Below are positions 1 through 46,726 of a stretch of DNA of 46,726 bases, piece after piece. Made by a program: the position numbers and the translations under genes. The stretch is from a virus. A model generated the notes under the pieces. The model did not search any database and had not been told where the DNA came from. It saw nothing but the letters and a program-made list of their open reading frames with translations. Positions within the stretch are counted from its first letter, which is position 1. Each line of letters starts with the position of its first letter. Where the stretch lies: the IMG/VR virus record IMGVR_UViG_3300024432_000021, positions 1-46,726 of that record. The stretch is one strand, 5' to 3'.

Positions 1-1455
1 GGCCCCGCCATCGCTATCTTCGGCAAGCTGTTCAAGCCCAAATGGAAAAAGCTCGCCGAGGAATCCGCAAAGATTTTCGGCAAGGCTCTGAGTGAAGGGC
101 TCGCCAAAGAAGTGCTCAAGGCTGCCAAGACACTGGGCTCTGTTGAGAATGCCTATGCGGCGAAGATCGGCGATATCGTTTCCGAAGTTGGCGTTAATGC
201 AGAGAATGTTGGACAGATACTAAAAAACTTCCACAATTTGATCGGCATGGTAGAAAACGGAACGTTCGATTGGGCCGAGGCTGTTAAGCAGGTTGATAAA
301 GCCTTCGGACCGCTCGTGGACCATTTGCAAACGATGGGGATGGAGGGGAATTTTCAGATTGGCGAGATGATCAACCGCATGCGCGAGCTCGGCCTGGTTA
401 CTGAGGAGGTCCAGAAATACATCAAAAACACGGCCAACGAATTTCTCTCGACCATGGCTCCTGCCTATAAATACATTTCCAGCCTTACCGATATGACGGC
501 ACAAGAGGCGATTGCTTTTTCGGGGACGATTGTTGCTGGGTTCGCAGCCGCAGCCGCAGCGACGGGCAGCTTAATCCAAGCCGTCCAGATGCTCGGTGAT
601 TCATTCCGTGATGCGTTCAAAACGATTATGGATGCAATAGGTCCAGACGGCGAGAAAATCATTGGGCCTATTGCGCACATCTATAATTTCATCAAGGAAA
701 ACGAAGAAGTACTTGGGGCCTTTGCCGCCATCGCCGATGGCCTGGAACTCATGGCGAGGATGGGCATACTAACGGAGGAGAGCCTTTCTGCGATGGGCGA
801 GGCCGCACACGCGACTTTCAACAGAGTCTTAACTGACACGGGCAATTTGGAGATGGCGATCCGGGCGACATGGCCGGAGCTTGTGACGCTCTATGACTGG
901 TACAAGCAATTCGGTATGGATGTTCCCGATTGGTTGCAGAAAGCGATCGATAAGGGTCAGGAGATGGGCCATTCCATGGATATTCCCGATACGACCCTCC
1001 AGGTTATGGAAACCATCAGGGACGTTCTAATAGCCATTGCTACAAATGCGGGCATCGCGGCAACAGAGTGGGGTGGACTCAACAAAGCTATGGCGGGCAC
1101 CCCGAGTGCGCCGGGACCAGGAGCACCGCATCCAGGGAAGGGTGGTGGCCCAGATAAGTGGCAGCATGGTACTCCCGAAGGGGGTGTGCTCTATAGGCGG
1201 CGCAGTCTCATCGAGGTAGCCGAGAGCCGGCCTGAGCGCGTGTGGGTGCAACCGCAAGGGACATCGGTAGGCGGAGGGCGTGGTGGTGACGTCTCGATCG
1301 TCAACAACTTCGACTTCAGCGAATCGATCTTTGATGCCTCGGGTGAGGACGAGCTCGCCAAAAAGATCTCTGGAGCGGTGGGGATCTCCGTTCGGGACAA
1401 TCTCGGCGGTGCAGCCGACCGAGCCAAGGAAGGTATCAACCGATTGGGGGGCTAG
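1..1455 (+). CDS. Phage tail tape-measure protein, C-terminal part (5' end outside window)
   Basis: The reading frame is open from base 1 and ends at TAG 1453-1455; it has no start inside the window, so this is the C-terminal ~484 residues of a longer protein. It is rich in amphipathic helix with a Gly/Ala/Pro-rich stretch near residues 360-390 of this fragment, then a compact tail with the run GGVLYRRR and ending KEGINRLGG. That pattern (long helical body, glycine-rich linker, small C-terminal domain) is typical of siphovirus tape-measure proteins, which set tail length inside the tube and leave through it at infection. Its position directly before tail-tip and adhesin genes fits. The 3' end is partly duplicated downstream (1971-1997). 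Family assignment rests on architecture and position rather than a diagnostic motif. Confidence 0.75.
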   Translation, partial: GPAIAIFGKLFKPKWKKLAEESAKIFGKALSEGLAKEVLKAAKTLGSVENAYAAKIGDIVSEVGVNAENVGQILKNFHNLIGMVENGTFDWAEAVKQVDKAFGPLVDHLQTMGMEGNFQIGEMINRMRELGLVTEEVQKYIKNTANEFLSTMAPAYKYISSLTDMTAQEAIAFSGTIVAGFAAAAAATGSLIQAVQMLGDSFRDAFKTIMDAIGPDGEKIIGPIAHIYNFIKENEEVLGAFAAIADGLELMARMGILTEESLSAMGEAAHATFNRVLTDTGNLEMAIRATWPELVTLYDWYKQFGMDVPDWLQKAIDKGQEMGHSMDIPDTTLQVMETIRDVLIAIATNAGIAATEWGGLNKAMAGTPSAPGPGAPHPGKGGGPDKWQHGTPEGGVLYRRRSLIEVAESRPERVWVQPQGTSVGGGRGGDVSIVNNFDFSESIFDASGEDELAKKISGAVGISVRDNLGGAADRAKEGINRLGG

Positions 1456-1458
1456 GCG

Positions 1459-1968
1459 ATGGGAATGAATATCGGTCATTGGACGCCGGAGACGATGAGA
1501 CGAGTGTTGACGAAAGAGCCTAAAGCCAACCCACACGAAGGCGCAAATTTCCCATGGCTAAGTTTAGACTTCCCGCATGATGTGGCGAAGCAAGCGCTCA
1601 TGAGCGGGATTCTCCCAGAAGGCTATACGGAAAACGCTTTTTGCAATGGGATATTCTCCTGGGTTTCAGATGGAGCGACAGAGGGAAGTGTTGCGTGGCG
1701 ATTCTATTTGAAACACTTTGGTCATGGTGATGAGAAGGATCCCGGATCCGCAGATCCTAGTGTGGTTGTAATAAGTGAACGTCTCGGAGCCAACAAATTT
1801 CACCGCGTCACTGCGAAAACAACCCAATGGGATTGGACGCCTCCTGCAAATCCTCGAGAACCTGGGAACAAAATTCAGATTATCGTTGAACGTGTTGCGG
1901 GACACGAAGATGATGATTATGAAGCCGATGCGATGCTGGTTGGTTTCAAACTCAAAGAATACGAGTGA
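1459..1968 (+). CDS. Tail protein, paralog A of a tandem pair (distal-tail/tip protein of unknown role)
   Basis: 169 aa, starting 3 nt after the tape-measure stop. It is clearly homologous along its length to the 162-aa protein at 2549-3037: both begin MG..IG.W, share an NFPW block near residue 30, an F.WV.D.ATEG block near residue 70, and end V..HE.DDY..DA.LVGF. The starts align at this ATG rather than the ATG two codons later, which decides the start; a G-run lies about 8 nt upstream. Soluble, acidic, beta-rich by eye, no signal peptide. Between tape measure and adhesins one expects distal-tail or hub proteins, or small carbohydrate-binding decorations. I do not recognise the family. The pair probably arose by tandem duplication. 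Confidence 0.75.
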   Translation: MGMNIGHWTPETMRRVLTKEPKANPHEGANFPWLSLDFPHDVAKQALMSGILPEGYTENAFCNGIFSWVSDGATEGSVAWRFYLKHFGHGDEKDPGSADPSVVVISERLGANKFHRVTAKTTQWDWTPPANPREPGNKIQIIVERVAGHEDDDYEADAMLVGFKLKEYE

Positions 1969-1970
1969 AT

Positions 1971-1997
1971 AAGGAAGGGATCAACCGGTTGGGCTAA
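1971..1997 (+). repeat. Relic of the tape-measure 3' end (partial duplication of 1426-1455)
   Basis: These bases read in frame as KEGINRLG followed by TAA, the same residues that end the tape-measure protein (KEGINRLGG, TAG) at 1426-1455. The two copies differ at only a few bases plus a short deletion in the G-run. The copy follows paralog A directly, so the ancestral duplication unit was the tape-measure end plus the small tail gene. The second gene copy is now separated from its relic by an inverted secreted gene. Confidence 0.85.
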
Positions 1998-2007
1998 CGT
2001 GATGACA

Positions 2008-2472
2008 TTACTTCTGCTTTGCCTTCTCCAAAATGATGTCCCGGTTTTCGCGGATCCATTCTTCCATCTTCCAAGCAATGCCGCTGGTCGCTTGGCCGCC
2101 GACACCCGCTGCGTGAAACCCCTTTGTGAATTCATCTACGGAGAGGATAGCTTTAGCTCCGGTCTTGAGTTGATCTGGAGTCCATGCATAGCCTGCAGTG
2201 ACATAGGTGGTCTCGCCGGGTTTCGATACATGTTCCGTTCCCAGGTACTCAACTACTACATGTGCCGCACCCCTGGTTTTTGTCAGCAAGAGAGACTTCT
2301 TTTTCTTGCCGCGTTTACCGAGTTCCCTGCAAACATATTCGGCAACGTCATCCTTAAACCCGGCCTGCAAATCCGCAGAGAAGCAATACACCTTCACGAG
2401 TTCGGGTTTCTCATCGGCTGCAAACACCGGCAAGCAAAGGGAAAACGCGATAAGGAACGTTGTGATTCTCAT
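2008..2472 (-). CDS. Secreted protein of unknown function (moron between tail genes)
   Basis: 154 aa on the strand opposite to the whole tail operon. Residues 1-18 form a signal peptide with a hydrophobic core ending VFA followed by ADEKPE, so the mature ~136-residue protein should be periplasmic or secreted. Two cysteines sit in the first third (VYCFSA and YVCRE) and a basic KRGKKKK patch near residue 55. A clear Shine-Dalgarno (GGGAGG on the minus strand) precedes the ATG, and a candidate promoter lies 31-59 nt upstream. Opposite strand, own promoter and insertion between two paralogous tail genes are the marks of a moron, usually expressed in the lysogen. The family is not recognised; host fitness or superinfection exclusion are possibilities only. 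Confidence 0.75.
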   Translation of the reverse strand: MRITTFLIAFSLCLPVFAADEKPELVKVYCFSADLQAGFKDDVAEYVCRELGKRGKKKKSLLLTKTRGAAHVVVEYLGTEHVSKPGETTYVTAGYAWTPDQLKTGAKAILSVDEFTKGFHAAGVGGQATSGIAWKMEEWIRENRDIILEKAKQK

Positions 2473-2502
2473 GGATTCCTCCCTGGGGGCTGGCCTACTA
2501 AT

Positions 2503-2531
2503 AATCTACCATGGGACGGGCTGGAGTTCAA
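2503..2531 (-). promoter_or_regulatory. Candidate sigma70-type promoter for the minus-strand moron
   Basis: On the minus strand TTGAAC (2531-2526) and TAGATT (2508-2503) are separated by exactly 17 nt, each matching 4 of 6 consensus positions. The predicted transcript would have a leader of about 25 nt containing the Shine-Dalgarno of the gene at 2472. Confidence 0.45.
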
Positions 2532-2548
2532 AATTTTAGGAGGCTGAT

Positions 2549-3037
2549 ATGGGTGTGCTGATCGGCTACTGGGATATCGACGCACTGAAGCGTAAGAGCA
2601 CTGGTGCTCCGGGCGTGAAGCCTTGGGGCGGCACCAACTTCCCATGGGTGGGGTACGCCTTCGATAAAGCTGCTATCGAGAGCGTTTATGGTCACGGTAT
2701 CGTTCCTGAGTCGCCGAGCTACAACGAGGGCGGCAACGTCAAAGGCCGTTTCTATTGGGTGACGGATGATGCTACCGAAGGCACGACGCGTTGGCGCGTG
2801 GAAGTGCGAGGTGTTGCACACAACGAGGTCTGGGATGGTGAGTTCAGCGATTCCGGCGACGTGGACAGCATACGCATCGCGGGGGATAAGCAGCACATTG
2901 CCGAGGTAACGCTGAGCGCTCCGTCTCTCGCACCGGGTGATAAGCTAATCGTCAAGGTCTCTCGCGTGGCGAACCACGAGAACGATGACTATGACGACGA
3001 CGCCTGGCTGGTGGGCTTTGGGTTGGTGGCCGTATGA
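2549..3037 (+). CDS. Tail protein, paralog B of a tandem pair
   Basis: 162 aa; homologous to the 169-aa protein at 1459-1968 from the first residues (MG.LIGYW) to the C-terminus (V.NHENDDYDDDAWLVGF). A TAGGAGG Shine-Dalgarno lies 6 nt before the ATG. It overlaps the next adhesin gene by 4 nt (ATGA), so it is translationally linked to the tail-tip genes, whereas paralog A is coupled to the tape measure. The conserved NFPW, DATEG and HENDDY blocks probably mark the shared fold; the middle third differs most, which would fit different partners or ligands. Function unknown; a structural tail protein by position. Confidence 0.75.
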   Translation: MGVLIGYWDIDALKRKSTGAPGVKPWGGTNFPWVGYAFDKAAIESVYGHGIVPESPSYNEGGNVKGRFYWVTDDATEGTTRWRVEVRGVAHNEVWDGEFSDSGDVDSIRIAGDKQHIAEVTLSAPSLAPGDKLIVKVSRVANHENDDYDDDAWLVGFGLVAV

Positions 3038-5031
3038 TTGATCTCGGCAGCTCGAATGCGAATGATGTCCATATTGGCTTTGGAGATCTCGCGTACCTCA
3101 ACGAGCTGATTGCATTCTCCGTTCTGGTGAGATTCCGTCTTAAGGCAAATGACGATCAAGGCAATAGGGTTTGCTTGTGCGGAAACTTGGGCACCACTTC
3201 TGGGTGGGTGATCCGTTTTGTGTTTTCTGCAGGTAATGAGTGGGCGATCAACTTTGTTTGGGGAGGGGAGGGCGGCTTTACCACGATCGGTCCATTACCA
3301 GTGCTCACGGCTGGGGAGTGGCACACATTCGGGATGGTCTTTTCCGGTTCGGGTACACATTGGGCGGGATACATCGACGAGAATAGCAGCGTTGGTGGAG
3401 GAGCCGCTCGTATCATGGCTGACTCTGATGAGGCGTTTGCTATCGGGGCCGAATATGATGGTGACGCCAACAATTATGGTGGTTCTTGGGACATCGATCA
3501 TTTGATTATCTATCCCGAGGTTGCGCTTGCAGAAGCTGATTATGAAGCCTTCCGTGCTGGCATGATGTCTCGACCGGGGGACGCAAAATTTTGGTGGACC
3601 GGACAATATACCCCAGGACGAAATGAAATCGATCAAATAATTGGCGCCCATCGAAATGGAGTACCAGTACAAACTGAAGAAGCAGGTTATCGGTGGCATT
3701 GGCCACTCGTTGGCATCTATAAGGTTGCCTTTTCGGGCGAAGCCTCAGACCCAGGCGGGACTGAAGAAGGTCTCATGGCGACATCGATGTACGAGGAGCT
3801 CACCGGTCGCGGCCGCGTCTACTTCTGCTACGAGCTCGACCTACCGGACGATACAAAGATTCGGGCCTCCATCAAATCGTTGCCGACTGAAGTGGGCCTA
3901 TACGGGAACATTCTCGAGAACATCAGCGACATCACTGTCGGCGGGTCAGTCGAACCAAGCTATTCGCTGAGGAAGGTAACGGCGAATGTCAAGTTATTGG
4001 ACAAAGGTCGGGTCCTTGCAAAACGTTTCACGGGTGAGTTCGAGAATCTAATCGAGGGCTCGGCCTGTCGAATCCGGCTTATATCCCCACACGTGCCAGC
4101 AGCGGATTGGTTCACCTGTTTCGAGGGTGTGTTTGAACGCTGGGAGGGGAGAGACCTGCTTCCCTACATGACGCACTTCCTTGGGATAAACGATAAGCCA
4201 TTGGAGGGGGGGGCAAGCCTGGGTGTGATTAGCGACGACGTCTTTCCCGACTGCGCGTCTTATGATGATGTGGGCAGCGAGATTCCGGCTATCTATGGAA
4301 TTTATGATGAAGCGTTCGGTGCGAAGACGGCCATGCGGATAAGTGAAACCGAGTTCCTCGCATCGGCGGGTTTTTTGTCAGAGGTCACCGAGGTATTCGT
4401 CGACGGTGAGTTGAATGAGGCCTGGACACAACAAAACATCGAGCGCTCTGGACGGAACTTTACGGAGGTCCTGTTCGACGAAGACCCAGGAGTAGGTGTT
4501 GATGTAACGTTCAATTGCGCCGGGATCGAGAAATTCGGGGACGGCAGCGGCTCCCCGCTCACAAACTCGGCCGAGCAACTTCTGCACATGATCGTCAATT
4601 GGTACTTCGGAAAGTACGAGCGCGGTTCGTGGTACAGCGCCAGTGAGATCGGCGCGCCGATCAACACGGGTCACTTCGCGCAGGTCGCGGAGTTCATGCG
4701 GCAATTCGGCTGGACGTCCAAGAAGACCCTCACGAAGTCGATGACCGGGTACCAGCTCTGTAACGGATGGTCAGCTAGCTGGCGGATACCGATATACTGG
4801 GGCTTCGACGGAAAGCTCGCGGTGCGAGCAAATAGATTCTACGTGCAACGAGGAACTCAACCACAGATCGATGAGTCGGACGCGCGATCAATTCTTGAGA
4901 CACCGCACGCCACTAGCAAACTGCGTGATGAGGTGGTCTTCGTCGATGCTTTTTCAAACGAGACCAAGGTGAAGGACGTTCTTCGCGGACACAACGTCGT
5001 TGAGACAATTTCTAACTCGTGGATTATTTAA
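3034..5031 (+). CDS. Large tail-tip/adhesin protein with N-terminal LamG-like (concanavalin-fold) domain
   Basis: 665 aa, overlapping paralog B by 4 nt. Residues ~1-190 read as a LamG/concanavalin-A-like jelly roll: alternating beta segments, G.WHTFGMVFSG near residue 90, a Y.D..SVG strand, and a terminal strand DIDHLIIYPEVALAEADYEAFRAG, the usual end of such domains. A linker with FWWTGQYTPG follows, then a ~430-residue region (from about 235) resembling phage tail-tip modules, with no motif I can name. The same layout (LamG, short aromatic/Gly linker, tail module) recurs in the next gene. Likely a receptor- or polysaccharide-binding component of the tail tip; LamG domains commonly bind glycans. 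No signal peptide, as expected for a virion protein. Confidence 0.65.
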   Translation: MIDLGSSNANDVHIGFGDLAYLNELIAFSVLVRFRLKANDDQGNRVCLCGNLGTTSGWVIRFVFSAGNEWAINFVWGGEGGFTTIGPLPVLTAGEWHTFGMVFSGSGTHWAGYIDENSSVGGGAARIMADSDEAFAIGAEYDGDANNYGGSWDIDHLIIYPEVALAEADYEAFRAGMMSRPGDAKFWWTGQYTPGRNEIDQIIGAHRNGVPVQTEEAGYRWHWPLVGIYKVAFSGEASDPGGTEEGLMATSMYEELTGRGRVYFCYELDLPDDTKIRASIKSLPTEVGLYGNILENISDITVGGSVEPSYSLRKVTANVKLLDKGRVLAKRFTGEFENLIEGSACRIRLISPHVPAADWFTCFEGVFERWEGRDLLPYMTHFLGINDKPLEGGASLGVISDDVFPDCASYDDVGSEIPAIYGIYDEAFGAKTAMRISETEFLASAGFLSEVTEVFVDGELNEAWTQQNIERSGRNFTEVLFDEDPGVGVDVTFNCAGIEKFGDGSGSPLTNSAEQLLHMIVNWYFGKYERGSWYSASEIGAPINTGHFAQVAEFMRQFGWTSKKTLTKSMTGYQLCNGWSASWRIPIYWGFDGKLAVRANRFYVQRGTQPQIDESDARSILETPHATSKLRDEVVFVDAFSNETKVKDVLRGHNVVETISNSWII

Positions 5032-7278
5032 ATGCTAGATTTTACAAATAACGACACGGCAGATCCCGTAGGAGATCAACAGCTTCGCATTCCAAATCGC
5101 AAGCTGCTCACGACTTCATACAGCATAGCGATATGGTTGAGACGTGTGCGTGCTATCGCTGCTCATATCTTTGCTGAATACAGTCAGCCGACTAATGAGG
5201 GCTGGCTCCTTTGGATACATGGAGCTGGTCAATTGTGCATGCGACATCACGACGGGACTGGTCTTACAGATAGTGGTTTGTCAAATGTTCTAAATATTGA
5301 CACTCTCTATCTTATGGTCTTCACGTGGGATGGAACCGACTATCAATGGTGGCTAGACAATGGTGTAGCATCAGGCAATGGTGCATTCGTAAGACAGATC
5401 CAAAATTCCAATTTGGAAATGATCCTCGGGGCTAACGTCGGCGCACAAGCGTTCCCTGGTATGATGGGCCATCCCTTGCTTTGGCCTGACGTTGTACTAG
5501 CGCAATCCAATGTGCAGACCTTGTTTGCTGGCGTCGAGATTCCATATATAGAGGACGTAAGATATTGGCACCGCGGCCTCGCGATTCCTGGGCTCGAGGA
5601 ATATGAGCAGGAGGTTCCCACTCAAAACGGAAACATCTGGCTAAAAGAACTTGAGCCTCCTGACAACTATTACACCAGTGTTGAAATACCGAGAGAGGGG
5701 GGCGCAGACCCCGACAAGCTTGCTTTGGTCGCGCAAGAGCTTCAACGTGATCGAAACGCGAAGCGCGGACATATGGTCACCGTACCTCTCGCGTGGCTCG
5801 GTCGGGAGATCATTGATGACGTACAGCTCATCAGCGCATCCGGCCTCGAGCCGACCGGTGACGGCTTTGGGATGAGTGACCTCGCGCTCCCACGATTGCA
5901 ACGTATCATGGGGATGAAGCTCTCCCCGACGAATCGAAAGGTCGGGCTCACGATGCGGGACATGCATCACGCGGTCATGCTCTACGACCAACTTGTTCTC
6001 CCCTACAAGATTAGTACGGAACGATTCGGAGCGTTTGAGCTCTACCCCGCAGGAGCCAGCAAGGCTACCACACGCGCTAGCAAGGTCTACGTCCATCAGA
6101 TAGGAACACTTGTGACACGTCTCAGTAATGATGTAGAACCCATCACACGGGAGGGCGAACTTATCGAGACCGAGAGAACGAACGAGTTCAAGAATCCTTC
6201 TTTCGTGGCTGGTGTGGATACAGACTGGACGCCTCTTAATGAAGGCGTTAATGGGAGCGATGTCGCAGACGACACGGTCGACCTATTGTTCGAGAGTGGC
6301 ATCTCGACCAAGAGTTGCAAAATCAAGGCGGGCTCACCGCTCGGAGGTGCTCCGGTTGGAATCGAGCAGGACATCACGCTCGCTGCTACCGCACCTTCCG
6401 CAGATGTCCCCCGAATAATCAGTATCGACAAAAAGGACGACTCAGGCTATCCGCTCTCAATAAAGATCCAACGTGATTCAGACAATTGGTATCGCACGAG
6501 TCTCAGCGCCGACAACTGGGGCGCGCCCGAAACCTACCTGGACCTTCCGGTCGACCGAGACATGACCCGGTATCTCGACATAGCACCGATTCTCCCAGGT
6601 GTTCATGCTGGCATCGTCTACACGGTTGGCCTTTACGCCAAGGCGAGCGCCGGACAGATCAACCACCTCTATCACGTGCAATGGGAGAAAGGTAAGTACG
6701 CAACGAGTCGAATGGTTTCAGGTGGCGGGGCGACTTATACGCGCACGCCGAGCATCGTTCGGATCTCCAATTATCTTGGTGCCCGCACCGTTTACAAACC
6801 TCGGGGCTCGATATATCTTCGTGTGGTACCTGAGTGGGCGCCCGCCGAGCGTGATTTTGATGCCAATCTTTTATACGTCTATCACTCCGCTGCCAACTAT
6901 TTTCGCGTGTACTACGATCATGGAAGCGGTGAGTTGCGAGCCCACTGGTACGATGGCTCAAATCACTATTCGGTGATCGATTCGGCAGACGTGGCGTGGA
7001 GTGCATACGATGAACTCAAGATCGGATTTCGGTGGATGAGCGCCGGAGACTTAGAGGCTACCGCTCCGGAATTTCAATTGTTCGCTGACTTCGGCGCAGG
7101 ATGGGTGACGGGTACCAAGGGGACTCTTTCAGCATGGCTTGATGAGTCCGATGCGAGCTACATTCAGATCGGCGCCAAGGGCGACACGCCCATAACGACC
7201 GCCGCCGATGCCTACATCAAGTACCTGAAGTCGATTCCGGAGCCGCTGTTGCTCGACTATTTCAAGGCTTTGCCATGA
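5032..7278 (+). CDS. Large tail-tip/adhesin protein with LamG-like and further beta-rich modules
   Basis: 748 aa; the ATG follows the previous stop with no gap. Residues ~1-180 form a LamG-like domain (SIAIWLRR near 30, FTWDGTDYQWWLDNG near 100, then LWPDVVLAQSNVQTLFAG), followed by a linker with YWHRGLAIPG analogous to the upstream protein. Residues ~200-370 form a tail module; residues ~390-560 look like a second jelly roll, and ~570-740 another LamG-type domain (SIYLRVVPEWAP, YFRVYYDHGSGELRAHWYDG, DELKIGFRW). The chain therefore carries two or three potential glycan-binding units, consistent with host recognition at the tail tip. It ends 4 nt into the next gene (ATGA). Confidence 0.65.
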   Translation: MLDFTNNDTADPVGDQQLRIPNRKLLTTSYSIAIWLRRVRAIAAHIFAEYSQPTNEGWLLWIHGAGQLCMRHHDGTGLTDSGLSNVLNIDTLYLMVFTWDGTDYQWWLDNGVASGNGAFVRQIQNSNLEMILGANVGAQAFPGMMGHPLLWPDVVLAQSNVQTLFAGVEIPYIEDVRYWHRGLAIPGLEEYEQEVPTQNGNIWLKELEPPDNYYTSVEIPREGGADPDKLALVAQELQRDRNAKRGHMVTVPLAWLGREIIDDVQLISASGLEPTGDGFGMSDLALPRLQRIMGMKLSPTNRKVGLTMRDMHHAVMLYDQLVLPYKISTERFGAFELYPAGASKATTRASKVYVHQIGTLVTRLSNDVEPITREGELIETERTNEFKNPSFVAGVDTDWTPLNEGVNGSDVADDTVDLLFESGISTKSCKIKAGSPLGGAPVGIEQDITLAATAPSADVPRIISIDKKDDSGYPLSIKIQRDSDNWYRTSLSADNWGAPETYLDLPVDRDMTRYLDIAPILPGVHAGIVYTVGLYAKASAGQINHLYHVQWEKGKYATSRMVSGGGATYTRTPSIVRISNYLGARTVYKPRGSIYLRVVPEWAPAERDFDANLLYVYHSAANYFRVYYDHGSGELRAHWYDGSNHYSVIDSADVAWSAYDELKIGFRWMSAGDLEATAPEFQLFADFGAGWVTGTKGTLSAWLDESDASYIQIGAKGDTPITTAADAYIKYLKSIPEPLLLDYFKALP

Positions 7279-8501
7279 GTCTAATCTATCTAGCTGGTTA
7301 CGAAGCGGACGCTATCAGGCGGGCTGTATTGACCTCCTCGAGTGCGCATACCCTACATCCGGTCACTCGAGCCGGTAACGGTGATCAGTCGGCACCCTTC
7401 CGTTGGAACGCACCTGCGGCCAACGCTTGGCTCAAGGGAGATCTCAATTTCTTCGATAACGGAGGCTTCGAGGATGCCTGGGTAGAGAGCGATCGACCGC
7501 CTCATTGGACGCCGGATGATGGTGCTGGAACGCTCAATGAAGAGACAGGCATCAAAAACGAGGGGAGTGCGTCTCTCAACATCAATGGAGTGAAGGAAGG
7601 CTATCAGGATCGCATCGTCATCCCCGGTAAGAAATACAAGCTCGAGATTTCTATTCGTGGCGACGCTACAAACTATGCTTATGTGTATGTTCAAGACCTC
7701 AATACGCTGAAGTGGATGAAGGATGATGGAACGTTCCAGGCGGCTAAAACGTATACGGCTAGACAACAGCCTGCGGCCTTCGCCGATCTGACAAGAACAT
7801 TCACGATAGAAAAACCGACCGTTCGTCGATCGTACACTAGGCTGCGGTTCTTCTGTGCTTCTATTGATGCGGGGGATGCCTACTTCGATTCATTCGCTAT
7901 CTATCCTGAGGTGACTTTCGCTTCCGTTCATGCGCACAACATCCCGAATGCGGCGACATTCAGGCTCCAATATGATGCGACTGGCGCGTTCTCTGGCAGC
8001 GAGACGACCGCCGCAACCTTCACTGTTAGGCCGAGGGCTTTCTACGTCACCTTCACGGCGGCGCTTATCCGTTACTGGCGGCTCCTGTGTGTCGAGGAAA
8101 CCGGATTCACACCTTACGCCGGCGCGTGGTCCATGGGGCATTACAACACGTTGGGCCGGTTCTACCGTTGGGGATCTCAGACGGCGATCATGCAGCCACA
8201 GGTACGCGTCCATACACCGAGCGGTCGGCTGATCTCCAAGCGCAGGACAAGCGACCCGAGCCGCCGACTCACTCTGAGCTTCCGGGCGGTGGCGGAGGTG
8301 GAGCGCGATGAGATGTTGGAAGACATATTCGAGGCTGCGGACTGGGGAGATGAGCCGGTGATTATCGTTCCCTATAGCGATAAGGGAACCGTACTTCAGG
8401 CGCGGGTTGGAGAAGTGTTCGAGTATGAAACACATCCAAGGACTTGGGATTACACTGTCGTCCTGGTCGAAGATCCTTATCCGGTTGAGTTCAATTTTTG
8501 A
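7275..8501 (+). CDS. Tail protein with CBM-like jelly roll and C-terminal tail domain
   Basis: 408 aa. Residues ~60-215 resemble a carbohydrate-binding module of the CBM4/9 type: the segment FFDNGGFED opens it, GSASLNINGV follows, then beta strands ending with DAYFDSFAIYPE, a usual closing strand. Residues ~225-290 and the C-terminal ~120 residues (from RFYRWGSQTAI) are beta-rich and resemble phage tail-associated domains seen near tail-fibre modules. Third protein in a row with a predicted sugar-binding domain, suggesting a cell-surface polysaccharide receptor. Last gene before a strong terminator, so the late tail transcript ends here. Confidence 0.6.
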   Translation: MSLIYLAGYEADAIRRAVLTSSSAHTLHPVTRAGNGDQSAPFRWNAPAANAWLKGDLNFFDNGGFEDAWVESDRPPHWTPDDGAGTLNEETGIKNEGSASLNINGVKEGYQDRIVIPGKKYKLEISIRGDATNYAYVYVQDLNTLKWMKDDGTFQAAKTYTARQQPAAFADLTRTFTIEKPTVRRSYTRLRFFCASIDAGDAYFDSFAIYPEVTFASVHAHNIPNAATFRLQYDATGAFSGSETTAATFTVRPRAFYVTFTAALIRYWRLLCVEETGFTPYAGAWSMGHYNTLGRFYRWGSQTAIMQPQVRVHTPSGRLISKRRTSDPSRRLTLSFRAVAEVERDEMLEDIFEAADWGDEPVIIVPYSDKGTVLQARVGEVFEYETHPRTWDYTVVLVEDPYPVEFNF

Positions 8502-8583
8502 TTTGAAGGACGAAATGGTGGAGATTTATAGCATGAGGTAATTCGATCCGCTCGGGGGGTGGGACGCCACCTGTCCGAGCTTA

Positions 8584-8644
8584 GCCAAAGAAGAGGCCGT
8601 TCCCGTGTGACACGGCACCGACGGGGACGGCTTTTTTCTTTGGC
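8584..8644 (+). terminator. Strong intrinsic terminator at the end of the tail operon
   Basis: An 11-bp stem pairs 8596-8606 with 8621-8631 (one G-U pair), followed by six T at 8632-8637. A second, outer perfect pairing GCCAAAGAA (8584-8592) with TTCTTTGGC (8636-8644) makes the structure symmetrical, so it could stop transcription in either direction. A further hairpin without a T-run (8550-8555 with 8575-8580) lies just upstream. Confidence 0.85.
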
Positions 8645-8675
8645 GCATGGGCATTGTTGGCAGGGAGAGCAATAG

Positions 8676-8870
8676 ATGGAAATCGAGATGATCCAAGCGA
8701 TCGGAAATCTCGGAGCATTGCCCTTGCTCGGCTTTCTTTTGTGGCAAGCGATAAGGCTTCGCCGGAATGGTAACGGCAGGTTGGAAAAGGTCGAGCAAAA
8801 AGTCGACGGATTGGTTGTGAGTGTGGCCCGAATTGAGGGTCACTTAGGAGTCAAAAAGGAGGAAGGATGA
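8676..8870 (+). CDS. Small membrane protein with C-terminal coiled coil, lysis-associated
   Basis: 64 aa. One hydrophobic segment at residues ~8-24 (ALPLLGFLLWQAI), a basic stop-transfer RLRRNGNG, then a short amphipathic helix (RLEKVEQKVDGLVVSVARIEGHLG) with heptad-like spacing. This resembles XhlA-type and other holin-accessory proteins that sit next to holin genes. It overlaps the following holin-like gene by 4 nt (ATGA) and is the first gene after the tail terminator, so it probably opens the lysis cassette. Exact family not established. Confidence 0.6.
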   Translation: MEIEMIQAIGNLGALPLLGFLLWQAIRLRRNGNGRLEKVEQKVDGLVVSVARIEGHLGVKKEEG

Positions 8871-9610
8871 AAAAGAAAAGTCTTCTATGGTGGTTTATTG
8901 GTTTGTTCGTGAGAGATCCGAAGATAATCAGCGCAGGCATTGTGCGATTCGGAAAGGTCTTCATCATCGGCGGAGTTGGCTCGCTTGCGGCTCAATCGTT
9001 TTGGGGGGAAGGGATGACGGCCTTGGGTCTCACTTTGGTGATTTCCGGCCTGCTCGCTCTCGAAAAGCTATTGAAAGAGTGGTGGGGTGTCGGTCTCGCT
9101 CTCGCATTCGCGTTGATGTTGGCGCAGCCGGCCCAGGCGCAGACAAAGATCCTCCAGTTTGAGCCGACCGATTTCTCCATAGGCGGCGGTTCCATGCTCG
9201 GCGAGGAGGCGATGACGTTTACCTGGGACAGCGCATTTGCAGCCGTTCACTGGCACGGCGTTGCTCTCTTCGGTGACAACGCATCGTCCGGGATCGGTGT
9301 GGAGATCCATCCTGCATCCGTTGTTTCGAGCTTTGAGAATAACGTCAGTGTTCAATCAATCGATACTGTGGACTGGCGCTTTTGGAGCTTGAACCGAATC
9401 GAGATGTCGGCGCTTCAGCTACCGGGCGAGATTTGGGAAACGATGTATATCGGTTCCGATTTGCTCCTAGCCGAAGGTGGCGGCAACGACTATAGCGGTG
9501 ATTTTTCGGCGCGGTTCGTCTACGGCGTGAAGGATGGCCCGGTACAGCTCGAGTTCTACATGTTCGAGAAGTACCGACCGATCAGCGTCGCGTTTTTCTA
9601 TCGATTCTGA
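8867..9610 (+). CDS. Holin-like membrane domain fused to a beta-barrel-like C-terminal domain
   Basis: 247 aa. Residues ~20-66 hold two hydrophobic segments (IISAGIVRFGKVFIIGGVG and TALGLTLVISGLLAL) and a basic loop KLLKEWW, much like a small phage holin. A third hydrophobic stretch, VGLALAFALMLAQPAQAQ (~74-92), reads like a signal peptide with an AxA-type cleavage site. The remaining ~155 residues alternate in a beta pattern, rich in Trp/Phe, and end YRPISVAFFYRF, with a C-terminal Phe as in outer-membrane barrel proteins recognised by the BAM machinery. So this may be a holin whose C-terminus is exported, or two products (full length and internally initiated or cleaved). The start is fixed by the ATGA overlap and GGAAGG Shine-Dalgarno. 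Confidence 0.6.
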   Translation: MKKKSLLWWFIGLFVRDPKIISAGIVRFGKVFIIGGVGSLAAQSFWGEGMTALGLTLVISGLLALEKLLKEWWGVGLALAFALMLAQPAQAQTKILQFEPTDFSIGGGSMLGEEAMTFTWDSAFAAVHWHGVALFGDNASSGIGVEIHPASVVSSFENNVSVQSIDTVDWRFWSLNRIEMSALQLPGEIWETMYIGSDLLLAEGGGNDYSGDFSARFVYGVKDGPVQLEFYMFEKYRPISVAFFYRF

Positions 9611-9655
9611 TCGGGAAGGATTGCTCGAGCCAGACAGACAGAAAGAGAGGTAGAC

Positions 9656-9940
9656 ATGTTTGTGAAAATAGTGAAGTTCAACGAACCGAACGACAAGGAA
9701 GGGACCGGGCACCATCACGTATCGACCGGTGTGACATCGATACATCAATGCGGTATTGCAAGATTCCGGCTCATTGATCGTAAGGTCAATGAGAGCACAG
9801 TAAAGGATTTGACGATCGAAATGGAAGGATGCCCAGCTCCGCACAACGATTTTTTTGAAGTTCAATGCGAACGCAAACACTTGTCGGTGTTCATTATGAA
9901 TGACAACGGCAGGACAATCGATAGCTACCAATACAGGTAG
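9656..9940 (+). CDS. Hypothetical protein, 94 aa, in lysis cassette
   Basis: The start at ATG 9656 is supported by an AGAGAGG Shine-Dalgarno. No signal peptide or membrane segment. A His-rich patch (GTGHHHVSTG) near residue 18 and two cysteines (QCGIA, EGCPAP) stand out; the rest looks like a small beta-sandwich. It ends just before the M15 peptidase gene. I do not recognise the family; chaperone or inhibitor of the peptidase are guesses from position only. Confidence 0.6.
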   Translation: MFVKIVKFNEPNDKEGTGHHHVSTGVTSIHQCGIARFRLIDRKVNESTVKDLTIEMEGCPAPHNDFFEVQCERKHLSVFIMNDNGRTIDSYQYR

Positions 9941-9944
9941 ACAA

Positions 9945-10292
9945 ATGGCTCGAGCAATCCTCGATGGCGCGCGCTTCGGCTCAGGCGATCAAGCGATGGC
10001 CTATGCCCGAGAGCGCATTATCGATGCTCACGAGAGAGAGGGGCATGTCTGCCGGATCACAAGTAGCCGCGACGGAACTCATAGCAATGGGAGCCTGCAT
10101 TATATCAATCACGCTGAGGATTACGGGTTCCAAGGCATCCCGGCAGCGGCTCGCCAGGCCATCTATCGAGAGACCCGAACCGCACTAGAGGCTGATGATC
10201 CTTACTCTGATTTCGATGTTGTGTATGGAGATGAAAAACACCAAGGCCATATGCACGTCGAGTATCAACCTAAGCGAGCAATGAATAGGTAG
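9945..10292 (+). CDS. M15-type zinc peptidase, probable endolysin
   Basis: 115 aa from ATG 9945, which starts 5 nt after the previous stop; an in-frame ATG at 9900 lies inside the previous gene and is less likely. The M15 signature is visible: GSLHYINHAEDY gives His52 and Asp59 in the expected H-x6-D spacing, and GHMHVEY near the C-terminus gives the third ligand, His104. The stretch DFDVVYGD before the last motif is also typical. M15 enzymes cut peptide bonds of peptidoglycan stem peptides (L-Ala-D-Glu or D-Ala-D-Ala type). No signal peptide, so it would need the holin to reach the wall. The length is close to the minimum for the family; there is no separate cell-wall-binding domain. Confidence 0.8.
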   Translation: MARAILDGARFGSGDQAMAYARERIIDAHEREGHVCRITSSRDGTHSNGSLHYINHAEDYGFQGIPAAARQAIYRETRTALEADDPYSDFDVVYGDEKHQGHMHVEYQPKRAMNR

Positions 10293-10295
10293 TCC

Positions 10296-10460
10296 ATGTT
10301 TATACCAATCAGATTGATCGTCGAGCTATTCAAGAGGATCACGGGGCGCGCTGGGTTCTGCCGGCATCATCATCCTTGGCAGCCGTGCTGCAAGCTCGAC
10401 CGGCAGGGCATCAGGTGGAAGTGCTGCGAGTGCGAGAAGGAAAGGAACATGCTGCAATGA
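10296..10460 (+). CDS. Small Cys/His-rich protein, 54 aa
   Basis: ATG 10296 to TGA 10458-10460; the stop overlaps the start of the protease gene (ATGA). N-terminal residues are amphipathic (MFIPIRLIVELFKRI), followed by a zinc-binding-like section with FCRHHHPWQPCCK and WKCCECEKE, i.e. four to six Cys and three His in about 28 residues. A protein this small filling the gap exactly between two genes with a stop/start overlap is more likely real than chance. Family unknown; a zinc ribbon tethered to the membrane is one reading. Confidence 0.55.
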   Translation: MFIPIRLIVELFKRITGRAGFCRHHHPWQPCCKLDRQGIRWKCCECEKERNMLQ

Positions 10461-11431
10461 ATAAACGATTGCAAGAAGCGAAAGAAATTCTCGCCGGCCA
10501 TCCCGACGTGACAGGGATCGGCCATGGCTACCGATATAAGAACGGAAGGAAGCTCGCCGAGCGGTGCATCGTTATCGGTGTCAAAAAGAAACGCCCCCGG
10601 AGAGAGGTGTCTCGCGAACGACTCATTCCGCTCACGCTCGTCGGATATATAACCGATGTGCGCGAAATGGATATCCGTGTTCTACCGCCGAAACCATTAG
10701 CCTTTGTCCAACGGATGCGGCCGTGTCCCCCAGGTTTCAGTATCGGTCACGTTGCCATCTCTGCCGGTACCCTCGGTGCCTACGTCCGTGCCCCCGATGT
10801 AGACGGCTACGTGATCCTCTCCAACAATCACGTGCTCGCTGACTCGAACCAGGGGAAGATCAACGACAAGATTATCCAGCCGGGCAAGGCAGACGGTGGC
10901 TCCAGCCAGAATGATCTCTTCGCTCGGCTGAGGAGTTTCGCGGTTATCAAGTGGGACGGCGACAACAACGGCGGCTGCAACCTAGCCAAACGATTCTCGG
11001 CGTGGCGCTATAAGTCTCGTATGATCGAGCAGCCGTATCCGAATCTCATTGATGCTGCGACTGCCATCCCGTTCAACCAAGGTCACGTCAAACTCACTTA
11101 CCCCGACGGCTCGATGCTGACCGGCGTGAAGGATCTCGAGCTCGGCGACTTGGTCAAGAAGATGGGGCGCACGACCGAGTTTACTACCGGCATGGTCGAG
11201 GTTGTCGACCTGATGAGCAAGGTCCAGTACGGTCCAGGACAGATAGCGACCTATGATGATCAAGTGGCGATCCGCGCTACTGAGGGCAACTTCTCAGAGC
11301 CCGGTGACAGCGGGAGCGCGATTCTCACGATGGAAGACAAGCTCGGCGGTCTTCTCTTCGCCGGCGGTTCGGGGGTAACAATTGCGAATAGAATCACTCA
11401 TGTGATGAGTCTATTGGGAATAAGAATCTGA
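10457..11431 (+). CDS. Trypsin-like serine protease (chymotrypsin fold)
   Basis: 324 aa from ATG 10457, which has AAAGGA 10 nt upstream and overlaps the preceding stop; a longer TTG form at 10376 would run through the preceding small gene. Catalytic residues are all visible: His in LSNNHVLA, Asp in NLIDAATA, Ser in EPGDSGSAIL, with the oxyanion Gly before it. An N-terminal ~90-residue region (GIGHGYRYKNG, VIGVKKKRP) is typical of bacterial S1 proteases that carry a small alpha/beta prodomain. No signal peptide is evident, unlike the genes that follow. A cytoplasmic or virion-associated trypsin-like protease in a phage accessory block is uncommon; possible roles are cleavage of a virion adhesin or of host proteins on lysis. 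Confidence 0.8.
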   Translation: MNKRLQEAKEILAGHPDVTGIGHGYRYKNGRKLAERCIVIGVKKKRPRREVSRERLIPLTLVGYITDVREMDIRVLPPKPLAFVQRMRPCPPGFSIGHVAISAGTLGAYVRAPDVDGYVILSNNHVLADSNQGKINDKIIQPGKADGGSSQNDLFARLRSFAVIKWDGDNNGGCNLAKRFSAWRYKSRMIEQPYPNLIDAATAIPFNQGHVKLTYPDGSMLTGVKDLELGDLVKKMGRTTEFTTGMVEVVDLMSKVQYGPGQIATYDDQVAIRATEGNFSEPGDSGSAILTMEDKLGGLLFAGGSGVTIANRITHVMSLLGIRI

Positions 11432-12600
11432 TGATGGGATGGTGCGAAGTGAGGAAAATCGTTCTATTTATCTGGGTATCACTGGCTGTCATTTCCGTCG
11501 GTTGCAAGAAGCCACATCCGCCCCCTCCACCGCCTCCCGAATGCCCCCTATGGACCCCGGGACCGGAAGGGTGTGTGTGTCCGCCGGGGGCCGAGTATGT
11601 CGACCTCCTCGATGCCTGCGCTCCGCCACGGGTGGACAGGCCGCCCGAGCCCAGGCGGATCGTGGGCATCACGGCCTTCGCTCTTCCTCAGCACGATCCG
11701 ATCTACATCCACCACGTTTGCCGGCACATCGCAAGCGTCAACTACAACACGTTTCGCGTCGGATTCGAGCGCTGGCGCTGGGACAACGATCCGGCTTATC
11801 TGCTCCAGGGACCGAAATACGACACGGAAGAAAACCTGAGCCAGATACGCCGCTTTCTTGAGGTCACCGCGCGTCATGAAGGGATTTGGGTGGAGCTCGT
11901 CGCCGTCTTCACCATCAAGTCGATAGGACACACGGACACGCCGGAGATGCGCCGGGAGGCCGTCGAGCTTGCCATGCAGGTGGTCACCGAAGGCGACTAC
12001 AAGCACGTATTTTTCTCCTACGCCAACGAGTGGAGACGGAGCGGTGCGCCTCAAGCGCTCGATCCCTTCGCCGAATGGGAACCGTTCCCGCTGTCCGATC
12101 AATACCCGGCCATCACCAAAGAAGAGGTTCTGTGGGGGCTCCAGCGACTCAGCCAAACGGGGCGACTTGTCACGACGGACTGTCACGGGGAACACGTGGA
12201 TGGTAATCCGGGGAGGACGTGGGATCCTGCGTATGAGAAGTCATTCCTTCCCCACGTGGACATGGTGGCTTTCCATCCTCGCAGGAATCCCAATCCCACA
12301 GAGTTCGATCTGCGGCTAGGTGTGAGCCGCTACGTAGAGAGGGAGGATAAGCTGGCCGTGCTCTACAATGAGACTACGAGCTTCGCCACGGACCTCGAGC
12401 TCCAGAGATTCCCCAACCTGATCGGTAGCTTCCTCATCGCCAATAAAGGAAGGCCTCCCGAAGAGAAGCGCCGGCAGCAGATCCGGGAGTATTTGGCGAG
12501 AGTGAAAGCGGCCGGGGACGGAGCCCGGTGGTACTACCACTGTATCGGGTGCTTTATGTATCAAGAGGAGTTCGAGCCGATCTGGATTCCGGCTTGGTGA
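11431..12600 (+). CDS. Lipoprotein with TIM-barrel, clan GH-A-like glycoside hydrolase domain
   Basis: 389 aa; the ATG overlaps the protease stop (TGATG). A signal sequence with hydrophobic core ends ISVGC, so Cys25 is a likely lipidation site, followed by a Pro-rich tether and a small Cys-containing segment (PEGCVCPPG). Residues ~75-389 read as a (beta/alpha)8 barrel. Two features match clan GH-A: YANEW with Glu200 at the expected end of strand 4 (acid/base), and YNETTSF with Glu314 at the end of strand 7 (nucleophile). Substrate unknown. A surface-anchored sugar hydrolase could trim the host's own exopolysaccharide, either blocking later phages or aiding release. The -3 Ser in the lipobox is less usual. 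Confidence 0.65.
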   Translation: MMGWCEVRKIVLFIWVSLAVISVGCKKPHPPPPPPPECPLWTPGPEGCVCPPGAEYVDLLDACAPPRVDRPPEPRRIVGITAFALPQHDPIYIHHVCRHIASVNYNTFRVGFERWRWDNDPAYLLQGPKYDTEENLSQIRRFLEVTARHEGIWVELVAVFTIKSIGHTDTPEMRREAVELAMQVVTEGDYKHVFFSYANEWRRSGAPQALDPFAEWEPFPLSDQYPAITKEEVLWGLQRLSQTGRLVTTDCHGEHVDGNPGRTWDPAYEKSFLPHVDMVAFHPRRNPNPTEFDLRLGVSRYVEREDKLAVLYNETTSFATDLELQRFPNLIGSFLIANKGRPPEEKRRQQIREYLARVKAAGDGARWYYHCIGCFMYQEEFEPIWIPAW

Positions 12601-12624
12601 GAAATGAAGAAAGAGGTAAATAAT

Positions 12625-13539
12625 ATGAAGTATCAACGTATATTCGCGGCATTGCTGATCTGCGTCGCAATCCTGGCCGCAGCTTTCTGGGGGCAGATTG
12701 TGCCCCCAACCAAAGCCCAGATCCGACAACCGTACTGGGTGTTGCGTACAGCATCGGGCGATCTCACAGCGGCGGATACTAGTGAAGAGATAACGGCCCG
12801 TCTTTCTTCCGCAAAAGTTTCCATCAACATCACGAAGCTCACCCTTGCCGATGCGGATGATGAGGTGGACTTTTATGTCCAGACGTCTTACGACAATGGG
12901 ACAAGCTGGGTGGATTGCCAAAACCTCCACTTCACCAACGCCGACAACGGCAGTACGGCGAAACGATCCGCAATGATCGATGGGGCGATTGATGGACCGG
13001 GGACGGACAAGTCAATTACTGGAACAGACCCGAGTGCGGGGAATGAGATCTCGGAGACGGTGCCGGCGAATGCGATTTGGATGGTTGGCGGAATCTATTC
13101 GTCTCTCGTCACCGATGCCAACGCGGCAAATCGTCGAGTTCATGTGCTCGTCGATGATGGCGCAACCACCTTTTACCGTAGTGTTTCGGCGAGCGTGCAG
13201 GCCGAGAGCCTGACAAACTATTACAGCATCGGCCCTCACGGAATCACGGCGGCGGTAGCGGCTACGGTGCACTGGATTCCCCTACCTCCGGGTCTGGTAT
13301 TGAGCGCTGGGAGTCGCATCCAGACATCAACGGCACTCATCGAAGCCGGCGACAACTGGGGTGCTCCACAACTCTCAGTCGTCGAATGGCACGACCCCGC
13401 GGTGCTCACCGACGGCACGATCCGCGACAACGTGAAGAGCTACGAGCGGCCGCTCGGCACCCATGTGCGAATCAAGACGGCGGTAACAGGGACAAGTGCG
13501 CCGACTTACTCTTATTCCGCAACCGTATTCTTCAAGTGA
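12625..13539 (+). CDS. Secreted beta-rich protein of unknown function
   Basis: 304 aa. I choose ATG 12625 because AGAGGT sits 8 nt upstream; an in-frame ATG at 12604 would add seven residues. A signal peptide (RIFAALLICVAILAAAFWG) ends near PTKA. The mature protein is a Thr/Ser/Asp-rich beta protein with two similar-looking halves: the first has DFYVQTSYDNGTSWVDC, a pattern also found in phage decoration proteins, and the second has VHVLVDDGATTFYRS. Part of a run of four adjacent genes with export signals. Surface or virion location cannot be decided; I do not recognise the family. Confidence 0.65.
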   Translation: MKYQRIFAALLICVAILAAAFWGQIVPPTKAQIRQPYWVLRTASGDLTAADTSEEITARLSSAKVSINITKLTLADADDEVDFYVQTSYDNGTSWVDCQNLHFTNADNGSTAKRSAMIDGAIDGPGTDKSITGTDPSAGNEISETVPANAIWMVGGIYSSLVTDANAANRRVHVLVDDGATTFYRSVSASVQAESLTNYYSIGPHGITAAVAATVHWIPLPPGLVLSAGSRIQTSTALIEAGDNWGAPQLSVVEWHDPAVLTDGTIRDNVKSYERPLGTHVRIKTAVTGTSAPTYSYSATVFFK

Positions 13540-13547
13540 GGTAGATC

Positions 13548-14384
13548 ATGCTGCGTAGAACATTCCTTACGGTTTTCCTCACGGTTGCGGCCGGACTGAC
13601 TCTTGCCGGACCGCCTACGTACTACCCGCCTGCGATTGGGGACTTTGACGGGGCGGCGGATTATCTGTCCCGTGGTAGCGACCTGACGGGGCTCGCGGAT
13701 AGCAAGACGGGGATTCTCTCGCTTTGGATGAGGATTGATGGGGGAGATGGGGAGACTCGTTACATACTCAGGAACAACATACACCATTTTTATTTGAATC
13801 TAACAACGGGCAATACCTTTCAAGTTATGGGTAAAGACGCCGTGCCCGCTGTAAAACTTCAGTTGACGTCTACTTCTACGTACACCGCAAGTGCTTCTTG
13901 GCTTCATGTCTTAGTTGCCTATGATATGGCAAGCGCCTCGCATTTTTATATTGACGACATCGACATAAAAAATGAATTAGCCCTTGTTGACGCCGCGTTA
14001 GACTTGACGCCAGCGGGTTGGACCATCGCTGATATAGCGGGTGGTAGTGTATCCCCTTTCAACGGCGCCATCTCCGAACTCTACTTCGCGCCGAATCAGT
14101 ACCTAGATTTCAGCATTGAAACCAACCGCCGTCTGTTCATCGACGAATCCGGCTACCCCGTAGATCTCGGTCCCTCCGGATATAAGCCGACCGGCACGGC
14201 ACCGCTGGTCTACATGAGAACCCAGTTCAACAACTGCGGGTTGAACTCCGGGACGGGCGGCGACTTCGTAATCCAAGGCGCACCCGCCTACACGGTCGGT
14301 CCGGTGCCGTTTCCTCACACGACCTGGGCTCCAGGCCAGAGCCGTGGGCGCGGGGGACGCGGCGGCAGAAGCAGGATCAAATAA
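13548..14384 (+). CDS. Secreted LamG-like (concanavalin-fold) protein with RGG-rich tail
   Basis: 278 aa. Signal peptide at residues 1-20 (FLTVFLTVAAGLTLA). A LamG-type domain follows, residues ~30-205: DFDGAADYLSRGSDL, LSLWMRI, the strand ASWLHVLVAYDM, HFYIDDID, ending PFNGAISELYFAPNQYLD. This is the same fold type as the tail adhesins at 3034-7278, but carried on an exported protein. The extreme C-terminus is RGRGGRGGRSR, a low-complexity basic tail that could bind acidic polymers. It may decorate the lysogen surface with the same sugar-binding fold the phage uses for adsorption, which would suit receptor masking; this is inference. Confidence 0.7.
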   Translation: MLRRTFLTVFLTVAAGLTLAGPPTYYPPAIGDFDGAADYLSRGSDLTGLADSKTGILSLWMRIDGGDGETRYILRNNIHHFYLNLTTGNTFQVMGKDAVPAVKLQLTSTSTYTASASWLHVLVAYDMASASHFYIDDIDIKNELALVDAALDLTPAGWTIADIAGGSVSPFNGAISELYFAPNQYLDFSIETNRRLFIDESGYPVDLGPSGYKPTGTAPLVYMRTQFNNCGLNSGTGGDFVIQGAPAYTVGPVPFPHTTWAPGQSRGRGGRGGRSRIK

Positions 14385-14394
14385 GGAGCAGACA

Positions 14395-14769
14395 ATGAAG
14401 AAAGTCACGACAGCGGTTCTCGGCCTCGTCCTAATCACCTCGCTCTCCTACGCGGAGATCACCCGAACGCAATTCTTGAACAACCAGAAGAACAAGCTCG
14501 TCCAGGAGATTGCTGCGAACCAGGCCGCGAAGGATGCACTTCTCGCCAACCAGGATCGGATCGACATGATCAATTACGGCTTGCCGCTCCTCGAAGCACT
14601 CATCGACGAAGTGCAGGATGCGGAGCTGCGAGCCGATTGGTTGGAACTCTATGAGCAATATTCCGCCGAGGCAGCAAGCTGGGAGAACGACATAGCCGGC
14701 TGGGACGAGAAGATTGCGAAGGCGCAGGCGAAGGTGGATGAGATTGATCGGTTGCTGGCTTTGCCATAG
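14395..14769 (+). CDS. Exported small coiled-coil protein
   Basis: 124 aa from ATG 14395, which has AAGGAG 7 nt upstream. Signal peptide MKKVTTAVLGLVLITSLSYA, then an almost entirely helical mature part with heptad-like patterns (QKNKLVQEIAANQAAKDALL; KIAKAQAKVDEIDRLLALP). No cysteines, no lipobox, no membrane span. Last of the four exported proteins in the cassette. The architecture resembles periplasmic coiled-coil proteins, and a spanin-like role is conceivable since no o-spanin was recognised in the lysis block, but it lacks the lipid anchor expected of one. Confidence 0.65.
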   Translation: MKKVTTAVLGLVLITSLSYAEITRTQFLNNQKNKLVQEIAANQAAKDALLANQDRIDMINYGLPLLEALIDEVQDAELRADWLELYEQYSAEAASWENDIAGWDEKIAKAQAKVDEIDRLLALP

Positions 14770-14788
14770 AGATATTAGCCTTACAGTA

Positions 14789-15178
14789 ATGACACCCGCA
14801 CAATTTTCTCGCCATCTCTCAGATCAAAACCTGCCGAAGTATGGAGTCAGGCTCGATCCAGAATGCCCTTTGGATCGCTGGATTGTCTATGCGGTAAAGA
14901 TTCTCCGTGATGGCGGTATTGAAACCTACGAATCATGCCAAGCTGGCCCGGGGCACTCCTTCCCAGAGCCAACAGTACGTTTTCATGGCGGTTCTGCAGA
15001 GGGTTACAAGGCTATTGCTCTGGCGCTTCAGCATTGTTTGCCCGTTTCGTCGCTAAGGAGATTCTGGCGTATTATCGACGGGGAGCTTGAGGGGCCAAAT
15101 TGGGAAATGACATTCACATCAGTCACGGCGCTCAGAAAGATGCAATTGCGTGCTGAAATCGAGGGCTTCTTGCGCTAA
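14789..15178 (+). CDS. Conserved-type phage hypothetical protein, 129 aa
   Basis: Start at ATG 14789; the frame is open further upstream but would overlap the previous gene. No convincing Shine-Dalgarno. The middle has GGIETYESCQAGPGHSFPEP, a pattern I associate with a small family of phage proteins of unknown function; the rest is mixed alpha/beta with FWRIIDGELEGPNWEMTF. Not exported. Ends just before a perfect hairpin and convergent to the minus-strand genes. Confidence 0.6.
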   Translation: MTPAQFSRHLSDQNLPKYGVRLDPECPLDRWIVYAVKILRDGGIETYESCQAGPGHSFPEPTVRFHGGSAEGYKAIALALQHCLPVSSLRRFWRIIDGELEGPNWEMTFTSVTALRKMQLRAEIEGFLR

Positions 15179-15182
15179 AATG

Positions 15183-15212
15183 TGCCCCGAACGGCGGGAT
15201 CCGTTCGGGGCA
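15183..15212. terminator. Perfect 12-bp hairpin between convergent genes (bidirectional terminator candidate)
   Basis: TGCCCCGAACGG (15183-15194) pairs perfectly with CCGTTCGGGGCA (15201-15212) around a 6-nt loop. It lies 5 nt after the stop of the + gene and about 20 nt after the stop of the minus-strand gene. On the minus strand it is followed by CATTTTAG, a weak T-run; on the + strand there is no T-run. Confidence 0.55.
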
Positions 15213-15231
15213 ATGAGGGCAACTAAGCTAG

Positions 15232-15387
15232 CTAACTAAGCTCCTTGCAGCGCTCACAGAGGGGACGCCCACCGGTCCCCTCGACCCTGTTCTTGTTCTC
15301 GATGTTGTTGCCTTCGGTGCATTTCGTGTTGTTGTGATGAACAGGGCGGTCACTACGCAGTTTTGAGTGCCATGGAGCTGTTTTCAT
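15232..15387 (-). CDS. Small conserved-type putative zinc-binding protein, 51 aa
   Basis: On the minus strand ATG 15387 is preceded by a near-perfect AAGGAGGT Shine-Dalgarno 7 nt away. The product contains VHHNNTKCTEGNNIE and ends GTGGRPLCERCKELS. Cys23, Cys44 and Cys47 together with His17 or His18 could bind one zinc ion. I recognise the HNNTxCxEGNNIE...GTGGxPLCxxC pattern as recurring in small bacterial hypothetical proteins, with no known role. First gene of the minus-strand accessory block. Confidence 0.75.
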   Translation of the reverse strand: MKTAPWHSKLRSDRPVHHNNTKCTEGNNIENKNRVEGTGGRPLCERCKELS

Positions 15388-15422
15388 TGTTCTTACCTCC
15401 TTTTTGACTCAACTGATGGAGG

Positions 15423-15827
15423 CTACCTCCAAGTCAGAAGCACAACCTCCCGACGGATGATCCGCCCCCAAATTTCCTTGAGAACCATCGTCTCGTCCGA
15501 ATAGGTGTGTATGCCTTGCTTCAAGGCCTCAGCCCAATTAGACCACTCAATCTGGAAGCCGTTGGCGTCGTACCAGCGGATTTCCACATAGGCATAGCCG
15601 TAAGCCCTCGGTGAATCAATAGTGAATTGCCACCCGATATAGTGATAATTACCCGAGCTTCGATTAATTTGCACCGCTGAAGAGGTGAGCTTCGGCTCGA
15701 CCTGAACGGTCGTTGTCGTTGTTGTCGGGGTCGGGCTGGGGCTCGTGGAACTATCACCTCCATTTCCACCACAAGACAATATAAGCGAAATTAGAGACAG
15801 AATGAGAATAAAAGATTTGATTCTCAT
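15423..15827 (-). CDS. Small lipoprotein with beta-sandwich-like domain
   Basis: 134 aa, ATG 15827 on the minus strand with GGGAG upstream. The signal ends LISLILSC, a good lipobox, so Cys19 would be lipidated; Gly-Gly-Asn follows. A Ser/Thr/Pro linker with a run of Thr (residues ~28-41) leads to a ~90-residue beta domain (SSAVQINRSSGNYHYIGW, AYVEIRWYDANGFQIEWS), reminiscent of FxLYD-type domains. Surface-anchored moron; lipoprotein morons are often superinfection-exclusion factors, but nothing specific shows that here. Confidence 0.65.
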   Translation of the reverse strand: MRIKSFILILSLISLILSCGGNGGDSSTSPSPTPTTTTTTVQVEPKLTSSAVQINRSSGNYHYIGWQFTIDSPRAYGYAYVEIRWYDANGFQIEWSNWAEALKQGIHTYSDETMVLKEIWGRIIRREVVLLTWR

Positions 15828-15945
15828 GACAACTCCCTATTGAAAATATTCGAAGTCTTCATTTTCCGCAATTCCTTAGCTACCGGATCTCGCACAATGG
15901 TTCCCCGACGAGCTTCGGCTGGTCACGCCATAGAGACTTTGGGGA

Positions 15946-16461
15946 TTAGGCAGCTTTTTCCCAGTGTCGATCCTTTAAAACAAACACCGACTTCTTTTTC
16001 AAGCCCTTCTTGGAGTGACTCTCGGCTAATTTCCTGCCAAGATTGAGTAGCGTTTCTTTCACGTTGTCACCACATATCGCGGCAGCGGCGAAGAGTCTGG
16101 CAAGGCTATCGCTCGATTTTCCAAGACTGGCAGTTTTGCCGTTCTCAACACGCGAAAGGTGAGATGGGTTAACACCAAGCAATGCAGCGAAACTTTTTGC
16201 AGGGAAACCAGCGTTCTTGCGAATAAAACGAAGCTCATCGCCATTTAACAGCGACGACTTTTTCACTATCACTCTCGCGATTTCGCGGTGCAGCTCACCA
16301 ATGCGCGGGATTGTCGGGCTTTCCAGTTTACAAATCGAACAATAAAACACTTCGATTCCGCTGAGGAATACGTTATTGAGTCCAGCCAACGTATAAAGAT
16401 AGGGCTGAGATGAGGTAGCTTTCTTCTTCAGGAGGGGTCTCTCGCAGTGGTCGCAGTTCAT
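15946..16461 (-). CDS. MqsA-like antitoxin: YgiT-type zinc finger plus XRE-family HTH
   Basis: 171 aa. The N-terminus carries CDHC (Cys3, Cys6) and CSIC (Cys41, Cys44), the paired CxxC zinc site of MqsA/YgiT antitoxins. Residues ~72-110 form a helix-turn-helix with the XRE hallmark (AKSFAALLGVNPSHLSRVENGKT). A longer C-terminal helix region follows. It starts inside the last codons of the toxin gene (4-nt ATGA overlap), and the toxin-first order matches MqsR-MqsA. Such antitoxins bind the toxin with one domain and repress their own promoter with the HTH; the palindrome at 16785-16799 is the likely operator. Confidence 0.85.
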   Translation of the reverse strand: MNCDHCERPLLKKKATSSQPYLYTLAGLNNVFLSGIEVFYCSICKLESPTIPRIGELHREIARVIVKKSSLLNGDELRFIRKNAGFPAKSFAALLGVNPSHLSRVENGKTASLGKSSDSLARLFAAAAICGDNVKETLLNLGRKLAESHSKKGLKKKSVFVLKDRHWEKAA

Positions 16462-16778
16462 TTTATCTGCCTCCTTCGCGTCTTCTTACGAGCAGGTGTT
16501 ACCGTGATGATTTTGAGCTCGTTGGCTATTTTGACTACACAACCCGCGCTTTTCCCATCTACGGTTTGGCCAACGATAGTGAATCTGTCCATGAGTTGTT
16601 GGGTAACTCTGCCAGTGTGGATAACGTTCTGAAGGTCAAGCATGTCTATTCCACGTTCCAGCATGCGTTCTTGGGCGTGTGAAAGGATTACTACATCGCC
16701 ATCCTCCCACAAACGCCGGGCATGTTTCAGCGCAGCCCTGAAATCAGCAGCAGCATGGAATGGAATTACGTTACTCAT
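16458..16778 (-). CDS. DUF4258-type toxin of a type II toxin-antitoxin pair
   Basis: 106 aa from ATG 16778. The core reads VILSHAQERMLERGIDMLDLQNVIHTGRV, the helix-loop-helix typical of DUF4258 proteins (His34 and Arg42 among the recurrent residues), followed by beta strands (FTIVGQTVDG, CVVKIANELKIITV) and a basic C-terminus. DUF4258 proteins share an RNase-toxin-like fold with MqsR/RelE-type toxins. The upstream TTG at 16799 falls inside the operator palindrome and is not a sensible start. The predicted transcript leaves only about 5 nt before the ATG, so translation would be nearly leaderless. Probably stabilises the prophage or acts in phage defence. Confidence 0.8.
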   Translation of the reverse strand: MSNVIPFHAAADFRAALKHARRLWEDGDVVILSHAQERMLERGIDMLDLQNVIHTGRVTQQLMDRFTIVGQTVDGKSAGCVVKIANELKIITVTPARKKTRRRQIK

Positions 16779-16784
16779 GCTGGG

Positions 16785-16818
16785 TTGATATAATATCAAG
16801 TCTGGCGTGATTGGTCAA
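16785..16818 (-). promoter_or_regulatory. Promoter and palindromic operator of the toxin-antitoxin operon
   Basis: On the minus strand TTGACC (16818-16813) and TATTAT (16795-16790) are 17 nt apart. A perfect palindrome with 7-bp arms, TTGATAT-A-ATATCAA (16785-16799), covers the -10 element, the position expected for an autorepressor such as the HTH antitoxin. A separate 10-bp inverted repeat (16800-16809 with 16852-16861) flanks the -35. Confidence 0.65.
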
Positions 16819-16867
16819 GTGGAATCTGGGACCCCATCTTAATGAGGCCAGCACGCCAGACCGGAAC

Positions 16868-17113
16868 CTACCGCTTCTTCTTCCTCAGCTCCCGCCGCTC
16901 CCGCAGAAGGATCTCGAGAGCCTTGGTGCGATCCTTAAGCCCAAATAGCTTTCGTTCCTCTTCCAACAGCCTTACCGCCTCCTTACTCAGACCAAGCGTA
17001 ACATTCTGTTTTTCAAGGACTTCATAGCTCCCGGTGATAATGGCGATGACCTCATCCTGGGCTATTTCTGGCGGGATTTTCGGGGGCAATTTCATGAGTT
17101 CGTTTTCTATCAT
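16868..17113 (-). CDS. Small ribbon-helix-helix-like regulator
   Basis: 81 aa from ATG 17113 on the minus strand; ATG 17095 and an upstream TTG are alternatives. The segment QNVTLGLSKEAVRLLEEERKLFGLKDRTKALEILLRERREL resembles an RHH unit: a beta strand, a helix, a turn containing the Gly, and a second helix, followed by a basic tail RKKKR. Start 17113 coincides with the +1 predicted from the -35/-10 pair at 17148-17120, so the message would be leaderless. It is divergent from the zinc-ribbon gene at 17197, so the two may share control. Antitoxin-like or a phage repressor-type regulator; partner not obvious. Confidence 0.6.
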   Translation of the reverse strand: MIENELMKLPPKIPPEIAQDEVIAIITGSYEVLEKQNVTLGLSKEAVRLLEEERKLFGLKDRTKALEILLRERRELRKKKR

Positions 17114-17119
17114 ATATCT

Positions 17120-17148
17120 ATGGTACTCGCAATATGTAGTAGAGTCAA
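17120..17148 (-). promoter_or_regulatory. Candidate promoter for the RHH-like gene (leaderless geometry)
   Basis: Minus-strand TTGACT (17148-17143) and TACCAT (17125-17120) with a 17-nt spacer. A start point 7 nt after the -10 falls on ATG 17113. It is back to back with the + strand candidate at 17161-17190, with only 12 nt between the two -35 boxes. Confidence 0.5.
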
Positions 17149-17160
17149 GCAGAATAATGC

Positions 17161-17190
17161 TTGACAAGATACATAATGATGATGCATACT
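17161..17190 (+). promoter_or_regulatory. Candidate promoter for the zinc-ribbon gene (leaderless geometry)
   Basis: TTGACA (17161-17166, perfect -35) and CATACT (17185-17190) with an 18-nt spacer; a start point 7 nt further falls on ATG 17197. TACTAT at 17187-17192 is an alternative -10 but with a 20-nt spacer. Confidence 0.45.
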
Positions 17191-17196
17191 ATACCC

Positions 17197-17571
17197 ATGG
17201 AACGGGTCACCTGCTTAGATAAGCCAGAGAAGCCCGAAAAGGCGTGGACCGACCAAGACCATCCAGAGCCCCCCGAAAGTAGCCCTGTAAGCGTCACCCG
17301 CTCGAATTTGGGGGATTCTCATCGATGTCCGATATGCGGAAAGACTGTCCAGCAGCCAAAAAGAAGGAGGGGGAATCCGAAGGTTTATTGCTCTCACAAA
17401 TGTCAGAATCGAGCGCATAGGCTACGCAAAGCGGGCGCTCTTGAACGAAAAATAGATTCCGATCCGGATGTGGCAACCGAGTTATGCCCAATCTGCGAGG
17501 ACGAACGAGCCCAGAAATGCGTGGAAAACCCCACGGTCCAACAATCCGATGTGGGGAAAATAACCCAATGA
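17197..17571 (+). CDS. Zinc-ribbon protein near the integrase
   Basis: 124 aa from ATG 17197; several in-frame ATGs lie 15-21 nt upstream, but 17197 matches the promoter geometry. Residues ~1-40 are Pro/Glu-rich and probably disordered. Then CPICGK at 44-49 and YCSHKCQNRAHRLRKAG give a four-Cys ribbon of the type seen in small DNA-associated proteins with the YCSxxCxxRAxRxR pattern. A third CPIC with a later KC may form a second site. First rightward gene of the integration module, divergent from the RHH-like regulator, so a control or excision role is possible. Confidence 0.6.
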   Translation: MERVTCLDKPEKPEKAWTDQDHPEPPESSPVSVTRSNLGDSHRCPICGKTVQQPKRRRGNPKVYCSHKCQNRAHRLRKAGALERKIDSDPDVATELCPICEDERAQKCVENPTVQQSDVGKITQ

Positions 17572-17688
17572 TCTGTAGGGAATCATCCAACGCATTGGAT
17601 CACAGCGGATATCCCTGCGTTGTGGCAATGTCGCAATTGGCTAAGATCAGGCCCCCGCAACAATCGGAAAGCACCTGGGGGGAATGTC

Positions 17689-17946
17689 GTGCCCGAGAAG
17701 TCCGCCCGCAAGCTCGAACGCCTTGCTCAAGAGCTGCGCGCACAGCATGGCCGAAAATCTTCAGAACAAACAGACAACCGATTTCTACCTCTTACCTACG
17801 CAGCCGAGCGCCTCTCGATTTCGAAAAGCTGGCTTTACAAACACCACCGAGAGCTACCATTTATCATTCGGATAGGAGGCCGGATGAAAGTCTCTCGGAA
17901 AAAATTGAACGAATGGATGAAACAGAAAGGAGGCAGCATGCCATGA
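17689..17946 (+). CDS. Excisionase-like HTH protein
   Basis: 85 aa from GTG 17689, chosen because a G-run (17676-17682) lies just upstream; a TTG at 17620 would add 23 residues lacking recognisable structure. The core FLPLTYAAERLSISKSWLYKHHRELPFIIRIGGRMKVSRKKLNEWM is a winged MerR-type helix-turn-helix as in phage excisionases: HTH, a short wing (IGGRMKVS), and a closing helix with Trp. The stop overlaps the integrase start (ATGCCATGA), so the two are co-translated. Such proteins bend DNA at attP/attR to favour excision. An N-terminal basic helix (SARKLERLAQELRAQHG) precedes the HTH. Confidence 0.75.
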   Translation: MPEKSARKLERLAQELRAQHGRKSSEQTDNRFLPLTYAAERLSISKSWLYKHHRELPFIIRIGGRMKVSRKKLNEWMKQKGGSMP

Positions 17947-19013
17947 ATGGTTTCGGTCGTGTTTACAAGAGACACCGGATCTGGTGGATCGCTTACAGCC
18001 GCGGCGGGAAGGAATTCCGTGAAAGCGCGCGATCCACGAAACGTTCGGACGCCCTTGCGCTCCTGAGAAAACGCAACGAAGAGAGACTCGTGTCGGGAAG
18101 AGTTTTATTATCCCAAATATTTCATGACAGGATCTCAGATGCGAAAATCCGTGGAAACCGTTCGACCCGCCATTTCCCACGCTATCATCGCCACATTATT
18201 TCGTTTTTCGGCGACATTCCTACGCGCGACATCACTGCGCCGAGCATCCGACAGTATCAAGCCAGGCGGCTCAACCAAGGCGCCTCACCCGCAACGGTGA
18301 ATCGCGAAGTAAGCTCACTCGGGAAGGCGCTCCGACTTGCAATTGAGTCAGGGCTCCTTTCCCAATGCCCGCCGTTTCCGCCTCGGCTCAGGGAGTCGGA
18401 GCCACGCCAAGGATTTTTTGAATACGATGATTATGTTGCCATCCATGCTGAGTTCGAGCCGTGGGCGCAGGATGTGCTCGAGTTCGGGTACTTCACGGGA
18501 TGGAGACGCGGTGAGATCCTCGGTCTGACCTGGGGCGAGGTATTTTCCGATGACGATGGTGGCGGGACGATCCGGCTCGATCCGGCGCGATCCAAGAATC
18601 ATCGCGCTCGAGTACGACCCATCACCGAGGAGCTCCGGCCCGTCATCTTGCGGAGATCGAAGAATCGAATCCTTTCTTGCCCTTATGTCTTTCATCGGGG
18701 AGGCCGACGCATCCCGGCGGCAACGTTTCATGTCGCATGGGCCAAGGCGCGGAAGGCCGCGGGGCGGGACTATCTCCTATTCCATGACCTCCGGCGCAGC
18801 GTTGTCCGGAATCTCATCCGCGCCGGCGTCCGGGAGCGCGTCGCCATGGAGTATACTGGGCACCTGACGCGGCACGTGTTCGACCGCTACCACATCATCG
18901 GCGAAGATGACCTCGTGGAAGCTGCGGACAAACTCAAGTGCCACATAGATGGGTACCGGGATGCCGCGAAAGTCGTCCCGCTCTTCCCCAGAAAGGAGCG
19001 GAAGAGATCATGA
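17943..19013 (+). CDS. int: Tyrosine recombinase (phage integrase)
   Basis: 356 aa from ATG 17943. The frame is open to 17484 upstream, but that part overlaps two other genes. All catalytic residues are visible: Arg188 in TGWRRGEI, Lys near 218 (ARSKNHR), His281 and Arg284 in FHDLRRS, His307 in YTGHLT, and the nucleophile Tyr316 in FDRYH. Residues ~1-60 hold an N-terminal beta hairpin like an AP2-type arm-binding domain (RIWWIAYSRGGKEFRES), residues ~65-145 the SAM-like core-binding domain. It would recombine attP with a host attB. Stop overlaps the next gene (ATGA). The attachment core was not identified. Confidence 0.95.
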   Translation: MNGFGRVYKRHRIWWIAYSRGGKEFRESARSTKRSDALALLRKRNEERLVSGRVLLSQIFHDRISDAKIRGNRSTRHFPRYHRHIISFFGDIPTRDITAPSIRQYQARRLNQGASPATVNREVSSLGKALRLAIESGLLSQCPPFPPRLRESEPRQGFFEYDDYVAIHAEFEPWAQDVLEFGYFTGWRRGEILGLTWGEVFSDDDGGGTIRLDPARSKNHRARVRPITEELRPVILRRSKNRILSCPYVFHRGGRRIPAATFHVAWAKARKAAGRDYLLFHDLRRSVVRNLIRAGVRERVAMEYTGHLTRHVFDRYHIIGEDDLVEAADKLKCHIDGYRDAAKVVPLFPRKERKRS

Positions 19014-19483
19014 AGCTAATTTCCATTGTCGCTATGGTCTTTATTCTTGCGGCTCCCTCACCATCCCGGGCCGAAACAAGTGAGGATTTCCTTGCCTTCA
19101 TCGAGGCCGAGCTGGAGGATCTGAGCCGGTTCCGCTTGTCCAGCGATCCAGCGCAAGTCAGTCCTCGTGGCCCCAAAGACGAGCCCGGGAAGCTCTACCG
19201 GATCCTGGGATGGATGACTTATGGAACCTCGGCCGCCGATGTCATTACGACCGAGGTGATCCTGGCTCGCGGCGGGGGCGAGCTGAATCCCCTCATGCGT
19301 AACCGCGCCGTGCGGATCGGCTCGCGTAGCGTCTTCTGTGTTGCGTTTAATAAAAGTACCGAATATCTCCGTACTAAGAAAGGCCATCCCAAGATCGCGC
19401 TCTGGATGCGCATCTCGATTGTCGCTTTGCATGGCTATGTGGTGGCTCGGAATGTCCATGTCGCGAGGGGGCTCGAGCCATGA
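19010..19483 (+). CDS. Exported/membrane-associated protein resembling DUF5658
   Basis: 157 aa from ATG 19010, with GAAAGGAG further upstream and a 4-nt overlap with the integrase stop. Signal peptide MKLISIVAMVFILAAPSPSRA. The mature part has GTSAADVITTEVILARGGGELNPLMRN, a pattern like the DUF5658 consensus (D..TT....G..E.NP), and moderately hydrophobic helices at ~100-115 and ~128-145. Co-expressed with int from its position. Function unknown; the motif usually occurs in small integral membrane proteins, so the first segment might be a membrane anchor rather than a cleaved signal. Confidence 0.6.
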   Translation: MKLISIVAMVFILAAPSPSRAETSEDFLAFIEAELEDLSRFRLSSDPAQVSPRGPKDEPGKLYRILGWMTYGTSAADVITTEVILARGGGELNPLMRNRAVRIGSRSVFCVAFNKSTEYLRTKKGHPKIALWMRISIVALHGYVVARNVHVARGLEP

Positions 19484-19498
19484 GTTGAAGGAGCAGTA

Positions 19499-19645
19499 AT
19501 GAAAAAATCAAAAAAGGTAGTTGGCCCGAGAATTTTTGTGGGTTTTTCAGTGCTACAAAAAAACAAGTTGAATCATGGCAGCGAGTTACCTGGAAAACAT
19601 AGTACAAGTGCTATTCCATTGTTTTTAAGTTCCACGACAACTTAG
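19499..19645 (+). CDS. Possible small basic protein, 48 aa
   Basis: ATG 19499 with AAGGAG 8 nt upstream, right after the DUF5658-like gene. Product MKKSKKVVGPRIFVGFSVLQ then a Ser/Thr-rich C-terminus ending in Thr-Thr-Thr. No domain recognised. The Shine-Dalgarno and spacing argue for translation; the composition could also come from a decayed gene. Confidence 0.4.
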   Translation: MKKSKKVVGPRIFVGFSVLQKNKLNHGSELPGKHSTSAIPLFLSSTTT

Positions 19646-19646
19646 A

Positions 19647-19677
19647 CCACTACCAAAAATTGAGCCACTACCAAAAA
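19647..19677 (+). repeat. Two direct repeats upstream of the Cro-like gene promoter
   Basis: CCACTACCAAAAA occurs at 19647-19659 and again at 19665-19677, with an 18-bp period, ending 5 nt before the -35 box of the next gene. Tandem sites at that distance suit binding of a regulator next to RNA polymerase. Confidence 0.6.
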
Positions 19678-19682
19678 AGTAT

Positions 19683-19711
19683 TTGACAGGCCCATTTTTC
19701 AATGATAAATG
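19683..19711 (+). promoter_or_regulatory. Candidate promoter of the Cro-like HTH gene (leaderless geometry)
   Basis: Perfect -35 TTGACA at 19683-19688, a 17-nt spacer, and an extended -10 TGA-TAAATG ending at 19711. The expected start point is 19718, one base before ATG 19719, and no Shine-Dalgarno is present upstream of that ATG. Confidence 0.6.
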
Positions 19712-19718
19712 TAGATCT

Positions 19719-19901
19719 ATGGATGCAAGAGAACTCAAGCGAGCGCTAAAAAAATCTGGATTCACGCAGAGGGAGCTCGCCCGAGCAATCGGTGTCACAG
19801 ATACAGCTGTGTCGCTCTGGATGTCCGGAAAGCGGAAGATGCATCCTGCCTTCGGTACACTCATACGCCAAGCTGTTGAAAAGAAAGGGGCTGCGGCGTG
19901 A
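19719..19901 (+). CDS. Cro/CI-type XRE-family HTH regulator, 60 aa
   Basis: ATG 19719; the 12 codons open upstream overlap the promoter and are not used. Almost the whole protein is a helix-turn-helix: LKRALKKSGFTQRELARAIGVTDTAVSLWMSGKRKM, with the conserved Gln/Ala/Gly/Ser positions of XRE proteins and no dimerisation or cleavage domain. The size and make-up match Cro-like or small repressor proteins of temperate phages. The upstream tandem repeats are candidate binding sites. It starts the rightward early block, so it probably helps decide between lysis and lysogeny; no LexA-type cleavable CI was found in this window. Confidence 0.8.
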   Translation: MDARELKRALKKSGFTQRELARAIGVTDTAVSLWMSGKRKMHPAFGTLIRQAVEKKGAAA

Positions 19902-19995
19902 GCCAGAAATCGGACAAATCTCGGACAGCCCGCCCCGCTAGCCCTTTAGCCTCAGCAGTTTACCCCACCTTAGCGGCGTCTTCACGTCGCCATCC

Positions 19996-20037
19996 AAATG
20001 ACACGTTCTGCCACAACCTGCTAAGAAATGACACGTT
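19996..20037 (+). repeat. Direct repeat pair AAATGACACGTT, 30-bp period
   Basis: Identical 12-mers at 19996-20007 and 20026-20037, i.e. about three helical turns apart and so on the same DNA face. Each contains ACACGT, partly palindromic. Candidate operator or iteron sites. Confidence 0.55.
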
Positions 20038-20112
20038 AGGGAAATCCCTCTTTCCCCGCTTTAGCAAGTTTTATCCTAATTTGTCCGCAATTCTCGGACA
20101 CCAGTCGGACAG

Positions 20113-20191
20113 TTCTGCGGCCCGGCCAGGCGGTGCCAGGGCCGTAAACCCTCGGGCTTCTCGCAGCGCGAGGAGCGGCCGGGCCGCAGAG
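20113..20191. other. Long GC-rich hairpin (79 nt)
   Basis: A 13-bp perfect inverted repeat, CTGCGGCCCGGCC (20115-20127) with GGCCGGGCCGCAG (20177-20189), extends by a T-A and a G-U pair at the base. Inside the 49-nt loop a second hairpin CTCGC-AGC-GCGAG (20160-20172) forms. No T-run follows, so it is not a plain terminator. Confidence 0.65.
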
Positions 20192-20207
20192 TGACTGTGA
20201 TAAGACG

Positions 20208-20480
20208 ATGAAAGAAGAAAAGAGCACTCGCGGCATTCCACGTAGAGCAGGAAAGCGAACCGCAAAGATAACCGCTTATTACAGCATGCGTTATCCAACC
20301 AACAAGCTTCGGCGCATCCTCCGATCATCAGGAGAGAAAGAAGCCTGGAAATGGTCAAAGGCCCATGCCGCAGAGGCCATATTTACGCGGCTCCGCAACC
20401 GAATGAGTGAAGCAAATTGGTGGAAGAGGCGGGAAGAAAGGCGGATAGCCCTAAGGGAGGTCCATCATGTTGAATCCTGA
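20208..20480 (+). CDS. Hypothetical basic protein, 90 aa
   Basis: ATG 20208 with only a weak Shine-Dalgarno. Strongly basic and helical (KRTAKITAYYSMRYPTNKL, IFTRLRNRMSEANWWKRREE), so probably binds nucleic acid. No family recognised. First gene of the early operon after the long hairpin; it overlaps the next tiny gene. Confidence 0.55.
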   Translation: MKEEKSTRGIPRRAGKRTAKITAYYSMRYPTNKLRRILRSSGEKEAWKWSKAHAAEAIFTRLRNRMSEANWWKRREERRIALREVHHVES

Positions 20481-20586
20481 GTTCTGGATCATGCTGCTCT
20501 TCGCCTTGGGCTTCGTCATCAGCTGTTTGGGAATCATTCACACGGTTCTTCATTGGGGGGAAGACAGCGATCTGGAGGAGAGATGA
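20467..20586 (+). CDS. Tiny single-span membrane protein, 39 aa
   Basis: ATG 20467 with GGGAGG 7 nt upstream. Nearly all of the protein is a transmembrane helix (FWIMLLFALGFVISCLGIIHTVL) with a short acidic C-terminus EDSDLEER. Overlaps the previous gene's last codons and the next start (ATGA). Role unknown; tiny membrane proteins in early regions are often host-takeover or exclusion factors. Confidence 0.6.
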   Translation: MLNPEFWIMLLFALGFVISCLGIIHTVLHWGEDSDLEER

Positions 20587-20822
20587 CGAAGCATCCTGTA
20601 TTTGAATGGGCGGCTTGCTGGAGTTGCGGTGAACCCGTCATGAAGAACGGCCCATTCACCGTCGGATGCCCCGGTTGCGATCCCGATGTGCCGCGTTGCG
20701 AAAAGGCGTCTGACGTAGATACCCGGGAACTCCTACACCCGGAGCTGAGGGAGTACGCATCCATGGACGAGGCGCTGATCGAGGAGGCCCTGGCCAAACC
20801 CGGAGGTGCCCTATGCCCGTAA
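20583..20822 (+). CDS. Zinc-ribbon hypothetical protein, 79 aa
   Basis: ATG 20583 has a GGAGGAG Shine-Dalgarno and a 4-nt overlap with the previous stop, which favours it over the frame open further upstream. CWSCGEPV and GCPGCDP form a CxxC-x(n)-CxxC ribbon near residues 10-30; the second half is acidic and helical (MDEALIEEALAKPGG). Unknown function, one of several small ribbon proteins in this block. Confidence 0.6.
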   Translation: MTKHPVFEWAACWSCGEPVMKNGPFTVGCPGCDPDVPRCEKASDVDTRELLHPELREYASMDEALIEEALAKPGGALCP

Positions 20823-21052
20823 TCGTGCACGAGTTCCTAACTCAAGAACAAAATCTGATGCCCGAGTCAGAGATAAGGTGGAAGGCCAAGTGCAGGTAGT
20901 GCTGCTTCGTGGCGGAAAACCTCAAAACAGGAAACGCCGCCGAAGACGTGGCGCGCGCCCACTCCGTCATTCATGGGCACGATGTCGAGTTTAGCTGGTC
21001 GGTCATCGATTGCGTCGAGGGAGTGATCTGGACCGAGGATACGAGGAGGTGA
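20813..21052 (+). pseudogene. Small gene interrupted by an in-frame TAG (79-codon frame)
   Basis: ATG 20813 has a GGAGGTG Shine-Dalgarno and overlaps the previous gene. After 28 residues (MPVIVHEFLTQ... KAKCR) comes TAG at 20897-20899. The same frame then continues for 51 sense codons (CCFVAENLKTGNAAEDVARAH... VIDCVEGVIWTEDTRR) to TGA 21050-21052. The second part looks like protein, with good composition and a Cys cluster continuing the one before the stop. A strong Shine-Dalgarno for the following gene overlaps the TGA. Either a nonsense mutation, a sequencing error, or two short genes. General TAG recoding is unlikely because TAG ends other genes here. Confidence 0.5.
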
Positions 21053-21059
21053 TGTACAG

Positions 21060-21158
21060 ATGACGAAGCGAGATACATGGCCAAGCCCAAGGTTTTGTAG
21101 GGATTGTGAACGAGTCACAAGTGGAGATTGTGGCCAGCATAAACGCTCGTTTCAGTGA
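21060..21158 (+). CDS. Tiny Cys/His protein, 32 aa
   Basis: ATG 21060 with GAGGAGGTG 7 nt upstream. The product has FCRDCERVTSGDCGQHKR, three Cys and one His in 15 residues, enough for a single zinc site. Small but with one of the best ribosome-binding sites in the region. No family known to me. Confidence 0.5.
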   Translation: MTKRDTWPSPRFCRDCERVTSGDCGQHKRSFQ

Positions 21159-21197
21159 TGGCCCAGCAATGCCGGGCTAAAGCTGCGGAAAATAAAT

Positions 21198-21232
21198 TGC
21201 CCCGGCTGCCGTTCAACCAGCCAACCGGGGCA
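21198..21232. other. Hairpin in the leader of the ATPase gene
   Basis: TGCCCCGG (21198-21205) pairs with CCGGGGCA (21225-21232); an inner CTG/CAG adds three pairs. No T-run follows on either strand. It sits in the 97-nt gap before the Rad50-like gene and could be a processing or attenuation element. Confidence 0.45.
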
Positions 21233-21255
21233 CAACACGAAAGGCTACTAACCTT

Positions 21256-23349
21256 ATGAACATTCTTACCACGGAAGACAAAACGATGCAAGAGCAACTC
21301 AAATCCCACGATCAGATCTGCGAAATCAGATTAGTCGGATTGAAGCTCGATAATTTCAAGGGTATCAAGCATTTTAGTTTGGGTTCCGCGTACGCCCCGC
21401 TAGCTCCGGCTTCATTCCGCGGGGGCAACATTTCTGTCTACGGAAACAACGCAGCCGGGAAAACAACTCTTGCAGATGCTTTTTCTTGGCTCCTGTTCGG
21501 GAAAGACTCACAGGGGCACGCTGATTTTGAGATCAAAACGCTCTCGCCAAGTGGCGAGGCGCTGCCTGGACTCGAGCACTCCGTCGAAGCAGTGCTCTCG
21601 ATAGGCGAAGAGCGACGGACGACGCCAAGGCAATTATCCTATAGGCGCGAGTCGAAGCTGGAACTTCGCAAAGTCTACCGTGAGAAATGGACAAAGCGGC
21701 GAGGCAGCGCGGAAAAGGAATTCACGGGCCATACCCGTGATCATTTCATCGATGGGGTGCCCATCAGCCAATCCGACTACGAGACTCAGATCGCGGGAAT
21801 TGCCAGCGAAGATATTTTCCAACTCCTCACCAGTCCCGTCCACTTCGCGGAGCGGCTCCATTGGCAGGAGCGCCGGCGCATCCTCCTGGAGATATGTGGG
21901 GACATATCAGATGCCGAGGTGATTGCCTCGAGCCGGGAGCTTTCCGATTTGCCGGAGGTTCTCGCCGGCAGATCGATTGACGATCACCGCAAGGTGGCGC
22001 AGGCACGCAAGCGCAAAATCAACGATGAACTCCAGCGCATTCCCGTACGGATAGATGAGGTCTCGCGTAGCTTACCCGATATAGAGGCCGATGCCGATGT
22101 CATGCAAGCGCGCCTCAATGCCTTGAGAGATTATCGGGCTGAAGCTGAGATGGAACGGTCCCGCATCAGCGCCGGCGGCGAGATCGCCGAGAAGACGAAG
22201 CGGCTCCGCGAAATCGAGGCCGAGCTCCTCGATGAGACTAACCGCCAGCGTGCGTTAGCAAACGAGAAGACCGACATCCAACGGCGTAGACTTGCGATGG
22301 GCAACAGTGAGCTTGACTCGGCTACGCGGAGAAGATCGTCGGTTGAGATTTTGATCCCCCAGGCCGAGGAACAGATAGATTCTCTCGAACGCCGCATGGG
22401 CGATTTGCGCAAGAGCTGGCACGAAATCGACGCGGAGATGTTCATACCTATTGTTGGCGCTGATGTGTGCGCGGCATGCGGTCAGAAATTGCCGACGGAT
22501 CGAATTGAAGCGGCTCAAGCAAAAGCTCAAGGCTCATTTAAAAAGGAAAAGGCGAAGCGACTGGCCGAGATCAATGAACAGGGCAAAGCGTTTCGCGATC
22601 GGTACGACACCCTAAAAGCCAGATTGATAGATTTGCAGCAAGAGCTTGCCGAGGCCAAGAAGCTCGAGGAGGACTTGGGCGAATCCGTAGCGAAACTGAA
22701 AGATGAGATTGAGCGGATTCAGGTAGACGAGGATCCTGCCGGGCCATCCGAACGCTCTAATGAATTCATGGAGCAGAAGCGCGCAGTAGAGGCGCATATT
22801 GAAACCCTTCGAGAAAGCAACACGACAGCGCTTCAACTTGTGGCCGAAAAAATCTCCAACCTGGACGGACATATAGGCGAGCTCGAATCCGGCCTGTCCC
22901 GAATCGAGCAGCGCCAAGCCGGGGAAAAGCGTATCGCGGATTTGAAACACGAGGAGCGGCAGCTAGCCTCGGAATACGAAGAGCTCGAGAGACAGGTCCA
23001 TCTCATCGAAGAATTCACCCGGCGGAAAGTTTCGATGCTCACCGATCGCATCAACTCCAAGTTCGAGCTCGCTCGATTCAAGCTCTTCGATATCCAGGTG
23101 AATGGGGCCATTGCTGAGTGTTGCGAGGTAACTCACGAAGGTGTGCCCTGGCCCTCGCTCAATACGGGCGCCCAGGTCAACATCGGGCTCGACATGATCA
23201 GCACATTTTCTGCGCACTACGGGATCGCGCCCCCGATATTCATTGATCACTCCGAGAGCGTGACGGAGCTACTCGAGACGCCGGGCCAACAAATCCGGCT
23301 GATCGTTTCGGATGCTTATAAAACGCTTCACGTTGAGGAAGTGAAGTGA
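21256..23349 (+). CDS. Rad50/SbcC-like ATPase with zinc hook
   Basis: 697 aa from ATG 21256; ATG 21286 is an alternative with GGAAGA upstream. Residues 23-45 open with the RecF/SMC N-terminal strand pattern (IRLVGLKLDNFKGIKHF), Walker A is GNNAAGKTT at 63-71, and a long coiled coil runs ~230-620 with CAACGQ (Cys405, Cys408) at its apex, a zinc hook as in Rad50. The C-terminal lobe has a degenerate ABC signature (LNTGAQVNIGLDM) and a Walker-B-like IFIDHSES. Such proteins hold DNA ends and drive a partner nuclease. No SbcD-type calcineurin nuclease lies next to it; RecT and an MBL-fold protein follow downstream. Confidence 0.85.
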   Translation: MNILTTEDKTMQEQLKSHDQICEIRLVGLKLDNFKGIKHFSLGSAYAPLAPASFRGGNISVYGNNAAGKTTLADAFSWLLFGKDSQGHADFEIKTLSPSGEALPGLEHSVEAVLSIGEERRTTPRQLSYRRESKLELRKVYREKWTKRRGSAEKEFTGHTRDHFIDGVPISQSDYETQIAGIASEDIFQLLTSPVHFAERLHWQERRRILLEICGDISDAEVIASSRELSDLPEVLAGRSIDDHRKVAQARKRKINDELQRIPVRIDEVSRSLPDIEADADVMQARLNALRDYRAEAEMERSRISAGGEIAEKTKRLREIEAELLDETNRQRALANEKTDIQRRRLAMGNSELDSATRRRSSVEILIPQAEEQIDSLERRMGDLRKSWHEIDAEMFIPIVGADVCAACGQKLPTDRIEAAQAKAQGSFKKEKAKRLAEINEQGKAFRDRYDTLKARLIDLQQELAEAKKLEEDLGESVAKLKDEIERIQVDEDPAGPSERSNEFMEQKRAVEAHIETLRESNTTALQLVAEKISNLDGHIGELESGLSRIEQRQAGEKRIADLKHEERQLASEYEELERQVHLIEEFTRRKVSMLTDRINSKFELARFKLFDIQVNGAIAECCEVTHEGVPWPSLNTGAQVNIGLDMISTFSAHYGIAPPIFIDHSESVTELLETPGQQIRLIVSDAYKTLHVEEVK

Positions 23350-23534
23350 TCAAGGTGTGTGCCTGGTGCGGAACCGAAGTAGAGAAAGCCTACTGCAATC
23401 GGCGTGGCGAAATCTTCTGCTGCGTCAACCACAGAACAGCAAGCAACGCTGCACTTAGACGTTTCATGGCCGATGAGTACAAAAAGCTGAGCGGGTTCAA
23501 GATTGATGAAAATCTACACACTACTGATCATTGA
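23346..23534 (+). CDS. Small zinc-ribbon protein, 62 aa
   Basis: GTG 23346 overlaps the ATPase stop (GTGA). CAWCGTEV near the N-terminus and FCCVNH at ~25 give a treble-clef-like Cys set, followed by a helix (TASNAALRRFMADEYKKL). Looks like the small CxxC...CCxxxH ribbon of phage early proteins. Overlaps the next gene. Confidence 0.55.
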   Translation: MIKVCAWCGTEVEKAYCNRRGEIFCCVNHRTASNAALRRFMADEYKKLSGFKIDENLHTTDH

Positions 23535-23718
23535 TCGCCATTGTGACCCGCAGGTGATGGTCTTTCGCAAGGACTATGAAGCTGAAGAAGAAGCCGCGAC
23601 TCGCGCCGAAAAATGTTGGAAACGCTCCGGGCTCAATTTCAATCGCGGCATCACGGGGTTGTTGAGTATCACTTGCGAAGACGTCGGCTCGATGGAAGTT
23701 CAAGAGCATGAGATATGA
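23506..23718 (+). CDS. Hypothetical protein, 70 aa
   Basis: ATG 23506 (one codon after a TTG that also opens the frame). Short alpha/beta protein beginning MKIYTLLIIDRHCDPQVMVF, with an acidic helix (YEAEEEAATRAEKCWKR) in the middle. No domain recognised. Overlaps both neighbours and is part of the tightly packed early operon. Confidence 0.5.
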   Translation: MKIYTLLIIDRHCDPQVMVFRKDYEAEEEAATRAEKCWKRSGLNFNRGITGLLSITCEDVGSMEVQEHEI

Positions 23719-23731
23719 AAGAGGTGACGTG

Positions 23732-24037
23732 ATGCCAATGACGGAAGAGCGGTTGAAACAGTTAAAGCGCTATGCCAAAGAGAACTACTACAACGTCTAT
23801 CGGCTTCGGGAGGCACTCGACGAAATCGATCACCTCCGTGAGGGGAACGAGCGACTCCAAGGGTCGCTCAATCTATTACGTGAAGAGAATAGGAAACGCG
23901 GCAGGGTTGCGGTGGCGGCACAGACATATATGGCTGTATGGGATTCAGAAACAGAGGAGACTTTCGTTGAGCGGAGCGAATTACGTGAAGCTCTCCGCGA
24001 GTGGGGCGGGAAGGAACCATCCAAACAAGAGGGATAA
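23732..24037 (+). CDS. Coiled-coil hypothetical protein, 101 aa
   Basis: ATG 23732 has GAGGTGACG directly upstream; an ATG at 23708 is open but less well placed. The centre is a heptad-type helix (LREALDEIDHLREGNERLQGS then LNLLREENRKRG), followed by a short alpha/beta tail. Position directly before RecT suggests a recombination accessory role, without direct evidence. Confidence 0.55.
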   Translation: MPMTEERLKQLKRYAKENYYNVYRLREALDEIDHLREGNERLQGSLNLLREENRKRGRVAVAAQTYMAVWDSETEETFVERSELREALREWGGKEPSKQEG

Positions 24038-24040
24038 AAG

Positions 24041-25177
24041 ATGAAAGAAAAATCAAAGGATCAAAAATCGGAGCTTGAGCTTTTTAAACGCGGCATCGTT
24101 GATGTCGTCACCGCCCGGATTGACAATCTGGTCGGGCATGGCAAGCTCCTACTCCCGGAAAACTACTCTGCCGAGAATGCCCTCATGGGGGCCTGGCTGA
24201 AACTCCAGAGCACGAAGGACAAAAGCAATCGGCCGGCTCTCACAGTTTGCACTAAAGAAAGCATCGCAAATTCGCTCCTCGACATGATCGTGCAAGGCCT
24301 GACGCCACAAAAGGATCAATGCTACTTCGTCGTGTATGGCACGAGTCTCGTATTGCTGAGATCCTATTTCGGCGATGAGGCGCTACTCCGGCGTGTTTAT
24401 CCGCGGGCGCGGGTATATGCCGAGCCGATTTATAAAGGCGACGTGCTCGAATACGAGATCGTTGGCGGAAAAAAAATGATCACAAAGCACGTCCAAAAGT
24501 TTGGGGACGTCGGCGGCCTCGATAGCATTATCGGAGGTTACGCGATTGTTGAGCAAGAGGTCTTTGAACCAGACATTCTCGTCATGACACCACACTGCGA
24601 GATTATGACGATCGAGCAAATCAAAAAGGCTTGGGCTCGAGGCGAGAACTGGCCGCCACGCCAAGGAAAGATGAGCGCGCACACCGATCACCCGGAAGAG
24701 TTCGTCAAGAAAACGGTAATCGCCCGAGCCTGCAAACGGCTGATCAATTCTTCCGATGATTCCTATTTGACAAAGGCGGTCGAACGCCAAGCGCATCTCG
24801 TTGCAGAAATAGAGATGCAGGAGCGCATCGAAGAGGGAGCCAACAAAGAGGTCATCGATTTACCGCCCGAAGATGAACCAAATGAGCCGCAGAGTCAGCC
24901 CAAAGAAGGAACGAATCAGGAAGCGACGGAGCCAGTGGAGGAAAAAGAAGATAGCCCAAGTTCGCCTTCGTCGCGTTTTGCCGACTTCATCGAGGAGCAC
25001 AAACTGAATCCGACGAAAGCAAGAAAGCTAGCGGCCACGATAAGGAAGCTCAAGGACGTAAGGCACTTGGGGAATCAGGATTTCGAAATGGTTCTCAACA
25101 ACAGTGAAGCTTTTCTCGCTTCCTACCGGCAACAATATGGTGGTGGGCAGCCGAAATTGGATGGCCCGGGGTTTTGA
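24041..25177 (+). CDS. recT: RecT-family single-strand annealing protein
   Basis: 378 aa, AGAGGGA before ATG 24041. Family pattern is clear: N-terminal ALMGAWLKLQS, then NSLLDMIVQGLTPQKDQCYFVVYG, LVLLRSYFGDEALLRRV, the beta-barrel section with GGYAIVEQE, and EEFVKKTVIARACKRLINSSDD near residue 225. The C-terminal third (~255-330) is an acidic, Pro/Glu/Ser-rich linker, ending in a small helical domain (SSRFADFIEEHKLNPTKARKL). RecT anneals complementary strands and drives phage recombination; the C-terminal part commonly recruits host SSB or a nuclease. No RecE-type exonuclease is adjacent; the zinc-hook ATPase and an MBL-fold protein flank it. Confidence 0.9.
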   Translation: MKEKSKDQKSELELFKRGIVDVVTARIDNLVGHGKLLLPENYSAENALMGAWLKLQSTKDKSNRPALTVCTKESIANSLLDMIVQGLTPQKDQCYFVVYGTSLVLLRSYFGDEALLRRVYPRARVYAEPIYKGDVLEYEIVGGKKMITKHVQKFGDVGGLDSIIGGYAIVEQEVFEPDILVMTPHCEIMTIEQIKKAWARGENWPPRQGKMSAHTDHPEEFVKKTVIARACKRLINSSDDSYLTKAVERQAHLVAEIEMQERIEEGANKEVIDLPPEDEPNEPQSQPKEGTNQEATEPVEEKEDSPSSPSSRFADFIEEHKLNPTKARKLAATIRKLKDVRHLGNQDFEMVLNNSEAFLASYRQQYGGGQPKLDGPGF

Positions 25178-26337
25178 TGGGGACGTTGAATATGGCACCA
25201 AAGCCCAAGCCGTGGGATGAGTTGCTAGCGGCGCTCCGACCCCTCTCCAGTTTCGAGCGCGAGGGCCTTCGAAAAAGTCTCGACCAATTCGGATATCTTG
25301 GCTCACCAATCTACGTCATGCCTGATGGGCGCATCATTGACGGATATCACCGGTACGAGCTCATCGGCGATGATGCCCCGGTCGAAGTGCTGGAAGTTGA
25401 TGAGGCCACGGGATTTGCTCTCGGGATAGCCCACAATCGGGATCGCCGGAATCTGACGCCAGAACAACTCAAGGATTTGAGGGAACGACAGAAAAAGACC
25501 TACCTTGATTTACGTGACGCCGGCAGCACACAGGATGAGGCTGCCGAGGTCGTTGGAATCTCGCAGCAAACTGGTTCCGATTGGGAAAATATAAGCAATA
25601 CCAAAGTCGGTAAAGCTTATATTGACCAGCGACTATCCATCCCAAAGGAAGCACGTGCTCAGATCCTCGAGCGTGTAGAAGCCGGCGAGCCGCAAATGAG
25701 AATTGCGGCGGATTGGGGGACAACGCAACCGAGGATATCGCAGATCGTGACTCAAGAGAGGGCGCGCAGCGAAGCAAAAGCTCACCAGGACGAGATCGGC
25801 AAGCAAAAAGCAAAGGATATGGGGCTTCTCAAACCAGCCGAAGTTTTAGTCATCGATCCCCCATGGCCCATGGAAAAGATCGAGCGCGAGCTAAGGCCGA
25901 AGCAAGGCAAAGTCGATTATCCCCTGATGACCTTGGATGAGATCAACCGCTTTGGGAAGCGTCTACCTTGTGCGGCGAATTGCCACGTGTGGTTGTGGAC
26001 GACGCAACGCTTCCTTCCCGCCGCGCTCAATATGCTTCCCGGTTGGGATCTTCACTATGTCTGCACATTCATTTGGCACAAGCCAGGCGGATTTCAGCCA
26101 GTCGGACTCCCCCAATATAACGCCGAGTTCGCGATCTACGCGAGGCATGGCATTCCCCAATTCACGAGTACGAAGAACCTCAAGCTTTGCTTTGAAGCGC
26201 CCCGCAGTAAGCATAGCGAGAAGCCCGATGAATTCTACGAAATGGTGAAGAGGGTTACGGATCCCGAGAGGATTGACATGTTCGCCCGAAAAAATCACCA
26301 AGGATTTGATACATGGGGGAAGGAGGCACCTCTCTGA
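25177..26337 (+). CDS. ParB-like N-terminal domain fused to MT-A70 adenine methyltransferase
   Basis: 386 aa from ATG 25177, overlapping the RecT stop; ATG 25192 is also possible. Residues ~10-80 form a ParB/sulfiredoxin-like unit (IYVMPDGRIIDGYHRYEL). Residues ~85-200 form a ParB-type HTH (GSTQDEAAEVVGISQQT) with coiled linker. From ~220 it is an MT-A70 methylase: DPPW at 227-230 is the catalytic motif for N6-adenine methylation, with VWLWTTQRFL and FIWHKPGGF following. So the protein probably binds DNA through the ParB/HTH part and methylates adenine, masking phage DNA from host restriction or marking it. ParB-MTase fusions are known in phages; the target site is unknown. Confidence 0.85.
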   Translation: MGTLNMAPKPKPWDELLAALRPLSSFEREGLRKSLDQFGYLGSPIYVMPDGRIIDGYHRYELIGDDAPVEVLEVDEATGFALGIAHNRDRRNLTPEQLKDLRERQKKTYLDLRDAGSTQDEAAEVVGISQQTGSDWENISNTKVGKAYIDQRLSIPKEARAQILERVEAGEPQMRIAADWGTTQPRISQIVTQERARSEAKAHQDEIGKQKAKDMGLLKPAEVLVIDPPWPMEKIERELRPKQGKVDYPLMTLDEINRFGKRLPCAANCHVWLWTTQRFLPAALNMLPGWDLHYVCTFIWHKPGGFQPVGLPQYNAEFAIYARHGIPQFTSTKNLKLCFEAPRSKHSEKPDEFYEMVKRVTDPERIDMFARKNHQGFDTWGKEAPL

Positions 26338-26852
26338 TGGATTGGGAATCCGACAAGGCTTGGGCTGATCGATATTGGGAAGATGTTGAAGCAATTATCC
26401 GTCGTGTAGCCGGAAAGATTATCGAGGTTAAGCCTGCTGGGGTCTTAGATGATCAAATGTTTGCTCGAGACTACGTCATAGCAAGCGGATGTATTGCGTG
26501 TCGGTTACGACGATCTGACTGTAAATACAGAGACATTACGATCCGTTCTTCACGGCCGATGAGTGGCAACATAACGGAACTCAAGAAGATTGTCGACGGC
26601 CATGTTAGATGGATGCTCTATGGATGGACGGATCGATCTTCGCAATCCATATCAGAATGGATCTTCTTGGACGCTCACTTGATTGTTCAAAAGAAACTAC
26701 ATGAAGGTAGAAAAGAAATTCTGAATCATGATTTGAGCTCTAGCTTCATCGCCATAGATCTGCCGACGCTCATAAGCGCTGGGGTTGTAATAGATAGTAA
26801 ATTATCGAAACCGACAACATTACGAATAAATGGCTCTAGAAAATTATTCTAA
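26337..26852 (+). CDS. Phage hypothetical protein, possible nuclease-like fold
   Basis: 171 aa from ATG 26337, whose first base is the last of the preceding stop. Contains ARDYVIASGCIACRLRRSDC, YRDITIRSSRP, and ISEWIFLDAHLI; the spacing of Asp, Arg and Asp residues in a beta-rich core recalls PD-(D/E)XK-like proteins, but no catalytic set can be proven by eye. Located between the methylase and the MBL-fold protein, so probably DNA metabolism. Base composition is somewhat more AT-rich than the neighbours in its second half. Confidence 0.55.
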   Translation: MDWESDKAWADRYWEDVEAIIRRVAGKIIEVKPAGVLDDQMFARDYVIASGCIACRLRRSDCKYRDITIRSSRPMSGNITELKKIVDGHVRWMLYGWTDRSSQSISEWIFLDAHLIVQKKLHEGRKEILNHDLSSSFIAIDLPTLISAGVVIDSKLSKPTTLRINGSRKLF

Positions 26853-27544
26853 TGATCTTCCAACCCATCGCCAGCGGTAGCTCCGGCAATCTCTATCTCG
26901 TAAAGGACGGGGACAGACAGCTCGCCATTGAATGCGGTATGCAATTCAAAAAGATTCAACAACAACTCAAATACCGTTTAACTAAGCTGGATGGTGTCCT
27001 TGTCTCGCACTGCCATTCCGATCATGCAAGATCTCTAAGAAAGATTCTCGGTGCCGGCGTAGATGTCTATGCGTTGGACTACACTTTTGAGTCGCTGGAA
27101 CTTATCGGCCGCCACAATGCACACACAGTCAAGGCAATGAAGGCGTTTACTGTCAAGGAGTATTGGCGCGTGCTGCCCTTCGATCTTATCCACGATGTTC
27201 CGGCGCTTGGCTTTCTCATTGAGTCCGACGGGGACAAGTTGCTCTATGTTACCGATACGGCCTATGTGAAAAATCGGTTCCAAGGACTGACGATGATTGC
27301 CATCGAAGCCAACTACTCAGAGCCAATTCTACGCGAGAGCGATGAGAGCGCAGAGCGCAAAATGCGCTCGCTGCGGTATCACATGTCGATCGAGTGGGTT
27401 TTGGGATTTCTAGCCGCAAACGATTTGAGCTCTGTGCGAGAGATCCACTTACTCCACCTGTCGGATGCCCACAGCGATGAGGCGATGTTTAAGCGCGTTG
27501 TAGAGGAGGCCACCGGCAAGCCCGTATACGTGGCAAAGCGATGA
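26852..27544 (+). CDS. MBL-fold metallohydrolase
   Basis: 230 aa. The motif HCHSDH at 53-58 (HxHxDH) is the metallo-beta-lactamase metal site; ASGSSGNLYLV at the N-terminus and VTDTAY near 140 and HLSDAHS near 205 complete the family set. Small MBL proteins near phage recombination genes occur next to RecT in many phages and may be nucleases. With the zinc-hook ATPase, RecT and this protein in the same operon, a resection-annealing unit is plausible. It starts at the previous stop (TAATG). Confidence 0.8.
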   Translation: MIFQPIASGSSGNLYLVKDGDRQLAIECGMQFKKIQQQLKYRLTKLDGVLVSHCHSDHARSLRKILGAGVDVYALDYTFESLELIGRHNAHTVKAMKAFTVKEYWRVLPFDLIHDVPALGFLIESDGDKLLYVTDTAYVKNRFQGLTMIAIEANYSEPILRESDESAERKMRSLRYHMSIEWVLGFLAANDLSSVREIHLLHLSDAHSDEAMFKRVVEEATGKPVYVAKR

Positions 27545-27550
27545 TTTGAC

Positions 27551-27643
27551 ATGACGTACACGATCATCAACCCCAAGATTGGATCTACAGCGTCATGGCC
27601 GCAATGGGGCGGTTGCCCGGTTTGGTCGTGGACCGGGCCGTAA
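27551..27643 (+). CDS. Possible micro-ORF, 30 aa
   Basis: ATG 27551 to TAA 27641-27643, just after the MBL gene. Product is Trp/Gly-rich (WPQWGGCPVWSWTGP) without a clear Shine-Dalgarno. It precedes a 10-bp hairpin, so a leader-peptide role is thinkable; otherwise chance. Confidence 0.25.
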   Translation: MTYTIINPKIGSTASWPQWGGCPVWSWTGP

Positions 27644-27650
27644 GCTGGGG

Positions 27651-27685
27651 CGGTCGTCCCGCTTCCCCAACCGGTGGGACGACCG
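27651..27685. other. Perfect 10-bp hairpin before the replication initiator
   Basis: CGGTCGTCCC (27651-27660) pairs with GGGACGACCG (27676-27685), 15-nt loop, no T-run. It lies in a 174-nt gap between the MBL gene and the replication protein, the largest gap in this part of the operon. Confidence 0.55.
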
Positions 27686-27718
27686 AGATAAACTTTGAAA
27701 TTGGGATAGTGAGGTTGA

Positions 27719-28633
27719 TTGGAGCGACCCAGTTTCCAATTTTATCCCGAGGCGTGGCTGGCAGACATCGCTCTCCGAGCGTGTTCCAGTGCCGCTAGAG
27801 GTCTATGGATTGACATGCTTTGCCTGATGCACCAGGGAACGCCGTACGGGCATCTCAGACTCAGGGATTCTCATGGCGGCTACTTTCGACCGGATGTCCC
27901 TGCCCTGGCCAAAATGGCCGGTAACTCTCCGGAAGAAGTCCGTGTATGGCTTGCCGAGCTGGACCATGTAGGCGTTCTCTCACGTACGCGTTCCGGGGCC
28001 ATTTTCAGTAAGAAGATGGTACGCGATGAGCGCGTTCGGAAGCAGTGGCGAACCCGACAGGCAAGCTCTCGATCCAAGATCAAAAAGGCGTCAAAAGATC
28101 AAACATTACCCTGTTGCGACGATGCAGAAATACTGCATGCTGACGCCGGAAATCAGCACAAGACGAATAAACACAAAGAGATGAATGCGTGTGACGTCAC
28201 GGGGGTTGTCACGCCCATGTCACGCGGTTCTCCCTCTTCTTCTCCTACTATAAAGAAAGAGAAGACCCAAGGGGGGAGGCGCAAAGCGCCCGCCGTCAAG
28301 AATCCGTACCCCTTTACGATTTACTGGAATACCAAAGAGCAGCGGTTAAGAGTCGAAGATCCTGGCGTTATCGTTGAGCACTTTATGGAGTGGGCAAAAC
28401 AGAACGGCAAGGGCAGTGTTCCTATTCGTGAGCTCTTGCGTGAGAAGCAGCCGAGTTTTGAGCGCCATGCAATCGAAAAGGGATACACCAACGTATCCCC
28501 AGATAAATTGACAGTGCTTTTTTGCCGATGGATTGAGAGCGATATTTTGAAATACCGAGGAAATCGTAGCCAAAAAGTTGAGGATGCCTTCGACGAAGCG
28601 ATCCGAAAAGCTGAGGAGGAAGAGTGTGAGTGA
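27719..28633 (+). CDS. Phage replication initiator (O-like)
   Basis: 304 aa from TTG 27719, with GAGGT 5 nt upstream; the start is supported by the N-terminal FQFYPEAWLADIALRACSSAARGLW, which matches the opening of a common phage replication-protein family (FYPxDWxxDxxLRxCSxxARGLW). Residues ~1-110 form a winged-helix DNA-binding part (PEEVRVWLAELDHVGVLSRTRSG), then a basic linker with low complexity (SPSSSPTIKKEKTQGGRRK), and a C-terminal helical domain (FMEWAKQNGKGSVPIRELL) that may contact the loader. The origin may lie in the linker-coding DNA as in lambda O, but no iterons are obvious there. Confidence 0.75.
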   Translation: MERPSFQFYPEAWLADIALRACSSAARGLWIDMLCLMHQGTPYGHLRLRDSHGGYFRPDVPALAKMAGNSPEEVRVWLAELDHVGVLSRTRSGAIFSKKMVRDERVRKQWRTRQASSRSKIKKASKDQTLPCCDDAEILHADAGNQHKTNKHKEMNACDVTGVVTPMSRGSPSSSPTIKKEKTQGGRRKAPAVKNPYPFTIYWNTKEQRLRVEDPGVIVEHFMEWAKQNGKGSVPIRELLREKQPSFERHAIEKGYTNVSPDKLTVLFCRWIESDILKYRGNRSQKVEDAFDEAIRKAEEEECE

Positions 28634-29123
28634 TAGCGAGAAGCAGAGCAGAGCTGATAGAATAAAATGGCTAAAGGAATTACGAGCTGCGATTCCAAAA
28701 ACATCCGACCAAATCACACCCAAAACCCTTGAGATATGGTCGCGGCGTTTACTCCGTGTACCGATGCCAGTCCTCGTGGTGGCAGCCAATATCCTGGCGG
28801 AGCGCCTCACGTTTTTTCCCTCGCTCGCTGAGATCCTTGCGATTTGCCGAGAAGTGGAAAACAGATCAGATAACCGGCGATGGAAACGAAACCTTAAGAG
28901 ATGGGAACAAGAAGCGATTTCTCCAGGTGAAGCAAAGAAGATGCTCACTGCCGTCACGAACGCGGCCAGCGACAAGAGTAAGACAGCCATCGTTCCGTTT
29001 CGTGGCCGTGGCTTGAAGCGGATTCTTGCCGCGCCGCCGAAGAAACACGAGATCGGTGAGGGTGAAACAGACGAGCAATTCACCGAGCGCAAGCGTGCGG
29101 TGATTGAGAAAGTAAATGCCTGA
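28626..29123 (+). CDS. Probable replication partner (helicase-loader-like)
   Basis: 165 aa from GTG 28626 with GAGGAGGAA just upstream, overlapping the initiator by 8 nt. The central part PKTLEIWSRRLLRVPMPVLVVAANILAERLTFFPSLAEI looks like the helical segment of phage P-type or loader/inhibitor proteins (FPSLAEI is common in them). The C-terminus is basic then acidic. No Walker motifs, so if it is a loader it is of the non-ATPase kind. The initiator-then-loader order mirrors lambda O-P. Confidence 0.6.
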   Translation: MSDSEKQSRADRIKWLKELRAAIPKTSDQITPKTLEIWSRRLLRVPMPVLVVAANILAERLTFFPSLAEILAICREVENRSDNRRWKRNLKRWEQEAISPGEAKKMLTAVTNAASDKSKTAIVPFRGRGLKRILAAPPKKHEIGEGETDEQFTERKRAVIEKVNA

Positions 29124-29319
29124 GTGGACCTGCCACAAATGCCGCGGCGATGGTATGCGCTGGAGCGATGAGCGAAAGGCTATGGTGATCTGTAGCTGCC
29201 CGGCCGGTGAGTCAAAAAGAGAGTACCTCAAGATGACTCCGGAGCAGTGCCGCAAGGCAAGACGGAAGCGCGGCCGGGAGAAGAAACGGGAGAGAGAACA
29301 GGAAGTGATTCCGTTCTGA
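29116..29319 (+). CDS. Small zinc-finger protein, 67 aa
   Basis: Overlaps the previous gene by 8 nt. Starts MPEWTCHKCRGDGMRW, then VICSCPAGES: CxxC-x(n)-CxC, like a DnaJ-type or ribbon zinc site. The C-terminal half is a highly charged helix (RKARRKRGREKKRERE) suited to nucleic-acid binding. Confidence 0.6.
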   Translation: MPEWTCHKCRGDGMRWSDERKAMVICSCPAGESKREYLKMTPEQCRKARRKRGREKKREREQEVIPF

Positions 29320-29328
29320 GGTGATGTG

Positions 29329-29502
29329 ATGAGTGAACCAATCGATGCTATGAGCAGGGAGGAGATATGCCGCTTGTGGGGGTTCGCTCCTGCTGGACAC
29401 CCGTGTTTTACAACCGGCACTCCTATCAAAGACCACTTCAAAAAGAGATTCGATTCACTTGGGGGTTTCTCGCTGGAGATAAGTAAGCGGATCGGTTGGT
29501 GA
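29329..29502 (+). CDS. Conserved-type small phage protein, 57 aa
   Basis: ATG 29329 with GAGGTGATG upstream. Contains REEICRLWGFAPAGHPCF and RFDSLGGFSLEISKRIGW; the closing GGFxxxISKxIGW pattern recurs in small phage early proteins. No known function. The stop is followed 4 nt later by the VRR-NUC gene start. Confidence 0.65.
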   Translation: MSEPIDAMSREEICRLWGFAPAGHPCFTTGTPIKDHFKKRFDSLGGFSLEISKRIGW

Positions 29503-29505
29503 GAA

Positions 29506-29778
29506 ATGCCTAAGCGAGTTGACGCGAACCAGAAACCGATTACCGACCTACTCCGTGAGCAAGGCTGTAGCGTTCAACCTATCCACGAGCTCGGCGACGG
29601 CGCCCCAGATCTTTTGGTAGGTTATATGGGGCGCAATTATCTGTTCGAGCTCAAGAATCCAGATAAGCCTTTCAGCCGGCGCCAGCTCACCAATGACGAG
29701 CGAGACTGGCATAAACGCTGGAAAGGCCAAGTCAATGTAGTTCATACCATCGATGAGATATGGGTGATTTTGCAATGA
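29506..29778 (+). CDS. VRR-NUC domain nuclease
   Basis: 90 aa. GAPDLLVGYMGRNYLFELKNP gives Asp35, Glu48 and Lys50, the D-x12-E-x-K core of VRR-NUC proteins, with the following QLTNDERDWHKRW typical for the C-terminal helix. Stand-alone phage VRR-NUC enzymes can act as structure-specific (Holliday-junction) nucleases. Overlaps a second PD-(D/E)XK gene by 4 nt (ATGA). Confidence 0.85.
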   Translation: MPKRVDANQKPITDLLREQGCSVQPIHELGDGAPDLLVGYMGRNYLFELKNPDKPFSRRQLTNDERDWHKRWKGQVNVVHTIDEIWVILQ

Positions 29779-30506
29779 AAGAGACGGATATTACTAAACC
29801 GCTCATCCGCTGGCTCAATGCGCATCAGTGGGAGGTCTACCAAGAGGTGCAGCTTTATCGAGGAGGCGGTATTGCCGACATCGTTGCTACGCAGGGAAAG
29901 CTCGTTTGGGTTGTTGAGGTGAAAACCGGACTCACTACATCTGTGGTCGCGCAGGCTATGTGGTGGATCGATGAAGCGCACTATGTTTCTGTCGCTACGC
30001 CTGAACGTAGGCATACTAAGGGGAGAATAGTTCTCGAACAGTACATGCGCTGGAAAGGCATCGGCTGGATAAATGCTGATTGCCATTCGTATGGCGGAAA
30101 AAAATACTTCGACGAGGTGACAGAGCAAATTCGGGCGCGTCTTCATCGTGGAGCATTAGTTCGTAGTTTACGTGATGCGTTATGTGATGCTCATAAGACG
30201 TTTGCCGAAGCCGGCAATGCAAACGGCAAGCGATGGACACCATTTCAGGAAACGGCACGAAAGGTGGTCGAATCGGTGAAGGCAAATCCAGGTTGCAATC
30301 TTAAATTCTTAGTCGAAGCAGTCGACCACCATTACGCGAGCACACAGGCGTTCAAAACGCATATTGCAGGGTATATTCGCTCAGGCGTCATAAAGGGGAT
30401 TGAAATCCGCGAGGACGGCCGCAAGTTGAGATTCTATCCCGAGAATGAGGTGAATGATGGAGATGATTGTATGCTCGAAATGCGGCGAAGCGATTCCGGA
30501 AGATGA
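29775..30506 (+). CDS. PD-(D/E)XK nuclease with C-terminal helical domain
   Basis: 243 aa from ATG 29775. N-terminal nuclease core: Glu24 (YQEVQLY), Asp35 (GGIADIVA), Glu48 and Lys50 (VVEVKT), the same spacing as in the upstream VRR-NUC protein. Residues ~130-235 add a helical/winged section (FQETARKVVESVKANPGCNLKFL, THIAGYIRSGVI) likely to bind DNA. Two nucleases with matching core spacing and overlapping genes suggest they act in the same process, possibly as paralogs or partners. Confidence 0.7.
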   Translation: MKETDITKPLIRWLNAHQWEVYQEVQLYRGGGIADIVATQGKLVWVVEVKTGLTTSVVAQAMWWIDEAHYVSVATPERRHTKGRIVLEQYMRWKGIGWINADCHSYGGKKYFDEVTEQIRARLHRGALVRSLRDALCDAHKTFAEAGNANGKRWTPFQETARKVVESVKANPGCNLKFLVEAVDHHYASTQAFKTHIAGYIRSGVIKGIEIREDGRKLRFYPENEVNDGDDCMLEMRRSDSGR

Positions 30507-30603
30507 GGTCATGCTCAGTATGAAAAAGATACCCGGGACTGATCTCTACTGGGAATTATGTACAGGGTGTTACAACAATGAGCACCTGGACGATGAGGAT
30601 TGA
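30454..30603 (+). CDS. Small zinc-ribbon protein, 49 aa
   Basis: ATG 30454 with GAGGTGA directly upstream, overlapping the nuclease 3' end in another frame. IVCSKCGEAIPEDE and ELCTGCYNNEH form a CxxC-x(27)-CxxC ribbon with an acidic C-terminus. TGA at 30601 lies 3 nt before the DUF5131 start. Strong Shine-Dalgarno and clean ribbon make it credible. Confidence 0.65.
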   Translation: MMEMIVCSKCGEAIPEDEVMLSMKKIPGTDLYWELCTGCYNNEHLDDED

Positions 30604-30606
30604 ATT

Positions 30607-31602
30607 ATGGCTAAAACAAAGATCGCATGGGCTGATTTTGTCTGGAATCCGGTTACAGGCTGCTCAAAGGTGAGCGAGGGTTGCCGTCATTGCTACGCCG
30701 AAGGCCTCGCCCGTCGATTCAACAAGGAATTCAAACCGTGGACGGTACGGAATGCCGAGTACAACGTGCGGCTCCATCCCGAGCGCCTCGATCAGCCGCT
30801 TCACTGGAAGAAGCCCCGGCGGGTATTCGTCAACTCTGTGAGCGATCTGTTTCATGAGCAGGTGCCGTTTTCATTTATCGCCGCCGTTTTCGGCGTGATG
30901 GGTTGGTCTAAAAAACAGATATTCCAAATTCTCACGAAACGTCCGAACCGAATGCTTGAGTTTTTCTCATGGCTCGGCGCGTTACGTGGGGAACTGGGTG
31001 CTCTTGAATGTGATCCTTGGATCGGCTGTGAGATTCAGGCCGCACGGCGAATAGACACGACGATGCAAAGTGTGGGAGCAGTAATCAATAGAGGCTCCGA
31101 TTGGCCTCTCCCGAACGTCTGGCTCGGCTTCTCTGCCGAAGACCAGGACACCTTCGATGAGCGCTGGAAGCACCTTCGCCAGACGCCGGCGGCGAAGCGA
31201 TTCGTGAGCCTCGAGCCTTTGCTCGGGCCGATCATTTTAGACGATGGCCCTGCCGGTGGCGGTCATACGGCACTGACGACGGAGACCGATCACCCGGAGG
31301 ATACAAAGCTCGATTGGGTGATCGTTGGCGGAGAATCCGGCCCCGGCGCTCGACCGATGAATCCGAGATGGATAAGAGACATACGCGATCAGTGCCAGGC
31401 GGCGGGCGTGCTCTTCTTTTTCAAACAATGGGGCGAATGGGTACCGGACGATAGGGTGCTCGATGTCGTAAAACGCGACAGGACGACCGCTGCAACAACA
31501 ACGGATGCGATAGTCGGAAGCGTTCCAGGAATGCGCCGCGTCGGCAAGAAAGCCGCGGGTCGCGAGCTCGACGGGCGGACCTGGGAGGAGATGCCGACAT
31601 GA
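30607..31602 (+). CDS. DUF5131 (phage Gp37/Gp68) family protein
   Basis: 331 aa. Opens with the family signature KIAWADFVWNPVTGCSKVSEGCRHCYAE; the three Cys (C-x6-C-x2-C, residues 19-29) may bind an iron-sulfur cluster as in radical-SAM-like proteins. Further hallmarks: RVFVNSVSDLFHE, FQILTKRP, WLGFSAEDQ, RFVSLEPLLGPI, WVIVGGESGPGARPM and FFFKQWGEW. Found in many phages; biochemical role not settled. Codes upstream of the MazG-like gene with a 4-nt overlap. Confidence 0.9.
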   Translation: MAKTKIAWADFVWNPVTGCSKVSEGCRHCYAEGLARRFNKEFKPWTVRNAEYNVRLHPERLDQPLHWKKPRRVFVNSVSDLFHEQVPFSFIAAVFGVMGWSKKQIFQILTKRPNRMLEFFSWLGALRGELGALECDPWIGCEIQAARRIDTTMQSVGAVINRGSDWPLPNVWLGFSAEDQDTFDERWKHLRQTPAAKRFVSLEPLLGPIILDDGPAGGGHTALTTETDHPEDTKLDWVIVGGESGPGARPMNPRWIRDIRDQCQAAGVLFFFKQWGEWVPDDRVLDVVKRDRTTAATTTDAIVGSVPGMRRVGKKAAGRELDGRTWEEMPT

Positions 31603-31832
31603 CAGACCAACAAGCGATTGCTTCCGTGCGTGTGGAATTGAGACGTGCTAGAGAGAAATTTCCTCGGTTTAACAGCGCGCACGAAGGCTATGCCGTCATC
31701 TTAGAAGAGATGGATGAGCTCTGGGATGAGGTGATGAAAAAGCGCGTTGCCCGTAGTAAATCGGTAATGCGAGAAGAGGCGATCCAGATTGCCGCAATGG
31801 CTGTTCGTTTCATGGTTGATGTTTGCTCATAA
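31599..31832 (+). CDS. MazG-like nucleotide pyrophosphohydrolase-type protein
   Basis: 77 aa, 4-nt overlap with DUF5131. Helical, with YAVILEEMDELWDEVMKK and REEAIQIAAMAVRFMVDV: the EExxE...ExxQ pattern matches small phage MazG-like proteins, which bind metal through such Glu clusters and hydrolyse nucleoside triphosphates. One of the shortest forms of the family. Followed by a ~150-nt structured gap. Confidence 0.7.
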   Translation: MTDQQAIASVRVELRRAREKFPRFNSAHEGYAVILEEMDELWDEVMKKRVARSKSVMREEAIQIAAMAVRFMVDVCS

Positions 31833-31863
31833 TCGATCTTGAGATCATGAATGAGGAGTTGTG

Positions 31864-31963
31864 TGGCAGCGTGTTTTCTCCGAGCCGAAGCGGGGACTCT
31901 CCCGGCACTTGGGTTGCATGGAACCCTCACCAAGTGATCCGGATAGCGGGCAACACGCTGCCA
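31864..31963 (+). ncRNA. Candidate structured RNA element (~100 nt)
   Basis: Closing stem: TGGCAGCGTGTT (31864-31875) with AACACGCTGCCA (31952-31963), 12 perfect pairs. Inside, a second arm pairs CCGG-CACTT-GGGTT (31902-31915) with AACCC (31922-31926), AAGTG (31932-31936) and CCGG (31939-31942), with bulges. A further small hairpin (CGGG-GACTCT-CCCG, 31891-31904) competes with it. This is the largest gap in a stretch where neighbouring genes otherwise overlap. A 53-aa frame (31847-32008) crosses it but has no protein-like features. Not a tRNA by inspection. Confidence 0.5.
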
Positions 31964-31985
31964 TGTAGCATCAAAGGGTTCAATC

Positions 31986-32180
31986 ATGAGCGGAAGAAAG
32001 AAAAGTAGACGCGAGTTTTCGTGGCGGATCTGTCGCGAAGCCAGAAAGGCATACCTTGCTAGATCACATAGGGATTGTCCATTCTGTAATGCCCCGCCGC
32101 GATCGTTCATGGAGGGTTGGCGTGAGCTCTTTTGGGAGATGTTCAGTAGTGCCAAGAAAAACAAAAGAGAGATGCGATGA
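31986..32180 (+). CDS. Small basic Cys-containing protein, 64 aa
   Basis: ATG 31986, with AAGGG 8 nt upstream. Begins MSGRKKSRREFSWRICREA, then DCPFCNAPPRS, a single CxxC plus an upstream Cys. Strongly basic at both ends. Overlaps the next gene by 4 nt (ATGA). Likely nucleic-acid binding; family unknown. Confidence 0.5.
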   Translation: MSGRKKSRREFSWRICREARKAYLARSHRDCPFCNAPPRSFMEGWRELFWEMFSSAKKNKREMR

Positions 32181-32446
32181 AAACTAAACGCTTTCCTGTG
32201 CTACTCAGCCAGGCCGATCGTAGGGAATTCGATGATTGTCCAGAGTCAATTTTATGGACGGATATCGAGCCACATACATGGCAGGCTTACAAGAATCATA
32301 GGCAAAGCTTGGCGCGCTTGGCAGAGCGAGGCGGGCTCGGCCCCGATGAGCTCGTTGCCGTTTTCGAACGCCGGCCATGGCATTCGATGGCGATGTGTGA
32401 TGCTGTCAATCGACTGAAGCAATTGATCGGGTGGACGAAAAGCTGA
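32177..32446 (+). CDS. Hypothetical phage protein, 89 aa
   Basis: ATG 32177 overlaps the previous stop. Helical, with LLSQADRREFDDCPESILW, TWQAYKNHRQSLARLAERGG and FERRPWHSMAMCDAVNRL. No known domain. Stop overlaps the next start (TGATG). Confidence 0.55.
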   Translation: MKTKRFPVLLSQADRREFDDCPESILWTDIEPHTWQAYKNHRQSLARLAERGGLGPDELVAVFERRPWHSMAMCDAVNRLKQLIGWTKS

Positions 32447-32673
32447 TGTGGATGTTTATGTTGGGTTTGGTCATAGGCTTCCTCCTCGGTGTCACCGGTC
32501 TACGTCTCGCCTGGCACGAGACCTACATCAAGAAGCTGGAGCGAGTCGAGAACCTGGCCGAGCTCATGGTGGCCATCAGGCGCAGCGAGAACGCGCGGAT
32601 ACAGGAGTTGCGCCAGGCTGTGGATTCACTTCGGGGTGCAACGGTCAACCTTAGCGGGAAGAGGGTTCACTGA
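32446..32673 (+). CDS. Single-span membrane protein with coiled coil, 75 aa
   Basis: ATG 32446 overlaps the preceding stop; a GTG at 32431 would add five residues. Residues ~3-20 are a membrane helix (MFMLGLVIGFLLGVTGL), followed by a long charged helix (YIKKLERVENLAELMVAIRR, RIQELRQAVDSLRG). Type and topology resemble an i-spanin, but it lies in the early region far from the lysis cassette and its coil is short. Role unknown. Confidence 0.6.
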   Translation: MWMFMLGLVIGFLLGVTGLRLAWHETYIKKLERVENLAELMVAIRRSENARIQELRQAVDSLRGATVNLSGKRVH

Positions 32674-32717
32674 ATTCGAAAGGCCGGGTGAAACAGGCGC
32701 ATGCGTGGGTATTAGTT

Positions 32718-34055
32718 ATGAACATGTATCAACTGATGGAAACGCTTTTCCCAATCTACCGCACACTGATGGGTGTCGGTGTCCGGAAGACGATTGAGAA
32801 ATTGACGGACTACGGCTTGCCGCTCGATGTGCATGCAATACCTAGCGGCACAGGAGCATTCGATTGGACGGTGCCCGATGAGTGGGAGCTGGATGATGCA
32901 TATTTCGGCAAGTCAATCGACTTTCGTGAAAGAGAAGCTGTCATTTACTCTCAATCGTTCGACGCGAGAATCTCTGGAGCAGAGGCCAAAAAGCACCTCC
33001 ATTATTCTGAAGAGATGCCTGATGCAGTCCCCTATGTGACGAGCTATTACAAAAGGGATTGGGGTTTCTGCGTCACTAAAGCGGAATACGAAAAGATCCG
33101 AGACGACGACTATTACAGAGCAGTCATCAAAGCGCGGTTCTTTCCGGGCGTGCTCTCCTACGCCGATCTGATTCTCCCGGGCGAGAGCCGACACGAGATC
33201 CTTTTTTCCACGTACCTCTGCCATCCCTCGATGGCAAACGACAATCTGAGCGGCATCGTCGTCCAGGCCGAGCTTGCGAAGTGGGTCATGTCGTTGCCTG
33301 AACGCAAATACACTTACCGATTTATTTGGTGTCCTGAAACCATAGGGCCGATAGTTTATATCAGCCAGAATGAGATATTTGCCCATATGAGCCGGAATAT
33401 TCCGAAGCATCAGGTACCCCAGAAGGTGATCGCGGGTTGGGTGCTCACCTGTCTCGGGGGCCCCGGCAATTTCGCGCTGCAACATACGAAGTGGGGCGAT
33501 ACATATGCAGACAAAGTTGGAGCACACGTCCTCTCCCATCTGGGCAAGAACTATAGCTCCTACCCTTGGGAGGACCGCGCCAGTGACGAGCGGCAATGGG
33601 TGATGGCCGGTTTCCCTGTGGCATCCATTCAAAAGACCAAGTGCGGCACCTATCCCGAGTATCACACGAGCGCGGATAACCTCGATTTCGTGAAGCCGGA
33701 TCACTTGGAGGAATCGCTAGAGGTCTACAAGCGAATCGTCGAAGTTTGCGAGAACGATGGCTATTACCTAAGCAATGTCTGCTGCGAGCCGTTCATGACG
33801 AAGCACGGGCTTTACCCAACGCTCAGCAAGCGAGGCTCTTCCGGTTCGGCTCGGGACTACATGAACGTCTGGTCCTATTGTGATGGAGAGCATAGCCTAT
33901 TTCAGATTGCGCAACGATTGAAGAAGCCTTTCTGGGAGGTGTTGGAGATTGCGAAGGAGCTTGAGAAGCATCACTTGTTACGAGGAGGAGGGTTAGCCCG
34001 ATGGACAAAAGAGTCGTCGATGAGACCGGGAACCGACACGGACGACTTGTCGTAA
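32718..34055 (+). CDS. DUF4910 aminopeptidase-like protein (M28-type fold), surface-sugar locus type
   Basis: 445 aa from ATG 32718, chosen because the family begins MYxLxxxLFPxxRxL; a GTG at 32688 is open upstream. IPSGTGAFDWTVPDEWELDDAY (~42-62) is the family's N-terminal hallmark. Metal-site candidates: His169 in YLCHPSMANDNLSG with Asp175, Glu207 in CPETIG, and His316 in EYHTSADN. A C-terminal winged-helix section (IAQRLKKPFWEVLEIAKELEKHHLL) follows. The last ~20 residues overlap the HNH gene and are unlike the family, so the native end was probably replaced. DUF4910 proteins are usually found in bacterial polysaccharide/LPS loci; the reaction is uncertain (amide hydrolysis inferred from fold). 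Confidence 0.8.
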   Translation: MNMYQLMETLFPIYRTLMGVGVRKTIEKLTDYGLPLDVHAIPSGTGAFDWTVPDEWELDDAYFGKSIDFREREAVIYSQSFDARISGAEAKKHLHYSEEMPDAVPYVTSYYKRDWGFCVTKAEYEKIRDDDYYRAVIKARFFPGVLSYADLILPGESRHEILFSTYLCHPSMANDNLSGIVVQAELAKWVMSLPERKYTYRFIWCPETIGPIVYISQNEIFAHMSRNIPKHQVPQKVIAGWVLTCLGGPGNFALQHTKWGDTYADKVGAHVLSHLGKNYSSYPWEDRASDERQWVMAGFPVASIQKTKCGTYPEYHTSADNLDFVKPDHLEESLEVYKRIVEVCENDGYYLSNVCCEPFMTKHGLYPTLSKRGSSGSARDYMNVWSYCDGEHSLFQIAQRLKKPFWEVLEIAKELEKHHLLRGGGLARWTKESSMRPGTDTDDLS

Positions 34056-34519
34056 TTGCTAGAGCGTGGACTAAGGGGCGCTGGACAACTTGGGAATGCC
34101 TTTGCGATTGTGGTGAAACCATCGAAGTCAGGGGGCATCGGTTGAGAAATGGACACACTAAATCATGCGGGTGTTTACGTCGCGAGCAAAGGACCGCTTT
34201 CGGCGAGTCGCGAAGTACTCACGGGCATTCGTTCGTAGGGGGAAAGGAGACCCCAACCTATAGCAGTTGGCACTCGATGAAACAGAGATGTCTCAATCCG
34301 AAAGCTACTAAGTGGAAACATTATGGCGCCCGCGGCGTCAGAGTTTGTGAGAGATGGCGGATCAGCTTCGAGAACTTCCTCGCAGACATGGGTGAGCGGC
34401 CGGCTGGGAAGACGCTCGATCGGATAGACCCAGACGGGAACTATGAACCAGGCAATTGCAGGTGGGCGACTATGGTCCAACAAAGGCACAACAGGAGGAC
34501 TGGGGATGAAGAGGGATAA
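34001..34519 (+). CDS. HNH-type homing endonuclease with N-terminal zinc ribbon
   Basis: 172 aa; strong GGAGGAGG Shine-Dalgarno about 15 nt upstream of ATG 34001. Residues ~30-60 hold CLCDCGETIEV and SCGCLRRE, a ribbon common at the N-terminus of phage HNH/AP2 endonucleases. The catalytic part has YSSWHSMKQRCLNP, HYGARGVRVCERW, and the hallmark LDRIDPDGNYEPGNCRWAT with QQRHNRR. It overlaps the gene before by 55 nt and the gene after by 14 nt, so it appears to have inserted between two sugar-locus genes, adapting their ends. Such enzymes cut uninserted alleles and spread by repair. Confidence 0.85.
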   Translation: MDKRVVDETGNRHGRLVVIARAWTKGRWTTWECLCDCGETIEVRGHRLRNGHTKSCGCLRREQRTAFGESRSTHGHSFVGGKETPTYSSWHSMKQRCLNPKATKWKHYGARGVRVCERWRISFENFLADMGERPAGKTLDRIDPDGNYEPGNCRWATMVQQRHNRRTGDEEG

Positions 34520-35072
34520 AGTCATTATTTTTGGCGTCTTGCGGCAAGAGGACTATCCACTCGAGGCTCCGATCGGGGACGAGAGCTACGATGTCTGGTG
34601 CATGAACGCGAGCTGGCCGGCAGAACACTGGGACTGCTGGTTCCAACTTCATGGTATCGAGCACATGATGGAAGCCCACGGCATCAAGTACATCCGGTGG
34701 TTGCAGACCGTTGCCGCCTACCATAAGAGCAAGACGGTCTATGTTTTCGAGCATGAGCTCCATCATTTCCCCGGCGCGGAGGCTTTTCCGCTTCCCAAGC
34801 TCATTGAAGAGTTCGGCGATTACTTCACTGGCAGCTTTGCCTACCTAACAGCGTTCGCGATCCTTCGTCGATATAAGAAGATTTGGATAGATACGCGAGG
34901 GATGGAAGGCGAAGAGTGGGCGATCCCGTGCATCGAGTATTACATCGGGATTGCGGAGGAACGCGGGATCGTTGTCCATGTGGGAAGCAATAGCGACCTG
35001 CTACATAGAAGGCGCGGCGGGCTCTACGGTATCGGCCGAGACAGGGGAGGCAACTTCGGTGAGCTTGACTAG
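34506..35072 (+). CDS. MptE/sialyltransferase-like Rossmann protein (paralog of 44726-45655)
   Basis: 188 aa from ATG 34506, which has AGGAGG 8 nt upstream; an ATG at 34443 lies inside the HNH gene. Shares a frame of motifs with the 309-aa protein at 44726: an N-terminal strand ending in Gly (VIIFG), ESYDVWCMNAS vs DSFEIWGCNHL, DCWFQLH vs DVVFELH, and a C-terminal unit IEYYIGIAEERGIVVHV vs TEYMIGLARGRGVKVVI. The fold seems to be a single Rossmann-like domain as in DUF115/MptE and sialyltransferase-related proteins; the partner's C-terminal coiled coil is missing. Transferase or nucleotide-sugar binding is likely but unproven. Confidence 0.65.
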   Translation: MKRDKVIIFGVLRQEDYPLEAPIGDESYDVWCMNASWPAEHWDCWFQLHGIEHMMEAHGIKYIRWLQTVAAYHKSKTVYVFEHELHHFPGAEAFPLPKLIEEFGDYFTGSFAYLTAFAILRRYKKIWIDTRGMEGEEWAIPCIEYYIGIAEERGIVVHVGSNSDLLHRRRGGLYGIGRDRGGNFGELD

Positions 35073-35820
35073 ACAGCAAATCAAAAGCGATCTGAATCGA
35101 GCCGGAATCGTTCCAGGCTCCAGAGTGATGGTGCACTCAAGCTACAAATCTTTGGGCGGCGTCGAAGGCGGTCCGGTCGAGGTGGTTCATGCGTTTCTTG
35201 ATGCGGTTTACCCTGAAGGTGTAGTCGTCTTCCCCACTTTCGATTTCAAAAGTTGGACGCAAAGAGGTAGCTGGGATTATTGGGAAACACCTTCACAGAT
35301 GGGCGTCATCACGGAAAAGGCGCGGACAGGATGTCCAGAGCACTTCGTCCGGACGCTTCATCCAATCTATTCGTGTATCACAAGCGAAATGGCGCCCGGA
35401 TCTAGGGACGCTTGCGTGGATGCATTCGGTGTAATGACGTTCTTCGAGCACATCATTCAGAAGAACTACACGATTGTCGTTCTCGGGGTACCCGACGTAA
35501 ACAACAGCTTCACCATCGTTCACCAAGCGGAAGTCACCGCCGACCCGCCGAATTATTGGCGGGAGCGAAAAGAATTTGTCGGCACCTATTGCGATCCTTG
35601 GGGAGTCAGTAGCCGGCAGTCTTATTTCATGCACGTTCGCAAGGAAGGCGTAACGACGAATATCCGGCCTTTCGTGCAGCTTCTGCTCGAGAAAGGTGTG
35701 ATTCAGGAGCATCGAGTGGGGCCAGCGAGAACCTTGGTTGCCAGCTCGCAGGAGTTTGCCGAACACGCGATGTGGGCGGCGATCAGTCGGCCCGAGCTTT
35801 TGAGGGAGGCAGAAGGATGA
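35059..35820 (+). CDS. AAC(3)/Antibiotic_NAT-family N-acetyltransferase (probable sugar acetylation)
   Basis: 253 aa from GTG 35059, chosen for the GGGGAGG 8 nt upstream; the open frame extends into the previous gene. Family features: VMVHSSYKSLGGVEGGP near residue 22, VVFPTFDF near 55, and RTLHPIYSCITS with the His typical of the catalytic site near 100. Length matches the family. In this setting, between a nucleotide-sugar-type protein and an SDR, it more probably acetylates an amino sugar of a polysaccharide than an aminoglycoside; acetyl-CoA would be the donor. Confidence 0.8.
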   Translation: MSLTRQQIKSDLNRAGIVPGSRVMVHSSYKSLGGVEGGPVEVVHAFLDAVYPEGVVVFPTFDFKSWTQRGSWDYWETPSQMGVITEKARTGCPEHFVRTLHPIYSCITSEMAPGSRDACVDAFGVMTFFEHIIQKNYTIVVLGVPDVNNSFTIVHQAEVTADPPNYWRERKEFVGTYCDPWGVSSRQSYFMHVRKEGVTTNIRPFVQLLLEKGVIQEHRVGPARTLVASSQEFAEHAMWAAISRPELLREAEG

Positions 35821-36557
35821 AGATTACTTTAGTCACCGGCGCCAGCGGCGCGATCGGCGGCGCCGTGTATTCAGCCCTTGAAAAGAAGGGGATGATGTTG
35901 GGAACGACGGGCAGCTTCGAGCCGCTTCACCGGCCGGAATATGTCGTTGTAGGCCAGTGCTGGAAAAACCCGCTCATTGTTGCCGACAAGCTCTGGAAAG
36001 AGCCGATCAAAATTCCAGCCTATGACCTTAGCGATGAGCGGCAGGTCCAAAAGCTCATAGAACGGGTCAGGCCTACGACTATCGTCCATTGCGCCGGCAT
36101 CGCGCGAGACGGCATTTCGTGGAAGCTCACCAACGAGCAATGGGATGAGGTGATGACGCTCAACCTCAAGGCGGCGTGGTGGCTGGCGAAGTATTCGTTG
36201 CCCCACATGCGTGAGGCTGGATTCGGGCGCATCGTTTTCATCTCGTCGGTTCTCGGGAGCATCGGCGTTGTCGGCACGGCCAACTATGCGGCGAGCAAAG
36301 GTGGCCTTGAGGCTCTGGCCCGCACGCTTGCGGCGGAAACCGCCCAAAACGGTATCACCGTTAACTGCGTGGCGCCTGGCTATCTCGACGCGGGCATTGC
36401 CGGCCGGTTGCCGGATGACATCAAGAAGAAAATGGCCGAGCGGGTACCGATGGGGCGACTCGGGACGCCGGAAGACGTTGTGCGTGCGGTGCTCTTCCTT
36501 CTTGATTCGCCCTATGTGACGGGGCAGGTGATCCATGTGAATGGGGGGATGGCATGA
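35817..36557 (+). CDS. Short-chain dehydrogenase/reductase (FabG-like)
   Basis: 246 aa; ATG 35817 with GGGAGG upstream and a 4-nt overlap with the acetyltransferase stop. Rossmann cofactor motif TGASGAIG at 7-14, HCAG at 91-94 in place of NNAG, catalytic Ser144 (ISSVLGSIG), Tyr157 and Lys161 (YAASK) in correct S-x12-Y-x3-K spacing, and the usual GRLGTPEDV and YVTGQVIHVNGG near the end. An NAD(P)-dependent ketone/alcohol step on a sugar or an acyl chain; the context favours sugar modification. A non-standard insertion follows the first strand (residues ~28-65). Confidence 0.9.
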   Translation: MKITLVTGASGAIGGAVYSALEKKGMMLGTTGSFEPLHRPEYVVVGQCWKNPLIVADKLWKEPIKIPAYDLSDERQVQKLIERVRPTTIVHCAGIARDGISWKLTNEQWDEVMTLNLKAAWWLAKYSLPHMREAGFGRIVFISSVLGSIGVVGTANYAASKGGLEALARTLAAETAQNGITVNCVAPGYLDAGIAGRLPDDIKKKMAERVPMGRLGTPEDVVRAVLFLLDSPYVTGQVIHVNGGMA

Positions 36558-36802
36558 AAGAGATTAAATCTTATGATATGAGCCAGATCGGTAAACTTTT
36601 GGGCGACATCTATCTCAGAGTCTTATCGGTCACCAAGGACGAAAATTTAGCTGCATCGCTGGCCATCAAGTACCTCAGGCATGATTCGACACAGGCGCAG
36701 TGGAGCCCAAAGTTGCCAAGCTATCAGTGGCTGGATAATCTAAAACACGTTGACAGAACGGACGAGGAGGTGTTGGCTGCGATAAGGAAATATCTTGGAT
36801 AA
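36554..36802 (+). CDS. Hypothetical protein, 82 aa
   Basis: 4-nt overlap with the SDR stop. All-helical (SQIGKLLGDIYLRVLSV, NLAASLAIKYLRHDS, DEEVLAAIRKYLG). No motif recognised. Last gene before the terminase small subunit; could be a packaging accessory. Confidence 0.5.
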   Translation: MKEIKSYDMSQIGKLLGDIYLRVLSVTKDENLAASLAIKYLRHDSTQAQWSPKLPSYQWLDNLKHVDRTDEEVLAAIRKYLG

Positions 36803-36818
36803 AGGCTAAAATAGAGTT

Positions 36819-37412
36819 ATGGCGAAAAAGGCCAAGAAGAAGGCGAAGAAGAAATCCTCAAAGAAGAGTGTTGCGAGCAGGAAAAGACTCCCGCCAAGGC
36901 AAGCTCGCTTTGTTGAGCAATACATAATCGATCTGAATGCTACACAGGCCGCCATCAGAGCTGGATACAGCAAGAAGACCGCCTTTGTTCAGGGATCCAG
37001 GTTGTTAAGAAATGCTAAGGTCAAAAGGCTCATAAAAAAGGCCATTGAGAGACGCTCGAAGCGGACCGAAGTAACGGCAGATAAAGTCATCAAGGAATTT
37101 GCGAGAGTTGGCTTCAGCGACCTGAGGGACTTTGCCGCATGGGGGCCGACCGGCGTAAAGCTTCTAGAGAGCTCAGGCCTCACTGAGGATCAAGCGGCGA
37201 GTGTCGCTGAAGTTTCTGAATCGGTTACCGGGAAATCGAAAAACGTTCGCTTCAAGCTTCATGACAAGGCTCATGCGCTCACTCAGCTCGGACGTCACCT
37301 CGGCCTTTTCAAAGACCGCTTGGAGGTCGAAGGAGACCTGAACATATCCGATGCCGCAAGGAAGTTCACCAGCCGAATATCTCGCATCGTTACCCGAAAG
37401 CAAAAGAGCTAG
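36819..37412 (+). CDS. terS: Terminase small subunit
   Basis: 197 aa. An N-terminal Lys-rich tail (AKKAKKKAKKKSSKKS) precedes the Terminase_2-type HTH: LPPRQARFVEQYIIDLNATQAAIRAGYS, then SRLLRNAKVKRLIKKAIE. The middle has the usual KVIKEFARVGFSDLRDF and a C-terminal oligomerisation/TerL-contact part. Recognises the packaging site on concatemers. Its 3' end overlaps TerL by 62 nt in another frame. Confidence 0.9.
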   Translation: MAKKAKKKAKKKSSKKSVASRKRLPPRQARFVEQYIIDLNATQAAIRAGYSKKTAFVQGSRLLRNAKVKRLIKKAIERRSKRTEVTADKVIKEFARVGFSDLRDFAAWGPTGVKLLESSGLTEDQAASVAEVSESVTGKSKNVRFKLHDKAHALTQLGRHLGLFKDRLEVEGDLNISDAARKFTSRISRIVTRKQKS

Positions 37413-38787
37413 CTACATCAACGGGCTTTCCGAAGAGACGAAGGCAGCGCTCCTCTACGAGTGGAAGTTTTGGGCAAGGCCTGAACAGCTACCGCCGACT
37501 GGCGATTGGGACATATGGGTTTACTTGGCAGGCCGCGGAACAGGAAAGACTCGAGCCGGCGCTGAGTGGGCCAGGTCGCAGGCAGAATCCATCCCCGGTA
37601 GTCATGGTGCGCTCGTTGCCGCAACCCCTGGCGATGCGCGGGATGTAATGGTCGAGGGCGAATCAGGGATCCTCAGCGTCTGCCCTCCATGGGATATTCC
37701 GTTCTACGAGCCAGCAAAAAGGCGGCTCACTTGGAAAAACGGATCTGCAGCTCATATCTATTCTGCGTTCGACCCAGTACATCTTCGCGGCCCTCAATTT
37801 CATTGGGCTTGGGCCGATGAGCTTGCTAGCTGGAAGAAACTAAAAACGGATCCAACCGGCCGGAAGGATAATCCTTGGGACATGCTCATGTTCGGATTGC
37901 GTCTCGGCGAAAAGCCGAGATGTGTTGTTAGTACGACCCCGAAGCCGATAGAGCTTATCCGGGAGCTTCTGAGAGATCCCCGCTGCGCCATTACGCGAGG
38001 ATCCACATATGACAACATCGCAAACCTCGCCCCGTCTTTCGTCGAGCTTTTGCTGAGCAAATACGAAGGCACAACTCTCGGCCGTCAGGAAATCAACGCC
38101 GAACTCCTGGAAGAAATCGAGGGCGCACTGTGGACTCAGAAGACACTCGAATCATGCCGGCGTACCGAATACCCGGAGATGGTCCGGATAGTCACCGCAG
38201 TGGATCCAACGGGGGGCGTGGCAGAGGCCGGTATCGTCACGGCTGGAATCGGCACTGATGGCCATGGTTATGTACTCGACGACTCTTCTCTTCGAGGCAG
38301 TCCAGATGAATGGGCTAGAGCGGCTATAACCGATTACAACAAATTCAAGGCGGATCGAATCATCGCCGAGGCCAATTTCGGTGGTGAAATGGTCGAGCAT
38401 ACGATCCGGATGACGGCGGAGAAGCTGAAACAGTCGGTCTCCTACAAGGATGTCCACGCAAGCCGAGGTAAACAGATTCGAGCGGAGCCCGTTGCCGCGC
38501 TTTATGAACAAGGTCGAGTTCACCATGTTGGAGTTTTTCCACAGCTCGAGGGAGAGTTGACGAGTTGGGTACCAGGCGAGGCATCTCCGAACCGTTTAGA
38601 TGCTCTAGTCTGGGCCATCACGGAACTCATAGTGGACGCACCGGGCATCGGAATTCACATCGACGCCCCTGAGTCGTCATTGGAAAGGGCGAAGCGGAAA
38701 GGTATCGTTCAGACGCACGGCGGCCGAGACGTTCGGGAATGCGCTCGAGCGGGGTGCGAACGCTGCCGCGAGTTTTTGAAGCTTTGA
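37351..38787 (+). CDS. terL: Terminase large subunit
   Basis: 478 aa. Walker A GRGTGKT at 61-67 within YLAGRGTGKTRAG; Walker B WADE at 154-157; coupling motif VVSTTPKP near 200. The nuclease half shows TAVDPTGG and NRLDALVWAITEL, the acidic residues of the RNase-H-like domain. ATP-driven DNA translocation and cutting into the prohead. The start overlaps TerS; no close Shine-Dalgarno, so translational coupling is likely. The C-terminus (ARAGCERCREFLKL) adds a CxxC not usual in TerL. Confidence 0.95.
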   Translation: MPQGSSPAEYLASLPESKRASYINGLSEETKAALLYEWKFWARPEQLPPTGDWDIWVYLAGRGTGKTRAGAEWARSQAESIPGSHGALVAATPGDARDVMVEGESGILSVCPPWDIPFYEPAKRRLTWKNGSAAHIYSAFDPVHLRGPQFHWAWADELASWKKLKTDPTGRKDNPWDMLMFGLRLGEKPRCVVSTTPKPIELIRELLRDPRCAITRGSTYDNIANLAPSFVELLLSKYEGTTLGRQEINAELLEEIEGALWTQKTLESCRRTEYPEMVRIVTAVDPTGGVAEAGIVTAGIGTDGHGYVLDDSSLRGSPDEWARAAITDYNKFKADRIIAEANFGGEMVEHTIRMTAEKLKQSVSYKDVHASRGKQIRAEPVAALYEQGRVHHVGVFPQLEGELTSWVPGEASPNRLDALVWAITELIVDAPGIGIHIDAPESSLERAKRKGIVQTHGGRDVRECARAGCERCREFLKL

Positions 38788-38812
38788 AAAAGCGATTATT
38801 TTTTGCTATGTT
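38784..38812 (+). promoter_or_regulatory. Candidate extended -10 promoter for the head operon
   Basis: TTGAAA (38784-38789, 5 of 6) overlaps the TerL stop; after a 17-nt spacer comes TATGTT (38807-38812) preceded by an extended TGC. Start point ~38819, giving a ~36-nt leader with GCGAGG before the portal ATG 38855. It would let the portal and later genes be transcribed independently of the terminase. Confidence 0.6.
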
Positions 38813-38854
38813 ACGGTTGAGTCGGCACGATTCTTTGCGAGGTGAACCAAATAA

Positions 38855-41026
38855 ATGGGTCTACTCCAACAGATAAAGGAGCGCTTCAAAAAGACGGAGG
38901 TCATTGCCCGGCTCATTCCCACCTATCAGGCCAGCCGTAAGCTGCCGCTTCCTCATGATTATCGAAACCTCGCCGATGAGGGCTATCGCAAAAACGTCAT
39001 AATCCATGCATGCATCCGCGTGCTGATGCGCACTGGCGTGGCAGTGGATATCCGTGTCAGGCGCAGAAACGCCAAGTCGGAGCTCGAGCCCGTCGGCCCG
39101 AAAGATCCGTTGCTGAATCTCCTTCAACATCCGAACCCAGAGCAGTCGACACGTGAGTGGCTCGAGCACGCGACCCTCCACTACAATGTCTCCGGCAATT
39201 CCTACACTCACAAGGTCCGGAGCTCACGCGGCCAAGTGGTTGAGCTGTGGCAGCTACGGCCCGATAGGATCCGCGTCAAGCCCCGGCTCGATGGATTTGT
39301 TGAGGGGTACAAATTCCCCGTGGCGGTCGATCCTCAGAAGGAGCGGCTGGTGCCTTTCGAGGATGTGATCCATATGAGGATGCCTGATCCCCTGGATGAC
39401 TATTATGGCCTATCCCCCATCGCTGTGCTTGCCCGGATCGGCGATCTGGACAATCACGCCATCGATTATCTTCGGGCATTCTTTGAGAACAACGGAATTC
39501 CGGGTGGTCTGATCAAGGTAAAGGTTAAGGTTGCGAAAGACAGGGCTGATGAGATTAAGCAGAGCTGGAAAGATCAATATGGCGGAAAGGATGGCTGGCA
39601 CGGCATCGGTCTGATAGATTCCGAGGCGGACTATCAGGAGATCGGGACGCGACCAGAGAAGCTGAACCTCGCCGCAATCTTCGGCGAAACAGAGTCACGC
39701 ATATGCGCGGCGTATGGTGTTCCCCCAATTGTGGTGGCTGTATGGATCGGGCTGATGCGCTCGACTTACGCGAACTACCGTGAGGCGATCAAGGATCTCT
39801 GGGTCGACCAAGTGACGCCATACTATGGCCGTATTGGAGACAAGCTAACCGCAGAGCTCGCGCCGGAGTTTGGCGAGGGCTATGTTATCGACTTCGATTT
39901 CTCGCGCGTCGAGGCGCTTCAAGAAAGTCGATCCGAATTGAGAAAGTTCGGTCTCGAGGCCTGGAATGGTGGGCTTCTAACGAGGAATCAGGCGCTGGAG
40001 CTCGCGGGCCTGGATCTCATCAAGGGACCCGAGGGTGACGAACGAAAGGTTATCGGCGGGGCCGGCATGGCCTTCTCCAGGTCCGTCCTGACCGCGGAGC
40101 CGCAAGTCTTCGAGCTGGAGTCCGGCGAGATCTCTGAGATAAAGATTCCTGTTGACAAAAAACCGCCCGATCCGGAGTGGAAAGCCATTCACCGCGCAGC
40201 AGACGAGAAGCTCAAGGCCATGCATCGGGCCTTTTTCGAGGCGGTTAAGGAAACCAAGAAAGCCATCGATGTCGAGGCTATCCACGAAGCCTTGAAGAGC
40301 GGGGATGCGGCCAAGGCCCACAATGCAATCCCTTGGGATTCCCTCGCTGTCGCCAAGCTCACAGATGTCTATCCTGAGCACCTACGAGCTATCTACGAGA
40401 AGGCCGCATCTCTGACGCGGGTACCGGAGAAAAAGGCATCGGCGAAAGGGCCCTCGGAGCTCCATGTCGTTGCGGTAAAATTGCCGCCCGAGGCCGCCGA
40501 CGGATGGGCTCAACAACGGGTAGCCGAGCTCATCCGGGAGGTAACGGAAACAACGAAGGAGGCGGTGAGGCAGATAATTGACAGGAGATTCACGGAGGGG
40601 CTCCAGACGCTGAGGGCGGCCAAGCAGATCCGGGACATGGTCGGGCTGACGGACCGCCAAGAGCTATCCGTTGAGAAATACCGCCAAGGACTGATCAAGG
40701 ATGGACTGAGCTTGGATGCGGCTGATAGGCGTGCGCTGAGGGAGATAGCCAGGAAGCTACGTAAGCGCGGCTTGCTAATCGCCCGCACCGAAGGCAGACG
40801 CGCCGCATCAGCCGGCCAGCATGAGATCTTCCAGGAGGCGGCGCGCCAGGGCATTCTTGACGGCGGCAAGGCAAAGCGAGGTTGGGTTGCAGGGCCGAAT
40901 GCGTGTCCAGATTGCATGGCGCTCGATGGAAAAAAGGTCGGGCTGAATGAGGAGTTCGCGCCAGGGATTATGTTTCCGCCTCTCCATCCAGGAGGGGAAT
41001 GTGGGATTACGATCGAGGCTGAATGA
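38855..41026 (+). CDS. Portal protein fused to a MuF-like minor head domain
   Basis: 723 aa. Residues ~1-420 are an HK97-type portal: HPNPEQSTREWLEH, VSGNSYTHKVRS, LWQLRPDRI, HMRMPDPLDDYYGLSPI, ENNGIPGGLI, AAYGVPPIVV, LTRNQALELAGL. After an acidic linker, residues ~510-723 match phage Mu gpF-type minor head proteins, with LIARTEGRRAASAGQHEIF, KRGWVAGPNACPDCMALDGK and PPLHPGGECGITI near the end. Portal and MuF are usually separate genes; fusions are known but not common. The fused part would sit inside the capsid near the vertex, where MuF domains can be ejected or carry enzymes. Confidence 0.9.
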   Translation: MGLLQQIKERFKKTEVIARLIPTYQASRKLPLPHDYRNLADEGYRKNVIIHACIRVLMRTGVAVDIRVRRRNAKSELEPVGPKDPLLNLLQHPNPEQSTREWLEHATLHYNVSGNSYTHKVRSSRGQVVELWQLRPDRIRVKPRLDGFVEGYKFPVAVDPQKERLVPFEDVIHMRMPDPLDDYYGLSPIAVLARIGDLDNHAIDYLRAFFENNGIPGGLIKVKVKVAKDRADEIKQSWKDQYGGKDGWHGIGLIDSEADYQEIGTRPEKLNLAAIFGETESRICAAYGVPPIVVAVWIGLMRSTYANYREAIKDLWVDQVTPYYGRIGDKLTAELAPEFGEGYVIDFDFSRVEALQESRSELRKFGLEAWNGGLLTRNQALELAGLDLIKGPEGDERKVIGGAGMAFSRSVLTAEPQVFELESGEISEIKIPVDKKPPDPEWKAIHRAADEKLKAMHRAFFEAVKETKKAIDVEAIHEALKSGDAAKAHNAIPWDSLAVAKLTDVYPEHLRAIYEKAASLTRVPEKKASAKGPSELHVVAVKLPPEAADGWAQQRVAELIREVTETTKEAVRQIIDRRFTEGLQTLRAAKQIRDMVGLTDRQELSVEKYRQGLIKDGLSLDAADRRALREIARKLRKRGLLIARTEGRRAASAGQHEIFQEAARQGILDGGKAKRGWVAGPNACPDCMALDGKKVGLNEEFAPGIMFPPLHPGGECGITIEAE

Positions 41027-41259
41027 TGAGCAAACGTTCATTTGGTGAGCAAGGCCGTTTCGAGCCTTACGATTGGCATCCCGCCGAGAGTAAAATCCCG
41101 AAAGAGCTTTGTGGGCGTATCCAGGATTTTATCGCCAATTACCGCACGGGACAGATCGCAATAAACTTTACGCAGGGGAAGATTGCTAATTGGAACGTAC
41201 ATATCACTGAGCGGGATGTTACGCCTGACGAACGGCTCCAGAAATCGGACAGCCCATGA
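41023..41259 (+). CDS. Small head-region protein, 78 aa
   Basis: ATGA overlap with the portal stop; a second ATG follows directly. Contains RIQDFIANYRTGQIAINFTQGKIANWNVHI, a beta-hairpin pattern like that of small DUF2292-type proteins. Not exported. It ends before a ~190-nt leader region upstream of the prohead protease. Confidence 0.5.
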   Translation: MMSKRSFGEQGRFEPYDWHPAESKIPKELCGRIQDFIANYRTGQIAINFTQGKIANWNVHITERDVTPDERLQKSDSP

Positions 41260-41264
41260 CTATT

Positions 41265-41294
41265 TTGACGCATAAAGGCTATATTTGTTAGACT
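41265..41294 (+). promoter_or_regulatory. Candidate promoter upstream of the prohead-protease leader
   Basis: TTGACG (41265-41270, 5 of 6) and TAGACT (41289-41294, 4 of 6), 18-nt spacer. Start point ~41301 would give a 146-nt leader carrying the two-codon ORF and terminator described below. Confidence 0.45.
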
Positions 41295-41335
41295 CTGATT
41301 AAATGGAAGTAGTTTATAAGACAGGGAGAGTAACT

Positions 41336-41344
41336 ATGAAGTAG
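41336..41344 (+). promoter_or_regulatory. Two-codon leader ORF (ATG AAG TAG) with Shine-Dalgarno
   Basis: GGGAG at 41324-41328 is 7 nt before ATG 41336, followed by a Lys codon and TAG. Immediately downstream are a CCTC/GAGG hairpin (~41346-41362), CTTGT/ACAAG (41368-41382) and the intrinsic terminator at 41380-41428; the last two overlap, so they can compete. A ribosome on this minimal ORF would sit next to the first hairpin, a layout suited to attenuation. Confidence 0.35.
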
Positions 41345-41379
41345 ACCTCGGTTAAGCTGAGGGGTACTTGTAAATCACA

Positions 41380-41428
41380 AGCCCCGTCGTTCCGGGAATG
41401 AGTTAGTCCCGGGCGGCGGGGCTTTTTT
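41380..41428 (+). terminator. Intrinsic terminator/attenuator before the prohead protease
   Basis: AGCCCCG (41380-41386) pairs with CGGGGCT (41417-41423); inside, CCGGGA (41392-41397) pairs with TCCCGG (41407-41412); six T at 41423-41428. The T-run ends only 18 nt before ATG 41447, too close for a promoter of its own, so transcription of the protease and capsid genes must read through it. Confidence 0.8.
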
Positions 41429-41446
41429 GTTGAGCGGTGAGGGCTG

Positions 41447-42616
41447 ATGAGTAAAAATAAAGACTCAGGAATAGCCACAGAGCACTTCCGCGTCTCTTTC
41501 CAGATCGATCCCGCAAAGTCCAATCTCGAGGAGCGAGAGTTCGTCGGGATGGCGTCGGTGTTCGGCTCCCTCGTAGAGGGAGCATTCCAGCCGACTATCA
41601 TCGAGGAAGGCGCGTTTTCCAAAACTCTGCTGGAGAAAAAGGGCAAGGTGCCCATTCTCTGGCAGCACGAAACCCGGGAACCCATCGGCATACCTCTTGA
41701 GCTGACTGAGAATGCCGCCGGCCTCTACATCAAGGGCAAGATCTCCAAGACGGACATTGGGGATAAGGCGTTGACCTTGCTACGCGATGGAGTGCTTCGC
41801 GGCCTATCCATCGGATTCGACCCCATCAAATGGAACATGGAGAAGGAGCGAGAGACAGATCGGGAGTGGGATGCGATACGTCACATCACAGAACTACGAT
41901 TGTGGGAAGTAAGCCTTGTAACCTTCGGGGCCGACCCTTTGGCGCAAGTGACCGAGGTTCGCTCGCAAGGGCCAGATGAAGAGCATCCTCGCGTACCTCC
42001 AGGCAAGAAAGACGGAAAAGGCTTTGAGATTCAGAGCCTGATCTGTCCAAAAGATAAGTGGGATTCTCTCGCAGATGCCAAGAAGTGGCTGAAGGACCAT
42101 GGATACAAGACCAGCGGCATGGACGAGGCCGATGTTTCCTGGCGCTTCAGGCAAAGAAACCCCGACGAGTTCCTACGGCTTCGCACCATCTGCATAAACC
42201 CCGGCAGCAAAACAAAACTGGGTGACTGCAAGGTGAAGGCCGTAGGGGGGCCGCTCAAACAGGCACTGATCGATCATATCGAGGTCGTGTTCGAAGATGT
42301 GAAGGATGTCGAGGGCATGGCCGAACAGATTGAGGCCATCGTTGAAAAAATCACCGATCTTCCCGAGCCGCTTCTCTTGGATGAAGCACTCGAGGGAAAG
42401 ACGATTAGCAAGAAGAACACGCAGCGCATTCAGGATGGAATCAAGGCGCTGCAGGAGCTTCTCGAGCTAGCCGAGCCGCCAGAAGGCGACGACGCGTCCG
42501 GGAAACACCCGAAAAAAGACGAGCGTCGCACACGGGCACTCACTGCGGAAGTGGAGCTCATGGAGGTGGAGCTCGCCGAAGCCGAGGCGAACTTCGCGCA
42601 AACAACCACTACGTAA
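41447..42616 (+). CDS. HK97-type prohead protease fused to scaffold-like C-terminus
   Basis: 389 aa. Peptidase S78 features at residues ~15-175: FVGMASVFGSLVEGAFQPTI, VPILWQHETREPIG (catalytic His), GLSIGFDPI with the Ser, and LWEVSLVTFGADPLAQV. A middle section (~195-270) with KWDSLADAKKWLKDHGYKTSG and FRQRNPDEF forms a domain often found behind phage proteases. The C-terminal ~110 residues are acidic and helical (EVELMEVELAEAEANFAQ), like a scaffold/delta domain. The only start with good context is ATG 41447, right after the attenuator. Processes the capsid and scaffold during maturation. Confidence 0.9.
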   Translation: MSKNKDSGIATEHFRVSFQIDPAKSNLEEREFVGMASVFGSLVEGAFQPTIIEEGAFSKTLLEKKGKVPILWQHETREPIGIPLELTENAAGLYIKGKISKTDIGDKALTLLRDGVLRGLSIGFDPIKWNMEKERETDREWDAIRHITELRLWEVSLVTFGADPLAQVTEVRSQGPDEEHPRVPPGKKDGKGFEIQSLICPKDKWDSLADAKKWLKDHGYKTSGMDEADVSWRFRQRNPDEFLRLRTICINPGSKTKLGDCKVKAVGGPLKQALIDHIEVVFEDVKDVEGMAEQIEAIVEKITDLPEPLLLDEALEGKTISKKNTQRIQDGIKALQELLELAEPPEGDDASGKHPKKDERRTRALTAEVELMEVELAEAEANFAQTTTT

Positions 42617-42629
42617 GGAGGTTTTGCCA

Positions 42630-43958
42630 ATGTACGAAACCGAGATTGCGCAAGTGCGGCAGAAGGCCGCAGAAGCGCTGAATGCTTGGAAGGAGTGCAT
42701 CGCCAAGTACAAGAAGACGCCGGAGGACCAGTGGACCGCGCAAGATCAGGAGAAGAAGGAGAAGGCGCGGAAAGACTACGAGCAGTTCAACAACGATCTG
42801 GTCAAGCTTCAAGGGAAGCAAAAGGAAGAGCAGGCACTCGCACACGCCGAGGCACTGTACAAGGATCCCGTTACCCGTGTGCCGGTTCACGGTCCAGAGT
42901 CTACCGGCCCAAGCGAGAAACAGGAGCTGGAGAAGAAAAAGAAGGAGGAACATAAGGCTGCTTTCCACGCTTTTCTCAAGGCTCCGAAAGGACTCGCTGA
43001 ACGTGCTGCCATAGAGGAGCTGAAGTCCTACAAACCCGAGGAAATTCATACCCTGATGACCACGACTGGTAGCTTGGGCGGTTTTCTCGTGCCCGAGGAC
43101 TTCAAGCTCGAGGTCATCAAGGATCTGGGCGGTTTCGCGGTCATCAGGCCGCTTGCGCGTGTCATGCCAACCAGCCGGGATACAGCGGTCGTCCCAACCA
43201 TCGTCGCCGCCAGCTCGACTCGTGCCGCTCAGGGATACACCAGCGGATTCACCGGCGCGTGGAAGCAGCAGCGGACATCGAGCGGAGGTGCCACCGCTCT
43301 GACCACGCAGGACCAGCCGAGATTCGGCCAAGAGCGTATCCCGATCCACAACTGGGAGCCCGATGCGATCGAGCTTTCACGTGAAACGCTCGAGGATTCC
43401 GCCGCGGATCTCGACGCCATCCTCGCAGAGATCATCGCCGAGGTCCGAGCACTGGATGAGGACTACGAGTTCTTGCTTGGGACTGGCGTCGGTCGTCCCG
43501 AAGGACTGCTCAGCACGAGTGCCAACATTGCCAGTGTAATAAGCGGAGCCACCAGTACGTTGACCTTTGCCGGGTTGATGAACCTCAAGATGACCCTCCG
43601 GGCTCAGTACAGGCAGAACGCCACTTTTCTGATGAACTCCTTGACCTTTGGTGCCGCGATGGTTCTGGAGACCTCTGCGGGCGTGGACTTGATCTTCAAG
43701 CAAATGTTGCTTGAGCCGGGCAAGTTCATGGGCCATCCCATCGTGTTCAGCGAGTTCTTGGCGGATGTTGGCGCAGGTGCAAAACCGATTCTCTTCGGAG
43801 ATTTCCGTCACTATGTCATCGCGGATCGGAAGGAGCTCCGTGTGCAGAGGCTTGAGGAGCGTTTTGCTCCTAACGTGGGTTTGTTACCGTCTGCCCGGCT
43901 CGGTGGACAGACAGTGCGTCCGAATGCTTTCCGCGTTCAACGCTGTGCCACGGCATAG
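42630..43958 (+). CDS. Major capsid protein, HK97 fold
   Basis: 442 aa from ATG 42630, with TAAGGAGG 10 nt upstream; a TTG two codons earlier is not used. Residues ~1-130 are a charged coiled coil (delta/scaffold part, KKEEHKAAFHAFL) to be removed by the protease. The fold proper starts with TTTGSLGGFLVPEDF, then the N-arm/E-loop part (VMPTSRDTAVVPTI), spine helix (LDAILAEIIAEVRALDEDYEFLLGTG) and the P/A domain with ATFLMNSLTFGAAMVLE and HPIVFSEFLADVGAGAKPILFGDFRHY. Most abundant virion protein. Confidence 0.95.
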   Translation: MYETEIAQVRQKAAEALNAWKECIAKYKKTPEDQWTAQDQEKKEKARKDYEQFNNDLVKLQGKQKEEQALAHAEALYKDPVTRVPVHGPESTGPSEKQELEKKKKEEHKAAFHAFLKAPKGLAERAAIEELKSYKPEEIHTLMTTTGSLGGFLVPEDFKLEVIKDLGGFAVIRPLARVMPTSRDTAVVPTIVAASSTRAAQGYTSGFTGAWKQQRTSSGGATALTTQDQPRFGQERIPIHNWEPDAIELSRETLEDSAADLDAILAEIIAEVRALDEDYEFLLGTGVGRPEGLLSTSANIASVISGATSTLTFAGLMNLKMTLRAQYRQNATFLMNSLTFGAAMVLETSAGVDLIFKQMLLEPGKFMGHPIVFSEFLADVGAGAKPILFGDFRHYVIADRKELRVQRLEERFAPNVGLLPSARLGGQTVRPNAFRVQRCATA

Positions 43959-44050
43959 AGCCGATGGGCCGAAGAAAAAACAAGCAGGTGTCACGGCGGG
44001 CCACGAAACCCGCCGAGGCGCCGGCGGCGCAGCCAAAGGAGGCGATCACC

Positions 44051-44218
44051 ATGAAAGCTGAAGAGCAGCCGCAAGTCGAGGTTGCTGAGCAGCCTGAACC
44101 AAAGCGAGCAGAAGAGCAGGAGAAATGGAAGTGTCCTGGCTGCGAAATCGTTTTCGACAATCAACCGGAGTGGAATTCGCATGTGAAACGTCACGCTCAC
44201 GCGAATCAACTGCTCTGA
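44051..44218 (+). CDS. Small protein with a classical C2H2 zinc finger
   Basis: 55 aa from ATG 44051, which has AAAGGAGG 8 nt upstream; an ATG at 43964 in the same frame lacks a Shine-Dalgarno and would add a Lys/Ala-rich tail of 29 residues. After an acidic Gln/Glu-rich part comes WKCPGCEIVF...WNSHVKRHAH: C-x2-C-x12-H-x3-H, exactly a C2H2 finger. Such fingers are rare in phage structural operons. Could bind DNA or a capsid protein; stands between the capsid and a decoration-like gene. Confidence 0.7.
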   Translation: MKAEEQPQVEVAEQPEPKRAEEQEKWKCPGCEIVFDNQPEWNSHVKRHAHANQLL

Positions 44219-44233
44219 TAGGAGAAGAGACAC

Positions 44234-44722
44234 ATGAGTGAAATGGGACAATGGATCGCGCAGCATACTGCGTTGACCACGATTGTGGCAGCTATCGATT
44301 CGGGTGATACCACCGGCGGGGTCGGTGCGACCGCAGATGGCAACCCGATCGATCTCCGGCCAACGGGCCGGCGCTACCAGTCGTTGAAGATGCTGATCTC
44401 GTACTACGCCAGCATCGCCACAGGTTTCGTGGTGAAAATCGCGGCCAATTTGCAAGACCGAGCCACCACCAGCGGCACGGGGAGCACTTGGGCCGATTTC
44501 GGAACGGCACCTACCACCCACAGCTTGGCGACTACGGGAATCACCTACGGTGAGTTTCCTTGGAATCAGGATCTTCGAGCCGCCAAACGCTACCTGCGGG
44601 TACAGGCATGCCCGAGCTTTGTGACCGCCACTGGTGGGGGCGCCACTGATACAGGGAGCGTCGTGCAGCTCTGGGCCGTGGCCACGCTGCTCGACCCGAA
44701 TCGCCGGCCGGCCAGCGGATAG
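44234..44722 (+). CDS. Head decoration-like or minor structural protein, 162 aa
   Basis: TAGGAGA Shine-Dalgarno before ATG 44234. Beta-rich, Thr/Gly/Ala-rich (AAIDSGDTTGGVGATADGNP, TTGITYGEFPW, YLRVQACPSFV). No cysteine-rich or membrane parts. Such Thr-rich beta proteins behind the capsid gene are often decoration or minor structural proteins; composition resembles the secreted protein at 12625-13539 in style. Exact role unknown. Confidence 0.6.
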   Translation: MSEMGQWIAQHTALTTIVAAIDSGDTTGGVGATADGNPIDLRPTGRRYQSLKMLISYYASIATGFVVKIAANLQDRATTSGTGSTWADFGTAPTTHSLATTGITYGEFPWNQDLRAAKRYLRVQACPSFVTATGGGATDTGSVVQLWAVATLLDPNRRPASG

Positions 44723-44725
44723 TTT

Positions 44726-45655
44726 ATGGCTGCGTCCAAAAAGAAAGTTGCCATCGTAGGGTTCAGCGAAAACTCGCGGCATCTTGCGCCCTACGATGAC
44801 GACTCTTTTGAGATCTGGGGCTGTAACCACCTCTATCGGCTCATTCCCCGCGTCGATGTGGTGTTCGAGCTGCATCACCGAGGGGAGCTTGAGGCGAAGT
44901 ACGGGGACAATTGGGCCGAGTATCGGGATTGGCTCATGACGACCAAGGAGCAGATCTACATGCTCGAGAAGCAGCCGGATTTCCCGACCAGTGTCCGTTA
45001 TCCGATAGAGGACATCGTGGAGTTCTTGAGCAGCTTCCAGCAGAAGCGCCCAGATGAGGAGCTCGAGTCACCATACTTTGCCAGCACGATCGGTTACATG
45101 TTCATGCTTGCTTTGATGCAGGACAAGAAGGAAATCGGGCTATACGGCGTGGATATGGTCATCGATTCTGAATACGGGGTTCAGCGGCCTAACACCGAAT
45201 ACATGATCGGTCTGGCACGGGGCCGAGGCGTGAAGGTTGTGATTCCCAAGGAATCCGCCCTATTGAAAGGCCGGAAGCTCTATGCATACGAGCACGAGAC
45301 GTGGAAGTACGCCGATACCATCACCGCGATGCGCAAACGGATCGAGAAGCTGAGCGAGCAGTTCAATGAAGCTGAAGTGAAAGCCAACAAGGCCCTGGAC
45401 ACGATGCACGTGTGGGAGGGGGCTCGTGGCTGGGCAAAGGAATTCAAGCAAGCACTCGCCGACAATGGTCACGGGAAACCTGAAGTAATCAAGATGATTG
45501 ACGAACAGGTTGAGATTCTCAATCAGCGATTCAAGGAAATGGAGGAGGCGAACAAAAAAGCCGTTGATGAGCAGCACAACTACGAGGGAGCCAGGTGGGA
45601 GGCCATGTATTGGATCGATAAGTTCGGCTACAACGACCGGGGAGAGCCAATGTGA
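44726..45655 (+). CDS. MptE/sialyltransferase-like Rossmann protein with C-terminal coiled coil
   Basis: 309 aa. Opens KKVAIVGFSENSRHLAPYDD, a Rossmann strand with a Gly turn, then FEIWGCNHLY, VDVVFELHHRGEL, SPYFASTIGYMFMLALM, IGLYGVDMV and TEYMIGLARGRGVKVVIPKESALL, resembling DUF115/MptE- and sialyltransferase-related phage proteins. Residues ~205-300 add a long coiled coil (RIEKLSEQFNEAEVKANKALD, LNQRFKEMEEANKKAVDEQH). Homologous to the shorter protein at 34506-35072. The stop overlaps the start of the CMP-sugar synthetase gene, a strong hint that it uses that product. Acceptor unknown; a virion protein is possible given the location. Confidence 0.65.
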   Translation: MAASKKKVAIVGFSENSRHLAPYDDDSFEIWGCNHLYRLIPRVDVVFELHHRGELEAKYGDNWAEYRDWLMTTKEQIYMLEKQPDFPTSVRYPIEDIVEFLSSFQQKRPDEELESPYFASTIGYMFMLALMQDKKEIGLYGVDMVIDSEYGVQRPNTEYMIGLARGRGVKVVIPKESALLKGRKLYAYEHETWKYADTITAMRKRIEKLSEQFNEAEVKANKALDTMHVWEGARGWAKEFKQALADNGHGKPEVIKMIDEQVEILNQRFKEMEEANKKAVDEQHNYEGARWEAMYWIDKFGYNDRGEPM

Positions 45656-46467
45656 GCGTTCTTGCCATTATCCCAGCTCGAGGTGGTTCCAAACGGATCC
45701 CCAAGAAAAACCTCCGGCTGCTCTTGGGCCGGCCATTGATTGCGTGGTCCATCGAGGCCGCCAAGATGTCTCAACAGGTTGATCGTGTCGTGCTCTCCAC
45801 TGAAGATGAGGAGATCGCCCGCGTTGGGAAAATGTATGGCGCAAAAGTCATCATGAGGCCCGAGGAGCTGTCCGCGGATGATGCGCCTACGGATCCTGTG
45901 ATGATCCACGCCCTAAACGAAATCGGCAAAGACGGATACGCGCCCAAGCTCTTGGTTCTTCTTCAGCCGACGTCACCGATCCGACCCGCGAATCTGATTG
46001 ACGACTGCATTCAGAGGCTCAGATTCTCCGGGGCGAATAGCCTCTTCACCGGTTTTTACGGGCCACATTTCGCTTGGACGAGAGCGCCGGGGTGGGTCGA
46101 TGATCCCCTGAAGCGAAAGGGCATGATGCAGCCTTTCAACTTCGGCTCTCGGGATGCTCGAAAACGCCGACAGGATATGGATGAAAGCGAAATTCCATTT
46201 TTAGAAAACGGCTCGGTCTTTGTGACCGATACCAAGGCATTCATCAAGACCAGCTCGCGGGTCTGCCCTCCCACAGAAGCTTTCGAGATGCCGATGAGCT
46301 ATTCCATTGATATCGATGAGATCGAGCACTTCTGGGAAGCGGAACGGATTTTGTGTGCACCTCGAAGTGACGTGGCTTTCCCGGCGCTGGCGGGCGACAT
46401 TAGAAAGAGGGATCCAAGAAACAAAGCAGATCCCAAAAACATAAAACCTCTCCCGAAAGCGGTGTGA
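45652..46467 (+). CDS. CMP-sugar synthetase (CMP-N-acylneuraminate/Kdo-type cytidylyltransferase)
   Basis: 271 aa from GTG 45652, with GGGGAG upstream and a 4-nt overlap with the previous stop (GTGA). Signature IIPARGGSKRIPKKN at 6-20 binds CTP; LVLLQPTSPIRPA (~100-112) and the C-terminal YSIDIDEIEHFWEAE (metal-binding Asp) complete the family. The family activates nonulosonic acids such as sialic, legionaminic or pseudaminic acid (and related acids) to CMP-sugars. No gene for making such an acid is visible in the window, so the sugar is probably taken from the host. Placement within the head operon is unusual. Confidence 0.9.
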   Translation: MSVLAIIPARGGSKRIPKKNLRLLLGRPLIAWSIEAAKMSQQVDRVVLSTEDEEIARVGKMYGAKVIMRPEELSADDAPTDPVMIHALNEIGKDGYAPKLLVLLQPTSPIRPANLIDDCIQRLRFSGANSLFTGFYGPHFAWTRAPGWVDDPLKRKGMMQPFNFGSRDARKRRQDMDESEIPFLENGSVFVTDTKAFIKTSSRVCPPTEAFEMPMSYSIDIDEIEHFWEAERILCAPRSDVAFPALAGDIRKRDPRNKADPKNIKPLPKAV

Positions 46468-46470
46468 GCG

Positions 46471-46726
46471 ATGAGCCTTGAGTCCCACGCGTTAACCACG
46501 GTTGCCGAAGCCAAGCTGCTTGCCGACATCAGCGGCGACGGAAGCGATCCGCTTTTGGAGTCGCTGATCAATGCTCAGAGCTGGGCTATCGAGAATGCCA
46601 TGAATGGCGTGGTGTTCGTCCAGCGAAACTGTACTGAGGACTACAGCGGCGGTATCGGCGGCAGGCGGGGCGGCGCGAAACGCATCCATCTCTATCACAA
46701 GCCGATCGTATCGGTGACTTCAATCA
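46471..46726 (+). CDS. Head-tail connector protein (gp6-like), N-terminal part; 3' end outside window
   Basis: ATG 46471, 3 nt after the preceding TGA; the frame is open to the end of the window (85 residues seen). Begins MSLESHALTTVAEAKLLADI, then PLLESLINAQSWAIENAM and NCTEDYSG, RIHLYHKPIVSVTSI. This is the N-terminal pattern of phage gp6-like head-tail connector (adaptor) proteins, which join the portal to the neck. Its presence after the capsid genes fits the canonical order, with the missing neck and tail-tube genes expected next. Confidence 0.8.
   Translation, partial: MSLESHALTTVAEAKLLADISGDGSDPLLESLINAQSWAIENAMNGVVFVQRNCTEDYSGGIGGRRGGAKRIHLYHKPIVSVTSI

Follow-up and report, generated by a model that had tools for sequence, protein, structure and literature searches.

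Introduction

Unimolecular spanins (u-spanins) of the T1 gp11 type carry the elements for both membranes in one protein; they have beta-rich periplasmic domains and link the two membranes (PMC6139136). Two-component spanins, such as lambda Rz/Rz1, pair a coiled-coil i-spanin with an o-spanin lipoprotein. A survey of phage spanins left about 13% of the genomes analysed without an identified spanin, and its authors proposed that an outer-membrane protein (OMP) could serve as the outer-membrane partner (o-spanin) (PMC6139136). Two other kinds of protein are close to the one described here, namely two-TM phage holins (class II layout, e.g. r1t-like PF16945), which have two short helices and a tiny loop, and small barrels such as OmpX and the phage Ail/Lom proteins, which have an ordinary N-terminal signal.

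An earlier note on the present DNA, made from the letters alone, had described one gene in which a part resembling a small holin was followed by what looked like an internal Sec signal and an outer-membrane, barrel-like domain, a layout for which the note knew of no established family. The gene was analysed here together with its surroundings.

The phage and the putative lysis cassette

The window, i.e. the whole stretch of DNA analysed, is a 46,726-base IMG/VR virus record. It contains HK97-type capsid, portal, prohead protease, RecT and integrase genes, and the source is therefore probably a temperate tailed phage. The record begins within an apparent tape-measure gene (112–1455). A second record, L002 (IMGVR_UViG_3300009488_000222), matches the window at 99.8% identity over 7.3 kb (positions 39434–46725 only) and continues past its right edge (46726) for a further 3.65 kb, so that part of the genome is absent from our record, which looks like a permuted, incomplete genome. 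The features of the locus are as follows.

8586–8641 (+): terminator-like hairpin with T-run (−30 kcal/mol, z −5.9), separating the putative lysis cassette from the tail genes
8676–8870 (+): 64-aa ORF, one TM and then a charged coil; BhlA/UviB-like by layout only
8867–9610 (+): 247-aa fusion ORF with holin-like domain, internal signal and OMP-like domain; open frame with continuous codon bias
8939–8998 (+): predicted TM helix 1, residues ~25–44; hydropathy peak, and helix in the low-confidence AlphaFold (AF2) model
9011–9064 (+): predicted TM helix 2, residues ~49–66; top hydropathy peak (1.98), helix pLDDT about 70
9065–9139 (+): predicted internal Sec-type signal, residues 67–91, with KLLKEWW, a hydrophobic core and AQA before Q92; rule-based scan
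9140–9607 (+): OMP-like C-terminal domain of 156 aa, residues 92–247; by composition against E. coli controls
9581–9607 (+): beta-signal-like C-terminus ISVAFFYRF, score 5/5 (non-OMP controls 3 or less)
9945–10292 (+): putative M15/Hedgehog-type peptidase, an endolysin candidate, with motifs GSLHYINHAED (H-x6-D) and HMHVEY

A 94-aa ORF sits between the 247-aa ORF and the peptidase-motif ORF. The H-x6-D and HxH pattern of the 9945–10292 product is one that we take to mark an M15/Hedgehog-type metallopeptidase; this product had no profile match and matched no solved structure in the PDB, and the 64-aa ORF likewise had no profile match. By its order (hairpin, TM/coil ORF, 247-aa ORF, 94-aa ORF and peptidase-motif ORF), we infer that the region is a putative lysis cassette. 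Near it, nothing was recognisable as a canonical spanin pair; lipoprotein-like ORFs were present elsewhere in the window, at 11431–12600 and 15827–15423 (−).

ORFs with Sec- or lipoprotein-like signals were unusually many for a phage (12625–13539, 13548–14384, 14395–14769, 19010–19483, 2472–2008 (−) and 15827–15423 (−)), and the one at 13548 contained a LamG-like sequence of the kind also seen in the tail protein at 5032. Genes of surface-sugar type were found at 45652–46467, 32688–36557 and 44726–45655; the head module holds a PseF-like cytidylyltransferase, and a second cluster contains an AAC(3)-like acetyltransferase together with an SDR. L004 likewise contains homologues of the genes in the head module. 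The ORF at 10376–11431 was protease-like and matched phrog_20754 (E 1.2e-51), its nearest named relative being from an Aeropyrum coil-shaped archaeal virus (29% identity).

A single reading frame of 247 codons

The frame at 8867–9610 (+) is uninterrupted over 247 codons, and its coordinates, segment layout and terminal Phe agreed with the earlier description. AGGAGG at 8857–8862 precedes the start codon, which overlaps the stop codon of the upstream 64-aa membrane ORF (ATGA). The earlier note had asked whether a frameshift near 9090–9130 had been missed. Codon log-odds were above zero in each 20-codon block, with even bias along the whole frame, and both other forward frames averaged negative; the sequence thus gave no sign of a frameshift near 9090–9130. 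Within the signal segment, in-frame start codons were confined to the hydrophobic core (residues 83–85), so that assuming a single indel does not turn the downstream part into a gene of its own with an ordinary signal peptide. In this record the fusion, known from one sequence, appears genuine. A shorter product could speculatively arise from an in-frame ATG at codon 50, which has a G-rich stretch ahead of it. Codon bias and content spoke against an overlapping +1-frame ORF (8887–9162) and the minus-strand ORFs, which were rejected.

The holin-like domain and the predicted internal signal

Hydropathy peaks were found at residues ~25–41, 49–65 and 73–89. The first two correspond to two hydrophobic helices within residues 1–73, which by hydropathy and charges are predicted to have the pattern of a small N-in/C-in holin. 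Seven K/R residues occur up to the start of helix 1 and none in the short loop FWGEGM, whilst charges are balanced downstream of helix 2; by the positive-inside rule, this distribution predicts an N-in/C-in topology. Together with the putative lysis context, these features bear out the small-holin appearance that had been reported for the first ~70 residues. The two short helices, the tiny loop, the N-in/C-in charges and the putative lysis-gene neighbours are shared with two-TM holins of the r1t-like type; the 247-aa ORF differs from these in lacking a profile match and in its 174-residue extension, which bears the export signal. Since no holin profile in Pfam or PHROGs matched the N-terminal domain, ‘holin-like’ here means that layout and context resemble those of holins and does not assign the protein to a holin family.

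Residues 74–91 (GVGLALAFALMLAQPAQA) resemble a Sec signal with an AQA site. The segment, which comes after the earlier TM helices, reads GVGLALAFALMLA-QPAQA and then Q; its hydrophobic core is short, and positions −4, −3 and −1 are occupied by Pro, Ala and Ala. ORFs of at least 150 aa from the window, related viral records and stretches of E. coli (316 ORFs, in which L001 is the same locus as the 247-aa ORF) were scanned with a rule combining an internal hydrophobic segment, AxA, a long TM-free tail and an OMP-like C-terminus. Only one, the 247-aa ORF, had this layout; as the rule was devised after the protein had been seen, this count measures rarity and is not a formal test. The AQA site and the unique layout are in line with the Sec signal and AxA cleavage site suggested previously at ~74–92.

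The OMP-like C-terminal domain

Residues 92–247 were compared with 12 outer-membrane, 15 secreted and 15 cytosolic proteins, all from E. coli. Aromatic content was 16.0%, compared with an OMP mean of 13.9% and 10.9% in the highest non-OMP control, and in both aromatic content and C-terminal score the domain surpassed all 30 non-OMP controls. It has no cysteine. Aliphatic content (23%) was above that of the OMP controls and nearer that of the secreted controls. The C-terminus ISVAFFYRF is similar to those of OmpX (WIAGVGYRF) and OmpW (FMFSAGYRF), the terminal YRF being common to all three. Of the window's 375 stop-to-stop frames with 60 codons or more, two have the C-terminal motif. The protein carries both a Sec-like signal (AQA) and an aromatic-ended, beta-signal-like C-terminus. 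In mature size (156 aa, compared with ~149 aa for OmpX) and aromatic content the domain is comparable to the small outer-membrane barrels, OmpX and the phage Ail/Lom proteins. These differ from the 247-aa ORF in having the ordinary N-terminal signal and no holin-like domain, and no Ail/Lom profile matched it.

The claim that this part of the protein is beta-patterned was borne out only weakly. The lag-2 hydrophobic autocorrelation was 0.145 (means of 0.125, 0.061 and −0.041 for OMP, secreted and cytosolic controls, respectively), and the observed alternation was reached by 143/2000 and 281/2000 shuffles, and by 408/2000 with a second measure, placing it above about 80–93% of shuffles (p about 0.07–0.2). 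Alternation was not clearly above shuffles; it was rejected as stand-alone proof of a barrel. Single-sequence AF2, run without homologues, gave strands and no confident fold (pLDDT 31–41); Foldseek matches were discarded because the underlying model was too poor. The earlier interpretation stood in part: sequence, calibrated composition and the putative lysis context favour a holin-like N-terminus, an internal Sec-type signal and an OMP-like C-terminal sequence within one frame. A barrel is not proven, and cleavage, arrival at the outer membrane and its disruption would be further, proposed steps.

Search for relatives

Neither the whole protein nor either half had a credible relative in IMG/VR (pattern scans), GTDB contigs, GenBank phages, plasmids or the PDB, or a credible profile match in Pfam, PHROGs, NCBIfam or PADLOC. 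Searches anchored on the neighbouring genes (tail proteins, capsid, peptidase and small TM ORF) yielded three near relatives and one distant relative of the capsid protein only; the 247-aa gene was absent from the relatives found. In the regions viewed of a Desulfofustis phage and a Manatee Spring phage, which have similar terminases, there was no annotated counterpart, and IMG/VR pattern scans found no second contig over the fusion point. The statement that no established family has this layout thus holds for the libraries and collections searched, the scans for distant relatives being limited in reach. The parts of the protein are of known kinds; in these collections they were nowhere seen joined into a single chain with an export signal inside it, a layout so far known from one example.

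Discussion

The best explanation, which we hold tentatively, is a two-part envelope protein consisting of a holin-like anchor and an exported OMP-like domain that possibly acts at the outer membrane during lysis. The first ~73 residues would form a holin-like, N-in/C-in domain of two helices in the inner membrane, and the third hydrophobic segment would serve as an internal Sec signal sending the C-terminal 156 residues to the periplasm. Signal peptidase I would cleave after A91; the freed domain, given a host with an outer membrane, would insert there and form a small barrel-like protein. In that position it may compromise the outer membrane or act in lysis as the outer-membrane partner. The continuous frame, the hydropathy and positive-inside charges, the rare internal signal with AxA, and the likeness of the C-terminal domain to E. 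coli OMPs in aromatics, absence of Cys and C-terminal signature all favour this explanation, as does the site after a terminator and between the TM/coil and peptidase-motif ORFs. It is weakened by the lack of a homologue, of a holin profile match and of a confident AF2 fold, by alternation not clearly above shuffles and by an aliphatic content above that of the OMP controls.

Unlikely, but worth weighing, is that a Lom-like conversion (moron) OMP has been appended in frame to a holin gene, the halves working separately: the holin domain would function in lysis and the outer-membrane domain in surface change of the lysogen, e.g. superinfection exclusion. The integrase, the several other Sec-signal ORFs and the surface-sugar type genes are as in conversion-rich temperate phages, and lambda lom is likewise placed after the tail genes. 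Against this, Ail/Lom profiles gave no match, and co-translation with the holin domain ties expression to the late phase, which would be odd for a lysogen gene.

It is improbable that the third segment stays uncleaved, giving a three-helix inner-membrane anchor and a beta-rich periplasmic domain in a spanin-like bridge with polarity opposite to that of T1 gp11. The linking of both membranes by u-spanins with such domains (PMC6139136) offers a parallel, and AF2 continues helix 2 into the third segment (residues 52–86, low confidence), but the near-ideal AQA site with Pro at −4, the OMP-type C-terminus and the absence of a lipobox speak against it. Equally doubtful is that the C-terminal domain, instead of forming an outer-membrane barrel, is exported to the periplasm as a soluble, beta-rich domain or adopts an unknown fold; the shuffles and the aliphatic content fit this, whereas the range of the 15 secreted controls covers neither its aromatic content nor its C-terminal signature. 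An assembly or sequencing artefact fusing two genes is very unlikely: no second contig was found over the locus and L002 backs only the right end of the window, but codon bias is unbroken through the junction, and one indel would not account for two intact genes, for which sequence would have to be missing.

Like u-spanins, the two-part envelope protein would combine, in one chain, elements directed at each membrane with an exported, beta-rich part. It differs from them in its opposite polarity and in having an OMP-type C-terminus in place of an N-terminal lipobox and C-terminal TMD; residues 92–247 contain no Cys, and by hydropathy the C-terminus is not a TM helix. A role in outer-membrane disruption may be common to it and the two-component spanins, but no coiled-coil i-spanin or o-spanin lipoprotein was recognised beside the gene. 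Judged by its sequence, the protein is neither a u-spanin nor a recognised Ail/Lom protein. That this single gene provides both an inner-membrane hole-former and a barrel, cut free by signal peptidase, that completes envelope rupture, replacing a lipoprotein spanin with an OMP-type factor, is a bolder and rather unlikely form of the proposal. The gene is a concrete candidate for an OMP acting as the outer-membrane partner in lysis, the role suggested for such proteins as o-spanins; if this is true, attack on the inner and outer membranes would be coupled within one translation product.
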